In this document: positions 1 through 64,000 of the stretch, piece after piece
Position numbering within the stretch: position 1 is the first letter of the stretch
How the letters are laid out: every line of letters starts with the position of its first letter
Assembly: GCA_018268955.1 (NCBI GenBank)
Contig: JAFDVO010000001.1
Span: forward strand, 1-64,000
Length of the DNA: 64,000 bases
Origin: Acidobacteriota bacterium
GTDB taxonomy: Bacteria; Acidobacteriota; Vicinamibacteria; Vicinamibacterales; CAVVIG01
Direction: 5' to 3'
Notes under the pieces: model-generated
What the model was told of the DNA's origin: nothing
Seen by the model: only the letters and a program-made list of their open reading frames with translations
Databases searched by the model: none
Made by a program: the position numbers and the translations under genes

Positions 1-11
1 GAACAACCTAT

Positions 12-215
12 TTAGCAACTACACTTAGCTGCACCTCCCGCGCCTATGTGCTCGCCGGTCTTTCCATAGACGTCGATTGCTGTCGTTCCCACTCCATGAA
101 TCGAGAGCTTCGTATCTCCTGCGACAACGCCACCGACCAGTTCCGCCACTCCCAACTCCCTTGTTTCAAGGTCCGGACGAAGAGGGCGACAACGAGTGAC
201 GAGGCCGGTCTGAAA
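12..215 (-). pseudogene. Orphan C-terminal tip of a polymorphic (RHS-type) toxin
   Basis: Reading in the same frame just after the TGA of the immunity-like gene gives about 67 codons ending in TAA at 12-14. The last 45 residues contain GTTAIDVYGKTGEHIGAGG and end in KCSC, which has the look of the extreme C-terminus of an RHS or other polymorphic toxin. There is no good start codon or ribosome site and no RHS core attached. I infer a displaced toxin cassette left behind when the neighbouring toxin tip was exchanged, as is common in such loci. The exact upstream limit is unclear, and it could instead be the end of a short expressed ORF. Confidence 0.4.
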
Positions 216-794
216 TCAGGATGGGCCGGTTGCGTACTCGCGCATAAACTCTTCGCGCCACTGCGTGGATAACGCGGAGTCAGAGAATCCGTACGAGTGC
301 GACTCTTTGGCGGCCTCCTCAATGCGCACGGCGCGAAACCGCTTCAACGCCTGCGAATAGCGACTCGAAGCCTCTCGGTGCCGGAATGCGATGACTGCAA
401 TCTCGTTATTGGGCTCACAGTAGATGCACCACTCCCCCGTGTCTGAGGCGCAGGCCAAGCGCTCCATCGCATCGAGCCAGCCGAATCCTGGGGCCTGTCC
501 GGCCAGGAGCACCTGGTACTCGTTGTCAGTCGTGTGTTCACGTATGAAGAAGGCGCGGGGTTCGTCCGCATTCTCTGTATCGAGCTTCCATACACACGCA
601 CACTGACCAGCTTCGATTTCAAGGAACGCCTTCACGTCGTGCACAAACTGAGCGACCCTCATCCAATCTGAGTCGAAAAAGAAGAAGGTAGCCCAAGCGC
701 CGGAGAAGACGTTTCGCGGAAACCTTCGCTCGACACTGATCGCGTGATGGACGTTCGCCGCAGCTTGCCGGCAAGGCGCAGACAACTCAGCCAA
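216..794 (-). CDS. Candidate immunity protein for the upstream RHS toxin
   Basis: A 192-residue soluble protein with no signal peptide or membrane segment. It has an acidic, aromatic-rich middle (residues about 35-130) and no motif I can assign. It starts with TTG, but a strong GGAGG lies 4 bases upstream, and the start is only 15 bases after the TAA of the RHS gene. A small soluble gene immediately behind a toxin tip is the classic immunity position, so the role is inferred from context alone. If it is the cognate immunity protein it should act in the cytoplasm by binding the C-terminal domain of the RHS protein. Confidence 0.6.
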   Translation of the reverse strand: MAELSAPCRQAAANVHHAISVERRFPRNVFSGAWATFFFFDSDWMRVAQFVHDVKAFLEIEAGQCACVWKLDTENADEPRAFFIREHTTDNEYQVLLAGQAPGFGWLDAMERLACASDTGEWCIYCEPNNEIAVIAFRHREASSRYSQALKRFRAVRIEEAAKESHSYGFSDSALSTQWREEFMREYATGPS

Positions 795-809
795 GTGACC
801 TCCAGCTCG

Positions 810-2024
810 TTAGTTTAGGAAAGCACTCAGGCGAATCTTGCTGACGAGCTGACCCGCGACTCTGACCTCCGCAGCTGCAGTTCCGGTGCTGGACGCCGTA
901 TAGATGGTGTACGTCTTCTGGCCATTCCCCAGGATCGTGTACGCTCCGTTGGAGCTCACACCCTGACGGACGACGTTGTATCCGCTTTTCACCAAGTTGG
1001 CCTGGAGCTCGCGAGCCGATAAGTTCACAGCGAGATTCGCCGCCTGCGCGCCCTTGGCCGTGACATCGGCGATCTCGGTCATCGCACGCGCTTCGAGCCC
1101 CAATGTGCCCGTTGCCGCCAACCCGAGACCAAGCGCCGCGCCTGCGACACCACCCGTTGCAGTGATGGCGGCCCCGATTGCCACATCTCTCGACTGTTCG
1201 CCGAGCCATCGACTCGAGAGCGCTCCCGTCAGCCGTGCAAGATCAGCGAAAGTCGGATCGACGCTCGTCCGGCGATAGGTGCCGACGCCTTTACCGCCCG
1301 CATAGATGTAGCCGCCAAAGAGCTGAATGCCCGCACCAGGATCCCCCTGAAGGTACGCGAATCGCTGATCCGAAACGCTTTGGCAGCTGTAGCCTTCGAC
1401 GCAGATCTCGTAGGCCATCCCGGTCGGGTCCGCGTATTTCAGCGGGTTATTGCGCGCATAGGCATAGGCGTTCCAACTCTGAGGGTCCGTCACGTCGCCG
1501 TTCACATGGCCGGGCTCAACAGTCGTGAATCTCCCCGTTTGGCTGTTGAAGTATCGTGCGCCGAAATAGTCGAAGCCGGACTCGCGATCACGTTGCTGGC
1601 CCGCGAAGCTGCGACGGTCCGTCGGCGTGGAGCCGGTCTGTTCGATGCCGAAGGGCAGGTAGTCGAAGCGCGACACCTGACTCCCCTGGGCGTCGGTGAT
1701 CAGACGGACGGAGCCGACGGCATCGAGCGAGTAGTAGGTGATGACATCCGTCCCGGTGAACCCGGTCGGCGGGACGATCAGCGGCGGCTCGGCCGTGCCG
1801 GATGCCCAATACGGGCCGCCCGCGTCGGACAGCACCAGGTTACCGTCGACCTGCACTTCCAACGTTCCACCAGGATGATCGGGCGTGTCGGACGCCCACA
1901 TAGGCACGCCGGTGAGGTCGTGCTGTACCAGGTTTCCGTCGGCCTGCATTTCCAAGTAGCCATCTACCAGGAAGGTGTTCGTGGCCCACACGGGTTGGTG
2001 GTCCGTCTCCCTGTAGAGCACCAC
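810..2024 (-). CDS. Short lectin/RHS-core polymorphic toxin, probably 5'-truncated
   Basis: The 404 residues counted from a GTG hold three parts. Residues 1-80 carry B-lectin-type repeats (MQADGNLVQHD, VQVDGNLVLSD). Residues 95-205 are a typical RHS-associated core with DYLPFGIEQTG, FDYFGARYFNSQTGRF and NNPLKYADPTG. After the core comes a roughly 200-residue variable tip with a Gly/Ala-rich hydrophobic stretch and a polar end. The frame stays open upstream to a TGA at 2094-2096 and adds another lectin motif (QLADGNVVLY), so the GTG start is only a lower bound and the lectin domain really begins earlier. Normal RHS proteins have over 1000 residues of YD repeats before the core; these are missing. 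It is either a remnant or a compact lectin-delivered toxin. The tip matches no toxin family I can name. Confidence 0.7.
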   Translation of the reverse strand: MVLYRETDHQPVWATNTFLVDGYLEMQADGNLVQHDLTGVPMWASDTPDHPGGTLEVQVDGNLVLSDAGGPYWASGTAEPPLIVPPTGFTGTDVITYYSLDAVGSVRLITDAQGSQVSRFDYLPFGIEQTGSTPTDRRSFAGQQRDRESGFDYFGARYFNSQTGRFTTVEPGHVNGDVTDPQSWNAYAYARNNPLKYADPTGMAYEICVEGYSCQSVSDQRFAYLQGDPGAGIQLFGGYIYAGGKGVGTYRRTSVDPTFADLARLTGALSSRWLGEQSRDVAIGAAITATGGVAGAALGLGLAATGTLGLEARAMTEIADVTAKGAQAANLAVNLSARELQANLVKSGYNVVRQGVSSNGAYTILGNGQKTYTIYTASSTGTAAAEVRVAGQLVSKIRLSAFLN

Positions 2025-2161
2025 GTTCCCATCCGCGAGCTGGTAGATCAGCTTGTAATCACCAGTAAGTCGCGATCCGCGTAGAGCCGCACCTCATAAC
2101 GCCGCCGCTACCGTCGTTGCGAGGCGTGCTTTTCAGAACGTCGCGCGCCGCCGCGGAGCGC

Positions 2162-2338
2162 GCGGATGCCACCGAGAAACCCTTTTGAAGGCAGTGTGGC
2201 TCCGTGTTCTCAGTGAGCTTGGTGGTGGAGCTTTGAAACAGGCGCTACGTGGATTGCCCAACCTGCCGTGTCCGCCGTGCAGTCCTACCTGCCCTACCAG
2301 CCCCACCTGCCCTGCCAGCCCCGCCCGCCCTCCTAGAG
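2162..2338. repeat. Intergenic repeat block: GAG/CTC heptads, shared motif and 9-bp array
   Basis: This gap between the RHS gene and nupC contains three things. At 2169-2219 there are heptad-like units around CACCGAG and CTCCGTG, partly inverted (CACCGAGAA against TTCTCAGTG). At 2222-2243 lies GTGGTGGAG followed by CTTTGAAACAGGC, a motif that recurs at 26687-26710. At 2287-2335 is a 9-bp tandem array (CCTACCTGC, CCTACCAGC, CCCACCTGC, CCTGCCAGC, CCCGCCCGC). No gene is visible here. Confidence 0.7.
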
Positions 2339-3589
2339 CAAGAACCCCGCAATCGTCGCGGTCATGAAGTTCGCGAGCGTCCCCGCGAACATCGCGCGCA
2401 GCCCAAGCCTCGCCAGGTCGTGGCGACGGTTGGGGGCGAGCCCGCCGATGCCGCCGATCTGCATGCCGATCGAGCTGAAATTCGCGAAGCCGCAGAGCGC
2501 GAAGGTCGCGATGGTGAACGACTTCGGATCGAGCGAGTCCTTGAGCGGGCCCAGCTTCGAGTAGGCGACGAACTCGTTGAGCGCCATACGGGTGCCGAGC
2601 AGGTTGCCGATCGTCGGCGCATCGTGCCACGGCACACCCATCGCCCACGCGATCGGCGCGAACACCCAGCCGAAGATCCGCTCGAGGCTCAGGAACCCGC
2701 CACCCGGCGACGGGATGTAGCCGAGCAGCGCATTCACCAGCGCGATCAGCGCCAGGAAGGAGATGAGCATCGCGCCGACGTTGAGCGCAAGGTGGAGCCC
2801 TTCGTGCGTGCCGCGGCCAGCGGCGTCGATGACGTTGACGTCGGTCTTCTCCACCTTCAGCGTGACCGACCCCATGGTCTTCGGCGTCTCGGTTTCCGGC
2901 ACGAGGAGCTTGGCCATCATGATCGTGCCGGGCGCCGTCATGATCACGGCCGTCAGCAAGTGACGCGCTTCGATCCCGAACGCGATGTAAGCCGCCATGA
3001 TGCCGCCCGAGATGTGCGCCATGCCCGAGGTCATCACGGTCATCAGCTCGGACTGCGTCATCTCCGGCAGGTACGGTCGGATCGTGAGCGGCGCTTCGGT
3101 CTGGCCCATGAAGATGCTGGCCGCGACGTTCAGCGACTCGGCACCGCTCGCCTTCATCACGCGGTGCATCACGACCGCGAACACGCGGACGATCAGCTGC
3201 ATGATCCCGAAGTAGTAGAGGATCGCGAACAGCGCGGCGATGAAGATGATGGTCGGCAGCACCTGGAACGCGAAGATCACCGCGTAGTTGGCCCCCTCGG
3301 GGCCGATGGCACCGCTCATCGCACGGCCCCACACCGCCGGGTCACCCAGCGGGCCGAAGACGAAGGCGGCACCCACCTGCGAGAACCCCAGCAGCTTCGT
3401 GATGTACCCGCCAACGACCGTGAACACGCTCTGTCCGATCGTCGTCTTCAGGACGATGAAGGCGAAGACGAGCTGGAGGCCCAAACCCCACCCGACGGTG
3501 GTCCAGTTGATGGCGCGTCGATTCGAGGAGAACCCGTATCCGATACCGAGAATGACGGCCGCCCCGATGAGCGGCTGGATGTAGTGCAT
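2333..3589 (-). CDS. nupC: NupC-type concentrative nucleoside transporter
   Basis: A 418-residue inner-membrane protein of the CNT family, which imports nucleosides with Na+ or H+. Length matches the family. Diagnostic substrate-site motifs are present: GQTEAPLTIRPYL near residue 150, ALNEFVAY near 335, and CGFANFSSIGM near 370. I start it at the ATG at 3589; a longer frame runs upstream but is only antisense-like read-through of deoA. The start overlaps the deoA stop by one base (TGATG), so uptake and phosphorolysis of nucleosides are translationally coupled. The protein ends in ATIAGFLL within the final membrane segment. Confidence 0.93.
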   Translation of the reverse strand: MHYIQPLIGAAVILGIGYGFSSNRRAINWTTVGWGLGLQLVFAFIVLKTTIGQSVFTVVGGYITKLLGFSQVGAAFVFGPLGDPAVWGRAMSGAIGPEGANYAVIFAFQVLPTIIFIAALFAILYYFGIMQLIVRVFAVVMHRVMKASGAESLNVAASIFMGQTEAPLTIRPYLPEMTQSELMTVMTSGMAHISGGIMAAYIAFGIEARHLLTAVIMTAPGTIMMAKLLVPETETPKTMGSVTLKVEKTDVNVIDAAGRGTHEGLHLALNVGAMLISFLALIALVNALLGYIPSPGGGFLSLERIFGWVFAPIAWAMGVPWHDAPTIGNLLGTRMALNEFVAYSKLGPLKDSLDPKSFTIATFALCGFANFSSIGMQIGGIGGLAPNRRHDLARLGLRAMFAGTLANFMTATIAGFLL

Positions 3590-4893
3590 CAGCGGACCTC
3601 GCCAACGATGATGGGCCGAAGCGTCGGGGCCTCGTCGGCGATGGTGATCGATCGCCTCGCGAGTGCGAGCGCGGCATCGAGCTTCGCCGTCTCGCGGTAG
3701 TGGAGTTCGAGAACGGGATCGCCAACGTCGACGCGCGTGCCCGGCTTGGCGGTGATGACGATGCCGACGGCAGGGTCGACGGCGTCGTCGACACGATCCC
3801 GCCCGGCGCCGAGGACCACGGACGCGCGACCGACCAGTTCGGCGTCGAGCCGCGACACATACCCGGCACGCTCGGCCTTCAGCGCGAATCGAGAGGGTGC
3901 GGCTGGGAGCCGGCTGTAGTCGTCGACGACGCGGGGATCGCCGCCCTGCCCCTCGATGATCTGGCGGAACCGATCGAGCGCGGCGCCGGAGGCGATCGCG
4001 TGGCGGACCTTCTTCTCGGCGTCCGTGCGGTCCGAGGCAACCTTGCCAAGCACGAGCATGCGGAGCGCCAGCTCGATCGAGCAGTCGACAAGGTCGGCCG
4101 AGCCCCGCCCCTTCATCACCTCCAGGCACTCGATCACCTCGAGCGCATTGCCGACCGCCGTGCCGAGCGGCATGTCCATGTCGGTGATGACCGCCTCGGT
4201 TCTGACCCCGGACGCGTTCCCGATGGAGACGAGCGACTCGGCGAGGCGCCTCGAATCGGCCTCCGTCTTCATGAACGCGCCGCTGCCGGTCTTCACGTCG
4301 AGCACGAGCGCGTCAATCCCTTCGGCGATCTTCTTGCTCATGATCGACGCGCTGATGAGCGGGATGCTCTCGACCGTGCCGGTCACGTCGCGCAGCGCGT
4401 AGAGCTTCTTGTCGGCAGGCGCGATCTGCGCGGTCTGGCCCAGCATCGCGCAGCCGCAGCGCTGCAGCGCCGCACGCATCTCGTCGAGGGACAGCGCCGT
4501 GCGGAACCCGGGAATCGACTCCAGCTTGTCGAGCGTGCCGCCCGTGTGGCCGAGGCCTCGACCGGACATCATGGGCACCGGCACACCGCACGCCGCGGCA
4601 ATCGGCGCGAGGATGAGCGACGTCTTGTCGCCGACGCCACCGGTGCTGTGCTTGTCCACCTTCACCCCGGGCAAATCGCCGAGGTCGACGCGAATGCCGG
4701 AGTGCACCATCGCATCGGTCAGCCACGCCGTTTCCTGCGGCGTCATGCCGCGTAACACGATGGCCATCAGCAATGCCGAGGCCTGATAGTCGGGCAGCGC
4801 ACCTGAGGTCACGCCACTGACGAACGCGACGATTTCGTCGCGCTCGAGCGCCTGCCCGTCGCGCTTGCGGATGATCGTGTCTACAGTGCGCAT
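3589..4893 (-). CDS. deoA: Thymidine/pyrimidine-nucleoside phosphorylase
   Basis: A 434-residue cytoplasmic enzyme that cleaves thymidine (or other pyrimidine nucleosides) with phosphate to base and deoxyribose-1-phosphate. The phosphate-binding KHSTGGVGDKTSL (about residues 83-95) and the family signature SGRGLGHTGGTLDKLE (about 112-127) are intact, and the three-domain length is normal. I choose the ATG at 4893 (MRTVDTIIRKRDG), which aligns with family N-termini; the in-frame ATG at 4995 lies inside the divergent HEAT gene. A TATACT hexamer lies 8 bases upstream of this start, suggesting a very short or absent leader. It is cotranscribed with nupC. Confidence 0.93.
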   Translation of the reverse strand: MRTVDTIIRKRDGQALERDEIVAFVSGVTSGALPDYQASALLMAIVLRGMTPQETAWLTDAMVHSGIRVDLGDLPGVKVDKHSTGGVGDKTSLILAPIAAACGVPVPMMSGRGLGHTGGTLDKLESIPGFRTALSLDEMRAALQRCGCAMLGQTAQIAPADKKLYALRDVTGTVESIPLISASIMSKKIAEGIDALVLDVKTGSGAFMKTEADSRRLAESLVSIGNASGVRTEAVITDMDMPLGTAVGNALEVIECLEVMKGRGSADLVDCSIELALRMLVLGKVASDRTDAEKKVRHAIASGAALDRFRQIIEGQGGDPRVVDDYSRLPAAPSRFALKAERAGYVSRLDAELVGRASVVLGAGRDRVDDAVDPAVGIVITAKPGTRVDVGDPVLELHYRETAKLDAALALARRSITIADEAPTLRPIIVGEVR

Positions 4894-4933
4894 CCGGCCG
4901 GAGTATATCGGAACTGCGCGATAATCTTTCGCA
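4894..4933. promoter_or_regulatory. Compact divergent promoter region, both sides near-leaderless
   Basis: Only 40 bases separate the starts of deoA (minus) and the HEAT gene (plus). A TATACT on the minus strand (4902-4907) and a GATAAT on the plus strand (4920-4925) each end 8 bases from their start codon. Neither has a convincing -35 or a clear ribosome-binding site. I infer divergent, near-leaderless transcripts. Confidence 0.35.
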
Positions 4934-7171
4934 ATGGCGGACGTGCTCGCGCCCAGTGAAGCCGCACGGCTCACCGACTTCTCGAGGGCGTTCAAGGCCG
5001 CGGCACGCGCCGTGATCCTCTACCCCGCCGATCACCCGGCCATCACCACCACGCTCGGCCGCCTCGTCCAGCTGACGAACCCTCCGCGGCTCACCGCGCC
5101 GCTGACACTGCAGGTGTCGCCGCAGACGCTCTCGATCGCCGGCGCCAGCGTGGGGCGCCCCGATGGCGCGATCGCCGAGCTTGCGGCGATGCTGCACGCG
5201 CACGTGATCGGCGAGCTGACGATCCAGCCTGGCGGCGATGTGGCCGCGTGGCGGAGTTTCCTGCTGCTCGTCGGCCGCGCGCCGGAGGAAGTGCGCGCGG
5301 ACGGTGGCGTCAGCAGGCTGTGGAACGCGGGGGGTGGCCGTCACGTCCGCGTCAGGCAGGTCGATTACGGCGAAGTCCTCCGCGAGCACACGGGAGGCAC
5401 CGCCGCCACGTGGGAGCAGGTCCTCGCGAACTGTCTCACGGGGACCATCTTCGACATCACCGACGATCTACTGCGCGCGCTCGTGGACAGCTCAGCGAAC
5501 GGGGAGATGCTGCGGGATCTGTTCCGGCAACTCGACGAGTCGGCGGCTGCAGCCGACGGCACGCTCGGCGCACGGGCCTCGGCTCTCCTGCGCCTGCTGC
5601 AGGGCCTTGCAGATGCGGCGCACCTGCGCGCGCCTGAGCACGAGGACCGGATCCTGCGCGACCTTGCCGTCGCACTCGGCCACACGCCCCCGGATCTCCT
5701 GCTGGCGGTCCTCGCTGCCGCGCGCGAACGGCACGACGATGTCGCGTCGGCGATCACGCCGATCGTGGAGCGGATGCCGGACGGTACGGTTGCCAGCTTC
5801 GTCGCACAACACGCGGTCACGCCCGGTGCACCGCTCGACCGCGTCGCACAGGCATTCCAGTCGCTCGTCATCGACCCATCGCGGCGAGAGCGGCTCATCG
5901 GCATGGCCTACGACACCGCCATCGTCTCGGGCGCCGAGGGCGAGGCGTTCGAACAGCACTGGCAGGACGTGGTCAAGGCGCTGCTGCGTGACTACTCCGA
6001 CCAGCCGTTCGTGCCCGACGACTACGCGCGCGAGCTGACTGGCGTGACGAAGGAGGCGACCGACATCGAGCAGACCAGTGACGACCCTCCCGAACGGATG
6101 CGCGCGTGGCTCGCGACGGTCGCCACAGGCGAGCTTCGCCGCCTCGATCTCGCGCTGATCCTCGACCTGCTCCGCCTCGAAGCAGACCCGGCCCGCCGCG
6201 AGGCGCTGATGGCGCCCGTGACGGCGGTTGTGGACGATTTGCTGCTTGTCGGCGACTTCGACGCCGCAGAGACGATCGTGGCCCTGCTACAGAGCGATGC
6301 GGTGCATGCCACGGCTCCTGAGCGCCAGCGGGTGGCGCGCGCCACCCTGGACGCGTTGGCCACTTCCGCCACCACGCGTCACATCGCGTCGCACCTGGGC
6401 TCGCTGGACGAGGAGCAGCGTGGCCGTGTCCGGACGATCTGTGTATCGATTGGCGAGCGGCTCGTACCGCTGCTCGCCGAAGCGCTCTCGGTGGAGGAAC
6501 GACCGCGCACGCGCGAACGTCTTGCAGAGCTCCTCGTCGCATCGGGGGCGACCGGTCGCAGCGAGATCGAACGGCTGAAAGGCTCGCCGAATGCTGCGGT
6601 GCGCCGCACTGCCATCCAGCTGCTGCGTGCGCTCGGCGGCAGCGACGTGCTGCCCGACCTGGCCGAACTGCTCGGGGACAGCGAGGTCGGGGTGCAGCGC
6701 GATGCGGTCCGCGCGATCCTGCATCTCGGAAGCGACGAAGGATATCGGGTGCTCGAGCAGGCGCTCGAAGGCGGTACGCCGCAGTCACGCGAGGCAATCA
6801 TGCAGGCGCTGGCCTCACAACGGGACGAACGCGCAGCGCCGCTGCTCGTCTACATCCTCGAGCACGTCGACCACACCGGCCCGCTCGGGTGGGTCTACCA
6901 GCGCGCGCTGGACCTGCTCGGACAGGTGCGCGACCCGCAGGCAGTACCTGCGCTCGAGGCGGCCCTGCACCGCGGCGAGTGGTGGGCGCCGCGCCGGACG
7001 ACGGCGCTCCGAACCGCGGCCGCGTCAGCCCTTGGACGGATCGGCACGATCGAGGCGCTGCAGGTACTGACACGCGCGGCGCAGACCGGCTCGCGTGGCG
7101 TGCGCAGCGCGGCCCAGGCGCAGCTCGACGCAATCGCCGATGGCGTATCGCCCGGAGGGCGGCAGGCATGA
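4934..7171 (+). CDS. HEAT-repeat protein with N-terminal module shared with the HD-GYP neighbour
   Basis: A 745-residue soluble protein with no signal peptide. Residues about 15-145 form a domain whose landmarks (LYPADHP, then a beta-rich part, then VIGELTIQPGGDVAAWRSFLLLV) are repeated in the next gene. The middle is alpha-helical and Ala/Leu/Arg-rich. Residues about 545-735 contain HEAT-like repeats (AVRRTAIQLLRALGG, GVQRDAVRAILHLGS, VPALEAALHRGEWW, ALRTAAASALGRIGT). It overlaps the HD-GYP gene by an ATGA, so the two are probably made together. It is likely a scaffold or regulator in the same signalling unit; the precise role is unknown. Confidence 0.85.
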   Translation: MADVLAPSEAARLTDFSRAFKAAARAVILYPADHPAITTTLGRLVQLTNPPRLTAPLTLQVSPQTLSIAGASVGRPDGAIAELAAMLHAHVIGELTIQPGGDVAAWRSFLLLVGRAPEEVRADGGVSRLWNAGGGRHVRVRQVDYGEVLREHTGGTAATWEQVLANCLTGTIFDITDDLLRALVDSSANGEMLRDLFRQLDESAAAADGTLGARASALLRLLQGLADAAHLRAPEHEDRILRDLAVALGHTPPDLLLAVLAAARERHDDVASAITPIVERMPDGTVASFVAQHAVTPGAPLDRVAQAFQSLVIDPSRRERLIGMAYDTAIVSGAEGEAFEQHWQDVVKALLRDYSDQPFVPDDYARELTGVTKEATDIEQTSDDPPERMRAWLATVATGELRRLDLALILDLLRLEADPARREALMAPVTAVVDDLLLVGDFDAAETIVALLQSDAVHATAPERQRVARATLDALATSATTRHIASHLGSLDEEQRGRVRTICVSIGERLVPLLAEALSVEERPRTRERLAELLVASGATGRSEIERLKGSPNAAVRRTAIQLLRALGGSDVLPDLAELLGDSEVGVQRDAVRAILHLGSDEGYRVLEQALEGGTPQSREAIMQALASQRDERAAPLLVYILEHVDHTGPLGWVYQRALDLLGQVRDPQAVPALEAALHRGEWWAPRRTTALRTAAASALGRIGTIEALQVLTRAAQTGSRGVRSAAQAQLDAIADGVSPGGRQA

Positions 7172-8526
7172 CCACACGCCTGTCAGGCACGGCTGCCGAG
7201 GAACTGCTGCGACGGCTCAGCGCGTCGGTCCGAGCGGCGCAGCTCTACTCGGAGGGGCACCCGCTGGTTGCACGGAACCTGGATGCGCTGATGCGCGCGC
7301 TCGACGCGGTCCACGACGCGCTGCCCTCGATCGTGATCGGGTTCGTCAACGCCGAGGTGATCGTCGGCGAGGCGCCGCTCAGCGGCGTCAGCGGTCTCGA
7401 GCCGTTCATCCGCCGCCTTGGCGAGATCGGGATCGAGCGCATCACGCTGGACCGCGGTGTCGATGCCCAGGAGCTTGGCGCGCTCGTCCGGTTCATCGCC
7501 GAGGCTCCGGCAGACGCACGAAGCGCGGAGCAGTTCCCGGCCTTGCCGCACGCGCGCGTCGGGCGCGTCGCCGTGGCGGAGCGCGTGGATGGCACGGCTG
7601 CCGACATGACCACCTTCCGCGCCCTGTATTCGGACGCGGTCCGCTCCGCCGAGCAGGTGTGGGAGAGCACCGAACAGGTCGGCACGCCCGACCCGGACCT
7701 CACGCGCTCGGTCGTGGACGGGCTCGCGCAGGCCGTGGCGCGTAACCGGTCGGCGCTGATGGCGCTGACGGCGCTGCGTGAGTACGACAACTACACGTTC
7801 ACGCACATGGTGAACGTGTCGATCCTCACCATGGCGCAGGCGCGTGCCCTGGGCGTCGAGGGCCCGCTCCTGCGGGAGTTCGGCCTCGCCGCGTTGCTGC
7901 ACGACATCGGCAAGGTCCGCACCCCACGAGAGATCCTGCAGAAGGCCGACGTGCTGACCCCTGCCGAGTTCGAAGTGATGAAGCGCCACGTCATCGACGG
8001 CGCCGAGATCCTGCGCGCCACGCCGGACATCCCGTCGCTCGCCCCGATCGTGGCCTTCGAACATCACCTCCGCCTCGACGGGAGCGGCTATCCCGACGTT
8101 GTTCGTCCCACGCTGAACCTGGCGACGATGCTGTGCAGCATTGCTGACGTGTATGACGCGATGCGGTCACACCGTGCGTATCAGGCATCGTTCCCGACTG
8201 ACCGGATCCTTGCGGTGATGCAGCGCAACGACGGTCGGCAGTTCGACCAGCACCTCGTGCGGAGGTTCGCGCAGTTGGTCGGCGTCTACCCGGTCGGCAA
8301 CCTCGTGCGCCTCACGACCGACGAAGTCGCGGTCGTCGTCCACACGCACGCACCCGATCCTTTCCGTCCGCACGTGCGGGTGCTCGTGGATCGTCACGGC
8401 ACGCGACTGTCGACACCGAAGGACGTGCACCTCTGGGAACTCGCCGGCCAGGGCGACCTGGCGCCCGCGATCGCACGTCCGCTCGACGCCGACGAGATAG
8501 GCATCGATCCGCTCGCGCTGTTATAA
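7168..8526 (+). CDS. HD-GYP domain protein, probable cyclic-di-GMP phosphodiesterase
   Basis: A 452-residue protein starting at the ATG inside the ATGA overlap with the HEAT gene, with GGAGGG 9 bases upstream. Residues 1-130 are the shared N-terminal module (LYSEGHP, FIRRLGEIGIERITLDRG). Residues about 200-390 are an HD-GYP domain: FTHMVNVS, the metal-binding HD in LLHDIGK (about 244), HVIDGAEIL, EHHLRLDGSGYP with intact GYP near 306, and IADVYDAM. HD-GYP enzymes hydrolyse cyclic-di-GMP to GMP, so it is probably active. No membrane segment is seen. Input is presumably through the N-terminal module or the HEAT partner. Confidence 0.9.
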   Translation: MTTRLSGTAAEELLRRLSASVRAAQLYSEGHPLVARNLDALMRALDAVHDALPSIVIGFVNAEVIVGEAPLSGVSGLEPFIRRLGEIGIERITLDRGVDAQELGALVRFIAEAPADARSAEQFPALPHARVGRVAVAERVDGTAADMTTFRALYSDAVRSAEQVWESTEQVGTPDPDLTRSVVDGLAQAVARNRSALMALTALREYDNYTFTHMVNVSILTMAQARALGVEGPLLREFGLAALLHDIGKVRTPREILQKADVLTPAEFEVMKRHVIDGAEILRATPDIPSLAPIVAFEHHLRLDGSGYPDVVRPTLNLATMLCSIADVYDAMRSHRAYQASFPTDRILAVMQRNDGRQFDQHLVRRFAQLVGVYPVGNLVRLTTDEVAVVVHTHAPDPFRPHVRVLVDRHGTRLSTPKDVHLWELAGQGDLAPAIARPLDADEIGIDPLALL

Positions 8527-8532
8527 AGGGGC

Positions 8533-10158
8533 GTGACCAAGACCGTCCTCCGTCGTGTCCTCAGCGCCTGCGCTCTCGCCGCGGCGCTGTCGGTCGTGCT
8601 GCCGGCCGCCGAAGCCGCCCCGAAACTGGTCGTGCTGATCGTCATCGACCAGATGCGCGCCGACTACGTCGATCGCTTCCACGACGACTGGTCAGCCGGG
8701 CTGCGACGGCTGGTGGACGAGGGCGCGTGGTTCACCAACGTGAACTACCCCTACCTGGACACCGTCACGTGCGCCGGACACGCCACGGTGTCGACCGGCG
8801 CGTTCCCGCACACGCACGGCATCGAGGGCAACACGTGGTTCGATCGCACGCGGCCGCAGCCGGCAGTGATCCCATGCACCGACGACCAGCGCGCCCGCGT
8901 CGTGTCGTACGGCAAGGAGGCGGCGAGCCGCACGGGTCCCGCCAACCTGATGATTCCGTCACTGGCGGAGCAGATGCGCGGCAACGGGTCGAAGGTCGTC
9001 ACCCTTGCGCTGAAGGCGCGCAGCGCCATCATGCTCGCGGGGCACAGCGGCGATGCCGTGACCTGGATTTCTGAATCGCTCGACGGCTGGGAAACGTCGA
9101 CGTCGTTCGCCGCGCAGCCCGTGCCTGAAGTGAAGGCGTTCGTCGCGGCGAATCCGCTCGACGCGGACTTCGCCAAGACGTGGGATCGCCTGTTGCCCGT
9201 GTCGAAGTACACGGAGGCTGACGCAGGACTGGGCGAGGATCCGACGAAGGGGTGGACCTCCACCTTCCCGCACGTGCTGAACGGCGCGAACGGCCGTGTG
9301 GACACCAGCTACTACGACCAGTGGCAGCACAGCCCCTTCGCGGACGCCTACGTGGCCCGCATGGCGGGTGCCCTGGCCGAGTCCATGAAGCTCGGCACGG
9401 GCACGCACACCGATTTCCTCGGCGTCAGCTTCTCGAGCCCGGATCTGGTCGGCCACGCGTTCGGCCCGAACAGCCAGGAGATCCGGGACATGTACGCGCA
9501 CCTGGATCGGTCCATCGGCACGTTGCTCACCACGCTCGATCGCCTGGTCGGCCCTGGCCAGTACGTCGTCGCGCTCTCGGCTGACCACGGCGTCACCCCG
9601 ATCCCCGAGCAGCTGCGCAAGAGCGGCCGTGATGCCGGGCGCCTGAGCGGCAGCCGCATCCTGAACGCCGGCGAGAACACCGCGGTGCGCGCGATGGGCG
9701 AGGGGAAGTACCTGTCGCGACTCAACGGGATCGACATCTACTTCGAGCCCGGGATGTACGACAAGGCGAAGCGGCACAAGGCGCTGAAGGGGATCATTGG
9801 GGCGATGGCGAAGGAGCCAGGTGTCGCGCGCATCTTCACGGCGGACGAGCTCGCGAACGGCGCCACCTCGAAGGATCGCGAACTGCGCGCCGCAGCCCTG
9901 AGCTACGTGCCGGGTCGCAGCGGCGACCTGATCCTCTCGCCCAAGCCGGGATGGATGTTCAGCGCGGCGGGGACAACGCACGGCAGCGCCACCGCGGATG
10001 ACCAGCACGTGCCGATCCTGCTCTTCGGGTACGGCGTCAAGCCCGGGAAGTACACCACCGCGGCCACGCCGGCCGACGTGGCACCCACCCTCGCGACGCT
10101 CACCGGCACGGCTCTGCCGAACGCGGAAGGAAAAGCGCTGAAGGAGGCGCTCCGCTGA
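8533..10158 (+). CDS. PafA-like secreted alkaline phosphatase family protein
   Basis: A 541-residue exported enzyme starting at GTG, 6 bases after the HD-GYP stop. Residues 1-28 are a signal peptide ending near AEAA. Active-site landmarks of the PafA type are present: metal-binding Asp in VIDQMRADY, the Thr nucleophile (T79) in TCAGHATVSTG, Asn in EGNTWFD, the Lys/Arg pair in LALKARSAI, DLVGHAFGP and SADHGVTPIP. It should hydrolyse phosphate monoesters in the periplasm and scavenge phosphate. A Thr rather than Ser nucleophile separates it from PhoA; related nucleotide pyrophosphatases cannot be excluded. Confidence 0.88.
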   Translation: MTKTVLRRVLSACALAAALSVVLPAAEAAPKLVVLIVIDQMRADYVDRFHDDWSAGLRRLVDEGAWFTNVNYPYLDTVTCAGHATVSTGAFPHTHGIEGNTWFDRTRPQPAVIPCTDDQRARVVSYGKEAASRTGPANLMIPSLAEQMRGNGSKVVTLALKARSAIMLAGHSGDAVTWISESLDGWETSTSFAAQPVPEVKAFVAANPLDADFAKTWDRLLPVSKYTEADAGLGEDPTKGWTSTFPHVLNGANGRVDTSYYDQWQHSPFADAYVARMAGALAESMKLGTGTHTDFLGVSFSSPDLVGHAFGPNSQEIRDMYAHLDRSIGTLLTTLDRLVGPGQYVVALSADHGVTPIPEQLRKSGRDAGRLSGSRILNAGENTAVRAMGEGKYLSRLNGIDIYFEPGMYDKAKRHKALKGIIGAMAKEPGVARIFTADELANGATSKDRELRAAALSYVPGRSGDLILSPKPGWMFSAAGTTHGSATADDQHVPILLFGYGVKPGKYTTAATPADVAPTLATLTGTALPNAEGKALKEALR

Positions 10159-10169
10159 CGCGTCGGGTC

Positions 10170-10514
10170 GTGCGACAGTCGGGTGACGTGGATGCGGACA
10201 CGTTCCGCACGCGAGTGCTGGCGGTCGTCCGCCGCATCCCGCCGGGTCGCGTCGTGTCCTATGGCGAGGTCGCGGCGCTCGCCGGCCGGCCCGGCGCCGC
10301 CCGGGCGGTCGGCAACATCATGAGCGGCTGCGGTCCTGGCGTCCCGGCGCACCGTGTCATCGCCGCCGGGGGCAGGCTCGGCGGCTACGGCGGCCACGAA
10401 CACCTGAAGCGATCGCTGCTCATGGCGGAAGGGGTCGCTTTCCGCGGCCGACGCGTGGACATCGGCGCGCATCAGTGGCGTGCACGATCCACACGCAAGC
10501 TGGTGGATGGGTGA
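10170..10514 (+). CDS. Alkyltransferase-like (ATL) protein of the MGMT family, catalytic Cys replaced
   Basis: A 114-residue protein containing only the DNA-binding domain of O6-alkylguanine-DNA alkyltransferases: RIPPGRVVSYGEVAALAG, then ARAVGNIM. The acceptor motif, normally PCHRV, reads PAHRV here (about residue 59), followed by GRLGGYGG. With no Cys it cannot accept alkyl groups. ATL proteins instead bind alkylated guanine and recruit nucleotide excision repair. Most known ATLs have Trp at this site, so Ala is notable. It starts at GTG 11 bases after the phosphatase stop and is probably cotranscribed. Confidence 0.85.
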   Translation: MRQSGDVDADTFRTRVLAVVRRIPPGRVVSYGEVAALAGRPGAARAVGNIMSGCGPGVPAHRVIAAGGRLGGYGGHEHLKRSLLMAEGVAFRGRRVDIGAHQWRARSTRKLVDG

Positions 10515-10600
10515 GGTAGTGGAACATCCAACCTCTAACCCCCAGCCCTGACCTCCGTCCGCTGTCCCCACTCAGAACGGCACCCCACTTGCTCAGGTTC

Positions 10601-10606
10601 TATAAT
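10601..10606 (+). promoter_or_regulatory. Perfect TATAAT -10 element upstream of small secreted protein
   Basis: TATAAT lies 33 bases before the ATG at 10640, with no strong -35 at the usual distance. An AGGAGG ribosome site at 10629-10634 lies between this element and the start. Confidence 0.5.
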
Positions 10607-10639
10607 GGATCCAGTCAGCTCGACTGTTCAGGAGGCGCA

Positions 10640-11062
10640 ATGAAGAACGGAATCCTCGCAGCCGCACTCGCCCTTGGCCTGGTGTCGCAGGCGGGCATCG
10701 CGACGGCGCAGAGCAAGCCCACGTCGCTCGGCAGCGTGACCATCAACCACAAGGTGAAGGCGGACGGCCAGCCGCTCGCCGCCGGAACGTATCAGGTGCG
10801 CCTGACCGACGAAACGCCGAAGCCGGCCGTCGGACAGTCGCCCGAAGGCGAGCGGTACGTCGAGTTCGTGAAGGGCGGCAAGGTCGTCGCCCGTGAGGTG
10901 GCCACGGTCATCTCGGACGCCGACGTGAAGACCGTCGTGAAGGGCCCGGCGCCCTCGAAGGGCGGCACGCGGGTCGACATGCTGAAGGGCAACGACTACG
11001 TGCGGGTCTGGATCAACCGCGGCGGGACGAACTATTTGATCAACCTGCCGGCTGGGGCGTAA
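10640..11062 (+). CDS. Small secreted protein of unknown function
   Basis: A 140-residue protein with a clear signal peptide (MKNGILAAALALGLVSQAG, cleavage after ATAQ near residue 22). The mature part is beta-rich, with AAGTYQVRLTDE, EFVKGGKVVAREVA and a C-terminal NDYVRVWINRGGTNYLINLPAG. I use the ATG at 10640, with AGGAGG 5 bases upstream, rather than the in-frame ATG at 10589, which would precede the -10 element. It stands alone with its own promoter and ends at an inverted 9-bp repeat array. It has the shape of a small periplasmic beta-sandwich; I recognise no family. Confidence 0.8.
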   Translation: MKNGILAAALALGLVSQAGIATAQSKPTSLGSVTINHKVKADGQPLAAGTYQVRLTDETPKPAVGQSPEGERYVEFVKGGKVVAREVATVISDADVKTVVKGPAPSKGGTRVDMLKGNDYVRVWINRGGTNYLINLPAGA

Positions 11063-11073
11063 CGCTTCGGTCG

Positions 11074-11162
11074 CGGGCAGGCACGGCAGGCTAGGCAGGC
11101 AGGGCAGGTCGGGCAGGTTGGACTGAATCAGCCCTGCCAGCCCCACCTGCCCCGCCTGCCGA
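11074..11162. repeat. Inverted pair of 9-bp tandem arrays between convergent genes (terminator-like)
   Basis: The left arm is a degenerate 9-mer array GGCAGG plus three variable bases (about 11076-11120). The right arm is CCTGCC-type 9-mers (11131-11161). The two can fold into a long imperfect hairpin between the convergent secreted-protein and rng genes, so it may act as a bidirectional terminator. The same 9-mer type recurs at 2287-2335 and inside rng. Confidence 0.65.
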
Positions 11163-11164
11163 TT

Positions 11165-12769
11165 TCAGACCGCCATCACGTCGAACTGCTCGTGATGGAG
11201 CAGGAGGTCCGGCTTCACCGTGACCTCCTTGCCGAGCGCGTCGCGCAGGTCGCGCATCACTTCGCGCTCTTCTTCCTTCAGCGCCCGCGCAATCTCCGGG
11301 TTCACCCGCAGCAGCAGCCGCTGGCCGTTCAGGTCGGCGCCGATCTTCCGCACTTCGGTCAGGATTTCGTAGCAGATCGTCGACGTGTTCTTGATCGTGC
11401 CGGTCCCCGAGCAGTAGGGGCACGGCTCGGTCATGACGCGCTCGAGGCTCTGCTTCACGCGCTTGCGCGTGATGATGATCAGCCCGAAGTCCGAGACCTG
11501 CAGCGCCTTCGAGGGCGATCGGTCCTTCTTCAACTCGAGCTCGACCGCCTGGAGGACCTTCTGGCGGTTCTTCTTCTCCTCCATGTCGATGAAGTCGAGC
11601 ACGATGATGCCGCCCAGATCGCGCAGGCGGATCTGCCTGACGATCTCCTTCACCGCTTCGAGGTTCGTCTTGACGATCGTGTCCTCGAGCCGCCCCTCCT
11701 TGCTCTTCTTCCCGACGTAGCGCCCCGTGTTCACGTCGATCGCGACCAGCGCCTCGGTCTGGTTGATGACGATGGAACCGCCCGACTTCAGCCAGACCTT
11801 GCTCTTGAGCGCCTTGTCGATCTCCGCCTGGACGCCGTACTCCTCGAAGATCGGGAACGGCTTGGAGTAGAGCTTCACCTTCGGCGCGAGGTTCGGCAGG
11901 ATGCGCTGCACCAGTTCGAGCGTCCGCTGGTACTCCTGCGGGTGGTCGATGCGGATCGCCTGGAAGTCCTCGGTCAGGAGGTCGCGCAGCAGCTTGCCGA
12001 CGAGGCTCTGCTCGCGATAGACGACCGCGGGCGCGCGAGACGACTCCATGCGCTGGCGGATGTCCTTCCAGATCGCATGGAACGCCTCGAGGTCGCTGAT
12101 GATGTCTTCCTTGGGTCGGCCCGCCGCGGCCGTGCGGATGATGACGCCGCCCGTGAAGCCGTGCGCCTCGCGGAACTCCTTCACGATGCCACGGAGGCGG
12201 GCGCGTTCCTCGCGTGAGTCGATCTTCCTGGACACGCCGATGTGATCGACCGTCGGCATGAACACCAGGAAGCGGCCCGGCATCGTCACGTGCGACGTGA
12301 GCCGCGCGCCCTTCGTGCCGAGCGGCTCCTTCACCACCTGGACGAGGATCTCCTGCCCTTCCTTCAGCAGGTCCTCGATGCGCGGCTGCTCGCGCTCAGG
12401 CTTCGGTGCACGTCCCTCGGGCTTCTGGCCCGCCTGGGCTGGCACCCCTGCCTGCCCTTCCAGCCCCTCCTGCCCGGCCTGCCCTTCTGAGCCCCTGCCC
12501 TCCTCCTCGTCACCCGATTCGAGCTGCTCGAACGCGGCGAGGGTGTCGACCACTTCGGCCACGTAGAGGAAGCCGTCGCGCTCGAGCCCGAGGTCGATGA
12601 AGGAGGACTGCATGCCGGGGAGGACCTTCGAGACCCGCCCCTTGTAGACGTTGCCGACCACGCCGCGCTGCCGTTCGCGCTCGACGAAGATCTCCGCGAC
12701 CTGGTCGTCCTCGAGGATGGCCACCATCGTCTCGTGGCCGTTGGAGGAGATGATCATCTCCTTGGTCAT
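11165..12769 (-). CDS. rng: Ribonuclease E/G family endoribonuclease
   Basis: A 534-residue cytoplasmic endoribonuclease for RNA processing and decay. An N-terminal S1 domain (residues 35-150) is interrupted at about 88-130 by an acidic, Gly-rich insert. The catalytic metal Asp residues are in VAIDVNTGR (about 343) and VLDFIDMEE (about 391), and the Zn-link is CPYCSGTG (about 449). The C-terminus is short, as in RNase G rather than RNase E; the insert accounts for most of the excess over E. coli RNase G. A GTG directly precedes the ATG, with AGGAG 8 bases upstream of the ATG. As in E. coli, it follows the mre genes. Confidence 0.93.
   Translation of the reverse strand: MTKEMIISSNGHETMVAILEDDQVAEIFVERERQRGVVGNVYKGRVSKVLPGMQSSFIDLGLERDGFLYVAEVVDTLAAFEQLESGDEEEGRGSEGQAGQEGLEGQAGVPAQAGQKPEGRAPKPEREQPRIEDLLKEGQEILVQVVKEPLGTKGARLTSHVTMPGRFLVFMPTVDHIGVSRKIDSREERARLRGIVKEFREAHGFTGGVIIRTAAAGRPKEDIISDLEAFHAIWKDIRQRMESSRAPAVVYREQSLVGKLLRDLLTEDFQAIRIDHPQEYQRTLELVQRILPNLAPKVKLYSKPFPIFEEYGVQAEIDKALKSKVWLKSGGSIVINQTEALVAIDVNTGRYVGKKSKEGRLEDTIVKTNLEAVKEIVRQIRLRDLGGIIVLDFIDMEEKKNRQKVLQAVELELKKDRSPSKALQVSDFGLIIITRKRVKQSLERVMTEPCPYCSGTGTIKNTSTICYEILTEVRKIGADLNGQRLLLRVNPEIARALKEEEREVMRDLRDALGKEVTVKPDLLLHHEQFDVMAV
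12424..12500 (-). repeat. 9-bp repeat array inside rng encoding Gly-X-Y triplets
   Basis: On the plus strand the units read CCTGCCTGC, CCTTCCAGC, CCCTCCTGC, CCGGCCTGC. In the rng frame they give GSE-GQA-GQE-GLE-GQA-GVP-AQA-GQK. The units match the intergenic arrays at 2287-2335 and 11074-11162. Confidence 0.75.
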
Positions 12770-12777
12770 CACGAACT

Positions 12778-12872
12778 CTCCTGGCTCCGGGCTCCCGGCT
12801 GCGGGCTCCGGGCGGCGTCGGCTCCAGACCAGAAGCCGACCGCGCCCGAAGCCTGAAGCCCGAGGGCTGAAG
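12778..12872. repeat. Inverted heptad repeat array between rodA and rng
   Basis: GGCTCCG, GGCTCCC, GGCTGCG, GGCTCCG units (about 12783-12810) are followed by GAAGCC-type units in the opposite sense (12832-12870). The two halves can pair. It lies between two same-strand genes in an otherwise tight operon. Confidence 0.7.
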
Positions 12873-12880
12873 CCTGTAAG

Positions 12881-13975
12881 TTAGTTCGTGAACCTGCGCA
12901 TGCGCACGTTGAGCACCAGCCCGAATGCGGCGAGCGTGGCGATCATCGATGAGCCTCCGTAACTCATGAGCGGTAGCGTGAGCCCTTTGACGGGCGCCAG
13001 TCCGGCCGACATGGTGATGTTGTAGACCACCTGGAAGGTGAAGCTGGCCAGCACGCCGAGCACGAGGTAGGAGCCGAGGCGGTCCTTGGCCAGTCGGGCC
13101 GCCTCGAGAGAGCGCAGAATCACGAACAAATAGAGACCGAGCGCCACAAGGACGCCGGCGAAACCCTGCTCCTCGGCCAGCACCGAGAAGATGAAGTCGT
13201 TGTGGGCGACGGGGAGGAACCGCAGCTGACCCTGCGTTCCCTGCATGTACCCCTTGCCCTTCAATCCGCCCGATCCCACCGTGATGCGCGCCTGGATCTG
13301 CTGGTATCCGGCGCCTTTCGCGTCCTGCGAGGGATCGATGAATGTCGATATCCGGCTCTTCTGGTAATCCTTCAGCGCAAACTTCCACGCGACCGGCGCG
13401 ATCAGCACGAGGCTGAGCGCCATGTAACCGAGGATGCGCATCTGCATGCCCGCGAGATACGCCACCGCAAGAAACACAGGGATGAGGGTCACGGCCGTGC
13501 CGAGATCCGGCTCCTTGGCAATCAGCGCCAGCGGAAGGCAGGTGAGGCCGCCGGCAATGGCGAGGTCGGTCCACGACGGCATGCCGCGGGTCTCGCCGAA
13601 GTACTTGGCAAGGACGAGGGCGACGCCCGCCTTGGCGAACTCCGACGGCTGGAGGTTGAACACGCCGAGCGGAATCCACCGCCGCGCGCCCATCTGCACG
13701 GTGCCGAGGAACAGCACGTAGAGCAGGAGGGCGAGCAGCCCGATGTAGATGAGATGGGACTTGTCCGTGAAGGTGCGGTAATCGATGGACAGCGTGCACA
13801 CCATCGCGACCGCGCCGATCCCGATGGCGTAGAGCTGCGTGACGTACAGGTGCGAGTTCCCCCGCGTCGGGTCCGACGTGGTGCTGTAGATCATCGCCAC
13901 GCCCAGCGCGCAGAGCGCGAAGATGGCAATGAGCAGCGCCCAGTCGATGTGGTAGTAGAGCCGTCGCTCGAACAT
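12881..13975 (-). CDS. rodA: RodA, SEDS-family peptidoglycan glycosyltransferase
   Basis: A 364-residue polytopic inner-membrane protein that polymerises lipid II for cell elongation with PBP2. Family landmarks are present: NLQPSEFAKAGVAL, the catalytic Asp in KEPDLGTA (about 160), and the SEDS C-terminal signature LPLMSYGGSSM. About ten membrane segments are evident. Its start overlaps the PBP2 stop by one base (TGATG), coupling the polymerase to its transpeptidase partner. Confidence 0.95.
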   Translation of the reverse strand: MFERRLYYHIDWALLIAIFALCALGVAMIYSTTSDPTRGNSHLYVTQLYAIGIGAVAMVCTLSIDYRTFTDKSHLIYIGLLALLLYVLFLGTVQMGARRWIPLGVFNLQPSEFAKAGVALVLAKYFGETRGMPSWTDLAIAGGLTCLPLALIAKEPDLGTAVTLIPVFLAVAYLAGMQMRILGYMALSLVLIAPVAWKFALKDYQKSRISTFIDPSQDAKGAGYQQIQARITVGSGGLKGKGYMQGTQGQLRFLPVAHNDFIFSVLAEEQGFAGVLVALGLYLFVILRSLEAARLAKDRLGSYLVLGVLASFTFQVVYNITMSAGLAPVKGLTLPLMSYGGSSMIATLAAFGLVLNVRMRRFTN

Positions 13976-15873
13976 CAGCGATCCTGCTCCTCGCGCGCGG
14001 CCCGCTCGTGCGGCTGCGCCATGGCGTCCGACAGATCGAGCTTCAGATCGGTCGGCGGCGGCGGCAGCGGACGGCCGTCCTGCTTGGCAAAGAAGGTGTC
14101 GAGCACGTGATGCGAGATCCGGGCGGCGTTGCCGCCGTGGATGCCGTGCTCGGCGAAGATGACACCAGCAATCTTCGGGTTGTCACGCGGGGCAAAGAAG
14201 ACGAACCAGCCGTTGTCGCGCAGGTTCTTCGTCGTCCGGGCCGCCATGCGCCCGGCGTTCGAGATCACCTGGGCCGAGCCGGTCTTGCCGGCCACGTCTT
14301 TGCCGACGATCCGGGCCGTCCCGCCCGTGCCGGCTGCGTTCACCACCATCCAGAGGCCATCGCGAATGGCCTGCAGTTTATCCGGGTCGATGTCGATTTT
14401 GGACTGCGGTGCAGGCGGCGGGATCGGCTTCCAGCCGGTCCCCTCGTCCATCGCCTTGAGCAGGTGCGGGGTCACGCGCGTTCCGCCGTTGGCGAGCGTC
14501 GCCATGTAGACGGCCATTGACACGGGGGTGACGGAGACCTGGCCCTGCCCGATCGAGACCGAGATCGTCTCGCCCGCGTACCACTTCTCCTTCATCCGCT
14601 GGCGCTTCCACTCGGTCGACGGCACGAGCCCCTGCCGCTCGTTCGGCAGGTCGATGCCGCTCTTCACGCCAAGCCCCAGCAGCGTCGCCCACTTGTTGAT
14701 CTTGTCGACGCCGAGCATGTTGCCGACGGTGTAGAAGTACACGTCACACGACTGCTCGATGGCATGGCGGAGGTCCACCGCGCCGTGGCCGCCGCGCTTC
14801 CAGCACTTGAAGTCGCGCCCGTAGAAGTTCGCGTGCCCCGGGCAGAACACCTTGAAGTCCGGGGTGATGATCCCCTCTTCGAGCGCCGCGAGCCCAACGG
14901 CCATCTTGAACGTGGACCCGGGGGAGTAGGTCCCCTGAATCGCACGGTCGTTCAGCGGCCGGTCCTCGTCGGTCGTCAGCGCTGACCACGTGTTGCGGTC
15001 GATCCCTGCCGCGAACGCGTTCGGGTCGTACGCCGGCAGGCTCGCAAACGCGAGCACCTCGCCGTTGCTCGGGTCGAGCACGACGGCCGCCCCGTTGAAG
15101 CCGGACACGGCAAACGCGTCCTCCACGGCCTTCTGCACGTCGTAGTCGATCGTGAGCTGGAGCCGCTTTCCTTCGGTCGGGGGAATCTCCTCGAGCGTCC
15201 GGATCTCACGCCCGGTGCTGTTGACGACGACGCGCTTGGCGCCGTCTTCGCCCATCAGCATGGCGTTGTAGACCTTCTCCACGCCCGACTGCCCGACGAT
15301 GTCGCCGCTCTTCAGGTCGTCCGCGTTGCTGACCTGCGCGTCGTTCACCTCGCCCACGTAGCCGAAGAGGTGCGCCGCGAGCGTCTCGGGATACTGCCGC
15401 GTGGGCACCTGCTGCACGACCACGTCCGGCAGTTCGCTCGAAAGGCGGCGCGCCGTGACGGCCGCCACCTGGGCTAGCGTCGCATCCTGCACGATCGTGA
15501 TCGGCCGGTACGACGGCTCGCGCCGGTGCCGGTCCACGATCTCGCGCACGGACGCTTCCTGCAGGCCGAGCACCTTCGAGAGCAGGCTGATGGTTCGGTT
15601 CAGATCCTGGGTGTGTTCGCGGACGATGGAGATGCTGTAGGAGTGCCGGTTCTCCACCAGAACACGGCCGTCCCTGTCGAACAGGACGCCGCGCGGCGCA
15701 CGCAGGGGGAGCGTACGCTGGTGGTTGTTGTCGGCCATCTCCTGGAACCGGTCGTGCTGCACGACCTGGAGGTACCAGAAGCTGATGGCGAGCGCGGAGA
15801 ACAGCACCACGACGAGGTACTGAAGGACGCTCAGCCGGAGCCCGACGCGTCGTCGTTCCTCGTGGAAAGCCAT
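13975..15873 (-). CDS. mrdA: Penicillin-binding protein 2, elongasome transpeptidase
   Basis: A 632-residue protein with one N-terminal membrane anchor (about 18-38), a PBP dimerisation domain with LRAPRGVLFDRDG near 53, and a transpeptidase domain. Active-site motifs are SPGSTFK (about 318), SCD (about 372) and KTGSA (about 530). It crosslinks peptidoglycan during rod elongation. The C-terminal tail is Pro-rich, then charged. It lies 55 bases after mreD and overlaps rodA. Length is normal for PBP2. Confidence 0.95.
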   Translation of the reverse strand: MAFHEERRRVGLRLSVLQYLVVVLFSALAISFWYLQVVQHDRFQEMADNNHQRTLPLRAPRGVLFDRDGRVLVENRHSYSISIVREHTQDLNRTISLLSKVLGLQEASVREIVDRHRREPSYRPITIVQDATLAQVAAVTARRLSSELPDVVVQQVPTRQYPETLAAHLFGYVGEVNDAQVSNADDLKSGDIVGQSGVEKVYNAMLMGEDGAKRVVVNSTGREIRTLEEIPPTEGKRLQLTIDYDVQKAVEDAFAVSGFNGAAVVLDPSNGEVLAFASLPAYDPNAFAAGIDRNTWSALTTDEDRPLNDRAIQGTYSPGSTFKMAVGLAALEEGIITPDFKVFCPGHANFYGRDFKCWKRGGHGAVDLRHAIEQSCDVYFYTVGNMLGVDKINKWATLLGLGVKSGIDLPNERQGLVPSTEWKRQRMKEKWYAGETISVSIGQGQVSVTPVSMAVYMATLANGGTRVTPHLLKAMDEGTGWKPIPPPAPQSKIDIDPDKLQAIRDGLWMVVNAAGTGGTARIVGKDVAGKTGSAQVISNAGRMAARTTKNLRDNGWFVFFAPRDNPKIAGVIFAEHGIHGGNAARISHHVLDTFFAKQDGRPLPPPPTDLKLDLSDAMAQPHERAAREEQDR

Positions 15874-15928
15874 TACGCAAATACTCGCATGAAAAACCGT
15901 GCGGCGCCCGTGCCGCGGGAGCCGGCGC

Positions 15929-16429
15929 TCACCGTCGGAGCCCCCGCGCGTGGCGGCGCCGCTCGACGGCCCCGGGCAGCAGTTCCGTCAGCTTGAACAG
16001 CAGCACTCCGAGGACCGCGTTTCCAAGGGCATGGCCCGCCAGCTGCGCGTAGGACCAGCCGAAGTGCCGAAGGCCAAGGCCCTCGTACAGGCCGCGGAAG
16101 ATGAGCTGGTCCACCAGGCTCGCCAGCATGAACACGACGAAGCGGGAGAACGAGTGGGCGACGATGAACTGCGTCCCGACCACTCCGGCCGCGAACCCGA
16201 CGACCGTCTTGGACAGCCCGGCCATGCCGATCACGGCCCCCGACAGGGCGTCCTGCACGAGGCCGGCAAACGTGCCGGTCAGCATTCCGGTCACGCGCCC
16301 GGAGGTCAGCGCGAAGTACACGACGACGATCAGGACGAGGTCGACCGTGCCGAGCGGGATCCACCGGTCGAGCGTCGTCTGCAGGGCAACGGCGGCGGCG
16401 GTCGCCAGGATGACCCATACGACCTTCAC
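15929..16429 (-). CDS. mreD: Rod shape-determining protein MreD
   Basis: A 166-residue inner-membrane protein with about five hydrophobic segments starting at VVWVILATAAAVALQTTL, and the typical MreD middle (VDLVLIVVVYFAL, GMLTGTFAGLVQDALSG). It bridges MreC and the RodA/PBP2 machinery. Its ATG overlaps the mreC stop (ATGA). The C-terminus is Arg-rich. Confidence 0.9.
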   Translation of the reverse strand: MKVVWVILATAAAVALQTTLDRWIPLGTVDLVLIVVVYFALTSGRVTGMLTGTFAGLVQDALSGAVIGMAGLSKTVVGFAAGVVGTQFIVAHSFSRFVVFMLASLVDQLIFRGLYEGLGLRHFGWSYAQLAGHALGNAVLGVLLFKLTELLPGAVERRRHARGLRR

Positions 16430-17274
16430 TCAGGCTTCTCCGGCTCCAGCTGCTGCGCTGGCGTCGGGGTCCGCACGATCAGCACGTCCTCGAGCGAGGA
16501 GAAGTTGATCGCGGGACGGATGCTGATGGTCCTGTACGCCACACCGTTCTTCTCGACCGCGTCGACGGTGCCGATGATGAAGCCCTTGGGGTAGATGCCG
16601 TCGATCCCCGAGGTCACGAGGATATCGCCGACGGCGACGTCCGAGACGTCCGACACGTACTCGAGATGCAGGCGGTCCTCGCCTGCGCCCACGACCACGC
16701 CCTGCGCGCGGGAGCGCTCGACGATGGCCCCTGCGGCGGCATTGCGGTCCACCAGCAGCTGAACGCGTGACGTACGGCGCCCGGCCACGACGACCCGGCC
16801 GACGACGCCGTTCGGGGCGAGCACGGCCATGTCGGTCGTGATGCCGTCGGCGCTGCCCTTGTCGATGGTGACGGTCCGGAAATCAGGCGAGGCGGCCGAC
16901 CCGATGATCTGCGCGGCGGTTGTCTGCAGGTCCACGCCGCTCTGGAGCTGCAGCAGGGACTCGAGGCTGCGGGTGCGATCCACGAGGGCGCGCTGCTGCT
17001 GGATTTGCAGTTGCGCGTCTGCCAGCTGCCGCCGCAGCGATTCGTTCTCCGCACGCACGCCGCGCAGCGCCACGTAGCCGTTCCAGGCGCCGGCCACTCC
17101 GTTCAGCACGGACGACGCGCCGCGCTGTACCTCCGAGAAGACGCCGAATGTGGCGGTTTCGAGGAGCGGCACGCCGGTACGCCCGTTCACCTGCGCGGAG
17201 ATCAGCACGAGGTGCCCAACGACCACCGCCAGGAACAGGTAACCGGCACGAAGCCGAAGGTCCAGAATCGCCAT
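16426..17274 (-). CDS. mreC: Rod shape-determining protein MreC
   Basis: A 282-residue protein with a short cytoplasmic N-terminus, one membrane segment (residues 9-28), a coiled coil around 65-110 (RAENESLRRQLADAQLQIQQQ) and a periplasmic beta domain (PNGVVGRVVVAG, LHLEYV, GDILVTSGIDGIYPKG). It organises the elongasome. A GTG directly precedes the ATG at 17274; I use the ATG. It lies 51 bases after mreB. Confidence 0.93.
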   Translation of the reverse strand: MAILDLRLRAGYLFLAVVVGHLVLISAQVNGRTGVPLLETATFGVFSEVQRGASSVLNGVAGAWNGYVALRGVRAENESLRRQLADAQLQIQQQRALVDRTRSLESLLQLQSGVDLQTTAAQIIGSAASPDFRTVTIDKGSADGITTDMAVLAPNGVVGRVVVAGRRTSRVQLLVDRNAAAGAIVERSRAQGVVVGAGEDRLHLEYVSDVSDVAVGDILVTSGIDGIYPKGFIIGTVDAVEKNGVAYRTISIRPAINFSSLEDVLIVRTPTPAQQLEPEKPE

Positions 17275-17325
17275 CACCAGAAGGCTCTAACACGGAGTGC
17301 ACGGTCCGTGCTCGTGCATATCGTG

Positions 17326-19348
<2,023 letters not shown>

Positions 19349-19642
19349 CACGGAATCGCGGCGGGAGAGGTGGGAGAGGCAGGTGCGGTGAAGCTGTCGG
19401 ATGCGCAAGGCGAACGGCGGGTCCGTGTACAGGCGGCCGGGCGGGCGCGTCGCACCCGCCCGCCTTCGTTCCGCGGGCAATCCCGTCGCTCGACCTGCTG
19501 AACCCATCCAGTCGCAGCGCCAGGCGGGAGCCGGACGCTAAGTTCTTCTATTCACGGCAAATATAACACACGGATCCGGCCCGTGCCCTTGCCTCTCCCT
19601 GATGTACTGGCTTACCATGAACGTTTCCGAGGAACCCCAAAG

Positions 19643-21562
19643 ATGACGATGCTCGACCGGATGCGCCGGCACAGCAGTTGGCTCAAGTGGAGCCTGGCGC
19701 TTGTTTGCCTGTCGTTTGTCCTGTTCTACATCCCGGATTTCCTGCAGAGCACCGGGACCGGCGCGGTGGCGTCGGATACCGTGGCCGTGGTGAACGGCCA
19801 GGAGATCCGCGCTGACGAGTTCCGGCGGACCTACCAGGCGCAGATGCAGGCCTACCGGTCGGCGTACGGCGCGCAGATGAACGAGCAGCTGCTGAAGCAG
19901 CTCGGCATCGACCAGCAGATCCTGCAGCAGCTGGTCGACGAGCGGGCCGCGGTGGCTGAAGCCGAACGGCTGGGCGTCAAGGTGACTGACGCCGAAGTGG
20001 CGCAGCGCATCTACGCAATCCCGGCGTTCCTCGAGAACGGCGCGTTCATCGGGCAGGCGCGTTACCAGCAGATCCTGCTGGCGCAGAACCCGCCGCTCAC
20101 CACCTCACAGTTCGAGGAAGGCATTCGCCGCTCACTGCTCCTCGAGAAGCTCCGCGCGTCGGTGACCGACTGGCTGTCGGTCTCCGACAAGGAACTGCAG
20201 GCGGAATATCGCCGCCGCAACGACAAGATCAAGCTGGCGGTCATCGCCTTCAACGCCGACAGCTTCCGCCCCGACGTCTCCGCGTCAGACGCGGACGTCT
20301 CCAGCTACTTCGAGGCGCACAAGGCGGACTTCAAGATTCCCGACAAGCGCAAGGTCAAGTACGTTCTCGTGGACGTCGATGCGCTGCGCGCCAAGGTGAA
20401 CGTCACGCCAGCGGACCTGACCAAGGCCTACAACGACAACATCCAGCAGTACACGTCGCCCGAGCAGGTGCGCGCGAGCCACATCCTCCTGAAGACCGAG
20501 GGCAAGGACGACGCGACGGTGAAGGCAAAGGCCGAGGAGATCCTCAAGGAAGCCAAGGGTGGCGCGGACTTCGCCGAACTGGCGAAGAAGTACTCCGAGG
20601 ACGACTCGAACGCCAAGAACGGTGGGGATCTCGACTACTTCGGTCGCGGCCGCATGGTGCCCGAGTTCGACACGGCGGCGTTCAACATGGAGCCGGGCCA
20701 GATCAGCGATCTGGTGAAGACCCAGTTCGGGTACCACATCATCAAGCTGACCGACAAGAAGGCTGGCTCCACGCGTCCGCTCGAGGAAGTGAAGCAGCAG
20801 CTCACCGAGCAGATCCAGTCCGAGAAGGCACAGGCTGAAGCAGGCGACCTCGCGGCGAAGCTCGAGGCGCAGATCAAGAAGCCGGCGGACCTCGAGACGG
20901 CGGCCAAGGCGAACGGCCTCACCGTGCAGGAGACCGGGTTCTTTGCGCGCGACGAACCGATCCTCGGCGTCGGCGCCTCGCCCGAGATGAGCGCCCGCGC
21001 GTTTGCGCTGAACGACGGCGAAGTGTCCGGCGCGATCCGCACCGGCCGCGGCTTCGTCTTCGAGACGGTCACCGGCAAGCAGGAGTCCTACATCCCGAAG
21101 CTCGAGGAAGTGAAGGACCGCGTGCACGACGCCGTCATCAAGCAGAAGGCAGTGGAGTTCGCGAAGAACAAGGCTGCCGAGGTCGCGGCGAAGCTGAAGG
21201 GCGCGGCGGACTTCGACAAGGCGCTCAAGGCGGCCGGCGTCGAAGCGAAGACGACCGAGCTGATCACGCAGGACGCGCCGATTCCCGACCTCGGGGTCGC
21301 CCCGAACATCATGGCTGCGGCGTTCAAGCTGCCACAGGGCGGTGTCAGCGACGTGCTGACCACCGACACCGGTGCCGCCATCGTCCGCGTTGTCGAAAAG
21401 GCGGAGACGAGCGACGCCGACTTCACCTCGAACAAGGACACGTTCCGTACCGAGATCCTCGACGATCGGCGCAACCGCTTCTTCAGCGCCTACATGGTGA
21501 AGGCGAAGCAGAAGATGAAGATCGACGTGAATCGGGAGGCGCTGGCTCGCGTGATCGGATAG
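19643..21562 (+). CDS. PpiD/SurA-type periplasmic folding chaperone with parvulin domain
   Basis: A 639-residue protein anchored by one N-terminal membrane segment (about 14-32), with a SurA/PpiD N-domain ([21 protein letters not shown]) and a parvulin prolyl isomerase domain at about 275-370 ([47 protein letters not shown]). A second C-terminal region may be a degenerate parvulin fold. It should assist folding of outer-membrane or exported proteins. I start at the ATG at 19643, which has GAGGA 9 bases upstream; the ATG could also be the one 6 bases on. The 294-base gap from the GGDEF gene holds only weak promoter-like AT bases (TATAAC near 19562). Confidence 0.9.
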
Positions 21563-21569
21563 CTCGCCT

Positions 21570-21735
21570 TCGGCCTCGCTCACAGAGAGGCTTCAGGCTC
21601 TCGGCTTCAGGCTCTGGGCCTTGTCGGCTACACAACAAAGGGGCGCTGGTTCATCACCAGCGCCCCTTTCGCGTTTCAGGCCAGGAGCCGACGTGGCCGG
21701 TAGCCTGCAGCCCGAAGCCGGAAGCCCAGCGGCGG
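21570..21735. repeat. Inverted heptad arrays flanking a terminator
   Basis: GGCTTCA, GGCTCTC, GGCTTCA, GGCTCTG units (21588-21620) lie left of the hairpin. AGCCCGAAGCC and GGAAGCCC units (about 21680-21735) lie right, in the opposite sense. The block sits between the convergent foldase and sppA genes. Confidence 0.7.
21637..21669. terminator. Bidirectional intrinsic terminator between ppiD-like gene and sppA
   Basis: A perfect 14-bp stem (AAAGGGGCGCTGGT, 21637-21650, with its complement at 21656-21669) has a 5-base loop. The A-run on one side and T-run on the other suit termination on both strands between convergent genes. Confidence 0.85.
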
Positions 21736-21752
21736 CGTCTGCCGTCGCTGTC

Positions 21753-23522
21753 CTATCGCACGTACACAAACGGCATCAGCGCGAGCGCTTCGCCGCGCCG
21801 ATACAGGTTCGCGGCGCGAAGCGTGCGGAGCGCACTGAGTTCCTCGCTCGAGAGCGTTGAGGTCATCCAGGCGTTCACGGCGGATGCGCTCGCCCCCGAG
21901 AAGCGGTCGGTCACCAGCTCGAAGAACCCCTTCGCACGCGGGTACGCAACCAGTTCGACCTCCGCCTTCGAATCGATCTTCGCTCGCTCCTTGGCGATGG
22001 CCACCGCGCGATCGAGCCCACCAAGTTCGTCCACCAGGCCAACGGCCCTGGCCTGCTGCCCTGTCCACACGCGCCCCTGGGCCAGCGAGTCGAGCTTCTC
22101 CGGCGTCATATGGCGCGACGCAGCGGCCTTCGTCACGAACCCGTCGTAGAAGGCGCGCAGCTGCCCTTCCACCTCGCGCAGCTCGGACTCGTTGAACGGA
22201 CGCACGGGCGATTCCATCTCGGCGTTCCGTCCGATGCTCGTCGATTCGATGTGGGCGCCGAGCTTCTCGTAGACGCCACCGGTGACGAGCTTGCCGCCGA
22301 AGATGCCAATCGATCCGGTCAGCGTCGACGGCTGCGCCACGATCACCTGGCCCGGCATGGCGATGTAGTAGCCGCCCGACGCCGCGAGGTCCGACATCGA
22401 GACGATGAGCGGACGTTCCGGCTTCGCGTCGCGGGCCCGCGTCAGCTCACGCCAGATCGCGTCGCTCGCGGTAGCCGATCCGCCAGGGCTGTCGATGCGA
22501 AGGACGATGGCCTTGACCGACTGGTCCTTGCTGGCGGTGCGGATCGCCTCGATCAGCGCATCGGAGCCGAGCGTCTCGCCGTTCAACGGGTCGAACCCGC
22601 CGTCCCCGTTCACGATGGCTCCTGACGCGTAGATCACCGCGATGCGCTCGCCGTGCGTGAACCCCAGTGAGGGCATGTGCGCGTACTGCGCCCCGTCCAC
22701 CTCCGTCAGCGTCGTCTTGCCCAGGTGCTTCAGCCTGTCGCGCGCCTGATCCTCGTAGGCGAGTTCGTCGACCAACCCCGCCTTGAACGCCTCGTCCGCC
22801 AGGAACGGACCGTCATCGATGAGCGCCCGCACCTCCGCGTCGGTCTTCTTGCGCGCCTGCGCCATGCCGCGGACGATCTGCTCGAAGAGGTCGCGGTTGA
22901 GCGCCTCGTCCATCTCCTTGTGCGCCGGCGTGTAGGTCTTCTCGGTGTAGGTGTTGACGGCGGTCTTGTACTGCCCGATGTGGTGCATGTCTGGCACGAC
23001 ACCGATCTTGTCGAAGGTGCCGCGGAGGAACAGCGCGTAGGTCGCCACGCCCCGGACATCGAGCGTGGTCGTCGGCATCAGGAAGATGCGGTCGGCTGCC
23101 GTGGCCAGGTAGTAGTTCCGCTCGTCCGCATTCTCCAGGTACGCGTAGACCGGCTTGCCGGACGAGCGGAAGTCGATCACGGCATCGCGGATTTCCTGCA
23201 CCTTGCCCCAGTAGGGCGATGCGAAGCCGGTCGGCTTGAGGAAGACGGCCGACACGTGCCTGTCGGTCTTCGCGCGGCGAAGCGTGTCCACGACCGACCG
23301 CACGGTCGGCGTCCGGCCCCCCTGCAGGTAGGTGACGACGTCGGTGGGGGCGTTCTCGGTGAGGTTGCCGCCGACCTCGAGCACGAGCATCGCGTTCGAG
23401 GGGACCGACGGCCCACGGCCGAACAGCAGGGCGAAGAAGATGAAGCCGGCGATCAGCAGCGCGCCAATGACGGTGAGTGCCCCGATGCCCGCGAGCACGA
23501 GGGTGAGGCCGCGTTTGAGCAT
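21753..23522 (-). CDS. sppA: Signal peptide peptidase SppA, long (67 kDa) type
   Basis: A 589-residue inner-membrane serine protease that degrades cleaved signal peptides. One N-terminal membrane segment (about 10-36) is followed by two tandem S49 domains. The catalytic Lys is in [15 protein letters not shown] (about 187) in the first domain and the catalytic Ser in [10 protein letters not shown] (about 381) in the second, as in E. coli-type Spp[14 protein letters not shown] is present. It ends at the shared terminator and starts next to a large heptad array. Confidence 0.93.
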
Positions 23523-23535
23523 AGAGGCAGTATAG

Positions 23536-23640
23536 GAGGCTTCGGCCTTCAGGCTTCAGGCTCTCGGGCTCGTCGGCTTCGGGCTCTAGGCTCCGGGCTC
23601 CAGGGCGGGTCGGCTCAGGGCGCGCGTGGCTCTGGGCTAT
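23536..23640. repeat. Heptad repeat array upstream of sppA
   Basis: Degenerate 7-mers of the GGCTTCA / GGCTCCG / GGCTCTA type run through 23540-23620. This and the 8-mer array next to it fill most of the sppA to tRNA-Leu gap. Confidence 0.7.
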
Positions 23641-23676
23641 CGGCGACAGGCCGTGGGCCTGGGCCACGCACGCGTG

Positions 23677-23709
23677 TGCGTTCTTGCGTTGCTGCATTTC
23701 TGCATTACC
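23677..23709. repeat. 8-bp tandem array (TGCGTTCT type)
   Basis: Units are TGCGTTCT, TGCGTTGC, TGCATTTC, TGCATTAC. The same unit family recurs at 36949-37012, where it also follows a heptad array. Confidence 0.65.
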
Positions 23710-23713
23710 GTGC

Positions 23714-23743
23714 TTCACGGTTCTGGCCGGGTTGCTGTATACT
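23714..23743 (+). promoter_or_regulatory. Promoter of tRNA-Leu
   Basis: TTCACG (-35, 23714-23719), an 18-bp spacer and TATACT (-10, 23738-23743), 33 bases before the tRNA. Confidence 0.6.
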
Positions 23744-23776
23744 CGAAGTTCCTGCCCGCGGTTATCTCACCACTGT

Positions 23777-23862
23777 GCGGAAGTGGCGGAACGGCAGACG
23801 CGCTAGCCTCAGGAGCTAGTTGGGGCAACCCAGTGGAGGTTCAAATCCTCTCTTCCGCACCA
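23777..23862 (+). tRNA. tRNA-Leu (anticodon CAG)
   Basis: The acceptor stem GCGGAAG pairs with CTTCCGC. The anticodon stem CTAGC/GCTAG encloses the loop CTCAGGA with anticodon CAG (reads CTG). A long variable arm (TTGGGGCAACCCAGT) and the T-loop GTTCAAATC confirm a class II leucine tRNA. The 3' CCA is encoded. The last 14 bases recur at 24278-24291. Confidence 0.95.
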
Positions 23863-24036
23863 CTCATGACACCCCGCCGCGACGCGAGTGCGGCAATTCA
23901 CACGCACCCAGACGCAATCGGAAGGCGGCGAGGGACACCCCCTGCTCGACCACGAGTCGACGGGTTCGGGTGGCGGGATAGATGAATGCGCCGGCATGGG
24001 CCGGGCAGCATTCCCGATGGGCACGAAGGAGACAGC

Positions 24037-24243
24037 ATGGCAACAGGCACGATTCGATCGCTCCGCACGGACAAGGGCTTCGGCTTCATCAAGGACGCCC
24101 AGGGCAAGGAGTACTTCTTCCACCAGAGCGCCATCTACGGTGAAGGCATCAACGACCTGCGCGAAGGCGACACGGTGGAGTTCGAGATCGGCGAGGGTCC
24201 CAAGGGCCCACGGGCCGAGAGCGTTCGCCGCACCTCGACCTAG
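24037..24243 (+). CDS. Cold-shock protein (CspA family)
   Basis: A 68-residue single cold-shock domain that binds single-stranded nucleic acid as an RNA chaperone. RNP1 (KGFGFIK) and RNP2 (YFFHQSAI) are intact. I start at MATGTIRSLRTDKG, with AAGGAGA 4 bases upstream; the frame continues upstream, but that part is not family-like. It is bracketed by the tRNA-Leu 3' end and a 14-bp copy of it. Confidence 0.93.
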   Translation: MATGTIRSLRTDKGFGFIKDAQGKEYFFHQSAIYGEGINDLREGDTVEFEIGEGPKGPRAESVRRTST

Positions 24244-24250
24244 GCGGCAG

Positions 24251-24274
24251 GGCCGCTCCCGGACGTGAGCGGCC
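24251..24274 (+). terminator. Hairpin after the cold-shock gene
   Basis: GGCCGCTC (24251-24258) and GAGCGGCC (24267-24274) form a perfect 8-bp stem with an 8-base loop, 7 bases after the stop. There is no T-run, so this is a weak terminator or mRNA-stabilising hairpin. Confidence 0.55.
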
Positions 24275-24277
24275 TCG

Positions 24278-24291
24278 TCTCTTCCGCACCA
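24278..24291 (+). repeat. 14-bp copy of the tRNA-Leu 3' end
   Basis: TCTCTTCCGCACCA is identical to the last 14 bases of the tRNA (23849-23862), 429 bases away in direct orientation. It resembles a small att-like duplication. Confidence 0.6.
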
Positions 24292-24342
24292 GCGCTCAGT
24301 CTTCCCCAGTCCTCGTGGCGGCCCACGCTGTGCCGTGGTGCG

Positions 24343-24642
24343 CTACTGCCGTGCGCGCCGCTCGGTTCTGCGGCTTGGACCAGGCTCGCCACCCTCGGTG
24401 CCTGGTTCGGCCCCGCGCGACTCACGATGCTGGGACAGCGTGTGCGCGGCGCACGCCGGGCACTCCCACCGGTCGTCGGATGCGCCCTCGGTGACCAGTC
24501 GCAGCGGCCCGCCGTAGCCGCAGACCTCGCACGGCGGGCTCACCCTCTCCTCACCTTCCGCTTCTCGTTGCTTGTCCCGTTCGTCCAGCATCAGCAGCCG
24601 CCCGTAGAACGCAGACGCGTGCCGCAGTCGCGGCGCCGCCAC
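24343..24642 (-). CDS. Small zinc-ribbon-like protein, start uncertain
   Basis: A 99-residue ORF with two Cys pairs, CEVCG (about 38-42) and CPAC (about 60-63), spaced like a zinc ribbon. A charged helix (LLMLDERDKQREAEGEER) precedes it and an Arg/Glu/Gly tail follows. The frame remains plausible upstream of the GTG at 24642 (INPADFD) up to a TGA, so translation might begin at a rare ATT or ATC, or at the internal ATG of MLDERD. No ribosome-binding site is clear. Function is unknown. The overlapping plus-strand frames look like shadows. Confidence 0.5.
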   Translation of the reverse strand: MAAPRLRHASAFYGRLLMLDERDKQREAEGEERVSPPCEVCGYGGPLRLVTEGASDDRWECPACAAHTLSQHRESRGAEPGTEGGEPGPSRRTERRARQ

Positions 24643-24758
24643 GTCGAAATCGGCAGGATTGATTGGAATTCAACCGATCCGCCGTGTGGCGGATGCTAAC
24701 ACGGGTGCGCCAGCCGTGCTCCGCGTGTCAGACAGATGCTGATACGCAGGGCCCCTCC

Positions 24759-24780
24759 CCGTCACGCTGAAGCGTGACGG
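24759..24780. terminator. Stable hairpin in the gap after the transglycosylase gene
   Basis: CCGTCACGC and GCGTGACGG form a perfect 9-bp stem with a TGAA tetraloop. It lies about 160 bases past the minus-strand FHA-SLT stop and has no T-run. The rest of 24643-24937 holds an ATCCGCC/GGCGGAT hairpin (24677-24694) and a heptad array (about 24893-24923, GGAGCC-type units); no gene is seen. Confidence 0.45.
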
Positions 24781-24937
24781 CCACGACCTGTTCCAACGGA
24801 GGGCTCCAGCCCAGAGCAGCGCCCATGGCCCAGCACGCATAGCCGATCGCCAGCGGCGAGGTGGCGAAAGCGCCCGCTGAAGCCGACGACGCCGGGAGCC
24901 TGGAGGCTGGAGCCCGGAGCCGGTAGTGCCGGGTCAG

Positions 24938-26527
24938 TTACTGCGGAAGGAACCCAAGCGGGCTGTCGATCTGGAAGCCGAACAGGCGGGGGTTCTCGCC
25001 GATCACCGAGGCCGAGACGATGTAGAAGACGTAGTCGTAGGTTTCGAGCGGGAGCCGACCGCGATAGCGCTCGAGCAGCTTCCAGAAGTTGCGCTCGCGC
25101 GGGTTCGGCGGCAGCGTGCGGATGAGGTCGATGACGCGGCGCTCGCCCCAGTTGTACGAGGCCATCACCAGCAGCCCAGACGCCTGCGCGTCGGTCGAGT
25201 AGATGTCCTTGATGTACTTCGCCGCGGCGACGGTCGCCTTGTCCCACTTCAACCGGTCGTCGGCCGGATCGGGACGCGGCTGCCCCTGGAGCGGACCGAT
25301 GCTCAAGCCGTAGCGCGAGCCGGTCTCAGGGATGAACTGCCACATGCCCTTGGCGATGCCGAAGCGGGTCGGCGGACCGCTGCGAAAGGCGTCGAAGTCG
25401 CTCTCCTGCATCGCGAGGTAGAAGAACTGCGGCGGCAGGTCCTGCGCGATGAACTCGTCGGCGATGCGCTTCGGGTAGCCGAGGTCCTGCGCGAGCTTCG
25501 CGGCGCGCACGAACCGACCGGTTGACTGCCAGCGCTGGATGTACCGCTGGACCTCCTTCATGTAGTCCGGCGGGGCCGCCAGTTCGAACTCGCCGAACCG
25601 GCGCGTCACCTTCAGGATCAGCCGCTCCTTTTCCGTCAGCCGCCGATCGTAGATGTTCGCGACGAACTGTTCGTAGTTCTTCTCCAGCTGCCGCCGCTGC
25701 TCCATGTAGCGCGCGATCTCCGAGCGGTCCTGGCTGCTGCCGGTCTGCGCCAGCCGCTGCTCCACCTGCGCGATGCTCATGTCGATCGACTTCATCTGAT
25801 AGAACAGGTCGCCAGCGATCTGCTGCTGACGACTGAGCTGCCGGTAGGTGTAGAGTGCGTAGCCACCGGCGATGACGGCGAGGACGACGGCCGCTGCGAT
25901 CATCCCGCGGTACCGGCGGCGCTGCTGCTTCTGGACCTGCTGGAACGCGCGGCGGATCATCATGGTCCGCTCGCCGACCGGCTCGTCCCCACTCCCTTCG
26001 CTGAAGTACCGATCCGCGACGTGTTCCAGGAGCTTCCCTTCGTCGCCACGCGGCGTCGCAGAACCGGTGGCCTGCGGGCCTGCACCGCGAGCGGGCGTGG
26101 TCGGCAGCGAAGCCGGACGCGGCGGAACAGCCGGGGAGGGTGGAGGTGGTGGCGCAGGTGGCGCAGGCGCCTTGAAGGCTTCGGTCGGGGATGACACCGC
26201 CGATGCGCGCGGAACGGCGGGAGCGAAGCTCAGGGTCGGACCATCAGCACCAAGCCGGACCGCCACCCCCGCGCCGACGGCCACGCTCTCGACCCGCGCT
26301 CCGGACGCGAAGAGTCCGTTTGCACTGCGCAGGTCGCGAACGACCCACTGCCCCTGGTCGACCGTGACGAGCGCATGCCGCCTGCTGACGCGCTGATCGT
26401 CGACCCGCAGCTCGCAGCTCTGCTCGCGACCGATGTGAAACGGCCGGTCGAACGTGCGGACCGTGCCGTCCGGCAGCTGGACCCGCAGCGGCGCGGTGGG
26501 TCGATCGGAGTGCAGACGGTCACTCAT
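24938..26527 (-). CDS. FHA domain fused to membrane-anchored lytic transglycosylase
   Basis: A 529-residue protein with an unusual order. Residues 10-95 are an FHA phosphothreonine-binding domain (FHIGREQSCELRVDD, VSRRHALV, LRSANGLF). A Pro/Ala linker follows to about 160, then a membrane segment (about 208-230). The periplasmic part has a coiled coil and an SLT domain with the catalytic Glu in LAMQESDFDAF (about 375) plus GMWQFIPETGSRYGL and ASYNWGERR. It would let a cytoplasmic phosphoprotein signal control peptidoglycan cleavage across the membrane. The Ser/Thr kinase at 33.9-36.6 kb is a possible partner (inference). It is single, with a 195-base gap upstream. Confidence 0.85.
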   Translation of the reverse strand: MSDRLHSDRPTAPLRVQLPDGTVRTFDRPFHIGREQSCELRVDDQRVSRRHALVTVDQGQWVVRDLRSANGLFASGARVESVAVGAGVAVRLGADGPTLSFAPAVPRASAVSSPTEAFKAPAPPAPPPPPSPAVPPRPASLPTTPARGAGPQATGSATPRGDEGKLLEHVADRYFSEGSGDEPVGERTMMIRRAFQQVQKQQRRRYRGMIAAAVVLAVIAGGYALYTYRQLSRQQQIAGDLFYQMKSIDMSIAQVEQRLAQTGSSQDRSEIARYMEQRRQLEKNYEQFVANIYDRRLTEKERLILKVTRRFGEFELAAPPDYMKEVQRYIQRWQSTGRFVRAAKLAQDLGYPKRIADEFIAQDLPPQFFYLAMQESDFDAFRSGPPTRFGIAKGMWQFIPETGSRYGLSIGPLQGQPRPDPADDRLKWDKATVAAAKYIKDIYSTDAQASGLLVMASYNWGERRVIDLIRTLPPNPRERNFWKLLERYRGRLPLETYDYVFYIVSASVIGENPRLFGFQIDSPLGFLPQ

Positions 26528-26604
26528 CGCGTCACTGGCGGGATGCCAGAGGGATTATAGGAGATGGGAGCGGGTGGATGCTCGCAAGGCAGCCCTTGCG
26601 GCCT

Positions 26605-26710
26605 TTGGGACCTCGAGCACGCCACCGCGGACGCGGAGGTCACCGAGCTGCCTGGCAATCAGGGCTCGGCGTGCTCCGCGGAGTCCGTGGTGGAGAGTCT
26701 TGAAACAGGC
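26605..26710. repeat. Inverted heptad arrays plus shared GTGGTGGAG...TTGAAACAGGC motif
   Basis: GAGCACGCC (26615-26623) and GGCGTGCTC (26668-26676) mark an inverted pair of GAG/CTC heptad arrays. They are followed at 26687-26710 by GTGGTGGAG-AGTC-TTGAAACAGGC, also present at 2222-2243. It lies just past the minus-strand PKD gene stop. Confidence 0.6.
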
Positions 26711-26722
26711 CGTTGGTCCGTC

Positions 26723-27145
26723 TTACGGGACGACCGGTCGGACCGTGATCGTCTGCGACGTGGACGTCTTCTTTCCGAGGTCGTCGGTCACCGTCAGCGT
26801 CACGAGGTAGACGCCGACCGGGTAGAAGTCGTGCTTGGCCGTGACGCCGGTCTTGGTGACACCGTCGCCGAAGTCCCAGTCGTACGAGACGATGGTCCGG
26901 TTCGACCCGGCGGTGGAGCCGGCGGCGTTGAAGTTGACGATCTGCAGCACCTCCGGCGTCAGCGGCGAGAACACGAACGAGGCGACCGTTGGCACTGCAA
27001 CGGTCGACGTGGTCGTGGTCGTCGTGGTCGTCGACGTCGTGGTTTCGGTGATCGTCACCGTGCCGGGGCCGACCGGGTTCTTGGCCTTGCAGCCGAAGAG
27101 CGCCGCAGCGAAGAGGACGGGCAGGGCGAGCAACAGTTTGCGCAT
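26723..27145 (-). CDS. PKD-domain lipoprotein
   Basis: A 140-residue protein with a lipoprotein signal (LFAAALFGC, lipid-modified Cys about 19), then a Thr-rich linker (about 32-47, runs of T and S), then one PKD domain: FNAAGSTAGSNRTIVSYDWDFGDG and YPVGVYLVTLTVTDDLG. PKD domains are surface beta-sandwiches that bind proteins or glycans. It starts 2 bases after the stop of the beta-barrel gene, so the two form an operon and probably act together at the outer membrane. Confidence 0.85.
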   Translation of the reverse strand: MRKLLLALPVLFAAALFGCKAKNPVGPGTVTITETTTSTTTTTTTTSTVAVPTVASFVFSPLTPEVLQIVNFNAAGSTAGSNRTIVSYDWDFGDGVTKTGVTAKHDFYPVGVYLVTLTVTDDLGKKTSTSQTITVRPVVP

Positions 27146-27147
27146 GA

Positions 27148-28368
27148 CTACAGCGTGAGGTTGAGGCCCACGACGGGGGTGACCTTGGAATGCAAACCGT
27201 CGTTCTTCATCGTCATGATGGCGTTCAGCGAGAGCAGCATCTTGGCCTTCAGGTTGACCTTGATGCCGGGCACGAAGAGCGCCTTGTTGATGGAATCACC
27301 CTGCACGACCAGCGACTGGAATCCGGTGATGCCAGACGTGGTCGACTGGTCGGTGACCAGCCCGACCTGGCCGCCACCGCGGATCTGCTGGCCGAGGAAG
27401 TCCAGGTTCAGCGTCACCTTGGGGGTGACTTCGACTTCCGTGCCGGCCGCGTACTGCAGCTGGTGACGGATGCTCACGGTGCTGCCTGCGACGCCAGTTG
27501 GCACGTCGAGCGACTTGTTCCAGTACTCGAAGCCGACGCTCCCGTGCGGGCGGACGCGGCCCGCCACGCCCGACCCGACCACCGACACCAGCGTCCGGTT
27601 GATCCCGAGGCCGAGCAGGTTGTCCTTGCTGCCGGTCGGCAGCTTCGCGTTCACGACGACCGCAATGCCGCCGGGATCGGGAAGCGGACCGCCCTTGAAC
27701 GAATAGAGGCGGTACTTGGCCATCGCCGAGATGTCGCCGAGCCCGGAGAACGTACCCTTGGCCTCCGCCAGGCGCGAGACCACGGCATCTCCACGCGTGA
27801 GCGAGGAGCTGCTGCCGTTCAGCGCGATGCTCACCATCGGCACCACGACAGCAATGTCGAGGTTCTCGGTGACGCCGACGATGGTGGACATCGTGAGGGT
27901 CTTGGAGGTGAGCGCCAGGTTTGCGGTGCCGGTGCGTGCGAGCAGCGGGTTCGTCGAGTTCACCGCCCCGAGCGTGAGGTTGTTCAGCGGCAGGCCACTG
28001 AGCTTGTCGTAGGTCGACGCGCTGAAGGTCGCGCCGACACTCACCTGCCCCTCCCCCGACGTCATCGCCCGCTCCGTGAACGCAGGGCCGAACGTCGTGG
28101 TGGTGCGGACCAGCAGGCCGGTCGACGGATCGAGCTTGAAGACGAACCCGCCCGAGGACGAGCTGGTCGGGGCCGTCGCGATCTCCAACGCAGTGGCCGC
28201 GGCAATCGCCTCGGCCGTCGGCCGCGTGCTCAGGGTGCTCGCCATCTGCCCGAGCGTCTGCTTCAGGGTGAGTTCAGGAACGGTGGTGACTTTCTGCGCC
28301 AGCGCGGGCGACGCACTCACCGCCGAGAGCAGCGCAGCGGCTGCCAGGATCCGGCGCGTTACCGGCAT
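27148..28368 (-). CDS. Secreted predicted outer-membrane beta-barrel protein
   Basis: A 406-residue protein. I start at the ATG at 28368 (MPVTRRILAAAALLSAVSA, cleavage near ALAQ, with AAGG 7 bases upstream); an in-frame ATG at 28398 is also possible. The mature part has alternating beta segments typical of a barrel (ENLDIAVVVPMVSIAL, DISAMAKYRLYSF, GIAVVVNAKLPTGS, VGLNLTL at the end), resembling the phenol-degradation MetA-like transporter family. The substrate is unknown. It is cotranscribed with the PKD lipoprotein. Confidence 0.75.
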   Translation of the reverse strand: MPVTRRILAAAALLSAVSASPALAQKVTTVPELTLKQTLGQMASTLSTRPTAEAIAAATALEIATAPTSSSSGGFVFKLDPSTGLLVRTTTTFGPAFTERAMTSGEGQVSVGATFSASTYDKLSGLPLNNLTLGAVNSTNPLLARTGTANLALTSKTLTMSTIVGVTENLDIAVVVPMVSIALNGSSSSLTRGDAVVSRLAEAKGTFSGLGDISAMAKYRLYSFKGGPLPDPGGIAVVVNAKLPTGSKDNLLGLGINRTLVSVVGSGVAGRVRPHGSVGFEYWNKSLDVPTGVAGSTVSIRHQLQYAAGTEVEVTPKVTLNLDFLGQQIRGGGQVGLVTDQSTTSGITGFQSLVVQGDSINKALFVPGIKVNLKAKMLLSLNAIMTMKNDGLHSKVTPVVGLNLTL

Positions 28369-28587
28369 CGACAGGCCTTGCACAAGGGAAACAGGCATGC
28401 AGCGTCCACAACCTTGTCTGCTGAGAAGTGGTCTGATTCGAGACGGATAACCGCCCGGCGGATTATGGTGTGCCGTACAGGGGCAAGTCAAGCATAGGTG
28501 CGGTCCGAGCCGCGCGACGGCAAAGCTGGAAGTGAGACGCAAGAAGTCAGAAGCGCTCGGGAGGACGGGAGGGAGGGAGAGCGGGAC

Positions 28588-30297
28588 CTACGGGGTGGAA
28601 CCTGAGACGTTCAGACGGTAGAACGCGAAGCGCTGGTCGCGCTCGCGGTGTTCGTGCGCGAGGGTGGTCGGGACCATCGCCAGCGCCTTCCGACAGAATT
28701 CCGGCTGCACGGCGTCGTCGACGTTGCACCAGAAGTTCCAGTGCAGGTAGACGCCGCCTGGATATCGCCCGGCGAGGTACTGCAGGAAGCGCTCGTTGCC
28801 GACGACCCGTGACATCTGGCCCGCGTTGATGCCCCACACATGGAACATGCCCGGGTTGTGCGTCAGCACGTATGAGCCGTGCGGCAGTTCGCGCGCGACG
28901 GACTCCGCAAATCGCACGTCTGCCCGAGCCGCCCATCCCTCTTCGGTCGTCGCACGGACGACCGGCGCGTACCAGAGGAACTGGAACAGCACCAGCACGC
29001 CAGCCGCCGTGCGCACAGGCACGGCCGGCATCATGCGCGCCGCTGCGCTGATCGCAGCTGCAGCGCCGAGGCCCGCGAGCACAGCGATCGGCGGAAACGT
29101 CATGAGCGCGTACCGCACGTCGGCGCCGTAGTTGTAGCTGCCCGCGTAGAAGACGAGGTCGATCCCGAAGTAGATCGCGAACCAGAGCGCCACGCTCCAG
29201 CGCACGTGGTCACGCCAGGCCATGGCCAGAGCCGCGATGGCCAGCAGCGTCACGAGCGTGGGGAAACGCTCGTCCCAGATGTAGAACCACCCGTTCACCG
29301 CGAGGTTGCCCGGCAGAAAGGCAAGCGCAAAGCGGGCGCCCGCACTCCCCCACGGGATGTTCCGCACGGCGGCGAGATGCGCCACGTGCGTGCTCGCGAG
29401 GACGATGCCGAGAAGGGCGATCCACCAGGTCCCCTGGCGACCGATGTCGTCAGGGAGGCGTGCCCAGAGGATCGCGAGGGCCACCGGCGCGATCAGCAGC
29501 GACTCGGGCCTGAACTGCACGGCCCATACGAAGAGGAACACGCACGCGGCAAGCGACGCGGCACTTCCAGACAGGCGATGACGGGCGGCGGCGAGCAACG
29601 CCAGGACCGACGCCATTGATGCGGTCGGCTCCACGGCCGCAGTCGCCGCCCACATCGCCTGCTCGGGCAGCAGCGCGAACAGCACGGCCGCACAGAGGGC
29701 CGCGTCTCGACTCGCGAACAGTTGGAGCGTGAGCAGGTAGACGGCGGCGGTGGTCAGGGCGCTCGCCAGCGCGTTCAGGGCGAACGCCACGATGGGCCTG
29801 AGACCGACCAGCCGATAGGCGACGCTCAGCAGGTGGGGATAGGCGTAGGGCTGCTTGTTGTACTGCCCCGCGTCACACCGAAGTCGCCCGTACTCGACGC
29901 TGCCGTCGTTGCAGACCTGCGCGAGCCGCAGGTCCGCCATGTTCTGCCCGATGGACTGGTAGATCTGCTCGTCGTAGAAGATCCGGTTCGTGCGCGGTGC
30001 CACGCCGAGTGAGACGACGAGCGACAGCGCCGCAACCGCAACCAGCGCGATCAGGTCCGCGCGGACGAGATCGGATCGGAGTTCACGCACGAGCAGCACG
30101 CCGGACACGATGACGGCAGCCAGGCCGGCTTCGAGCGACCAGAACTGGAGCACCTTGAGCTGCTCCATCAAGCCGCCGGTGGCGGACGTGCCCACCCACA
30201 CCGCAAGCAGGCCGAGCACCATCAGGCACGACACCATCGGCCATGTGGCCGCTCCGCGCCACGAAGGTCCTGCCGCTGGCGTCGTCGATAGCCTCAT
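28588..30297 (-). CDS. Polytopic membrane glycosyltransferase, GT-C/GT39-like
   Basis: A 569-residue protein with roughly ten or more membrane segments and the GT-C-type acidic motif in the first large loop (NRIFYDEQIYQSIGQNM, about 105). Such enzymes use lipid-linked sugars to glycosylate acceptors on the periplasmic side. The last 110 residues are soluble. Its ATG overlaps the carbamoyltransferase stop (ATGA), and a GT2 that could make the lipid-linked sugar is in the same run. The acceptor cannot be told from sequence. Confidence 0.8.
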   Translation of the reverse strand: MRLSTTPAAGPSWRGAATWPMVSCLMVLGLLAVWVGTSATGGLMEQLKVLQFWSLEAGLAAVIVSGVLLVRELRSDLVRADLIALVAVAALSLVVSLGVAPRTNRIFYDEQIYQSIGQNMADLRLAQVCNDGSVEYGRLRCDAGQYNKQPYAYPHLLSVAYRLVGLRPIVAFALNALASALTTAAVYLLTLQLFASRDAALCAAVLFALLPEQAMWAATAAVEPTASMASVLALLAAARHRLSGSAASLAACVFLFVWAVQFRPESLLIAPVALAILWARLPDDIGRQGTWWIALLGIVLASTHVAHLAAVRNIPWGSAGARFALAFLPGNLAVNGWFYIWDERFPTLVTLLAIAALAMAWRDHVRWSVALWFAIYFGIDLVFYAGSYNYGADVRYALMTFPPIAVLAGLGAAAAISAAARMMPAVPVRTAAGVLVLFQFLWYAPVVRATTEEGWAARADVRFAESVARELPHGSYVLTHNPGMFHVWGINAGQMSRVVGNERFLQYLAGRYPGGVYLHWNFWCNVDDAVQPEFCRKALAMVPTTLAHEHRERDQRFAFYRLNVSGSTP

Positions 30298-31988
30298 GCG
30301 GGCCTGCTGACGAGGAAGGGTCCGATGGCGAGTGCGTCGGCGCCCGAGCGAATGAACACGTCGATCGCATCCGACGGTGAGCAGACCAGCGGCTCACCGT
30401 GGATGTTGTAGCTGGTGTTGAGGACCACGCCCGCCTGCCAGAGGTCGCGGGCATGCCTCAGCAGGTCCGCGAATGGGCCGGGTGCGTTGTCCTGGACGAT
30501 CTGCGGCCTGCAGGTCCCATCGATGCTCGTCACCGCTGCCGTCAGGCACCGATGCTCCCGCCTGACGGCATACGCCATCGTCATGTGCGGGTTCACGCCG
30601 CCGTCCCAGTCCTCGAGCAGGCGCGCGGCCTCGCTGGCCAGCATGCTCGGGCAGAACGGCTGGTACCAGACACGGCGCTTGAGCACGAGGTTCAGCCGGT
30701 CCCGCAGGTCCGCACGATCCGGACGCGCCAGCACGCTGCGATGGCCCAGTGCACGGGGGCCGTACTCCATGCCGCCCTGGAACCACATGAGGACCTCGCC
30801 AGCCGCCAGCCGGGTCGCGACGGTTCGCGGCAGGTCGTCGACCCGCGCGTATGGCACACCCGTGGTGCGAATCGCCGCCTCGATCGCCCCATCCGAGTAG
30901 GACTCGCCGAGGCCGAAGTCCGCTGGCGGCGCTGCCAGGGCGGTACCGCGCGCCACCGCGGATGCGAGCGCGGCACCAAGCGCCAGCCCGCCGTCGCCCA
31001 TGTGCGGGAACACAGACACAGCCTCGACGTCGGGCAGCAGCCGCATCTGCCGTGTGGCCTTCACGTTCGACACCACGCCTCCGGCGAGCGCCAGCTTCGG
31101 CAGGCCGGTGAGGCGTACGGCGTCGCGCGCGAGCTGCATCATCGCGCCTTCGAGCGCTCGCTGCGCCATGTACGCGAACTGCTCGTTGGCCGATCGCCAG
31201 TGCACGCGCGCGAGCGGCGCACGCAGCGCGTGGCCGGGCCATTCGGTCTCGATGACGCCGTTGCGCACGCGGACCCACGCAAGCAACGGGTTCTGCTCGT
31301 CGGGAACCGGCGCGGCGTAATCAGCCAGCGCCATCACTTTCCCCTCGTCCTCGAGTTCCCGCATGTTCAGCAGGCTCGTGACGTGCTCGAAGAAGATGCC
31401 GAGTGAACTGCGGGCGGGGGTCGCGGCAACCCGTTGGAGCCGTCCATTCCTGAATGCGGACACCGTGGACGACACGCCGTCGCCAAGCCCATCGATCGTG
31501 ATGACCGTGCAGGCGTCGAACTCCGATGCCCACGCAGCGGTCATTGCGTGGGCCTCGTGGTGATCGACGAGTGCAACGGGACACTCGAACCCCAGGCGAT
31601 GCAGCTGACTCCCGAGTGCCCGGTGGCTCAGCGTGGCGCTCAGCGCGTTCGGCCCCCACTCGGTCATGCGGTACTTGATTGCGCGCGTCGCACCGGCGAG
31701 GATGCCCGGCTCCGCCTTGCGCCGGCGCACGTCGTAGTAGCGCTCCTTGCTGCCGGGCCACAGGCGCGCGAGCGTCTTCGCCGGATCCGACGTCGTGCCC
31801 GCGACGAGCGCCACGTCATCAGGACGCAGGCCCGCGTGCTCGAGGCACGCGGCGATCGAACGTGCCGGGAAGGCGACCTCGAGCTTGCGCCGCGTCAGGC
31901 GCTCTTCATTGACCGCGAAGCGCAGGCCTCCGTCCTGGAGCAGGGCTGCTCCGGAGTCGTGCCCGTCCCAGATGCCGAGGATGTTCAC
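30294..31988 (-). CDS. Carbamoyltransferase, NodU/CmcH family
   Basis: A 564-residue cytoplasmic enzyme of the family that moves a carbamoyl group from carbamoyl phosphate to a sugar or other hydroxyl. The N-terminal Kae1-like ATPase part has ILGIWDGHDSGAALL, VNEERLTRRK, VDHHEAHAMTAAW and TIDGLGDG. The C-terminal part has FQGGMEYGPRALGHRS and VLNTSYNIHGEPLV, which are family hallmarks. Length is typical. It lies between GT2 and GT-C genes, so a carbamoylated sugar is the likely product (inference). Confidence 0.92.
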   Translation of the reverse strand: MNILGIWDGHDSGAALLQDGGLRFAVNEERLTRRKLEVAFPARSIAACLEHAGLRPDDVALVAGTTSDPAKTLARLWPGSKERYYDVRRRKAEPGILAGATRAIKYRMTEWGPNALSATLSHRALGSQLHRLGFECPVALVDHHEAHAMTAAWASEFDACTVITIDGLGDGVSSTVSAFRNGRLQRVAATPARSSLGIFFEHVTSLLNMRELEDEGKVMALADYAAPVPDEQNPLLAWVRVRNGVIETEWPGHALRAPLARVHWRSANEQFAYMAQRALEGAMMQLARDAVRLTGLPKLALAGGVVSNVKATRQMRLLPDVEAVSVFPHMGDGGLALGAALASAVARGTALAAPPADFGLGESYSDGAIEAAIRTTGVPYARVDDLPRTVATRLAAGEVLMWFQGGMEYGPRALGHRSVLARPDRADLRDRLNLVLKRRVWYQPFCPSMLASEAARLLEDWDGGVNPHMTMAYAVRREHRCLTAAVTSIDGTCRPQIVQDNAPGPFADLLRHARDLWQAGVVLNTSYNIHGEPLVCSPSDAIDVFIRSGADALAIGPFLVSRPA

Positions 31989-32003
31989 GCGTCGAGGTTC
32001 CGG

Positions 32004-32747
32004 CTAGAAGAACAGGTAGCGGACGAGCGAGTACACGTAGCGGGGCGCGCTCCGCGCGACGCTGATGTGCGACTGCCCGTGGCGCCGCGGGTGCTCGTGG
32101 CTCGGCACTTCGGCCATGCGCCAGCCGCCGCGCAGCGTCTTCATGATCATCTCCTGCTCGATGGTCGTCGTGTTCTCGCGCAGGTCCAGGTTCTTGAGCA
32201 CCGATGTCCGTACGGCGCGGAAGCCATTCTGGCTGTCGCTCAGGCGGCAGCCCCATCGCCAGTTGATGCACGCCGTGATGAACGAGCTGCCGGCCAGCCG
32301 GAAGAACTCGTCGAACCCGCCGTGCAGTTCGCTGGAGCCCCCGCGCAGCCGGGATGCGGTCACGTGATCGGCCTCGTCGGCGAGGATCGGGGCGACGAGG
32401 AGCGGGATGTCTTCCGGATCGTGCGAACCGTCCGCATCGAGGAAGACCGTCACGGGCGTCTGCACCTTCGGGATGGCACAGCGCAGCGCGTCCCCTTTGC
32501 CGAGTCCATTGTCGTGCAGCACGATGGCGCCGTTCGACGCGGCCACGTCTGCCGTCCCATCGGTCGAACGTCCGACAGCCACGATGACGGTACTCGCAAA
32601 TGGGCGAACGCGGTCGATGACGCCTGGAAGGCTGAGCGCCTCCTGCTTGGCCGCGATCACCACGGTCACGTCCGTGGCCACGTGGCTGCGCATCACCTCG
32701 TCGAAGCGCGCCTGCAGCGCGGTGTCGGTGAAGCAGCCGGCGTTCAT
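32004..32747 (-). CDS. Family 2 glycosyltransferase, polyprenyl-phosphate sugar synthase type
   Basis: A 247-residue GT-A fold enzyme. DVTVVIAAKQEA opens the nucleotide-binding fold, NGLGKGDALRCAI follows, and the metal-binding FLDADGSHDPEDIP (about 105) is intact. SDSQNGFRAVR resembles dolichyl/polyprenyl-phosphate sugar synthases. There is no C-terminal membrane domain. It probably loads a sugar on a lipid carrier for the GT-C enzyme two genes on. Its start overlaps the radical SAM stop (ATGA). Confidence 0.87.
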   Translation of the reverse strand: MNAGCFTDTALQARFDEVMRSHVATDVTVVIAAKQEALSLPGVIDRVRPFASTVIVAVGRSTDGTADVAASNGAIVLHDNGLGKGDALRCAIPKVQTPVTVFLDADGSHDPEDIPLLVAPILADEADHVTASRLRGGSSELHGGFDEFFRLAGSSFITACINWRWGCRLSDSQNGFRAVRTSVLKNLDLRENTTTIEQEMIMKTLRGGWRMAEVPSHEHPRRHGQSHISVARSAPRYVYSLVRYLFF

Positions 32748-33871
32748 CGGACCGCCCCTGTCGCGTCAGCGGCCTGTCGGGTCGCCGGAGCGAGCGGATG
32801 TTGCCGACCCGGAGCAAGCAGGTTTCCGAGAATGCTCTGGTACGCCTCGCACGCGGTCCAGCACTGCGGACAGTCGCCGTCCCAGATCTCGCGCTGCGTG
32901 CGCACCGCGGCATCGCCGTTCCAGAGTGGACCGAGACGCATCCCGGTCTCGCGCAGGCTGCCGATCGGCTTCTCGTACGTGATGCAGGGGTACACCGTGC
33001 CCCACGGATCGATGAAGCAGCTCGATCGCAGCGCGTGGCAGCGCATCGGCGTCGTGCCCGTCAGCAGAAAACGATCGAGGTGCTTCAGATACTCACGCTC
33101 GATCACCTGCTGCGCCGAGCGGGCTGGCCCAAGCCGCGCGCGATAGCGTTGCATCTCCGCGCGAGCCTGCATCCGATCGGGCGCGACCCGCTCGATGTCG
33201 TCGTTGCCGTAGTAGTGGCTCGACAGCTGGGCGACGTTCAGGTGCAGGTCGGTCGTCCGCAGGCCCGGCACCTCGCGTGCGACCGCGGCGAACGTCTCGT
33301 CGAAGCGTCCCAGGTTCAGCGACGACAACGTCATCCCTAACGCGGTGGTCACGCCGGGGATGCAGCGCAGCGCCTTGAACGTCTCGACCTGCCGCTTGAA
33401 CCCGCCCTTGATGCCGCGGATCTCGTCGTTCAGCGCCTCGTCACCATCGAGGCTCACGGTCACGATCAGCTTCGACGGCCCGCGTCCCGCGATCTTCTCG
33501 ACGCTTGAGACGATGCGATCGGTGAGGAAGCCGTTGGTCGGGAAGTGCAGGAGCGCCAGGTTGCGCCAGCCGGTGACGACCGCGTCGAAGATCTCGTCGA
33601 TGTCGGGGCGAAGGAAGATCTCGCCGCCCGTGAGGTCCACCCAGTTCACGTCGGGGTTCTCGCGAACGAGCGCACGCAGTTCGTCGGTCGTCAGTTCGTC
33701 GGTGGGCTTCCGCTGCCAGATATTGCAGGTGCGGCACCGGTACTGGCACCAGTACGTGAGGCAGAGGTTCAGCTTCAGCGGAGACGGCGGCCGCGTGGCC
33801 GTGGCCCGCACCACGGCGAGGCCGAGGTGCGCCTGACGCGTGAGGTCCTCGATGAGGCGGAGTGCGGCCAT
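32744..33871 (-). CDS. Radical SAM protein with SPASM-like Cys-rich C-terminus
   Basis: A 375-residue protein. The 4Fe-4S cluster motif is CQYRCRTC (about 44-51), followed by DLTGGEIFLRPD. The C-terminal third has further Cys (MRCHALRSSCFIDPWGTVYPC and CPQCWTACEAY) as in SPASM or twitch domains holding extra clusters. This group modifies peptides or sugars and includes several enzymes of unknown substrate. It begins 15 bases after the kinase stop and overlaps the GT2, so it belongs to the same run. Confidence 0.88.
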   Translation of the reverse strand: MAALRLIEDLTRQAHLGLAVVRATATRPPSPLKLNLCLTYWCQYRCRTCNIWQRKPTDELTTDELRALVRENPDVNWVDLTGGEIFLRPDIDEIFDAVVTGWRNLALLHFPTNGFLTDRIVSSVEKIAGRGPSKLIVTVSLDGDEALNDEIRGIKGGFKRQVETFKALRCIPGVTTALGMTLSSLNLGRFDETFAAVAREVPGLRTTDLHLNVAQLSSHYYGNDDIERVAPDRMQARAEMQRYRARLGPARSAQQVIEREYLKHLDRFLLTGTTPMRCHALRSSCFIDPWGTVYPCITYEKPIGSLRETGMRLGPLWNGDAAVRTQREIWDGDCPQCWTACEAYQSILGNLLAPGRQHPLAPATRQAADATGAVR

Positions 33872-33886
33872 GTCAGCACACGAAGC

Positions 33887-36589
33887 CTACGGCTTCGGCT
33901 TGGGCTTGTGCTCCACCCGTTCGATCTTCCACGGGTCCCGCTGCGTGGCGCGGCTCGCGATCATCGTGACGTTCGTCTCGACGGTCTGCGGTGCGCCGCC
34001 GCTCTTCATCTGGATGACCTGCTTCATGTCGAATAGCACCCGCGCGGTGCCCCCGCCGCCTGATGCGCTGATGGCGAGGTTGTCGAACTTCGGCTTCTCG
34101 GTCGTGATCGAGCAGTTCAGCCGCTGGTACTGGCGGAACTGATCGCGCAGCTGCCGCTGCGGCAGCTGGAAGTGCGCGGAGACGCGATCCGGATTCAGCG
34201 ATTCGAGATCGCTGCAGTAGTCCTTGATGAGCTGCTCGATCTCCTGACGGGCGTGCTCCTCCGGCGAGATCGCAGGCGCGACGTTCTTGGCGTCCTGTGT
34301 TGGAATCGGGGCCGCAGGCGCGGGCTCTGGCGCCGCGGCTGGCGCCTGTGGCGCCGCTGGCGCGGCCACCGGCGGCGGAGGCGGAGGCGCCACATTCACC
34401 GGGCTGCCGCTCGTCCGGCGTCCGCCGCCCGACGGAGGCGGGGCGACGGGCGCATCGACCTTCGCGGACGCACCTGTCGGGGCGAAGGTCGCGCCACACG
34501 AGCGCGCGGCCGTCATGGTGGTCTCGCCGTTCGGCGCGCAGTCGCCCGTGTAGGTGACGAGGGCGAACCCACTGTCCGGCTCCACGTGCAGCGTCACCGG
34601 CGCGCCGTCGGGCACGCTCGCGGTGCAGTTCGCACCGAGGCTGCCGCACAGCACGCCGCCCGCGGCGACGATGGTGCCGCCGGTCGGCTTCGTGATCGTG
34701 AGCGGCCAGTTGACACCCGGGCTCGCGGACGCGCCGATCTGCTGGAAGGTCGCCCCGCACGTCTTCGCGGAGGTCATCAGCATGCGGCCCGTCGGCGCGC
34801 AGTCGCCCGTGAACGATGTGAAGACGTAGCCCGCGTCGGCGACCGCCTGGAACTCGACCGAATCGCCGTCCTTGAAACGGCTCGAGCAGTTGCTGCCGCG
34901 CGTGCCGCACTCGAGGCCTCCGCCAACGATGGTGCCGCCGGTCGGCTTCGTGAGCGTCACCGTCTGGCCAGAGGCCCAGAGGCTGCTGCCGAAGTGGATG
35001 CCCGCGTAGACGAGGGCGCCAACGAGCACGAACGCCGCGAGGGCCATCAGCACCACGGGCGAGACAGGCAGTTCACGTCGGGATGTCGCGGCAGCGGCGC
35101 CGGCGGTCGACGATGGCTTTCGCCCGAAGAGCCCCTGCAGTCCAGCGAGCATGCCGCCAGCGGGCTTCTTGGACGATGGTCGCACGTCAGCAGATGACGC
35201 GGCCGACGCCGGAGGTGGCGGCGCTGCGGGCGTGGGCGACAGAGGCGGGAGATCGGCCGCGGAGATGGCGACCGTTTCCTCACCGCGCGAGGGACCGAAG
35301 CCAGGCAGCTGATCGCGGCGCAGGATCACCGTCTGCTCGATCGGCGCCTGAGGCTGGGCTGACGGCCCTTTCGGCACCGCAATCAGCACCGTCGGATCGA
35401 GCGAGCCGCCCCCCTGCCCTGCGTGACCGAACGATGATGGCGAAGAGCCTGCTCCCCCATCCCAGAACGACCCTGCCTGCGGCGCAGGTTTCGCTGCCGC
35501 CGAGCGCGATGCCGGCGCGGGTTGGCCGGACTGATCGAGGCGCGTCAACAACGCGCGCGCGCCCGTGTGTGCCGGATCTTCCGCCAGCGCTTCGAGCGCG
35601 CATCGCCGTGCGAGCTCGGTCGCCTGCTCCTTGAACGCGGCCACCGCACGAACGTAGGCGGAACCAGCACGCACTGTGGCCGGCGCGTTCGGCGCCGCCG
35701 CGCTCCCCCCGGCACGGCTCGGACCCGACTGTGCGCCAGCAGGATCGAGCCGCGCACGGCAACGCTCGAACGCCTGCGCGAGGATGCCGACATCCTTGTA
35801 GCGGTCATTTGGGTCGCGCGAGAGTGCCGTGCGGACAATGCCGTCGATCTCCACGTCGAGCCCGGGCACGCGGGTCGTGAGCGGCAGCGGCTGCGCACGC
35901 AGCACGCTCGCCTCGAGTTCTCGCGCAGTCGCACCGGTGAAGGCCGGGACGCCGGCGAAGAGCTCGTAGGCAACGGCGCCGACCGCGAAGACGTCCGAGC
36001 GGACGTCGATTCCCTGCCCCTGCGTCTGCTCGGGAGACATATACCCGAGGGTGCCGACCTGCGCGGGGGCGGCGCTCTCCAGCGGGTTGACCATCCGCGT
36101 CCGGTTGCTGCCCGAGACGCGCGCGATCCCGAAGTCCAGGATCTTCAGGTGGTCGTCCTGATCCACCATCAGGTTCGCCGGCTTGACGTCCCGATGGATG
36201 ATGCCGGACTGGTGTGCGTGTGCCAGGCCGCTGCAGAGCTCGACGAGCAGCCGGAGCTTCTGCGGCACCGACAGCTGCGCACGGCGACGGATCTTCTCTT
36301 CCAGCGTCTCGCCGCGCACGAACTCCATCACGATGAACGGCGAGCCCTGATGGTCGCCGTAGTCGTCGATGTGAACGATGTTCGGATGATTCAGCGAGGC
36401 GAGCGAGCGCGCTTCCCTGTCGAACCGGTCGCGCTGAGCCGAATCGAGCGTCCCGTCCATGAGCTTGAGGACGACGAGCCGGCCCGTGTTCGGGTCGCGC
36501 GCAAGGTACAGCCGGCCCATGCCGCCGCGGGCGAGCAGGCCGTGCAGTTCGTAGCGACCGATTCTGTCAGGACCGTTCTCTGGGAGCAT
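33887..36589 (-). CDS. Transmembrane Ser/Thr protein kinase with Cys-rich repeat ectodomain
   Basis: A 900-residue protein. Residues 10-270 are a complete Hanks-type kinase: GLLARGGMGRLYLA, VVLKLMDG (Lys), IIHRDVKPANLM (about 133), LDFGIAR and VGTLGYMSPEQ. A Pro/Ala-rich linker leads to one membrane segment (about 515-535). Outside are two tandem 75-residue repeats (TVTLTKPTGGTIV to TCGATF, and LTITKPTGGTIV to SCGATF), each with four conserved Cys, like bacterial InlB B-type repeats. A basic C-terminal domain (about 775-900) follows. I start at the ATG at 36589; a TTG 12 bases up is possible. It could be the PpkA-type kinase for the adjacent T6SS or control the downstream sugar genes. Confidence 0.9.
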   Translation of the reverse strand: MLPENGPDRIGRYELHGLLARGGMGRLYLARDPNTGRLVVLKLMDGTLDSAQRDRFDREARSLASLNHPNIVHIDDYGDHQGSPFIVMEFVRGETLEEKIRRRAQLSVPQKLRLLVELCSGLAHAHQSGIIHRDVKPANLMVDQDDHLKILDFGIARVSGSNRTRMVNPLESAAPAQVGTLGYMSPEQTQGQGIDVRSDVFAVGAVAYELFAGVPAFTGATARELEASVLRAQPLPLTTRVPGLDVEIDGIVRTALSRDPNDRYKDVGILAQAFERCRARLDPAGAQSGPSRAGGSAAAPNAPATVRAGSAYVRAVAAFKEQATELARRCALEALAEDPAHTGARALLTRLDQSGQPAPASRSAAAKPAPQAGSFWDGGAGSSPSSFGHAGQGGGSLDPTVLIAVPKGPSAQPQAPIEQTVILRRDQLPGFGPSRGEETVAISAADLPPLSPTPAAPPPPASAASSADVRPSSKKPAGGMLAGLQGLFGRKPSSTAGAAAATSRRELPVSPVVLMALAAFVLVGALVYAGIHFGSSLWASGQTVTLTKPTGGTIVGGGLECGTRGSNCSSRFKDGDSVEFQAVADAGYVFTSFTGDCAPTGRMLMTSAKTCGATFQQIGASASPGVNWPLTITKPTGGTIVAAGGVLCGSLGANCTASVPDGAPVTLHVEPDSGFALVTYTGDCAPNGETTMTAARSCGATFAPTGASAKVDAPVAPPPSGGGRRTSGSPVNVAPPPPPPVAAPAAPQAPAAAPEPAPAAPIPTQDAKNVAPAISPEEHARQEIEQLIKDYCSDLESLNPDRVSAHFQLPQRQLRDQFRQYQRLNCSITTEKPKFDNLAISASGGGGTARVLFDMKQVIQMKSGGAPQTVETNVTMIASRATQRDPWKIERVEHKPKPKP

Positions 36590-36685
36590 GGACCCACGCA
36601 AGGGTGTCGGCGCAGGGATCCGCGCCCTGCGCGGCAGGAGCGGTGAGCCTCTGGTCGAGACATGGTATCGCGACGATGACGAAGC

Positions 36686-36862
36686 TCAAAGGGTCGCGCC
36701 GGTCGAGAGGAACAGCCAGCCAGACACGACGACGAAGATCGCCCCGATGAGCAGCCACGTGCGAGCCTGGATGCGACCCGCTGGCGTCCCCCGCGTCGCC
36801 GCGCGTGCACCAAGCACGAGGAACACCACGCCGAGCGCTCCGAGGATGTACTTGGCGGACAT
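36686..36862 (-). CDS. 58-residue membrane protein
   Basis: A short ORF starting at ATG 36862 and ending in TGA: two hydrophobic segments (KYILGALGVVFLVLGAR and WLLIGAIFVVVSGWLFLS) joined by a basic, polar turn (TRGTPAGRIQART). The length and two-helix hairpin are convincing, and overlapping frames lack such a pattern. It sits 96 bases before the kinase start on the same strand. Function is unknown; it may be a small regulator or accessory of the kinase. Confidence 0.65.
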   Translation of the reverse strand: MSAKYILGALGVVFLVLGARAATRGTPAGRIQARTWLLIGAIFVVVSGWLFLSTGATL

Positions 36863-36866
36863 GGGT

Positions 36867-37012
36867 CAGACTGGGAACTGGGGACTCGGGACTCGGGACT
36901 CGGAACTGGGGACTCGGGACTCGGGACGTTGTTCCGTCCTCGCGCCACGGCGTTCTGCGTTCTTGCGTTTCTGCGTTCTTGCGCTACTGCGTTACTGCGT
37001 TTCGCCTCGAAC
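36867..37012. repeat. Heptad array (GGGACTC) followed by 8-bp array (TGCGTTCT type)
   Basis: At 36870-36927 there are 7-mers GGGACTC, GGAACTG, GGGACTC. At 36949-37012 there are 8-mers GCGTTCTT, GCGTTTCT, GCGTTCTT, GCGCTACT, GCGTTACT. The same pairing of heptads and 8-mers is seen at 23536-23709. The block lies just past the tssBC-fusion stop. Confidence 0.7.
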
Positions 37013-37015
37013 GCC

Positions 37016-38602
37016 TCAGATGAGTTCCTTCGGCGGAGCCGAGATGGAGTGCAGTGCGACAAGGCGGACGGCGTTGCGGTTCTTGTAGCTCACCACTGGC
37101 ATGAGGCCTCGCCCCTGGATGCTGACGACCGCTTCCTCGGTCGGTGCGATCTCGGCGACCGGCTGCAGCTTCGGCTCGTCGTCGTCCCGCCAGGTGAACG
37201 CAGGCAGCCCCTCGAACCCCGCCACGTCGAGCCCCTCCGCATCGTCCCCCAGCGCGCGCATGGCGACGACGCCGCACAGGTAGGCCGGATTGCCCCAGAG
37301 AAACCACTCGTGGTGCGGGGGCGTCGTCTGCTCCTCGAACCCGAACGCCCCGATGCGGTCGCTCTTCGTTCCGTAGGGCAGGCGGAGCAGGACGCGCGGC
37401 AGCGCAAGACCGACCCGATCAGCAGCCTGGCTCGAGCGCAGCGCCGTCCATTTCGTCTCGAGAGCCGGGTCGACCTGCCACTCCCGCGGGTGGGGCGAGT
37501 CGGCCATGCTCCGGCTGCCGACGAGCGCGGGCGACGCGCTGGCGACGAACGGCGCATCCAGTGCGTTGGCGAGCGCGCCGAGCGTGGCGAGCCCCGCGAG
37601 ATCGGCATCTGTTCCGCCGACAGTCGCGTCACACACCACGCACGCGTAGCCGCCGTCGGCGCCGGCCTGCCGCTCCCGCTCGAGCAGGCGCCTCCACAGC
37701 GCGCTATCCGGGCGCGACTCCGCGAGCAGTTCGTCACGCGTGACGTGCAGCAGCTGAAGCTGCTGCGTCTCGTCGAGTTCGAGGGTGGAGACCAGCCACT
37801 GGATCGATCGCCATGTGGCTTCGGTCCGCTGGAACGCCGGATCGTGGAGCACCGCTCGCATCAGGTGGGTCATTGCGGCATCGACCGCAGCGAGCATCTG
37901 CGGCAGCTGCGGACTTGGGGCCTCGACGATGTGGGGTGCGATGGCCTGGCGGATGAGGGCGTCCACCGTGCCGGAGACCGTGGCCGGAGCCGTGGCTGGC
38001 AGCTCACCCGTCGCGGCCGTCCTGCCAAGGAGCCGCTCCAGCGTCGCCGCGGAACTCTCGGGCGCAGAGAGCTGTGGCGCCGACCCGGTCGCGGCCGGGA
38101 CTCCGAGCGTGCCGCCGTGAAGCTCGGCGACCGCGGCGGCGAAGGTCGAGGGCTGCTTCAGGCGAGCGCGGATGTCGCGCAGCCGTGCAAACGCGGGCAC
38201 GTGCTCGATGAGGCGGTCCGGGTGGAAGTCGTCGAACGTGCGGATCTCGATCCGCACGTTGCCGGCGTCGGGCCCGAGCTGCACGACCGGCGCACAGCGG
38301 GCGAGCACGGCGTCCACGTTGTCGAGGTCGACCTTGACGATCGGTCGGTCGAGCAGGTCGGCCGGCCCCGCGGTCCCGCTCCCGCGCAGATCCGCAAGAA
38401 CGAGCAGGCGGCGGACGCCATTCGGCCTGCGGCGCGGATGTTCATGACCAGAAGGACCAAGCGTGAATTCGAAGCGCATAGGGTACTGAGGCCACAAGGT
38501 GTGCGGACGGACCGGCGCGGTGCGCGGCGCCAGGTGCGGCTCATGGTGCCACCCGCGCGAGAACCCGTCAATCGCAGCGCGGGCCGGGGTCTCATTCAAC
38601 AT
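37016..38602 (-). CDS. Fused TssB-TssC-like T6SS sheath paralogue
   Basis: A 528-residue protein. Residues about 40-165 match TssB: RRLLVLADLRG, DRPIVKVDLDNVDAVLARCAP and RIEIRTFDDFHPDRL align with VLADLSG, DRKFLDIDVDNFDSRMKAMKP and ELTFESMDDFSPAAV of the canonical TssB here. An Ala/Pro linker (about 165-240) contains ATLERLLG. Residues about 245-528 match TssC: TWRSIQWLVSTLELDE, LALPRVLLRLPYG, GAFGFEE and FLWGNPAYLCG. It stops near MPVVSYKNRNAV, lacking the last roughly 90 residues of TssC. The start ATG at 38602 follows GGAGGTG closely; the TTG at codon 2 is an alternative. It may be an alternate sheath, cap or adaptor subunit. Confidence 0.85.
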   Translation of the reverse strand: MLNETPARAAIDGFSRGWHHEPHLAPRTAPVRPHTLWPQYPMRFEFTLGPSGHEHPRRRPNGVRRLLVLADLRGSGTAGPADLLDRPIVKVDLDNVDAVLARCAPVVQLGPDAGNVRIEIRTFDDFHPDRLIEHVPAFARLRDIRARLKQPSTFAAAVAELHGGTLGVPAATGSAPQLSAPESSAATLERLLGRTAATGELPATAPATVSGTVDALIRQAIAPHIVEAPSPQLPQMLAAVDAAMTHLMRAVLHDPAFQRTEATWRSIQWLVSTLELDETQQLQLLHVTRDELLAESRPDSALWRRLLERERQAGADGGYACVVCDATVGGTDADLAGLATLGALANALDAPFVASASPALVGSRSMADSPHPREWQVDPALETKWTALRSSQAADRVGLALPRVLLRLPYGTKSDRIGAFGFEEQTTPPHHEWFLWGNPAYLCGVVAMRALGDDAEGLDVAGFEGLPAFTWRDDDEPKLQPVAEIAPTEEAVVSIQGRGLMPVVSYKNRNAVRLVALHSISAPPKELI

Positions 38603-38745
38603 CACCTCCGTTTTCCGCGTGCTCGCGGCGGCGCGCTGAAGTTTTGAAGCGCACTCGAACTGGCGCACGCGGCCCGCGGGCGCCTGGGCTGCGCGGGCTC
38701 GTGGTGTATGATCGCGCCTGTTTTTCAGGCTGGAGAGGACGTCAC
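38603..38745. promoter_or_regulatory. Divergent intergenic region of the T6SS locus
   Basis: Between tssBC (minus) and DUF6484 (plus). A TATGAT (38707-38712) may serve the plus side, and a GCCTG-TTTTT-CAGGC hairpin (38716-38730) sits in its leader. No strong -35 is seen on either strand. Confidence 0.3.
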
Positions 38746-39279
38746 ATGCCCACCGAACAGCACGACGTCACACCCCGCGCGGCGGCACGCACGGCACTGA
38801 CCGACGTGACCACCGGCGCGGTCATGACGGCGATTGTGGACGACATCTCGCCCGACGGCGTCGCACGCATCGTCGTCTCCGGTGAACAGCACCCCCGCAC
38901 CGCCGCCTCCGCGCTGACCTACTCAACGGCTGCCGAGGCATCGGCTGCGCTCCTCGGCCAACTCGTCGTCGTTGTCTTCGCCGCTCCAGACATGCCCGTG
39001 ATCGTCGGTCCTGTGCGTCGTCGGCTCTGGGAGGCGCGTGAGCGCGACACAGGCGACACCGACGTGCGCGGAACGTTGCCCACGGATCAGCCAGTGGCCG
39101 TCGAGGTGGACCGGCAGCGGCGGATCGAACTCGAGGCGGCCGACGAGATCCGGCTGACCTGCGGCAAGAGCGCGCTGGTCATGCGGCGCGACGGCACGGT
39201 CATCGTGCGTGGCGTGAAGATCGTGAGCCGTGCAAGCGAGACGAACCGCATCATGGGCGGCACCGTCGGGATCAACTGA
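38746..39279 (+). CDS. DUF6484-like T6SS-associated protein
   Basis: A 177-residue soluble protein starting at ATG 38746 (GGAGAGGA about 7 bases upstream). The N-terminal beta part has AIVDDISPDGVARIVVSG and VVVVFAAPDMPVIVGPVRRRL; the C-terminal part (VEVDRQRRIELEAADEIRLTCGKSALVMRRDGTVIVRGV) resembles the beta-helical tail of VgrG spikes. This family is found beside PAAR-like DUF4150 and DUF2169 genes in T6SS loci and may cap or extend the spike. It leads a four-gene plus-strand operon. Confidence 0.75.
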   Translation: MPTEQHDVTPRAAARTALTDVTTGAVMTAIVDDISPDGVARIVVSGEQHPRTAASALTYSTAAEASAALLGQLVVVVFAAPDMPVIVGPVRRRLWEARERDTGDTDVRGTLPTDQPVAVEVDRQRRIELEAADEIRLTCGKSALVMRRDGTVIVRGVKIVSRASETNRIMGGTVGIN

Positions 39280-39294
39280 GGCGCACAGCGAATC

Positions 39295-39753
39295 ATGCCG
39301 GTCACCGTCGGCGTCAACTTCATGTCGGTCGTCCACGCGTCGAGCAACGGCGTGACGATCGCGTTTCCGGACGTCTGCAAGACACCGACGCCGGGCGGAC
39401 CTGTCCCGATTCCCTATCCGAACGTCGCGAAGTCGTCCGACACCGCGAGCGGCACCACCAAGGTGAAATGCGACGGCAACCCGGTCTGCGTGAAGGACTC
39501 GAACTTCAGCATGAGCACCGGCGACGAGGCTGGCAGTGCCGGAGGCGGCGTCGCGTCGAACAAGATCAAGGGCAAGGCGGAGTTCGTGCTGTTCTCGATG
39601 GACGTGAAGTTCGAGGGCAAGAATGTGTGCCGCGCGATGGACATCATGCTGCACAACGACAAGAACACGCCGCCGTTCCCGGTGATGCAGGGGCCGGCTG
39701 TGGCGATCGACATGCCCAAGAAGACATGCATCCTCTGCGACAAGCCGCTCTAG
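39295..39753 (+). CDS. DUF4150 PAAR-like spike-tip protein
   Basis: A 152-residue protein with PAAR-like features: PDVCKTPTPGGPVPIPYPNVAKSSD, KVKCDGNPVCVKDSNFS, and Cys-rich ends (KTCILCDKPL). PAAR proteins sharpen the VgrG tip and carry effectors. No toxin domain is attached, so effectors must bind separately, perhaps through the DUF2169 protein encoded next. Confidence 0.88.
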   Translation: MPVTVGVNFMSVVHASSNGVTIAFPDVCKTPTPGGPVPIPYPNVAKSSDTASGTTKVKCDGNPVCVKDSNFSMSTGDEAGSAGGGVASNKIKGKAEFVLFSMDVKFEGKNVCRAMDIMLHNDKNTPPFPVMQGPAVAIDMPKKTCILCDKPL

Positions 39754-39793
39754 ACGTGCTCGACGGGAGCGCCTGATACGGGAACGCACGCAC

Positions 39794-40816
39794 GTGGCCC
39801 ATCCTGACGTCGACAACCGTACGCCGTTTGCCTTTGCACCGCTGTTCCTGACCGACGAGGAGGCACGCCCGGTCGTCGTCGGACTGGTCAAGGCCACGTT
39901 CGACTTCGACAGTGCCGGAACCGTCCGGCGGTCGCCGCAGCAGGATCCGGTCAACCTCGCGGGTACACCGGCGACCGATGCTCCGGTCCCGAGCATGCGC
40001 TTCGAGCCTGAGGCCGTTCCCTGCAAGCTCGCGACTGATGTCGTCCTGGTCGGGCACGCCGCCCCGCCAGGTGGCGGCGCGACACAGGTGGACGTCGGCA
40101 TCAAGGTGGGGCCCGTGCGCAAGCTGGCGCGGGTCTTCGGCACGCGGTTCTGGGTCTGGACTCCACAGGGCGTCATCCTCACTCGCACAGCTGCCCTCGC
40201 AGAACCGGTGCCGCTGACGTGGGAGAACGCATTCGGCGGTCTGGACGTGATCAATTCCACTCCGGACCGCATGCTGATGGAGGTGCGAAACCCGGTGGGC
40301 ACTGGCTTCGGCAAGCCTCTCCGCGCCGATGGCGACCGGCTGCGTCTGCCGAACATCGAGGATCCGACCAACCTCATACAGGCGTACGGCACTGCCGTTC
40401 CGCCGTGCGGGTTCGGGTTCACGTCTCCCAATTGGCAGCCGCGGGCAGCGTTCGGCGGCACATACGACGAGCAGTGGACGGCCACGCGCAAGCCGCTGCT
40501 GCCGCTCGATTTCGACCGTCGGTTCTTCAGCGCGGCCGCTCCCGGCCTCGTCGCGCCAGGCTTCCTCCGTGGCGATGAGGACGTGGTCATCCTGAACACA
40601 ACAGCCGGGGCCCGGGTGGATTTCGCGCTGCCACGCGTGCCGCCGCCGCTCGTTCGCGTCGTTCTGAGAGGTGGACGTGATGGTGTCCTGCGATCCGCGC
40701 TCGACACGGTCGTCGTGGACGCCGACCGGCAGAAGGTAGTGCTTCTGTGGCGGACGGCTTCGGTGCCGGGATCGCCCCATGATGTCACTGCACTGGCTGT
40801 CGCCGCGGAGATGTGA
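39794..40816 (+). CDS. DUF2169 T6SS adaptor/chaperone
   Basis: A 340-residue soluble protein starting at GTG. Family features: NRTPFAFAPLFLTDEEARPVVVGLVKATF, KLATDVVLVGHA, PLTWENAFGG, NPVGTGF and WQPRAAFGGTYDEQW. DUF2169 proteins are accessory factors for loading effectors on VgrG/PAAR. Its stop overlaps the next start (GTGA), so the pair is coupled. Confidence 0.87.
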   Translation: MAHPDVDNRTPFAFAPLFLTDEEARPVVVGLVKATFDFDSAGTVRRSPQQDPVNLAGTPATDAPVPSMRFEPEAVPCKLATDVVLVGHAAPPGGGATQVDVGIKVGPVRKLARVFGTRFWVWTPQGVILTRTAALAEPVPLTWENAFGGLDVINSTPDRMLMEVRNPVGTGFGKPLRADGDRLRLPNIEDPTNLIQAYGTAVPPCGFGFTSPNWQPRAAFGGTYDEQWTATRKPLLPLDFDRRFFSAAAPGLVAPGFLRGDEDVVILNTTAGARVDFALPRVPPPLVRVVLRGGRDGVLRSALDTVVVDADRQKVVLLWRTASVPGSPHDVTALAVAAEM

Positions 40817-42168
40817 GCGTGGCGACATCAATTCGTCGATTCGCTGAGGGGCTTTACACCGAACACGCCGAGGAGGCGTCGTTCCTGTACGTTCAGCGTC
40901 AGAAGCTACGGCTCGATCCGGAGGTTGGCTGGCGCGACCTGCTGGACGTGGAAGACCGCTTCGAGGCACATCTCGATGGACTGGTGCTTGGTGGTGACCG
41001 TGCGGCCGCGATCTGCCTGGCGCTGGCTGGAGGCGACGAAGCGGGAGCCGTGCACGCAGCACTCAGCGTGCTGGGTCGCCAGCAGATGCTGCAGCCGGCG
41101 CTGGACCTTCTCGGGCGGCTCGCCCTCGACGACGCGGCGGTGGTTCGCGCTGCCGCCGACGCCCTGATCCGGGAAGCCCCGACCGCATGGCGCGACCACC
41201 TGCGCGAGACGCTGACGCGGCGCGAGGCGTGGCCTCTCATCGCGGCACGCGTAGTCGGTTACCGACGCTTCGCGTTCGAACACGATCTGCTCGCCGCCTG
41301 TCGCACAGCCACCGCACCAGCACAGGCGCAGATTGCCTGGGCACTTGGACGGGTCGGCACGGTCGCCTCCATTCCGTCGCTGCGGGCGATGCTGCGGACG
41401 CAGGATCACGCCTTGGCCGACGCGTCAGCCACTGCCCTGATGCGGCTTGGCGACGATGAACCGGTGCGCGTCGCGATGAGCGAGGGACCAGGTCCACAGT
41501 GGATGCCCATCGCGCTGAGCCTTGGCGGCGAACCGCACGCCGCTACAGCGCGGCTACTTGAATGGCTCCGGACGCCACACGCTGGAGAGTCGACCGTCCT
41601 GGCGCTTGGGCTACTCGGAGACCTGGCCGCTGTAGCTCCCCTCCTCGATCTGCTCGGCGATGAAGCCCTCGGCGGAGCGGCGGCGGTAGCCCTCAACACG
41701 ATCACGGGTGCGGCACTGCAGGCCCGCGTATTCGTGCCCGATCCGGTGGACGTTGAACTCCTCACCCCCGACGAACGGGTCGCGTTCGACCTCGACGGCG
41801 CCCTTCCACCAGCCATGGCGCGCGCGGGTGCCTGGATGCGCCAACCGGTGCGGGACAAGGATCGCTGGTACGCGTGGCTGGCCGAGCACAAGGGGGACTT
41901 TCACCGGGGAACGCGGTGGCGTGATGGACGCCCGCACGGTCCCGCCTCGCTCGTCAGCTGCCTGGCTGCCGACGATACAGCGCACGCCGTCCGGTCGGCC
42001 ACCTACGACGAGCTGGTGATCAGGTACGGCCTCACGATTCCGTTCGAGCCAGACCTGCCCGTACGGCAGCAGGTGTCGCTGCTGGAGCGGCTCAATGGCT
42101 GGGCGTTCGAGCACGCACCCCGGTTCGACCCATCACACTCGTACTTCGCCGGCACACGGCAAGCCTGA
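40813..42168 (+). CDS. TIGR02270-like HEAT-repeat T6SS accessory protein
   Basis: A 451-residue alpha-helical protein starting at GTG overlapping the DUF2169 stop. FLYVQRQKLRLDPEVGWRDL and DLEDRFEAHLDGL-like text open it, then HEAT-like repeats (AAICLALAGG, DDAAVVRAAADALI, AQAQIAWALGRVGTVASIPSLRAML, ALADASATALMRLGD), then a C-terminal domain with RWYAWLAEHKGDFHRGTRWRDGRPHG. Such genes commonly end PAAR/DUF2169 cassettes. Its role is unproved. Confidence 0.82.
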   Translation: MSVATSIRRFAEGLYTEHAEEASFLYVQRQKLRLDPEVGWRDLLDVEDRFEAHLDGLVLGGDRAAAICLALAGGDEAGAVHAALSVLGRQQMLQPALDLLGRLALDDAAVVRAAADALIREAPTAWRDHLRETLTRREAWPLIAARVVGYRRFAFEHDLLAACRTATAPAQAQIAWALGRVGTVASIPSLRAMLRTQDHALADASATALMRLGDDEPVRVAMSEGPGPQWMPIALSLGGEPHAATARLLEWLRTPHAGESTVLALGLLGDLAAVAPLLDLLGDEALGGAAAVALNTITGAALQARVFVPDPVDVELLTPDERVAFDLDGALPPAMARAGAWMRQPVRDKDRWYAWLAEHKGDFHRGTRWRDGRPHGPASLVSCLAADDTAHAVRSATYDELVIRYGLTIPFEPDLPVRQQVSLLERLNGWAFEHAPRFDPSHSYFAGTRQA

Positions 42169-42182
42169 CGCCCGCAACGCGT

Positions 42183-42605
42183 TCAGCGAAGCGCCGCCAG
42201 TGACGGCGGCAGATGTCCTTCCGGCAGCAGCGCGTCGAGAATCGACCGTGGCACGCGAGCACGCAGTGTGGCAGGAGGTATCCCGGTCGGCCCGAGTCGA
42301 CTGAGGTCGAGCTGTGCGTGAGGCCGGCTGGTGAACGCCGGCTTCGCAGGGTCCTGCAGCCGGAACGGCGTATCGCGCATCGCAGACGCGAACGCGCAAC
42401 AGAAGGCGGCGAACTCCTCGCGGGTGTCACAGCGGGTTTCTGCCGTCACCGTCGAGACGTCGACCGGCTCATGCTCGAGCTCCTGATCGTAGGTCGGGTC
42501 AGGCCCGGATTCGAGTCGAAAGCGGACCGCCAGCGCGGGTTCATCGCACGACACGAAGAGCAGGCGCTCGCGGCCGTGGTCGAAGTCGAAGTACAGCAGG
42601 TCCAT
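42183..42605 (-). CDS. Hypothetical protein at the end of the toxin/immunity string
   Basis: A 140-residue soluble protein (MDLLYFDFDHGRERLLFVSC, later FRLQDPAKPAFTSRP and LRARVPRSILDALLPEG). I start at the ATG 11 bases after the previous stop; an in-frame GTG slightly upstream would overlap that gene. The long frame through the preceding gene is a shadow. It faces the TIGR02270-like gene tail to tail, 14 bases apart. An accessory or immunity role is suggested only by place. Confidence 0.6.
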   Translation of the reverse strand: MDLLYFDFDHGRERLLFVSCDEPALAVRFRLESGPDPTYDQELEHEPVDVSTVTAETRCDTREEFAAFCCAFASAMRDTPFRLQDPAKPAFTSRPHAQLDLSRLGPTGIPPATLRARVPRSILDALLPEGHLPPSLAALR

Positions 42606-42616
42606 GCGGAAGGCCG

Positions 42617-43384
42617 CTAGGGTGTCGGGCACGGGTAACTGGCCGGGCGTCGTGCGAGCGATGGACAGAACAGGTATTCGGCCTCGGTCCTGATTCCTCT
42701 CATTGTCGCAAGCCGGAGCAGCGCCAGGCCCTCGATCGAGACGTGTCGCTGCGCCAGCACGTACACGTCTTCCAGCTGCCCGTTCGCGATCTTCTTCTGG
42801 ATGCGAACCTCGACGTCCGTGAGGAACACGTCGAATGCCTCGTCGAATCCACGCTCGCTGCGCTCGACGAGCGCCTGACAGACGGCCAGGCGGGGATTCG
42901 CGTCTGCAGCGAATGCCTCGAACCTGGCGAGCAGCGGTGGAAACTCGTCTTCGGGCACCGTTTCGCGACAGAGCCTGAAGAGGATCTGCGCGTAGCAGTA
43001 GTCGTCTTCGTACTCGTGCGGCGGACGGAAGTCGCCAGGGCTGAGCGCCTCGATGTCGCTCACCAGCGGCAGGTCCCCAGCCGCAATCGCATCGAGCAGC
43101 GGCTCGTAGCGGCCGGACACGCGGTGATGCGTATGCTCGATGCCCGCGGCCGTAAGACGCGAGAGATACATGCGTCTGACGCGGGCCGCTCGCGTGCAGC
43201 TGTGCACGAAACCGTCCGTGCTCCCCTTGCCGAGCAGCGCGAGGATGGCAAGCGTCCGCAACTTGGAGGAGACCTCGAGGCTCAGGCTCCCGACCTGCTC
43301 GATCGGAGACCCCTCGACGCCGATCCACCAGAAGGCGGCGTCGAGCGCCACACCCGAAATCTCATCGGACCACGTCATAGCCAT
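42617..43384 (-). CDS. Imm49-like immunity protein candidate
   Basis: A 255-residue helical soluble protein. VSGRYEPLLDAIAAGDLPL, LSPGDFRPPHEYEDDYCYAQILF and DANPRLAVCQALVERSERGFDEAF resemble the Imm49 immunity family, which protects against toxins delivered by contact-dependent systems. The ATG at 43384 is used; a second ATG lies 6 bases on. No cognate toxin is obvious unless it is the AHH gene upstream, so it may be an acquired orphan. Confidence 0.65.
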   Translation of the reverse strand: MAMTWSDEISGVALDAAFWWIGVEGSPIEQVGSLSLEVSSKLRTLAILALLGKGSTDGFVHSCTRAARVRRMYLSRLTAAGIEHTHHRVSGRYEPLLDAIAAGDLPLVSDIEALSPGDFRPPHEYEDDYCYAQILFRLCRETVPEDEFPPLLARFEAFAADANPRLAVCQALVERSERGFDEAFDVFLTDVEVRIQKKIANGQLEDVYVLAQRHVSIEGLALLRLATMRGIRTEAEYLFCPSLARRPASYPCPTP

Positions 43385-43432
43385 GGAAGCAGAAACCAGC
43401 GCCACCGCGCGGCGGGGACGCCGCGGCTCGCG

Positions 43433-44026
43433 TTATTCACCGCTCGAGGCCACCGCCCTGAACTTCATGTTGGTGAAACCCGCAGCCTTGAGCGCCTCGG
43501 CAAGTTCGGCACGGACGATCGGCGTCTCCGCGAAATACCTGGGGAAGAACAGCTCTCGATCCTGTGGGACGCGGCTGGAATCGATCGTGAGTTCGTTCAG
43601 ATCGAGGATGCGCTGCGTCGCAAGCCCCTGGTTCGCCCAGGTGACGCCGGAAGCCGCCACGTCGATGCAGTCGACGTGGTCCGTCAGGTGGGCAATGGAG
43701 TACTCGCCGCTGGCCACGTTGCCCTTGTGATCGAGGATATCGAGCGGCAGAAATTCGATATGTCCCACTGCGCGCTGCTGAAGGAATGCGCGGACCCTCG
43801 GTGACACGATCAGCAGTGAATCCGTGTTCCGCACGTTGTCGGGCAGCACCGTGTTCGTCGGTTCGTCTTCGTGCATGGCCATCGTGATGCGGCCGGGAGG
43901 ATTCTCGCGGAGTGAGGCTCCCTGACCGACCGCCCAGAGGTCGTCGATACCCTGGAGGTGATCGACCTTGCAGTACCCGTGTGGATTGCTGGGTGGATAG
44001 CTCAGTTTGAAGAATTGACTGCTCAT
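43433..44026 (-). CDS. Imm11-like (DUF1629-type) immunity protein
   Basis: A 197-residue protein. SLLIVSPRVRAFLQQRAVGHIEFLPLDILDHKG, DHVDCIDVAASG, RELFFPRYFAETPIV and LAEALKAAGFTNMKFRAV follow the Imm11 family layout. It begins 7 bases after the AHH-type nuclease stop, so it is the probable cognate antitoxin, working in the cytoplasm. Confidence 0.78.
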   Translation of the reverse strand: MSSQFFKLSYPPSNPHGYCKVDHLQGIDDLWAVGQGASLRENPPGRITMAMHEDEPTNTVLPDNVRNTDSLLIVSPRVRAFLQQRAVGHIEFLPLDILDHKGNVASGEYSIAHLTDHVDCIDVAASGVTWANQGLATQRILDLNELTIDSSRVPQDRELFFPRYFAETPIVRAELAEALKAAGFTNMKFRAVASSGE

Positions 44027-44033
44027 AGTCTCC

Positions 44034-44771
44034 CTAGGTCCGTGCGGCGAAGGCCTCGAAGGCCTCCTGCAGATCCTTCAGTTTCTTCGACAGGCCAGAC
44101 TTGAGTCCCACGCGGGGGAACGGCCTCGGGTCCGGGTCATCCGCCATCGAGAACGGGACGTACCACTCCTCAGCCGAGGCGGCATCCGGATCCTTCATCG
44201 CGTTCACGAACTCGCCATGCGTCCCCTTGCCGCGCTTGCCTCTCGACGCCAGCTTCGGATTGCAGGCGTCGCGCAAGCTGTCCAGGGCGCCTTTCAGCTC
44301 CTTGGTCGCGTCCTCATGGGCCTTGGTATTCGCCTGTGCATCGTTGCCGATCTTCTTCAGCTTTGCGTCGACTTCGTCCTGGAACGCGCCGTGATCGTAG
44401 TTGTGCATCGGCAGGCCCTCGAAGGGCGGCGCGCTGTCCTCTTCGTTGATGATGTAGTGCAGAAAGGTCATCTCGAACAGGGGCAGGGCGATCATGTTCG
44501 CCTTGTCATTGACGCACCACTGCGTGTTCTTGACGACCTCGTCCTTGATCTTGCTGTTGGCGGTGATTTCGGCGGTCACGGACGCGACGGGCAGCACGTG
44601 GTGGGCCTCCGGCGACCGCTCGACGGCCTTCAGCACACGGTGCTTCTGGGGGTACTTCCCCCAGCTTCCCGTCCCGCTCATGATGTCCGTGTACTTGTTG
44701 CCGCACGGGCACGGTTCCACTCGCAGTGAGCAGAACTTGCCGCGTTCCGCGCCTTCAGTGTGTCCTGCCAT
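44034..44771 (-). CDS. AHH/HNH-like nuclease effector candidate
   Basis: A 245-residue protein. A Cys-rich N-terminus (CSLRVEPCPCGNKY) precedes SPEAHHVLPVASVT (about 55-68), which matches the A-H-H nuclease motif. WCVNDKANMIALPLFEM and LPMHNYDHGAFQDEV supply the further Asn and His residues expected of the HNH fold. The rest is a charged helical tail. Downstream of vgrG and directly upstream of an Imm11-like gene, it is a likely T6SS DNA-degrading effector. There is no secretion signal or spike domain, so it would travel as cargo. Confidence 0.72.
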   Translation of the reverse strand: MAGHTEGAERGKFCSLRVEPCPCGNKYTDIMSGTGSWGKYPQKHRVLKAVERSPEAHHVLPVASVTAEITANSKIKDEVVKNTQWCVNDKANMIALPLFEMTFLHYIINEEDSAPPFEGLPMHNYDHGAFQDEVDAKLKKIGNDAQANTKAHEDATKELKGALDSLRDACNPKLASRGKRGKGTHGEFVNAMKDPDAASAEEWYVPFSMADDPDPRPFPRVGLKSGLSKKLKDLQEAFEAFAART

Positions 44772-44801
44772 GATTCCTGCTCCGTCTCTCCGCCGGGCTG
44801 A

Positions 44802-45968
44802 CTACCGAGGCGCCAGCACCGGCGTCGCGGTCCGATGCCCCGAGTCGCCCGAGGCCAGCAGGACCGCCGTCTCCGCAGGCGCATACCCCCGGCTGAACGC
44901 CTGGATCGTCACGCAGGCCTGGACCACGCCGGTGGCTGCTCCCACATCACCAAACGACGCGACGGGAAACCAGGTCGTTGGCTGCTGGAACGCGGGAAAT
45001 CGGTCGACGAGTCCGCTCAACGCGCAGCCCCATTCGTGGGCGCGGTACGTCTCACCGTTCTGATCAACGACGAGCCACGGCGGTGCGCCAGCCGGCCAGC
45101 CCGCCGCAGGCGCCACGCCGTTCAGGATGCGGACGAGCGCGCGCCCGACGCTGACCTGGCCGCTCAATTGCGTCTGTTCTTCCCGGTCCGTGACCGTACC
45201 GCCGATCAGCGCGGCGATCTCGGCCTGGCGCGTCCTGGCGTGCGTCACGCTCTCAAGCACCAGCCAGCCACACGCTTCACCCGGAGGCAGGCCGACGGGC
45301 ATGGTCGGGGACTTCAGGCGCCCGCGCCGTTCGAGCCATTGCAACGTGGGCCCGTCGATCCACGAGTCGACGCCGCCGACGAGGGCGAAGTCGACCGTCC
45401 CCCCGGCAAGGTCCCGATGCGCCAATGCGAGCGCTTCGGCAACCCCCGTGTGGCCGCTCATCGAGAGGCCGCGCACAACGGGAGCCTGCGGCAGGCCCGC
45501 CAGCCGCGCCGCCTTTTCGATGAGGTGACGCGCCCACGCTGCAGCGTCCGGCGACCCGCCGCGTTCCTCGGTGCGCTGGGTCCAGCGTTCGCGTTCCTTC
45601 GCCCGGACTGCTACATCGGGAATCAAATCGAGCCCTGAGAAGAGCCGGTCGACGTGAGGTACCGACGCATACACCCCGGTTCGCCCCTGCATCCAATCCC
45701 GGTCTGCCCAACGAACAAGACGCCGGAAGGCGACCTCCAGAAGCCGCAGCAGCCGCGCGTCCCCCTCGAACCCATGGGTGATGGCCGGTGCTGCATGCAC
45801 GGTGACGCCCGTGGCGGAGTCGAGGGTGCCAACCTTGTACGTGTCGAGCACGCTCGGTCTGGCGATCCCCGCTCGGTGTGCCGCGCAGGCAGCCTCCACG
45901 TCGATACCCAGCGACGAGACGAGGCTGGTCGCGGTCACGGCGACTGGCGAAGGTGACGCGGCACTCAT
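44802..45968 (-). CDS. Thiolase/ketosynthase-like protein lacking the catalytic Cys
   Basis: A 388-residue protein of the beta-ketoacyl synthase fold: VAVTATSLVSSLGIDVEAACAAHRAG at the start, FALVGGVDSWIDGPTLQWLERRGRL, and FPVASFGDVGAATGVVQA near the end. The nucleophile segment, normally ACSSG-like, reads GLSMSGHTGVAEAL with no Cys, so condensation chemistry is unlikely. Such genes are seen near VgrG and PAAR-like DUF4150 genes. A structural, chaperone or effector-binding role is inferred. It lies 110 bases after vgrG. Confidence 0.8.
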   Translation of the reverse strand: MSAASPSPVAVTATSLVSSLGIDVEAACAAHRAGIARPSVLDTYKVGTLDSATGVTVHAAPAITHGFEGDARLLRLLEVAFRRLVRWADRDWMQGRTGVYASVPHVDRLFSGLDLIPDVAVRAKERERWTQRTEERGGSPDAAAWARHLIEKAARLAGLPQAPVVRGLSMSGHTGVAEALALAHRDLAGGTVDFALVGGVDSWIDGPTLQWLERRGRLKSPTMPVGLPPGEACGWLVLESVTHARTRQAEIAALIGGTVTDREEQTQLSGQVSVGRALVRILNGVAPAAGWPAGAPPWLVVDQNGETYRAHEWGCALSGLVDRFPAFQQPTTWFPVASFGDVGAATGVVQACVTIQAFSRGYAPAETAVLLASGDSGHRTATPVLAPR

Positions 45969-46078
45969 CGCGGCCCCCCCGCTGACACGCCGTGATCAGG
46001 CGGGGCCTGGGCGCAGCGTCGGCCCCGGGGCGGTGCACCGATGGTGCCTGTGCATGACGGGATTGGCATCGGGGCTGT

Positions 46079-48346
46079 CTAGTTCTGGGCGATCTTGCTG
46101 CCCTTCATGATCAGGTCGCCCGACGCCTTCGCGTTGATCTTGCCGCTCCCCTCGATCGTGATGTCCTTGCCCTTGATCGTGATGGTGCCGTCCTTCTTCA
46201 GGACGATGCTGGCATCGCCGCTGGTGAACATGATCGAGTCGTTCGCCGTCACGATGAACTTCTTCTCGATCGTGAGCTTGTCATCCTTCGCGACGTCCGT
46301 CGTTCGACCGCCCTGCACGTTGTGAGCCTCGTCCTTGGCGACCGTCACGGACAGGCCGGCGCCGATGGACAGCGACTGCCCGCCGCCAACGGTGACGGAC
46401 CGATTGCCGCCGACATTCGTGGACTGGTTCCCACCAATGCTGTTGCTCTGCATGGCGCCGACCGTGGTGCTCTGGACACCACCGACCGCGACCTCCTGCG
46501 CGCCGCCAACGGTAATGGTCTCGTTCGCGCCGACACTGTGCGTGCGCTGAATGGACACGCTTTTTGTCTCGCTCTGGCTCACCAGCACGCTGCGATTCTG
46601 GACCACCGTGACCGACTCGTTCTTCAGGACCTTCTCGGTCCTGTTGCCGTCGATGGTGACCGCCTCGTTCTTCTGAACGTGTTCGGCCCGGTTGCCCTTG
46701 ATCAGGATCGTCTCGTCGTTGTCGACCGTCTCCGTCCGATCATGCTTGACGTGCGTCGTCTCGTCGTGGTCGATCGTCTTCTTCCGATCGTGCCCGACCC
46801 AGTGCGTCTCGTCGTTCTCGACCTCGATGTCCTGGTTCTTCTCGGCATGGATGAAGAGCTGCTCGCTCCCCGCCTTGTCCTCGAACCGGATCTCGTTGAA
46901 GTTCGCCGGCCCGCCACCCATCGAGCTGCGCGACTTGACGCCTGACTGCGTCTTGTTCGCCGGCAGGTCGTACGGCGGCATCTGCTCGGCGTTGTAGACG
47001 CGGCCGGTCACGATCGGCTGGTCGGGATCGCCCTCGAGGAAGTCGACGATCACCTCCTGCTCGATGCGCGGCAGCGAGATCGCGCCCCAGTTCTTCCCCG
47101 CCCACGGCGACGACACGCGCAGCCAGCACGAGCTCTTGTCGTTCTTCTGGCCGAGGCGATCCCAGTGGAACTGCACCTTCACGCGGCCGTACTTGTCCGT
47201 GAAGATCTCCTCGCCCGCGGGCCCCACCACCACCGCGGTCTGCGGTCCCTGGACGAACGGCTTCGGCGTCAGCCGTGCCGGACGGAACTGCTGTGCCTTC
47301 GGCATCGCCACGAAGGCACAGGTCCACTTGATGCCTTCGCCCCTCGGCAGCCCCTCGTAGTCCTCGAACGTCAGGTCGTAGTCGGTCCGCAGCAGCAGGT
47401 ACTCCGCGTTCTGATCGTCGCGGGGATGCGACTTGAGCGTGAAGAGCGCGCCGGTCTTCAGCCCCCGCGCGTTCGACGTGCCGCGCGCCAGCTCGAACTG
47501 CGCCCCGAGTTCGTCGATCCGCACGTGCGCGTACTGCTCGCCGTCCGGCTTCTGCACGTACAGGCCGGGATAGTCGAACACCTCGTAATCGCTCGGCGTG
47601 TAGGTCCGCTGCAGCGTCTTGCTGGTCTTCAGGTTGACGCTCGGCCGCTCGAAGTCGTAGTCCGTGTGCACGTACGCACCGGGCTGAATCGCCCGCTCGG
47701 AGTCCCAGGTGCTGACGTGCTCCTGCCCCGAACGCAGCTGCTCGCGCGGATCCCAGAACGGGAGGGACGGACAGTCGGGATCCTCCTCGTGCTTGCTGGT
47801 GGAGTCGGTGAGCACCAGCGTGTGGTGCCCCTCGGTGTGACGGAAGTAGTAGCCGATGCCCTCTTCCTCGAGCAGCCGGCTCACGAAGTTGAAGTCGCTC
47901 TCGCGGTACTGCACGCAGTACGTGCGGGTTCGGTACGACCCGGTCAGTTCCCAGGCGACCTCCGCCGTCGTGTGGTCATCGAAGACCTTCTTGACGATGT
48001 CCTTGACCGTGAGGTCCTGGAAGATGCGGCAGTCGCGCGTCCGGGTCAGGAACCACAGCCACGGCGAGACCGTCGCAGTGTACTGGTAGTACCGCCCGTA
48101 GCGCCCCCGCAGCGAGAACCGCCGCACGAACCCGTTGAAGTAGCGCGCCGACCCTCCCCCCTGCAGCAGGAGCGTCACGGTCAGATTCTTCCCGAGCACC
48201 TGGTCGGCGTCGACGTTCGGCTCCTCGCCGAGGAGCACCAGCTCGTACTCGAACAGCCGGCTCATCTCCTCACGCGTCGTCATCTTCTGGAAGAGGAGAT
48301 CGTCGGCACCCAGACCCTGGATGGCGACTTTCATCTGAGGGGCCAT
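46079..48346 (-). CDS. vgrG: VgrG spike protein (TssI)
   Basis: A 755-residue trimeric spike at the tip of the T6SS tube. The gp27-like base is at residues 1-380 (EYELVLLGEEPNVD, YRESDFNFVSRLLEEEGIGYYF), the gp5 OB domain at about 390-480 (KYGRVKVQFHWDR, SCWLRVSSPWAGKNWG, GDPDQPIVTGRVYN), then a long beta-helix. Residues about 510-590 follow a 16-residue period and about 600-655 an 8-residue period (TVGGAQEV, AVGGVQST, TVGAMQSN, SIGGNQST). It ends with DGTITIKGKDITIEG, without an effector domain. AGGAG lies 4 bases before the ATG. Confidence 0.95.
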   Translation of the reverse strand: MAPQMKVAIQGLGADDLLFQKMTTREEMSRLFEYELVLLGEEPNVDADQVLGKNLTVTLLLQGGGSARYFNGFVRRFSLRGRYGRYYQYTATVSPWLWFLTRTRDCRIFQDLTVKDIVKKVFDDHTTAEVAWELTGSYRTRTYCVQYRESDFNFVSRLLEEEGIGYYFRHTEGHHTLVLTDSTSKHEEDPDCPSLPFWDPREQLRSGQEHVSTWDSERAIQPGAYVHTDYDFERPSVNLKTSKTLQRTYTPSDYEVFDYPGLYVQKPDGEQYAHVRIDELGAQFELARGTSNARGLKTGALFTLKSHPRDDQNAEYLLLRTDYDLTFEDYEGLPRGEGIKWTCAFVAMPKAQQFRPARLTPKPFVQGPQTAVVVGPAGEEIFTDKYGRVKVQFHWDRLGQKNDKSSCWLRVSSPWAGKNWGAISLPRIEQEVIVDFLEGDPDQPIVTGRVYNAEQMPPYDLPANKTQSGVKSRSSMGGGPANFNEIRFEDKAGSEQLFIHAEKNQDIEVENDETHWVGHDRKKTIDHDETTHVKHDRTETVDNDETILIKGNRAEHVQKNEAVTIDGNRTEKVLKNESVTVVQNRSVLVSQSETKSVSIQRTHSVGANETITVGGAQEVAVGGVQSTTVGAMQSNSIGGNQSTNVGGNRSVTVGGGQSLSIGAGLSVTVAKDEAHNVQGGRTTDVAKDDKLTIEKKFIVTANDSIMFTSGDASIVLKKDGTITIKGKDITIEGSGKINAKASGDLIMKGSKIAQN

Positions 48347-48388
48347 GTCACTCCTCGCTGTACGGGTGCAGGGTTTGCCATGCGGCGC

Positions 48389-49762
48389 CTATCGCGGCTT
48401 CACTCCGCGCACGACCAGCCCGCCGACCGGCGCTCCGGACTCGAGGCGCAGATCGGCTGGCAGCATCAGGGGTTCGAGACCGGCTGCACGCAGCACACGT
48501 TCGATGTAGTGCCGCGCGTGAGTATAGCGACCGTGCGTTTCGAGGTGGTAGTCCGGGGGCGGATCGCCGTCCGCGCGTTCGACGGTGAAAATCAGCGTGC
48601 CCCCCGGCCGCAACGCGGCAGCCGCCGCCGAAATCGCCTCGTCGAGCACACCGAAGTAGCAGAGCGTGTCGGCGGACACGATCAGGTCGTACTCGGCGGG
48701 ATGTTCGCGCAGGTAGGCGGTCAACTCCGCCTGCTGCAGGTCCGTGTACACCTGCTTCTGCTGAGCGTGCTCCAGCATCCCTGCGGACAGGTCCACGCCG
48801 ACCAGCGTGCGGGCGTATGGCGCCAGCAGCGGGCCACAGAGGCCCGTGCCGCATCCCGCGTCGAGCACGTCGAGATCCGCCTCTCGCCGCAACCCGGCGT
48901 CTTCCACCATGGCGGCCACGAGCTGCGGCGCACGATAGCTCAACTGTTCGAGCTTCGACTCGAACGTGGCGGCAAAGCTGTCGAACGTCCGTGTGACGAA
49001 CTGGTCAGACGCGCGGGCAGGAGCGCCGTCCCCACGGCACGCCGCCAGCATGTGGCGCGCGATCGGATCATCAGGTGACTCAGCGAGCCACTCCTCGAAG
49101 ATGGCGATCGCCTTGTCGATCTCACCCACCGTGCAGTGCGCGAGCGCCAGGAGCCGCCGCGACGCCGTGTCCTTCGGGCGCAGCGTGATGGCCCGGCAGA
49201 AACACTCGACCGCCTCCGAGTTCCGCTTGCGGGCGTTCAGCAGGACTCCGAGGTTCGTCCAGGTGTCGGCATGCTGCGGGTCGATGTCGAGTGCGGTGCG
49301 GTACGCCGCTTCCGCCTCGTCGAAACGTCCAAGCGCTCGCAGCAGGACACCAAGATTGGTGTGCGCGTTGACGTGCCGCGGGTCCAGAGCAATCGCCCGC
49401 TGGAACGCCTCAGCAGCGCGCTCCAGTTGCCCCTGCTGCTGGAGCAGCACCCCGAAGTTGCTGTGCCAATCGGGGACGTCCGGCGCCAGTTCGAGGCTCC
49501 GTTCGATGCGGCGAATCGCTTCTTCCGGCTGCCCCACCTCGCTTGCCAGCAACCCGGAGAAGTGCAGCGCCGGCGCCCACTGCGGACGTGCCTTCAGAAT
49601 CACGTTGAAGAGCTCTGCGGCCGTCTCGTAGCGTTCCGCTCGCAGCTGCGCCAGTGCGAGGCCGAGTCCCTCATCGAGGGTCATCTTCCGCGTCTGCGCC
49701 TTCGGCTCGAGCGTGGTCGCGGCGAGCTGCTCGGTACGCTTGGGAGTAGAAGGATCTTCCAT
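48389..49762 (-). CDS. TPR repeat protein with SAM-dependent methyltransferase domain
   Basis: A 457-residue soluble protein. Residues 30-250 hold about six TPR units (AYRTALDIDPQHADTWTNLGVLL, AFQRAIALDPRHVNAHTNLGVLL). Residues about 265-455 are a class I methyltransferase with LDVLDAGCGTGLCGPLL (SAM site), VGVDLSAGMLEHA and YDLIVSADTLCYFG. TPRs probably select a protein substrate. It sits 12 bases after clpV within the T6SS operon, so it may methylate a secretion component or effector, but this is inference. Confidence 0.85.
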   Translation of the reverse strand: MEDPSTPKRTEQLAATTLEPKAQTRKMTLDEGLGLALAQLRAERYETAAELFNVILKARPQWAPALHFSGLLASEVGQPEEAIRRIERSLELAPDVPDWHSNFGVLLQQQGQLERAAEAFQRAIALDPRHVNAHTNLGVLLRALGRFDEAEAAYRTALDIDPQHADTWTNLGVLLNARKRNSEAVECFCRAITLRPKDTASRRLLALAHCTVGEIDKAIAIFEEWLAESPDDPIARHMLAACRGDGAPARASDQFVTRTFDSFAATFESKLEQLSYRAPQLVAAMVEDAGLRREADLDVLDAGCGTGLCGPLLAPYARTLVGVDLSAGMLEHAQQKQVYTDLQQAELTAYLREHPAEYDLIVSADTLCYFGVLDEAISAAAAALRPGGTLIFTVERADGDPPPDYHLETHGRYTHARHYIERVLRAAGLEPLMLPADLRLESGAPVGGLVVRGVKPR

Positions 49763-49774
49763 CTGAGCCAGCTT

Positions 49775-52510
49775 TCAGGAGAACTGATACGAGAACTGCC
49801 CGTTCTCCACGCCAAGGTGGATCCGGTCGAGCGAACCGCCGTTCATGGTCCGGATCAAGTACTCCTCGCTGATGGCCGGCAGGACGGTATTGGTCAGGAT
49901 CGCATCGATCATGCGACCCCCGCTTTCCACCTCGGTGCACCGGCTGACGATCAGCTTCACCGCATCCTCGTCGTACGTGAACGGGATGCGGTGGTGCTCC
50001 GCCACGCGCTTCTTGATGCGTCCGAGCTGCAGGCGGACGATGTTGCCGAGCATCTCGTCGCTGAGCGGGTAGTACGGAATGACCACGAGCCGCCCGAGCA
50101 GGGCCGGCGGGAACACCTTCAGCAGCGGATCGCGAAGCGCCTTGGCAATCGCGTCGGGCTCCGGCACGAGCTCCGGATCCTTGCACATGCCGGCGATCAG
50201 GTCGGTGCCGACGTTCGACGTGAGCAGGATGATCGTGTTCTTGAAGTCGATGTAGCGCCCTTCGGCATCCTCCATCCATCCCTTGTCGAACACCTGGAAG
50301 AACAGTTCGTGCACGTCCGGATGCGCCTTCTCGACCTCGTCGAGCAGCACGATGCTGTACGGCCGCCGCCGCACGGCCTCGGTGAGGATGCCCCCCTCAC
50401 CGTAGCCGACATATCCGGGCGGGGACCCCTTGAGCGTGGAGACGGTGTGCTTCTCCTGGAACTCGCTCATGTTGATCGTGATGACATTCTGCTCGCCACC
50501 GTAGAGCACTTCGGCGAGCGCGAGCGCCGTCTCCGTCTTGCCAACGCCCGACGGCCCGCACAGCATGAAGACGCCGATCGGCTTGTTCGGGTTGTCGAGC
50601 TTCGCACGGGACGTGTGGATGCGGCGCGCGATCATGTCGAGGGCATGCCGCTGGCCGATGACACGCTTGTTCAGCGTGTCGGCCAGGTTCAGCACGGTCT
50701 CGATCTCGTTCTTGACCATGCGGCCGACCGGCACGCCGGTCCAGTCCTCGACGACCGCTGCCACGGCCTGCTCGTCGACGCTCGGCAGGATCAACGGTGA
50801 GTCCCCCTGCACGGTCGCGAGCTGCTGCTGCAGCGCCGCGAGCTCCGCGAGCAGCGCGGCACGATCGATCGGCGTCGCGTTCGCGGCGTCGCTCGTGGTC
50901 GCAGCCGGCGCCGGCGCGGAAGCGACACCCGCGGCAGCCGGTTCGGCATGGCTGACCGGCGCCACCGAGTCGCGCAACGCGGCGCGAATCTCCAGGATCC
51001 GATCGGCCAGCGTCTTCTCGCTCTCCCACCGCGCTTCGAGCTCGGTACGCCGCTGCTGTGCGGCGGCGAGCTTCTGCTCGGCGTGCGCGCGGCGTTCCGC
51101 CGCGTTCACCCCCACCGCTTCCTCGCGGGCGATGATCCCGAGCTCGGTATCGAGCATCTCAATCGTTCGACGGCAGTCCTCGAGCGCGGGCGGCACCGAA
51201 TGCTGGCTGATGGCGACGCGCGCGCAGACCGTGTCGAGCAGGCTGACCGCCTTGTCAGGCAGCTGCCTCGCCGGGATGTAGCGGTGCGACAGGCGGACCG
51301 CCGCTTCGAGCGCCTCGTCCAGCAGCATCACGCGGTGGTGCTTCTCGAGCACGGATGCGACACCACGCACCATCTGCACCGCCTTGTCCTCGTTCGGCTC
51401 GGCGACCTGCACGACCTGGAAACGCCGCGTCAGCGCGGGATCCTTCTCGATGTACTTCTTGTATTCCGCCCACGTCGTCGCCGCGATGGTGCGCAGCGTG
51501 CCACGCGCGAGCGCGGGCTTCAACAGGTTGGCCGCATCGCCGGTGCCGGCGGCTCCCCCGGCGCCGATCAGCGTGTGCGCCTCGTCGACGAAGAGGATGA
51601 TCGGCTTGGGCGAGGACTGCACCTCCTCGATCACCTGCCGCAACCGGTTCTCGAACTCCCCCTTCATGCTCGCGCCGGCCTGGAGCAGGCCGATGTCGAG
51701 CACGTACAGATCCACGCCCTTGAGCGGGGGCGGCACGTCGCCTGCCGCGATGCGGGCCGCGAAGCCCTCGACCACCGCGGTCTTGCCGACGCCCGCTTCA
51801 CCGGTGAGAATCGGGTTGTTCTGGCGGCGCCGCATCAGGATGTCGACGATCTGCCGGATCTCCTCGTCCCGGCCGGTCACCGGATCGAGCTTGCCGCTCT
51901 TCGCACGTTCCGTCAGGTTCGTCGCGTAGCGCTTGAGCGCCTCCTGCTTGCCCATCTGCGCAGGAGCCATGGCGCCACTGGCCTCGCCCGGCGCGGCCGC
52001 CGTGCTGGAACCGTCCGTCGCACTGAGCGCGTCCTCCGGGGATCCGCTGACGATCTTCGTGAACTCGTCGGTCAGCGTGTCCACCTTGATCGCGTCGAAA
52101 TGCTTGGAGATCGCCATCAGCGCGTTGCGGAGCGACGGCGTCTTCAGCATCCCGACGACGAGATACCCTGTGCGCACCTGCGAGTCGCCGAACATCAGCG
52201 TGGCGTACACCCACCCGCGCTCCACGGCGCTCTCGACGTGCGTCGACAGGTCCGAGATGGACGTGGCGCCGCGCGGCAGCCGATCCATCGCCTCGGTGAT
52301 GTCCTTGGCCAGACGCGAGGGGTCGACCTCGAAACGGCGGACGATCCGGTGCATGTCGGAGTCTGGCGATTGCAGGATCTGCGCGACCCAGTGCACCAGC
52401 TCCACATACGGATTGCCCCGCAGCTTGCAGAGCACCGTCGCGCCTTCAATTGCCTTGTAGGCGACGCCATTGAGCTTCCCGAACAACGCAGAACGGCTGA
52501 TCTCAGTCAT
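49775..52510 (-). CDS. clpV: ClpV AAA+ ATPase (TssH)
   Basis: A 911-residue double-AAA+ unfoldase that recycles contracted sheath. An N-domain (residues 1-160) is followed by Walker A GEAGVGKTAVVEG (about 238) with Walker B ILFVDEAHTLIG, a coiled middle domain (about 450-560), an Ala/Pro-rich insert (APAATTSDAANATP region) and the second Walker A GPSGVGKTETAL (about 650) with VLLDEVEKAHPDV. Length is slightly above the family norm because of the insert. Its ATG overlaps the tssG stop (ATGA). Confidence 0.95.
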   Translation of the reverse strand: MTEISRSALFGKLNGVAYKAIEGATVLCKLRGNPYVELVHWVAQILQSPDSDMHRIVRRFEVDPSRLAKDITEAMDRLPRGATSISDLSTHVESAVERGWVYATLMFGDSQVRTGYLVVGMLKTPSLRNALMAISKHFDAIKVDTLTDEFTKIVSGSPEDALSATDGSSTAAAPGEASGAMAPAQMGKQEALKRYATNLTERAKSGKLDPVTGRDEEIRQIVDILMRRRQNNPILTGEAGVGKTAVVEGFAARIAAGDVPPPLKGVDLYVLDIGLLQAGASMKGEFENRLRQVIEEVQSSPKPIILFVDEAHTLIGAGGAAGTGDAANLLKPALARGTLRTIAATTWAEYKKYIEKDPALTRRFQVVQVAEPNEDKAVQMVRGVASVLEKHHRVMLLDEALEAAVRLSHRYIPARQLPDKAVSLLDTVCARVAISQHSVPPALEDCRRTIEMLDTELGIIAREEAVGVNAAERRAHAEQKLAAAQQRRTELEARWESEKTLADRILEIRAALRDSVAPVSHAEPAAAGVASAPAPAATTSDAANATPIDRAALLAELAALQQQLATVQGDSPLILPSVDEQAVAAVVEDWTGVPVGRMVKNEIETVLNLADTLNKRVIGQRHALDMIARRIHTSRAKLDNPNKPIGVFMLCGPSGVGKTETALALAEVLYGGEQNVITINMSEFQEKHTVSTLKGSPPGYVGYGEGGILTEAVRRRPYSIVLLDEVEKAHPDVHELFFQVFDKGWMEDAEGRYIDFKNTIILLTSNVGTDLIAGMCKDPELVPEPDAIAKALRDPLLKVFPPALLGRLVVIPYYPLSDEMLGNIVRLQLGRIKKRVAEHHRIPFTYDEDAVKLIVSRCTEVESGGRMIDAILTNTVLPAISEEYLIRTMNGGSLDRIHLGVENGQFSYQFS

Positions 52511-53577
52511 GCCACTCGTTCTCTGGTCACGAACGTTTCACCATCCAGGCACAGGTCGGCCGCATCGTCCGGCTGCCGTCTCGTGCCCAACCAAGTCGTC
52601 CATCCGAGCCGAGCCCCGCTTCCGAGCGCGGTCGGCGGCACCTCGTCACGCCGCAGGTGCAGGCGCACATCCCAGTCGAATTCGCCACACAGGTAGAAGC
52701 GCACCCAGTCCACGAGCTGCCGCAGCCGGCGTCCCTCGTCCACGCGCCGGTGTGGCCCCGCCGCTGCCGGCAGGAACGCCTCGTAGTCGTCGAGCCCGAG
52801 CGGTCCGAGGTGGATCCGGAACCTCGACTGGCAGTCCCACACCCGAGCCCCGAGCACGGCGCCCCGTCCGAGGACCGCGCCCTCCTGCCCGAGGTAGGTC
52901 CGCTCGCGACCGCCGAGCGCCATCCAGTGGCCGACGAACTGCTCGATCCGCACCGGCACCCGGAAGAAGTCGCCGAGCAGCGCGGCCAGCCCGTCGGCGT
53001 TGCGCACCTGTCGACCGAGCGTGCCCGCATGATACAGGCGTGCAAGTGCTGGCACGCTGTCCTCGCCGTGCAGCGCCCCTGGTGCGGTGCCGATGAGCGC
53101 GCCGACATAGACGCGGAACCGATCGTCCGACGGCCGGTCCCGATTGACGTGCGGCTGCGCCTGCGCCCACGCGCGGTAGAACAACGCGATGAAGCGGTGC
53201 TGCAGCAGGTCGACGAATCGGCTGAACGTCGGGTCCCCCTCGTGCCGCAGCCGATCGCGCGCATACTCCGTGAGGTGGATCGGCAGCGGGCCGTTCGGAC
53301 CGAACAGGCCGAACAGACGCACCTGCAACCGCGCCGGTCGGTCGCCGGTGCCCCGATCGAACGAGCCGATTGCCGTCGGCGGAAACGACAGCTCCGGATC
53401 CTGTCCCAGCCGCACCGGTTCGTCCGCCGGACGCAGCGCGCTCCCCCACCGGGGCCTGGCGCTGTACAGGCACTCGAGCCGCCGCATCGCCTGGTAGAAA
53501 TCGTAGCGATACGGCTCCCGCGCCAGCGCGTCCAGGAACGTCAGAGCGTCGGCCTCGTGCCCCAGTCCGGTGTCCAT
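52507..53577 (-). CDS. tssG: T6SS baseplate protein TssG
   Basis: A 356-residue baseplate wedge component. ATG at 53577; family features are YDFYQAMRRLECLY, RLGQDPELSFPPTAIGSF, LFGLFGPNGPLPIHLTEYARDR and ALFYRAWAQAQPHV. It overlaps tssF by 37 bases and clpV by 4, as expected of coupled baseplate genes. The longer frame upstream is a shadow of tssF. Confidence 0.93.
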   Translation of the reverse strand: MDTGLGHEADALTFLDALAREPYRYDFYQAMRRLECLYSARPRWGSALRPADEPVRLGQDPELSFPPTAIGSFDRGTGDRPARLQVRLFGLFGPNGPLPIHLTEYARDRLRHEGDPTFSRFVDLLQHRFIALFYRAWAQAQPHVNRDRPSDDRFRVYVGALIGTAPGALHGEDSVPALARLYHAGTLGRQVRNADGLAALLGDFFRVPVRIEQFVGHWMALGGRERTYLGQEGAVLGRGAVLGARVWDCQSRFRIHLGPLGLDDYEAFLPAAAGPHRRVDEGRRLRQLVDWVRFYLCGEFDWDVRLHLRRDEVPPTALGSGARLGWTTWLGTRRQPDDAADLCLDGETFVTRERVA

Positions 53578-55412
53578 CGGCTCACTTCGCCGCGGCTCTG
53601 CGACCGCAGCACGGTTTCGGTGACGGAGTTGATCGACACGTATCGCGCGAAGTGGCGCGCCAGCACTGCGCCGAGGAGGAATGCCGATCCACCTTCGAAC
53701 GCGAGCTCGTCGACCTCCACCGTGATTTCCAGTCCTCGCCCGAAGGCAATCGGCCCCTTCGAGGGCACGCGTCGCACCACCCGCTGCACGCCAACGGAGC
53801 GCACGCCTTCGATCTGCCGCCGCGCGCTCACGTCGCCGGTCGTCGCGTAGAGTTCGAGCAGATCCCGCAGCGTGGCGGCCCCTTGCGGTCCCGGCACGTC
53901 GACCAGCGACAGGTAGTTCAACGCCAGATGACTGATGGCGCGCCACGCGACCGCGCCGTCCGCGACCGGCGCATACGGGCGGCTCGGCCCAGCGACGACG
54001 CGAATCGCCTTGACGGGAGCGGCGACGTCGAGCAAGAGGTCGCTCTCGCGCACGCCGAGGGGCATCTGCAGCGGAAGGTCGCGATTGGTACACAGGGCCC
54101 GCAGCGACAGCTGCCGCAGGTCGGCCGCATAGGGCGCCTGTGCGGAATCGACCAGGGACAGGAACACCTCGGTACCGATGTAGCTGGAACGCAGGCCGCG
54201 TCGACGCTGCTCTTGTGAGACAAGCCGGGGCTCACGACGGGTCGTGAAGTACGACTGATGGTCAGGGTCGGCAGACGACGTGGCGTAGAACGGCAGGAAC
54301 CGCCGGTCTCCGTCCTCACCAGCGCCGTGGCCGATCACGTCGAGCACCTGGTAGATCTCGAAATCCAGTGGCCGCGTCCGGTCGGCGACCACGTGGAACT
54401 CGTGTGTCGAGTCGGTGACGTTCACGCGGTCGATGCGAGGCTTCTCGAACAGGTTCACCGCCGGCGTGCAGTAGAGACTGAGGCTACCGACGTCCACGAC
54501 GCTCTCGAGCGTCGTGTCGCCGCGCCCGAACAGCAGCACGAGCTCCACCTCGGTGCCGCCGGCCTGCGCGAGGGCATTCCGCAGCCCCTCGACCGCCATG
54601 AAGCGGAACCGCTGCGGGAACGTGAAGTACTCCTGAAGCAGACGGTAGCCCTGGAAGCTGCGGTTCGTCACCGGCAGCAGCGCGTCCTCATCCGCGTACC
54701 CGACCGCGCGCACGGCGGTCGCCGGCAGTGTGGCGGAAACCGGCGTCGGGCCGGTGCCCCTGACCAGCACACCCACGCTGGCCCCGATGCACAACTCCAG
54801 CAGCGTATTCGCCACGTCGTCGCGGCCGCCGAGGTAGAACTCGAGGCGATCGACGTTCGTCTGCGCGAAGGTCGCGCCGGCTGTCGCGCGCAACGTGATG
54901 CGGAGACCGCCCTTGATGCGAGAGGCGTACGGCAGCGTTGTCAGCGGCAGATCGGGCGCGAACGAGAAGTAGCGGACGTTCGCGATCTCCACCGCGTGCA
55001 GGACGACATCGTGTGCCGTCCTGAACTCGCAGGGTGTCTGGTCATCGGCCGCCGTCACCGACTGCATCACCGTTCCCCGCGGAACGCGTCGGCCGGTCAG
55101 CAGCCCCGGGTCATCCCGGTCGGGCTGCAGCCGTGCAATCAGCATGGACGGCGTCGGGCAGAGGTAGTGCGGGCAGACGATTTCCAGGAGCGACTGCGTG
55201 AAACGCGGGAACTCGGCGTCGAGCTTCAGCTGCACGCGCGCCGCCAGGAAGCCGACCGCTTCGAGCAGCCGCTCCACGTACGGGTCGGCGACCTCGAGCC
55301 CGTTCATGCTGAGGCGCGCCGCAATCTTCGGGAACTGCTGCGCGAATTCAGCCCCCATCTCGCGGAGGTGCTGGAGTTCGAGGTTGTAGTACCGGAGCAG
55401 CCGCGGATCCAT
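53541..55412 (-). CDS. tssF: T6SS baseplate protein TssF
   Basis: A 623-residue wedge protein. The start MDPRLLRYYNLELQHLREMG is typical, as are EFAQQFPKIAARL, DPYVERLLEAVGFLAARVQLKLDAEFPRF and LRDLLELYA near the end. Its ATG overlaps the tssE TAA by one base. Length agrees with the family (about 590-630). Confidence 0.94.
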   Translation of the reverse strand: MDPRLLRYYNLELQHLREMGAEFAQQFPKIAARLSMNGLEVADPYVERLLEAVGFLAARVQLKLDAEFPRFTQSLLEIVCPHYLCPTPSMLIARLQPDRDDPGLLTGRRVPRGTVMQSVTAADDQTPCEFRTAHDVVLHAVEIANVRYFSFAPDLPLTTLPYASRIKGGLRITLRATAGATFAQTNVDRLEFYLGGRDDVANTLLELCIGASVGVLVRGTGPTPVSATLPATAVRAVGYADEDALLPVTNRSFQGYRLLQEYFTFPQRFRFMAVEGLRNALAQAGGTEVELVLLFGRGDTTLESVVDVGSLSLYCTPAVNLFEKPRIDRVNVTDSTHEFHVVADRTRPLDFEIYQVLDVIGHGAGEDGDRRFLPFYATSSADPDHQSYFTTRREPRLVSQEQRRRGLRSSYIGTEVFLSLVDSAQAPYAADLRQLSLRALCTNRDLPLQMPLGVRESDLLLDVAAPVKAIRVVAGPSRPYAPVADGAVAWRAISHLALNYLSLVDVPGPQGAATLRDLLELYATTGDVSARRQIEGVRSVGVQRVVRRVPSKGPIAFGRGLEITVEVDELAFEGGSAFLLGAVLARHFARYVSINSVTETVLRSQSRGEVSRWTPDWGTRPTL

Positions 55413-55930
55413 TACACCGCCCGGCCCGCGTTCAGGTCCGCCAGCGCCACGTGCCCGGTCTCGAGATCGATTTCGGTGCGTACGAGCAGTTCCATCGGAA
55501 CCGGCTCCGCCCACAGTTGCCCGGAGATTTGGATGCCAATGACGTTGTGCTGATTGTGGTCCGCGACCTCGACCGCCCGCACGCGCAGTGAATCGGCTAG
55601 AATCCTCGGCTCGAATTCGATGATGGCTTCGCGGATGCCGCGCTCCAGATCGGTGATCTCGATCGAGGATGCGGTGCGGCCCGAGAGCGCGGGCAAGCCG
55701 TAGTTGATCACCGAGCGGCGGGCATACGGGACGGACCCAAGTTCGTCCTTGCGCTCGAGCCTGGCCGTGTTGAGCAGCCATGCGAGATCCCGCAGAACGG
55801 CCGCCCGGAGCTCGCGCTTGTTCATCACACGGGCTTCACGCGGTTCGATCCTGGTGCCGGGGTCATCGTCCGTGAGCCGGTCGAGCAGCGCTGGCTGCAG
55901 GAGGTCCTGGGGGGCGCGCGGTTCAGGCAT
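55412..55930 (-). CDS. tssE: T6SS baseplate protein TssE (gp25-like)
   Basis: A 172-residue lysozyme-like gp25 homologue of the baseplate. LQPALLDRLTDDDPG opens it, followed by LRAAVLRDLAWLLNT and the gp25 core IEITDLERGIREAIIEFEPRI. I use the ATG at 55930, which gives the normal N-terminus; an internal ATG at MNKRELR would drop it. It overlaps tagJ by 8 bases. Confidence 0.93.
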   Translation of the reverse strand: MPEPRAPQDLLQPALLDRLTDDDPGTRIEPREARVMNKRELRAAVLRDLAWLLNTARLERKDELGSVPYARRSVINYGLPALSGRTASSIEITDLERGIREAIIEFEPRILADSLRVRAVEVADHNQHNVIGIQISGQLWAEPVPMELLVRTEIDLETGHVALADLNAGRAV

Positions 55931-56762
55931 CGGCCGCACCGGCCGCGTCCGCGGCGGCGGCACTCTCGCCGATGGTGATGCTGCGGACCTCGAGGATCGG
56001 GTGGTCGCCCGCGTCGGTTGCCAGCATGCGCTGCCCGAGCCCGCTGAACGCCCCTTCGGCGAACTCGGTCCACTCGGTCTTGCGGGCGAGCGCCACGAGG
56101 CCATCTCCAGACGACTCGGAGCCGGGGTAGCGGGTCGGGATCAGCGCCAGCGTGTCGCCGCCGTTCGCGAACTCGAGGTGCGCGGGCATCCAGACCAGAT
56201 CCCGCAGGTCCTCAGGGGCATCTATCGCAATCGTGCTCAGGCGGGCGAAGGGCACCCAGTAGTAGCGCCCGTTGATCATCGCCTCGAGGACCGGGCCCAG
56301 CCGGCTATCGGCATCGGCGATCCACTCGAACGGCTGCCCGTCGATCTGCCCGAACGATACGGGCGCCTCTTCGAAGGCGCGCCCGCGGAGTTCTTCGGCC
56401 TGCGCCGCCTCCCCGCGTCCGGCACGCAGCCGCGACTCGATCAGCAGCGCGAGCCACTGGTCCGGCTCGCCGAGGATCATCGGGGACTTGCGCCCCTCGA
56501 ACACCTCGCGGCGGACAGCTTCGCACCGGACCGCCTCGCCGTACATCTGCGCCATCGGGATGGCGGTGGCGTCCATCTCGGCCGCCAGCTTCATCTGGTT
56601 CAGCGCGCGCTCCCACTGCCCGAGGACGCAGAGCAACTGCGCGAGAAACACGCGCAGCTTCATGTTCCCCGGGTTCGCCCGCACGTCGTCCTGAAGCCGC
56701 TTGAGCGCGGCCTGCGGATCGCCCTCACGGAGCAACTGTTCGGCGGCAGCGGAGAGTGTCAT
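55923..56762 (-). CDS. tagJ: T6SS accessory protein TagJ (ImpE/SciE)
   Basis: A 279-residue protein of the ImpE family. The N-terminal half has TPR-like helices (LLREGDPQAALKRLQDDVRANPGN, RVFLAQLLCVLGQWERALNQ). The C-terminal half has RYYWVPFARLSTI, DLVWMPAHLEFANGGDTLALIPTRYPGSE. TagJ binds TssB and modulates sheath recycling. The start overlaps the hcp stop. Confidence 0.92.
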   Translation of the reverse strand: MTLSAAAEQLLREGDPQAALKRLQDDVRANPGNMKLRVFLAQLLCVLGQWERALNQMKLAAEMDATAIPMAQMYGEAVRCEAVRREVFEGRKSPMILGEPDQWLALLIESRLRAGRGEAAQAEELRGRAFEEAPVSFGQIDGQPFEWIADADSRLGPVLEAMINGRYYWVPFARLSTIAIDAPEDLRDLVWMPAHLEFANGGDTLALIPTRYPGSESSGDGLVALARKTEWTEFAEGAFSGLGQRMLATDAGDHPILEVRSITIGESAAAADAAGAADA

Positions 56763-57274
56763 TCGGCGCTCAGGAATTCGTCGATGTACGACATACCGCC
56801 GCGGGCCTGGCCGTCCGGCCCCTGGGGCACGTATGTCACCTCGATTTTGTTGAACGTGAAGCTGATTCGCTCGATCGGCTCGACGGACGGTTCATCTTTG
56901 TCGGCCTTGATTGAGACCGACGCGACGCGCGCATCCTGCAGCTTGATCTTGAAGTAGTCGAGCGAAGCATTCCCGGCCTTGCGTACGGTCAGCACCGCCT
57001 CCTTGATCGCCTCATTGGTCCGCAGGGCGGACATGAGCCCTGTCGACGCGCTGTCGATTCGCTTGACGACCTTCAGTTCACGAACCGTCGCGCGGCCGGT
57101 GACGGCAGTGCCGCCTCCGGCCGCACTTCGGGACTGCATGCCCCACGACCACCCAAGCACTTCAATCTCACCCTTGTGCTTCGCGTCCTGCGCTTCGCCG
57201 TTGATGGCCCCGCGCACGGCACCCTTCACACTCAGAAAGATGTCGAACGCGCCGTGGGCTTGTGGTGTGGACAT
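56759..57274 (-). CDS. hcp: Hcp tube protein, copy 1 (TssD)
   Basis: A 171-residue Hcp-fold protein: FDIFLSVKGAVRG, HKGEIEVLGWSWGMQ, VLTVRKAGNASLDYFKIKLQD and ISFTFNKIEVTY. Hcp hexamers stack to form the inner tube, and some bind small effectors. It is one of two differing tandem copies and overlaps tagJ. Confidence 0.92.
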   Translation of the reverse strand: MSTPQAHGAFDIFLSVKGAVRGAINGEAQDAKHKGEIEVLGWSWGMQSRSAAGGGTAVTGRATVRELKVVKRIDSASTGLMSALRTNEAIKEAVLTVRKAGNASLDYFKIKLQDARVASVSIKADKDEPSVEPIERISFTFNKIEVTYVPQGPDGQARGGMSYIDEFLSAE

Positions 57275-57291
57275 GTGAGGAGATATCCGCG

Positions 57292-57768
57292 CTATGCGGT
57301 GTAGACGTGCTTCTTGATGTCACCCTTGAAGTAGATTGAGGCGTCGAGCTTGCCGTCAGCCTTCTGCGCCTTGTAGTCCAGGGTGATCTTCGCGGCCTGC
57401 AGCGTGACGCTCTCGAGGACCTCGTCCGAAACGGAGGCTGACACGCTGGTCACGTACACCTCCTCGAGCTTGTAGGTGAGGAACTCCTGCGGACTCTCGC
57501 CAGCCTTCCGGATGGTCAACGTCGCCTCGTCGAAATGCTTGCCATTCGCACAGGCCAGTTGCAGCTTGGGGGACGCCTTGTCGAACTTCTTTGCGATGAC
57601 GATGTCCTGGAAGTTCGCTTTTCCTGAGCCCGCGCCCGCGCCGAACGCCATCGATGACGGGTTCGACACGCCCCAGCTCACCGACAGGATCTGGATCTCG
57701 CCAGGATGCTTCGCGTCCAACGACTCGCCCGGCGCATCCTTGATCTTCAAGAACATATCTACTGCCAT
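57292..57768 (-). CDS. hcp: Hcp tube protein, copy 2 (TssD)
   Basis: A 158-residue Hcp-fold protein: VDMFLKIKDAPGESLDAKHPGEIQILSVSWGVS (read in parts), ATLTIRKAGESPQEFLTYKLEEVYVTS and AKITLDYKAQKADG. It is clearly diverged from copy 1, 17 bases further on, so the two probably have distinct jobs (mixed tube or different cargo). It follows tssC by 50 bases. Confidence 0.93.
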   Translation of the reverse strand: MAVDMFLKIKDAPGESLDAKHPGEIQILSVSWGVSNPSSMAFGAGAGSGKANFQDIVIAKKFDKASPKLQLACANGKHFDEATLTIRKAGESPQEFLTYKLEEVYVTSVSASVSDEVLESVTLQAAKITLDYKAQKADGKLDASIYFKGDIKKHVYTA

Positions 57769-57818
57769 GCGCTCACACTCCTCTCACAGTTGCCCCCTCG
57801 CCGGGGACGTGGCTTGGG

Positions 57819-59315
57819 CTAGGCGCCCTTCCCAGACGGCAGCTTCGACACGAGGCTGAGCGACACAGTCAGCCCTTCGAGCTGGTAGTGAGGCCGCAGG
57901 GAGAATTTCGCAGAATAGTAGCCGGGATTCCCTTCGATCTCGGACACGGTCACCTCGGCGCCAGCCAGTGGCTTGGACGCTTTGGTGGCCTCCGACGAGT
58001 GCGCCGGGTCACCGTCGACGTAGTTGATGATCCAGTCCTGCAGCCAGGCCTGCATGTCGCTGCGCTCCTTGAACGAGCCGATTTTGTCGCGGACGATGCA
58101 CTTCAGGTAGTGCGCGAAGCGGCAGGTGGCGAACAGGTACGGCAGGCGCGCAGCCAGGTTCGCATTTGCCGTGGCATCGGGATCGTCGTACTGCGCCGGC
58201 TTCTGCAGCGACTGCGCGCCGATGAACGCGGCGAAGTCCGAGTTCTTGCGATGCAACAGCGGCATGAACCCGTTCTTCGCGAGCTCCGCCTCGCGGCGAT
58301 CACTGATCGCCACCTCGGTCGGGCACTTCATGTCCACGCCGCCGTCGTCAGTCGGGAACGTGTGGACCGGCAGCCCCTCGACCGCGCCACCCGATTCGAC
58401 GCCGCGGATGGCCGTGCACCAGCCGTAGGTCTTGAAGGAGCGCGTGATGTTCGTCGCCATGGCGTAGGCGGAGTTCGCCCAGGTATAGCGGCTGTGATCC
58501 GCCGCGCCCGTATCTTCCTCGAACGCGAACTCCTCGACGGGCGCGGTCTTCGCACCGTAGGGCAGCCGCGCCAGGAACCGGGGCATCGTCAGGCCGATGT
58601 AGCGGGAGTCCTCGGATTCACGGAGGGATCGCCACGCGGCGTACTCCGGTGTCTCGAAAATCTTCGTCAGGTCGCGCGGGTTCGCGAGTTCCTGCCAGCT
58701 CTCCATCTGCATGACGGTCGGGGAGGCGGCGGCGAGGAAGGGCGCGTGCGCGGCGGCGGCGATTTGCGCCATCTCACCGAGCAGTTCCACGTCGGGCGCA
58801 GTCTGGTCGAAGTAGTAGTCGCCAACCAGGCAGCCGAACGGCTGGCCGCCGAACTGGCCGTACTCGGCTTCGTAGATCTTCTTGAAGAGCGGACTCTGGT
58901 CCCACGCGGTGCCCTTGTAGCGCTTGAGCGTCTTGCCGAGATCCGCCTTGCTGATGTTCATGACGCGGATCTTGAGCATCTCGTCGGTCTCGGTGTTGTT
59001 GACGAGATAGTGCAGCCCGCGCCAGGCGCCTTCGAGCTTCTGGAAGTCCGCGTGGTGCAGGATGACGTTGATCTGCTCAGTGAGCTTGGTGTCGATCTGC
59101 GCGATCATCGCCTCGATCGACTTGATCACGTCGCTGCCGATGAGCGCGGTCTGCGAGAGCGCCTGTTCCGCGAGCGTGCGGACTGCCTTCTCGACCGCCT
59201 CCTTGGCCTCATCGGTCTTCGGCTTGAACTCCTTGCGGAGCAGGGCGTCGAAATCGGTCGCTTCGGCGGCACCGGCGGCCGGCGCCGCCTGCTGCTGCGT
59301 GTTCTGATCTGCCAT
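57819..59315 (-). CDS. tssC: T6SS sheath large subunit TssC (VipB)
   Basis: A 498-residue canonical sheath protein. An N-terminal helix region (DFDALLRKEFKPK) is of the kind ClpV binds. The core has LEGAWRGLHYLVNNTETDEM, LTMPRFLARLPYG, FAFEED and WANSAYAMATNI. The C-terminus VSEIEGNPGYYSAKFSLRPHYQLEGLTVSLSL is the sheath-handshake region. It follows tssB by 23 bases. Confidence 0.96.
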   Translation of the reverse strand: MADQNTQQQAAPAAGAAEATDFDALLRKEFKPKTDEAKEAVEKAVRTLAEQALSQTALIGSDVIKSIEAMIAQIDTKLTEQINVILHHADFQKLEGAWRGLHYLVNNTETDEMLKIRVMNISKADLGKTLKRYKGTAWDQSPLFKKIYEAEYGQFGGQPFGCLVGDYYFDQTAPDVELLGEMAQIAAAAHAPFLAAASPTVMQMESWQELANPRDLTKIFETPEYAAWRSLRESEDSRYIGLTMPRFLARLPYGAKTAPVEEFAFEEDTGAADHSRYTWANSAYAMATNITRSFKTYGWCTAIRGVESGGAVEGLPVHTFPTDDGGVDMKCPTEVAISDRREAELAKNGFMPLLHRKNSDFAAFIGAQSLQKPAQYDDPDATANANLAARLPYLFATCRFAHYLKCIVRDKIGSFKERSDMQAWLQDWIINYVDGDPAHSSEATKASKPLAGAEVTVSEIEGNPGYYSAKFSLRPHYQLEGLTVSLSLVSKLPSGKGA

Positions 59316-59338
59316 GAATGTTCTCCGCTCCGTCCCGA

Positions 59339-59848
59339 TTACGCCGACTCACCCTGCGGCTTCTTCGAGGCCGCGAGCGTCTGCAGCAGCGTGGGATCCT
59401 GCAGCAGCTTCTGCACGAGGTCCTCGGCGCCGCTCTTGCCGTCCATGTAGGTGATCAGGTTGGCCAGCTGCTGACGCGCCTCGAGCAGTTTGTTGAGCGC
59501 GTCCACCTTGCGCGCCACCGCGGCGGGCGAGAAGTCGTCCATGCTCTCAAAGGTGAGCTCGACGTTCATGTTGCCCTCACCCGTCAGGGTGTTCGGCACC
59601 TGGAACGCGACGCGCGGCTTCATCGCCTTCATGCGGCTGTCGAAGTTGTCGACGTCGATGTCCAGGAACTTGCGATCGGCAACGGGGGCCAAGGGCTCAG
59701 CCGGCTTGCCCGAGAGGTCGGCGAGCACGCCCATGACGAAGGGGAGCTGCACCTTCTTCTCCGCGCCGTACAGCTCCACGTCGTACTCGATCTGCACGCG
59801 CGGTGCGCGGTTGCGTGCAATGAATTTCTGACTGCTTGCCTTCGCCAC
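59339..59848 (-). CDS. tssB: T6SS sheath small subunit TssB (VipA)
   Basis: A 169-residue protein with RVQIEYDVELYGAEKKVQLPF, VLADLSG, FLDIDVDNFDSRMKAMKPRV and ELTFESMDDFSPAAVARKV. It pairs with TssC to build the contractile sheath. It follows tssA by 34 bases. Confidence 0.96.
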   Translation of the reverse strand: MAKASSQKFIARNRAPRVQIEYDVELYGAEKKVQLPFVMGVLADLSGKPAEPLAPVADRKFLDIDVDNFDSRMKAMKPRVAFQVPNTLTGEGNMNVELTFESMDDFSPAAVARKVDALNKLLEARQQLANLITYMDGKSGAEDLVQKLLQDPTLLQTLAASKKPQGESA

Positions 59849-59882
59849 TCAACACCTCCCACCCACCGGTCACCCGGCGGTG

Positions 59883-60911
59883 CTAGTACTCGTCTCGCAA
59901 TCCCGCGGCGCTCTTCACGCTCGGGACCGCCTCAGGCGCGATATCGGCCAACAACTCGAGGAAATCCATCGAGACCAGGCGCTTGGCCCGGTCCACGAAC
60001 AGGGGGATCGGACTGGAGGGCTCGGTGCGCTTGAAGAAATCAGCCACCGCGTCCAGCGCCCGAATCGCCTCTTCTCTCGAACGGATCGAGCCGCCACTAT
60101 AGCCCACGCCGGCGCCTGCCGAACTACCGCCCCCGCCCTCAGCGTCGACTGAGCTTCGGGCGTCGTCGGGAGAGCCTACATAGTCTTGGCAGACCTTCCG
60201 GATCCGGCCGAGGACCGCCCGCAGCGGGTCGAAGGTCGGCACCATCTCGGTGCCGCCCTCCGCCTGCATCTTCTCCTCAATCGCCCGGAGGGCATCCAGG
60301 GTGATGGCTATGGCCGCGAGGATACCCTGCAGGTTGTCGACAGGCGCCTCCAAGAAAGCTGCGCGAATCGCACTCTCGTCCGGCCGTGTCTCCCCCTCGG
60401 CGGGCGCCTGCTGCCCCAGCGCCATGTCGACATCGCGAAGCGAGAAGCGGCCGTGCGTCCGGCTGGACACGAGCGGCATCCGCCGCAGCCTGTCGACCAC
60501 GGCCATCAGGTCCGCGAAGCAGTTCAGCGCGTTGCGCCGGAACAGGGCGTCTTCGTCGATCAGCGGATAGACGGTGGGCCAGTAGATGTCCAGCCACTTC
60601 GCCGCCACGGACACGGCCTCGCTGAAGGCGGTGAGACCATCGGTCCTCAGGAGTGCTGTGCCCGCGTATGCCAGCAGGCGCAGGTCCTTCGTACGGCTCA
60701 GCGCCTCCAGCGACGTGTCGCGCACCTGCCCCCAGTCGATCGGGGGACGACCACCGTCGCCCTCCTCGGAGGCGTCGATCGACAGCGTTCGGCCGTACAA
60801 ACGGAGCCCGTCCAAGGCAGCGATAACGGGCGAATCTTCGAGGTTCTCACCGCAGGGCTGCTCCTCCGAGATCGGCTCGAGCAGGGCCGCTGCATTCCAT
60901 TCAGCACTCAT
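59883..60911 (-). CDS. tssA: T6SS protein TssA (ImpA family)
   Basis: A 342-residue protein with an ImpA N-terminal domain (PCGENLEDSPVIAALDGL, WGQVRDTSLEALSRTKDLRLLAY, DIYWPTVYPLIDEDALFRRNALN) and a C-terminal REEAIRALDAVADFFKRTEPSSPIPLFVDRAKRL (read in parts) of the TssA1 type. TssA primes or caps sheath growth. It is the first gene after a promoter-like gap. Confidence 0.93.
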   Translation of the reverse strand: MSAEWNAAALLEPISEEQPCGENLEDSPVIAALDGLRLYGRTLSIDASEEGDGGRPPIDWGQVRDTSLEALSRTKDLRLLAYAGTALLRTDGLTAFSEAVSVAAKWLDIYWPTVYPLIDEDALFRRNALNCFADLMAVVDRLRRMPLVSSRTHGRFSLRDVDMALGQQAPAEGETRPDESAIRAAFLEAPVDNLQGILAAIAITLDALRAIEEKMQAEGGTEMVPTFDPLRAVLGRIRKVCQDYVGSPDDARSSVDAEGGGGSSAGAGVGYSGGSIRSREEAIRALDAVADFFKRTEPSSPIPLFVDRAKRLVSMDFLELLADIAPEAVPSVKSAAGLRDEY

Positions 60912-61026
60912 GGTTCCGACCGCTCACGATTGACCGCCACGCCATGTTCCGAAACGCCGGACCGGGCGAACACGAACAACAGGTCGTCGGCCCAAGGGTG
61001 TGAATGGAGCTGTTCGGAACGTCGGC

Positions 61027-61058
61027 ATTGTAGCCGACCTGCATCAGCACCGTGTCAA
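61027..61058 (-). promoter_or_regulatory. Candidate promoter before tssA
   Basis: On the minus strand TTGACA (61053-61058) and TACAAT (61027-61032) are separated by 20 bases, longer than ideal. It lies in the only gap over 150 bases of the main T6SS operon. Confidence 0.35.
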
Positions 61059-61079
61059 TTGATCGGGGTGGACGCGCGC

Positions 61080-62567
61080 CTACGCGTGCGCGTCCACCAC
61101 CACGACGGTGACGTTGTCCGGCGCGCCAGCCTCGAGCGTGGTCTCGATCAGGCGGGCCACGGCCTCACGGACATCCGTGTCGGTCAGCAGCGACACGATC
61201 GTCGCGTCCGGCACCACCCGCGTCAGGCCGTCCGAGCACAGCAGGAACCGGTCGCCCGCCCTCACGTCTTCTTCACGCACGTCCACGGCAAGGTCCGGCT
61301 GCATGCCGACGGCGCGCGTAATCACGCTCGACTCGATGCCGCCAAATCCCTCCAGTTCCGCGAGGCTGTGATCCCGACTGAGCTGCTCGAGCTGGCCCTC
61401 GCGCATGCGGTACACGCGGCTGTCCCCCGCCCACAGCACGGCCGCTCGCGTCCCTCGCGCCAGGAGGGCGACGACGGTGCTGCCGCTCGCATCCGAGAGG
61501 TCCGGCTGCGTCGCCATACGCAGCAGGTGGTCGTTCACGGCACGAATGCGCTGGACCGCGCCCGCCACCGCCTGGTCGAACAGGCCGTCAGGCTGGAAGT
61601 CGGCCAGTGCATCACAAACCAGCCCGCTCGCGACTTCGCCGCGCTCATGGCCACCCATCCCGTCGGCCACCACCCACAGCCCTGCCTCCGGGCGATCGAC
61701 GAAGCTGTCCTCGTTGTTCGTGCGCACACGCCCCATGTCGGATGCTGACGCCGACCGGAACGTGATGCCCTGAAACGCCTCGACCGGCTCGTCTGCGGTT
61801 CCGGCCACGTCGAACAGCACGGCCGGTGCGTTCGGGTGCATCGCCACGCTCCGCCATCCGCAGCCGGACCAGTTGCCCTTGAGCAACGCCGTGTACTGCT
61901 CCGGTGCAGGCAGGCCGGCGAGCAGCAGGCATGAGGGCTCGATGAGCGAGGACCCATCGGTCCACCACAGCACAAGTGGTGCGTACTGCGCTTCGAGCTG
62001 ACGCGAGACCAGCTGCTCGAATACCGAACCGACATGGGCGGATGCGCTGATTGGCACCTGCCAGGGCTGCGGCGTGTCGGTCAGGATGGCCGTCACCTCG
62101 GGATCGAGCGGGAGTCCCGCCGGCGTGCTCACCACCGAGAGCGGCCCGTCCAGCGCCGCCACACGCGCATCGAACCGGTCGAAATCCACATCGTCGGTCG
62201 CGAGCGTCTCGATGACGAGCAGTTCAGCGGCGTCGAGGAAGGCGGACGCCGCGGACGCGGCCGGCAGCAGGGGCGCATCGTCCGGCAGTTCGGCCACGAT
62301 CGTCAGCGGGAAGTAGCGGCCGACGCGATCGACGCTCGGCGCCACGAGCCCGATCACGGGCGCCGCCCCTGCCACACCCGCGGCGCAGAGGAAGCGCCAC
62401 GCGGGGCTGGTCAGGTAGACCTCGAGCCACCCGGGGCCGAGTTCGTCTTTCGCCGCCGCGAGACAGCCCCGCAGCCACGCGTCCCACATGTCGACGAACT
62501 CGTCCGACACGCGACGACGAACGAAGTCGCCGTGGCTGGGGAGCTTGCCGTAGAAGCCGACCTGCAT
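61080..62567 (-). CDS. TagF-PppA fusion: T6SS repressor plus PP2C phosphatase
   Basis: A 495-residue fusion. Residues 1-225 are TagF (MQVGFYGKLPSHGDFVRRRV, YLTSPAWRFLCAAG, VGRYFPLTIVAEL). Residues about 260-495 are a PP2C Ser/Thr phosphatase: MGRVRTNNEDSF, WVVADGMGGHERGE (about 300), LWAGDSRVYRMREGQLEQLSRDHS, LLCSDGLTRVV and APDNVTVVVVD, with metal Asp residues intact. In Pseudomonas TagF represses T6SS and PppA dephosphorylates Fha, opposing PpkA. The start is the ATG at 62567, 7 bases past the tssM stop. Confidence 0.94.
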   Translation of the reverse strand: MQVGFYGKLPSHGDFVRRRVSDEFVDMWDAWLRGCLAAAKDELGPGWLEVYLTSPAWRFLCAAGVAGAAPVIGLVAPSVDRVGRYFPLTIVAELPDDAPLLPAASAASAFLDAAELLVIETLATDDVDFDRFDARVAALDGPLSVVSTPAGLPLDPEVTAILTDTPQPWQVPISASAHVGSVFEQLVSRQLEAQYAPLVLWWTDGSSLIEPSCLLLAGLPAPEQYTALLKGNWSGCGWRSVAMHPNAPAVLFDVAGTADEPVEAFQGITFRSASASDMGRVRTNNEDSFVDRPEAGLWVVADGMGGHERGEVASGLVCDALADFQPDGLFDQAVAGAVQRIRAVNDHLLRMATQPDLSDASGSTVVALLARGTRAAVLWAGDSRVYRMREGQLEQLSRDHSLAELEGFGGIESSVITRAVGMQPDLAVDVREEDVRAGDRFLLCSDGLTRVVPDATIVSLLTDTDVREAVARLIETTLEAGAPDNVTVVVVDAHA

Positions 62568-62574
62568 TGCGGGC

Positions 62575-64000
62575 TCAGGGCTGGCAGCTGAACTGCCGCC
62601 AGCCAGACCAGGCAAACGGGTTGTAACCGGCGCGCGCCCCTTCGATGGTCAGGCGCACGGAGTGATAGCGGTCTGCGATGCGCAGCGTGAGTGCCTGCTG
62701 GGCATCCGGTGCCCCTTCCGCGGTCGCATCGATCAGCCGGAACAACGCCCACGGTCCGCCGAACCGCTTCGGGTCGTCGTAGAACCGCGCCTCGAAGGAG
62801 GCGACCACGCTGCCGCCGGCCACCGGGCCCGGCCAGGTCAGCGGCCGCCGTACAGGAGCCCCATGTCGGTCGTCGATCAGTTGGCCGTCGAGATCGACGA
62901 CGAACCGGCTCGCATCGCGATCGAGATCGCGAAGCGTGGCGAAGTAGTCCACCTTCGGCGTCTTCGTGCCCGGCGCGAAGAACATCTCGCGAATCCGCAG
63001 CGCCGCCTGGAACTGGTCGAGCAGCTTGGGAGACGCGGCCACCGCGCCTTCACGCCACCGCCACGTCGACTGCGACGCGTCGACCATGCCAGCCAGGTTC
63101 TCGGTGAAGAACTTGTCGAAGCGCCCGCCGAAGCCGAAGAGCTCCGCGAAGTCGGCAAGCTGCACGTCAGGTTGCGACGTGGGTCCGAACGGATAGCGGC
63201 CCGACACCACGCGCTGGCACGCGGGCAGGATCTCCTGCGCGTACATCTGCTCGATCTGGCTGGTTGCGTCCGCGTTGACGCTGCCCTCGGCCGCGCGACC
63301 GATCTGCCCGACGATCGTCCTCAACCCGGGAGGCAGCGACGCCGCCTGCTCGCGCAGCGTCTGCGTGAGCGCGCGGAAGGTGGGGCTCGCCAGAATCTGC
63401 ACCGGGTCCGCTCCGGCGACGTCAGGACCGAGCGTCGACAGCTGCTGTTGAATCGCCGCAATCGACTTGATGACGTTGTCGATCGGCGCCTGTCCGGCCT
63501 CGCCCGCGGTCAGCTGACGCACCCACTGGAAGTGCGCCGTGACCAGCGTGCCGGGCTGCACGCTCGGGAGGCCGGCCGCATTCTGCAGCGGCTTCACCGC
63601 CTGGTTGAAGCGATCGGTGAGGCTGCGCTTCGCCTGATCGAGGACGCCGGCCGGCGGCGCGCTGCTCCCCTGCTGCTCCACCAGCGTCGTCTGCTCGCCG
63701 ACGACCCGCAGCAGGCCCCGCAGTGGCGACGAGGAGGCGGTCAGGATGCGGAACGCGTCGTTGGTCTGCGACACGGTGCGGAAGGGCGCGAACTGCAGGT
63801 CGTCGAGGAGGCCGTCCCACGCCTTGATGTAATCCAGCTCGTACAGGTTGGTCACGCTCGACGCGAGCGTCCCGGCCGATGCCAGCGCACCCGCCGTGCT
63901 CTCGCCCCACACCCACGCGTCGTTCGCGAGGTACTTCACGAGGTCCGCACGATCGCCGGTAATCTCCTTGAACGCCTCACGCGTGAACAGGCGCGGCAGC
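62575..64000 (-). CDS. tssM: T6SS inner-membrane protein TssM (IcmF), C-terminal part
   Basis: The visible 474 codons are the periplasmic end of TssM; the frame stays open to the right edge (LPRLFTREAFKEITGD before MKYLANDAW), so the N-terminus and membrane/GTPase parts lie outside. Family features are ALNALASAL-free helices, then GRYPFGPTSQPDVQLADFAELFG, FFTENLAGMV and IREMFFAPGTKTPKVDYF. TssM joins TssL and TssJ in the envelope complex. Confidence 0.92.
   Translation of the reverse strand, partial: LPRLFTREAFKEITGDRADLVKYLANDAWVWGESTAGALASAGTLASSVTNLYELDYIKAWDGLLDDLQFAPFRTVSQTNDAFRILTASSSPLRGLLRVVGEQTTLVEQQGSSAPPAGVLDQAKRSLTDRFNQAVKPLQNAAGLPSVQPGTLVTAHFQWVRQLTAGEAGQAPIDNVIKSIAAIQQQLSTLGPDVAGADPVQILASPTFRALTQTLREQAASLPPGLRTIVGQIGRAAEGSVNADATSQIEQMYAQEILPACQRVVSGRYPFGPTSQPDVQLADFAELFGFGGRFDKFFTENLAGMVDASQSTWRWREGAVAASPKLLDQFQAALRIREMFFAPGTKTPKVDYFATLRDLDRDASRFVVDLDGQLIDDRHGAPVRRPLTWPGPVAGGSVVASFEARFYDDPKRFGGPWALFRLIDATAEGAPDAQQALTLRIADRYHSVRLTIEGARAGYNPFAWSGWRQFSCQP

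What the first reader, a model, noticed from the sequence alone, without database searches (positions are those of the whole stretch)
4934..8526. HEAT protein and HD-GYP protein share an unnamed N-terminal module
LYPADHP...VIGELTIQPGGDVAAWRSFLLLV in one matches LYSEGHP...IGIERITLDRGVDAQELGALVRFI in the other, with the same spacing from the N-terminus. The genes overlap by 4 bases. The module may be a sensor or dimerisation domain allowing the two to pair and tune cyclic-di-GMP hydrolysis.
Basis: seen in the sequence. Interest (0 to 1): 0.52.

Follow-up and report, generated by a model that had tools for sequence, protein, structure and literature searches.

The report
Paired unnamed domain in c-di-GMP proteins
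Two neighbouring bacterial genes, one for an enzyme predicted to destroy a signalling molecule and one for a coiled scaffold protein, carry the same previously unnamed domain, and this matched pair recurs in distant groups of bacteria, which points to a two-part signalling machine that can be tested.

Summary
The HEAT protein (4934-7171) and the HD-GYP protein (7168-8526, 4-base ATGA overlap) begin with homologous ~140-residue domains. Sequence against sequence this is not significant (E 0.056), but ortholog profiles match with Prob 98.7, E 2.7e-16; control regions reach at most Prob 3.6. No Pfam or NCBIfam family covers the domain. AlphaFold2 gives a confident model of the HD-GYP copy (pLDDT 92) without a confident PDB match.

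The pair is not local. In loci fetched with an HD-GYP query, 89 of 90 domain-bearing HD-GYP frames with enough upstream DNA directly follow a HEAT partner (the domain detected in 72). The domain occurs in 107/297, 80/198, 68/101, 63/100 and 38/99 genomes of five phylum-level samples. It also occurs as two tandem copies in single GGDEF-AAA-HEAT proteins, and with PilZ.

Best reading: a pairing domain that joins a HEAT scaffold to a cyclic-dinucleotide enzyme, in trans (this window) or in cis. Shown: homology, near-obligate gene pairing, catalytic motifs. Inferred: physical A:B pairing and control of hydrolysis. Coevolution was uninformative, the tandem model only suggestive (pTM 0.70), and HEAT-domain proteins also occur alone.

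The parts
4934..7171 (+). HEAT-repeat partner protein (gene A), 745 aa
   Evidence: ORF; Pfam HEAT_2 77.3 bits (cut-off 27.7) and HEAT_PBS 42.5 bits (cut-off 20.9)
4943..5374 (+). N-terminal shared domain of A (about residues 4-147)
   Evidence: hhalign against the HD-GYP-side domain; no Pfam or NCBIfam family
5018..5038 (+). LYPADHP motif of A (residues 29-35)
   Evidence: read from the sequence; YxxxHP in 127 of 145 distinct partner domains
6566..7141 (+). HEAT repeats of A recognised by Pfam (about residues 545-736); residues 150-540 have no reported Pfam stretch
7168..7171 (+). ATGA overlap of A stop and B start
   Evidence: sequence; translations
7168..8526 (+). HD-GYP protein (gene B), 452 aa
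   Evidence: Pfam HD_5 69.9 bits (cut-off 27.2) and HD 54.0 bits (cut-off 22)
7192..7581 (+). N-terminal shared domain of B (about residues 9-138)
   Evidence: hhalign; AlphaFold2 model of residues 1-151, mean pLDDT 92.3, pTM 0.84
7243..7263 (+). LYSEGHP motif of B (residues 26-32), in the turn between the two N-terminal helices of the model
   Evidence: sequence; secondary structure H7-26, H32-49; Y27, H31, P32 nearly invariant in 120 rows
7795..8256 (+). HD-GYP catalytic domain of B, with THMVNV, HDIGK, EHH, GYP and D motifs
   Evidence: Pfam HD_5 217-363 and HD 210-332; key residues invariant in 8 diverse members

Best explanation
The shared N-terminal domain is a pairing domain. In this window a HEAT-repeat scaffold (A) and an HD-GYP cyclic-dinucleotide phosphodiesterase (B) are made from overlapping genes and join through their homologous N-terminal domains, most likely one A with one B. 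The HEAT solenoid then holds targets or regulators, and the A:B state controls where and when the HD-GYP domain hydrolyses c-di-GMP or a related dinucleotide. In other bacteria the same arrangement is built into one chain (GGDEF-AAA-domain-domain-HEAT). Shown here: homology of the two domains, near-obligate gene pairing in several phyla, conserved catalytic motifs, fusions to GGDEF, PilZ and HEAT. Inferred: direct A:B contact, stoichiometry, and the effect on hydrolysis.
For: Profile homology. Of 81 domain+HD-GYP frames in 80 loci of the same phylum, 79 have an adjacent upstream HEAT/domain partner (77 with the domain detected), its stop lying -25 to +195 nt from the start of the HD-GYP protein's domain. 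Of 90 such frames with at least 1.2 kb upstream in loci fetched by an HD-GYP query, 89 have one (72 with the domain detected). In the order, 62 of 120 genomes have both single-sequence matches, 2 only A, 6 only B, 50 neither, Fisher p 2e-24. Control: of 8 HD-GYP frames in the window's genome only the window's has the domain or a HEAT neighbour within about 1.5 kb. Tandem copies: 17 frames with exactly two domains; the 6 of these scanned match GGDEF, AAA_16 and HEAT_2, one of them with HEAT_2 below its cut-off. One branch (SH-aLRT 96) parts 58 non-HD-GYP plus 1 HD-GYP domain from 35 HD-GYP plus 3 other. In the Nitrospirae-centred sample 48 of 63 positive genomes hold an even number of domains (my count). 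Tandem-domain model pLDDT 88.0, pTM 0.70.
Against: No direct evidence of contact. Mutual information over 145 A-B pairs hardly exceeds within-clade shuffles: mean 0.4855 against at most 0.4780; top-20 score 0.2256 against at most 0.2252; the single best score lies below the shuffled mean. Of 100 non-HD-GYP domain frames, 23 had no paired HD-GYP frame, though several of these are cut or split genes. Single-domain GGDEF-AAA-HEAT proteins exist (L298, L299, L329). L183 has an HD-GYP frame without a partner found. pTM 0.70 is intermediate, and no coordinates or error matrix were returned. The AU test rejects a strict HD-GYP-domain clade (p 2.7e-5).
Confidence: 0.5

Rival explanations
1. The domain is a ligand sensor, perhaps for a nucleotide. 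Each protein carries its own copy and reads the same signal; the genes are neighbours because they belong to one pathway, not because the domains bind each other.
For: The Y...HP motif is nearly invariant and sits at a helix-turn-helix tip in the model, as a functional site might. The domain accompanies synthesis (GGDEF), breakdown (HD-GYP) and binding (PilZ, cNMP_binding) of nucleotides. Solo HEAT versions exist.
Against: It does not explain why HD-GYP copies almost never occur without a HEAT copy or why two copies are fused in tandem. Tandem copies read YPxxS in place of Y...HP (12 of 12 examined). No confident fold match to a sensor domain; this is inconclusive.
Confidence: 0.25
2. Each domain forms homodimers (A:A and B:B). 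The pair is an adaptor and an enzyme acting one after the other, joined by other surfaces or not at all.
For: HD-GYP enzymes are commonly dimeric (recalled, from no call). Solo HEAT versions could homodimerise. The A and B domains have separated into two lineages.
Against: The separation into two lineages kept side by side, and tandem fusions of two diverged copies, fit hetero-pairing at least as well.
Confidence: 0.15
3. The domain is a fixed N-terminal cap of an old HEAT protein family that was copied once onto HD-GYP; synteny and translational coupling, not function of the domain, hold the genes together.
For: HEAT repeats accompany the domain in most non-HD-GYP proteins seen.
Against: Pairing persists in several phyla and in at least two partner length classes (about 540 and 750 aa), more than linkage by descent alone is expected to keep.
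Confidence: 0.08
4. The resemblance is chance.
For: Pairwise BLASTP E is only 0.056.
Against: Profile E 2.7e-16 with clean rows; controls at most Prob 3.6.
Confidence: 0.01

Closest known systems
HD-GYP phosphodiesterases (Pfam HD_5 PF13487 and HD PF01966; RpfG class)
   Same: Gene B matches above the Pfam cut-offs and keeps the HD, HH and GYP motifs.
   Different: RpfG-type enzymes carry a receiver domain (recalled); here the N-terminus is an unnamed domain shared with the neighbouring HEAT protein.
HEAT / PBS-lyase-like repeat proteins (PF13646, PF03130)
   Same: The C-terminal part of A matches above the cut-offs.
   Different: A starts with the unnamed domain; residues 150-540 have no reported Pfam stretch. 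The NCBIfam lyase and degradation models match far below their cut-offs (NblB 32.4 of 300, CpcE 31.5 of 330).
SiaC-SiaD of Pseudomonas aeruginosa (PMC8457831; abstract and outline seen)
   Same: A c-di-GMP enzyme controlled by a dedicated partner protein.
   Different: SiaD is a diguanylate cyclase and SiaC binds its stalk; the abstract describes no homologous domain shared by both partners.
PapB-PapA (BLUF protein with an EAL protein) and H-NOX with DGC pairs (review PMC8846402; passages seen)
   Same: Two-protein regulation of a c-di-GMP enzyme by a partner.
   Different: The partners are known sensor proteins; the word HEAT does not occur in the main text of that review.

Membership tests
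HD-GYP phosphodiesterase | HD domain above the family cut-off | tested here: met
   HD_5 69.9 bits (cut-off 27.2), HD 54.0 bits (cut-off 22)
HD-GYP phosphodiesterase | Metal-binding and GYP motifs | tested here: met
   B has THMVNV, HDIGK, EHH and GYP; key positions are invariant in 8 diverse members; of 170 distinct domain-bearing HD-GYP frames HDxGK is in 163 and HH..GYP in 161, some frames being cut by contig ends
HD-GYP phosphodiesterase | Hydrolysis of c-di-GMP or cGAMP | not testable with these tools
   needs an enzyme assay
HEAT repeat protein | HEAT repeats above the cut-off | tested here: met
   HEAT_2 77.3 bits (cut-off 27.7), HEAT_PBS 42.5 bits (cut-off 20.9)
Any Pfam or NCBIfam family, for the N-terminal domain | A systematic match to a curated model | tested here: not met
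   120 domain sequences: 2 stray Pfam and 6 stray NCBIfam families, one member each, best E 0.002
GAF-like sensor fold, for the N-terminal domain | Structural match to solved GAF domains | tested here: inconclusive
   Foldseek best E 0.093, prob 0.15, TM 0.19, to a sigma-54 regulator domain; several GAF entries lower down; VIA-align rows cover mostly the helical hairpin 1-54
Partner-regulated c-di-GMP enzyme (as SiaC-SiaD) | Physical complex of enzyme and partner | not testable with these tools
   gene pairing only

The most novel reading that the evidence does not exclude
A cyclic-dinucleotide signalling chassis, so far undescribed in the library searched, that works on a rule of two: two copies of one unnamed alpha/beta domain must come together, in trans from neighbouring HEAT and HD-GYP genes or in cis in GGDEF-AAA(-kinase)-HEAT proteins, so that one kind of HEAT scaffold gathers synthesis, breakdown and reading (PilZ) of the messenger in Acidobacteriota, Desulfobacterota, Gemmatimonadota, Nitrospirota and Planctomycetota.
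Probability: 0.35. Interest if true: 0.78.

Novelty: new variant of a known kind. Interest (0 to 1): 0.64.

Why it matters
c-di-GMP enzymes are usually read through known sensor domains. Here a domain without a Pfam or NCBIfam entry sits at the start of a widespread set of HD-GYP enzymes and of their HEAT partners, and recurs in GGDEF and PilZ proteins. If the pairing reading is right, it names the missing regulatory subunit for these enzymes and gives a simple, directly testable rule (two domains, one scaffold, one catalytic or reader module) for organisms whose c-di-GMP networks are little studied. A relative in a named strain of the Geobacter group (Trichlorobacter thiogenes ATCC BAA-34, L170) makes bench tests possible.

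Tried and rejected
Chance similarity was considered and rejected. A second hit of the B domain in the window's own genome (C3, E 0.064) lies in what looks like an antisense frame of a polyprenyl-synthase-like gene (by eye) and was dropped.

No solved relative by profile: best E 0.014, to the designed protein Octarellin V.1 over 40 positions. Foldseek and VIA-align on both models gave nothing to trust; the beta part of the domain is barely tested there, so I do not claim a new fold. A heterodimer could not be modelled: the tool folds single chains and returned no coordinates or error matrix; I used the second job on a natural tandem-domain protein instead. An apparent 24,576-residue open frame in G605 proved to be a run of N.

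Literature: ten searches of the held open library listed no description of this domain or gene pair in titles and abstract openings; papers outside the library were not searched. Passages were read in PMC7159879, PMC13194489 and PMC8846402; abstract and outline in PMC8457831.

Rows dropped before counts: domain matches under about 95 residues; L101_19 from the profile sets; identical pairs collapsed, 167 to 145; tree rows thinned by identity to 97. Frames are stop-to-stop, not gene calls, so their lengths overstate the proteins. Loci L063-L152 were picked by me from matches to A, B or the domain, so one search is not a random sample; the loci were picked by an HD-GYP query, and some lie in the same genomes as the first set. 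Of the 100 domain+HD-GYP frames in that second set, 10 had under 1.2 kb upstream (2 of them paired) and are outside the 89 of 90.
Full report
What is in the window. Gene A, 4934-7171 (+), encodes 745 residues; gene B, 7168-8526 (+), encodes 452 residues from an ATG that overlaps A's stop as ATGA. Pfam finds HEAT repeats in the C-terminal part of A and HD_5/HD domains in B, and nothing in either N-terminus. B keeps the residues expected of an active HD-GYP domain; across eight diverse relatives the key positions are invariant, and in 170 distinct domain-bearing HD-GYP frames HDxGK is present in 163 and HH..GYP in 161.

The observation. BLASTP of residues 1-150 gives E 0.056, so the eye-match alone would not stand. 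Profiles settle it: with 53 and 61 rows hhalign gives Prob 99.4, E 1.5e-20; with 52 clean order-level rows on each side Prob 98.7, E 2.7e-16, while control regions of the same proteins stay at or below Prob 3.6. The shared domain spans about A 4-147 and B 1-138, some 140 residues. None of the Pfam or NCBIfam families matches more than one of 120 members, and no solved chain matches convincingly by profile (best E 0.014 to a designed protein).

Fold. AlphaFold2 on B 1-151 with 120 rows gives pLDDT 92.3 and pTM 0.84: two long helices with the LYSEGHP motif at their turn, a beta hairpin, a helix, a strand, a helix and a last strand. Foldseek against the PDB gives no match better than E 0.09; VIA-align rows cover mainly the helical hairpin. 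I take this as fold not identified, not as a new fold. A natural tandem copy pair (L294) folds with both copies showing a closely similar order of elements, pLDDT 88.0, pTM 0.70; that value hints at, but does not prove, a fixed arrangement of the two. The A domain of the window was not folded on its own.

The gene pair. In 120 genomes of the same order, the B domain is found in 68 and the A domain in 64: 62 have both, 2 only A, 6 only B, 50 neither (Fisher p 2e-24). The 20 loci that I chose for two copies each are four-gene arrays A-B-A-B, often beside a deoA-like gene as in the window. In 80 loci of the phylum, 79 of 81 domain+HD-GYP frames have an adjacent upstream partner, 77 with the domain detected; the exceptions are L101, which looks like an A/B deletion fusion, and L148, with a truncated partner. 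In 77 loci fetched by an HD-GYP query from titled genomes (Acidobacteria, Geobacter and Trichlorobacter, Gemmatimonadetes, Nitrospirae, Nitrospinota, Phycisphaerae and others), 89 of 90 such frames with room upstream have a partner, 72 with the domain detected. As a control, of the eight HD-GYP frames in the window's own genome only the window's has the domain or a HEAT neighbour within about 1.5 kb.

Spread and other contexts. The domain profile finds 107 of 297 genomes in the window's phylum sample, 80 of 198 around Trichlorobacter, 68 of 101 around a Gemmatimonadetes genome, 63 of 100 around a Nitrospirae genome and 38 of 99 around a Phycisphaerae genome. The modern phylum names that I use are inferred from those titles. 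In the Nitrospirae-centred sample 48 of the 63 positive genomes hold an even number of copies (my count). Seventeen frames carry exactly two copies in tandem (L144, L145; L293 twice, L294, L295; L305, L306; nine in L322-L328). Six of the seventeen were scanned and all six have GGDEF, AAA_16 and HEAT_2 matches, one of them a protein kinase domain as well; in that one (L322) HEAT_2 is below its cut-off. Three single-copy GGDEF-AAA_16-HEAT proteins (L298, L299, L329) and two domain-HEAT-cNMP_binding-PilZ proteins (L296, L300) were also seen. I fetched these because their tables or frame lengths looked unusual, so they show that such architectures exist, not how frequent they are.

History. On a tree of 97 domains the HD-GYP label needs 4 changes against 29.2 when shuffled. 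One branch (SH-aLRT 96) parts 58 non-HD-GYP plus one HD-GYP domain from 35 HD-GYP plus three others; of the four misfits L101 is the fusion and L117_7 is a frame cut by the contig end. The AU test rejects a strict clade (p 2.7e-5). The columns are few, so I read this only as two old lineages, one with HEAT and one with HD-GYP, that have mostly stayed apart while staying neighbours.

How it most likely works. Homologous domains in two proteins made from overlapping genes, kept together over great distances, and fused in tandem in other proteins, are best explained by a domain that pairs. The HEAT solenoid is then a dedicated scaffold or regulatory subunit of the HD-GYP enzyme. The link to c-di-GMP rests on the HD-GYP, GGDEF and PilZ contexts; the true dinucleotide is unknown. 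Against this: HEAT-domain proteins also occur alone (23 of 100 non-HD-GYP domain frames unpaired, some of them cut genes), single-copy GGDEF versions exist, covariation was uninformative, and there is no contact evidence. A sensor role, or homodimers, remain open; a sensor role and pairing could both be true.

Known or new. HD-GYP and HEAT are known families and both members pass their sequence tests. Partner-controlled c-di-GMP enzymes are known, for example SiaC-SiaD (PMC8457831, abstract and outline seen) and PapB-PapA and H-NOX pairs (PMC8846402, passages seen), but no shared domain of this kind is described in what I read. Ten searches of the held open library listed no account of this domain or pair; subscription papers were not covered. 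I therefore call it a new variant of a known kind.

Noticed in passing
L101 (G109:C18), frame L101_19: An A-type domain is joined to the C-terminal half of an HD-GYP domain, without the HDxGK part; it looks like a deletion between neighbouring A and B genes, or an assembly join.
   Followed up: partly
L063-L082: Twenty loci carry the pair twice in a row (A-B-A-B), often next to a deoA-like gene; the window and its nearest relatives have one pair at the same place.
   Followed up: partly
window 8533-10158: A secreted phosphatase-like gene (name by eye) starts 6 bases after B; similar genes lie in 26 of 148 scanned loci, so it may belong to the operon in close relatives.
   Followed up: partly
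L131 and L137: Solo domain-HEAT genes lie beside genes that look like Spo0J/ParA, bactofilin and DivIVA-like proteins (names by eye, not by a family search).
   Followed up: no
L134: A solo domain protein lies between pilin-like genes and a MoxR-like ATPase (names by eye).
   Followed up: no
L322:117-5678 (+): A frame with a protein kinase, a weak GGDEF match, AAA_16 and two copies of the domain; two further two-copy frames follow it in the same locus.
   Followed up: partly
L296 and L300: Domain-HEAT proteins end in cNMP_binding and PilZ domains, which would make them readers of cyclic nucleotides.
   Followed up: partly
window 810-2024 (-): A frame that looks like a fragment of an RHS-type repeat protein (by eye).
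   Followed up: no

Follow-up and report, generated by a model that had tools for sequence, protein, structure and literature searches.

A truncated TssB-TssC fusion without the handshake domain accompanies the canonical T6SS sheath in TagJ-type systems

The window analysed here comprises the first 64,000 nucleotides of an Acidobacteriota contig (JAFDVO010000001.1), and it contains a single open reading frame on the minus strand (37016..38602) that joins a TssB-like segment to the N-terminal sheath domain of TssC. Complete copies of tssB (59339..59848, minus strand, full PF05591) and tssC (57819..59315, minus strand, PF05943 and PF18945, N-terminus DFDALLRKEFKPK) lie in the same window. A first-pass annotation had proposed such a natural, truncated fusion beside a canonical pair, and the matches between fusion and canonical proteins on which it drew are present (VLADLRG/VLADLSG, TWRSIQWLVSTLELDE/AWRGLHYLVNNTETDE and RVLLRLPYG/RFLARLPYG). 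Both domains score above the curated Pfam cut-offs: VipA with E 2.8e-11 over residues 66-150 (38153..38407, PF05591, profile 30-122 of 155), and the VipB N-terminal domain with E 1.2e-44 over residues 235-520 (37043..37900, PF05943, profile 2-300 of 301). Between them, on the same strand, lies the linker motif ATLERLLG (38024..38047). The reading frame stops upstream of the gpW/gp25-like VipB_2 handshake domain, and no Pfam match to that domain (PF18945) was found in it. The C-terminal truncation noticed at first is thus real, but it amounts to about 120 residues, the whole of VipB_2 (TssC residues 381-492 of 498), rather than about 90. The first 15 or so residues of TssB (SSQKFIARNRAP) are also missing, and the protein falls below the cut-offs of the NCBI equivalog models both for TssC/VipB (TIGR03355, 153.5 bits against 271.5) and for TssB/VipA (TIGR03358, 39.6 bits against 97.25). 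Its true start is uncertain from the sequence: ATG 38602, which a strong Shine-Dalgarno-like GGAGG precedes by two bases, gives 528 aa, and ATG 38479 (MRFEFTLG), at the MRF(D/E)F motif with which homologues begin, gives 487 aa.

The remaining T6SS genes form a cluster at 42-64 kb, where the complete tssB and tssC are accompanied by two hcp genes, tssF, tssG, tssA, tagF and a tssM cut by the window end, together with, all on the minus strand, tagJ/impE (55923..56762), tssE (55502..55813), clpV (tssH, 49775..52510) and vgrG (46079..48346). The apparent gap between tagJ and tssF had raised the idea that the fusion substitutes for TssE, which is ruled out by the tssE gene found there with its gp25-like domain. 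With Arg6 and Asp87 in the N-domain of its ClpV, a TagJ, and a TssC without LLDEII, the system fits the ClpV1/TagJ class, of which P. aeruginosa ClpV1 is the type. A TPR-methyltransferase gene (48389-49762) sits between clpV and vgrG, as it does in several other carriers of the fusion, and is joined to DUF4123 at one locus (L054). Downstream of vgrG, an AHH-nuclease-like gene (44034-44771) adjoins immunity-like Imm11 (43433-44026) and Imm49 (42617-43405) genes, and these are likely an antibacterial effector with its immunity genes.

Divergent from the fusion gene, on the plus strand, lie a DUF6484-like gene (38746..39279), which is a TvpC candidate despite its weak Pfam match (E 0.014), a PAAR-like gene (39295..39753, PF13665) and a gene for a DUF2169 protein, a TvpA-type PAAR chaperone by its family role (39794..40816; PMC13373197). 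Of the components of a Tvp class II module, PAAR-like and DUF2169 proteins are clear in the window, and DUF6484 is weak in the window but clear in another Vicinamibacterales genome, G029 (Pfam E 9e-10); the only counterpart of TvpD is a weak ketoacyl-synthase-like match at 44802-45968. The window and G029 share a gene order in which DUF6484 diverges from the fusion, which is followed by kinase, radical SAM, glycosyltransferase (GT2) and carbamoyltransferase genes, and two further Vicinamibacterales genomes have the divergent DUF6484-PAAR start in common with them. In the window the kinase, directly downstream of the fusion (33887-36601), is a Ser/Thr kinase with InlB-like repeats. The neighbours are DUF6484, PAAR and DUF2169 genes in Vicinamibacteria, but they differ elsewhere: Competibacter has VgrG-DUF4123, roseobacters and several Acidobacteriota have vgrG, and in Eleftheria the gene lies near tssK. 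Many copies are orphans far from T6SS genes (L049, L053, L056, L058, L086-L092), and those of Rubrivivax, Panacagrimonas and one acidobacterial family stand alone among housekeeping genes, the Rubrivivax copy lying between glutamine synthetase and EamA transporter genes. Because neighbours vary by lineage and many copies are orphans, the fusion is not defined by any single spike module, and the earlier suggestion that it adapts the sheath to a particular spike found no support.

An AlphaFold2 model built from a 16-row alignment (486 residues, the first of them residue 43 of the 528-aa reading frame; mean pLDDT 79, pTM 0.79) contains the TssB fold whose absence would have counted against a TssB-TssC fusion. 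Residues 17-486 superpose on the single-chain AFP, PVC and R-pyocin sheaths (Z about 14-16), the match ending before the C-terminal part of those proteins, and the model aligns with P. aeruginosa TssC (5n8n_B) over 319 residues (Z 29.7, rmsd 5.2). Residues 1-15 are of low confidence and, like residues 125-142 and 151-169, look disordered. In the TssB1C1 structure the handshake is formed by TssC strands 11, 12 and 13 with TssB strand 1, domain 2 by TssB strands 2-3 with strands of TssC, and domain 3 by one TssB helix and two TssC helices (PMC5807055). With strands assigned by alignment, the fusion appears to keep domains 2 and 3 and to have lost TssC strands 11-13, and a short alternating strand, RFEFTL, is retained at the site of TssB strand 1. 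Because strands 11-13 are lost, the protein should be able neither to accept nor to hand on a C-terminal handshake, and so, by alignment and model, it should not build a sheath lattice. The fusion thus shares domains 2 and 3 with canonical TssB/VipA and TssC/VipB, which are two chains with a complete handshake domain and which polymerise; with the eCIS and R-pyocin sheaths it shares a single chain and the same predicted fold, but these possess a handshake core at the C-terminus.

Genome and plasmid searches recovered the same architecture in Acidobacteriota and in Alpha-, Beta- and Gammaproteobacteria, including Competibacter, Rubrivivax, Gallionellaceae, Panacagrimonas, Eleftheria and roseobacters. 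In a maximum-likelihood tree of the TssC-like domain, in which some rows are long-branched, the 36 fusion rows form one clade separated by a 100/100 branch from 29 canonical TssC proteins, and by this tree the domain has a single origin in the family, apart from canonical TssC. Together with the open frames, this clade rules out a chance or frameshifted tssB-tssC fusion. A second, different fusion in G029 (L040:1108-2703), a full TssB-TssC in one frame with no linker and a nearly complete VipB_2, falls outside the clade of handshake-less fusions. In a sample of 297 acidobacterial genomes, a sheath protein was matched at the chosen threshold in 45, of which 14 carry the fusion, whose distribution is patchy within genera. 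Canonical TssC is present in all 14, and each of 16 further carrier genomes has exactly one VipB_2-bearing TssC, so the coexistence with a canonical pair seen in the window is conserved. The possibility that the fusion is the sole or an alternative sheath is rejected on this ground: canonical TssC with PF18945 occurs in every carrier examined save the incomplete MAGs G183 and G156, and no reasonably complete carrier genome has the fusion as its only sheath. Since its relatives are kept beside a normal sheath in at least two phyla, the fusion is better regarded as a conserved accessory part than as a spare sheath. It is also tied to one group of T6SS, as had been guessed from the window: TagJ accompanies it in 14/14 acidobacterial carriers against 17/31 T6SS-positive non-carriers (one-sided Fisher 0.0016, kinship ignored), and in 15 of the 16 further genomes, the exception being a fragmentary MAG. 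A handshake-less single-chain sheath paralogue therefore accompanies the canonical sheath in TagJ-type systems.

The one useful account of a TssB-TssC fusion that I found in the open-licence literature, to which later work may have been added, is that of TssCL, described as two VipA domains and one VipB domain, restricted to roseobacters/Alphaproteobacteria and suggested to be a recent fusion (PMC9515649). Like the window protein, TssCL contains a TssB'-TssC' (B'C') module without PF18945, is found in P. aeruginosa H1-type T6SS clusters next to canonical tssB and tssC, and belongs to the same clade. It adds to this module an intact TssB, an acidic array with a period of about 21 residues and an acidic tail, reaching 1231-1658 aa from stop to stop, whereas the window fusion consists of the module alone, at about 490-530 aa. 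As ORF and Pfam analysis found no additional full-length N-terminal TssB in the window fusion, the latter is a compact variant of the family and differs from TssCL as published. The roseobacter plasmids have the module at the C-terminal end of a very long reading frame, of which the annotated gene starts part-way and omits TssB. Upstream of the annotated start the frame continues without a stop through a complete TssB, which has its own start (MADSSQKFIARNRAP), is in frame with the module and is 77-81% identical to the TssB of the same cluster. Between this TssB and the B'C' module, four loci (L063-L066) carry 13 to 41 copies of an acidic xLxxL element, spaced mostly at 20-22 residues (41 copies in L064 against 6 expected). 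These repeats exceed shuffled sequences only modestly as matches to the class A TssC motif, and I do not claim them as copies of it. On sequence grounds, roseobacter TssCL is a giant member of the same cross-phylum family. ImpD (TssC40) of Agrobacterium and Rhizobium is likewise an additional, divergent TssC-like protein, encoded together with canonical TssC in a TagJ-bearing cluster. Judged on the Rhizobium copies, however, it keeps PF18945 and has neither a TssB part nor the TssC N-terminus, and is thus truncated in the opposite way; this domain content rules out that the fusion is ImpD. A. tumefaciens requires ImpD for Hcp secretion, non-redundantly with canonical TssC (PMC3702570), so sheath paralogues of this kind can matter.

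The linker offers a clue to function. Across 16 homologues it contains a conserved LLxRLLG-like element with a nearly invariant LLG; the window's fusion has ATLERLLG, which the first-pass annotation took for a possible mimic of a ClpV-binding helix. V. cholerae TssC docks into a groove of ClpV through its N-terminal motif LLDEIM, whereas in P. aeruginosa the groove of ClpV1 contains Arg6 and Asp87, and the cognate TssC, with EFASLL, can bind ClpV without its N-terminal helix (PMC4239648). The TssC of the window correspondingly has DFDALL. In 35 carrier genomes the fusion linker tracks the class of the genome's own TssC (AUC 0.97, kinship ignored): LLDAIL, LLGAIL or SLLDQIA with LLDEII/LLDKIL-type TssC, and LLxRLLG or FQxLIG in ClpV1-type systems with (D/E)FxxLL-type TssC. 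The motif is short, and that of the own class beat shuffled linkers at p<=0.05 in 17/35 genomes. Eight of the LLDEII-class carriers group as one clade and L061, L095 and L096 fall elsewhere in the tree, a scatter that would count against inheritance alone. That the motif changes with the ClpV/TssC class strengthens its likeness to the TssC N-terminal ClpV-recognition segment, although it could instead derive from the TssB C-terminal helix (GAEDLVQKLLQDP). The mimicry idea thus survives as a family-wide, class-tracking resemblance, but because the helix is not needed in ClpV1-type systems, a ClpV role in the window's system would rest on an undescribed docking mode.

What, then, might such a protein do? 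The best explanation, to which I would give slightly short of an even chance, is a non-polymerising mimic of the sheath protomer that would act on the canonical sheath and retain the surface facing ClpV. One chain would rebuild the middle and outer layers of the protomer (domains 2 and 3) together with the TssC N-terminal recognition segment, and as a surrogate for the ClpV-facing surface it would most likely tune the timing or the site of sheath engagement and recycling by ClpV together with TagJ, perhaps as a decoy, a recruiter or an edge marker. In roseobacters, the covalent tie to intact TssB would place the module on the sheath itself. Three points favour this reading: the linker motif changes in step with the ClpV class, the protein lacks precisely the domain for polymerisation yet retains the outer one, and in roseobacters the module is tethered to TssB. 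The main rival, which I consider rather unlikely, is a one-way cap or edge protomer. It would attach to the end of a sheath, growing or finished, by donating its N-terminal strand to an adjacent TssC and, having no handshake acceptor, would stop further addition, or, as a variant included in the same estimate, it would form a special ring at the baseplate. The handshake map (PMC5807055) implies such a one-way subunit, most non-roseobacter members have an amphipathic strand resembling TssB strand 1 (MRFEFTLG against RVQIEYDV), the ClpV1-type P. aeruginosa H1 system has a baseplate class C TssA and not a distal class A TssA (PMC6745524), and the roseobacter tether would suit a cap too. However, the strand falls in the low-confidence start of the model and is poorly kept in roseobacters, and with TssE present the baseplate end is already served.

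Two other readings are less probable still. A spike-side assembly factor, a temporary sheath mimic working with the Tvp module (DUF6484 TvpC, PAAR and DUF2169 TvpA) or with VgrG, has a precedent in TvpC, a temporary mimic of VgrG (PMC13373197), and would account for the divergent DUF6484 gene in four Vicinamibacterales and the vgrG adjacency described above; the many orphan copies with no spike gene near, and chaperone types that vary between lineages, make it quite improbable. I regard as very unlikely a domesticated remnant, a weakly constrained sheath relic that does nothing specific or acts only as a dominant negative. The longer branches of the fusion clade relative to canonical TssC, indicating faster evolution, and the patchy distribution within genera would fit a relic, but about 40 columns are invariant across 16 homologues from two phyla, and the open frames, the clean domain boundary and the linker motif are conserved in the family.

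Returning to ClpV/TagJ-related control, a broader proposition, plausible but slightly less likely, is that a dedicated protomer mimic, unable to polymerise and equipped with a class-matched copy of the TssC recognition segment, belongs to T6SSs in two or more phyla. It would control ClpV/TagJ-dependent recycling or termination of the sheath, and roseobacters would have wired it to TssB through an array of 21-residue period. The roseobacter fusion itself was already published, but the view of TssCL is revised, in that its B'C' module is cross-phylum and not a recent fusion confined to Alphaproteobacteria, and the family explains why databases list proteins of this kind as 'contractile sheath large subunit'. 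Finally, the stop signal for sheath growth and the trigger for its dismantling are an open question, chiefly in ClpV1/TagJ-type systems, where ClpV does not dock as it does in V. cholerae. A conserved protomer without its polymerisation domain would offer a direct handle on how these sheaths are terminated and dismantled.
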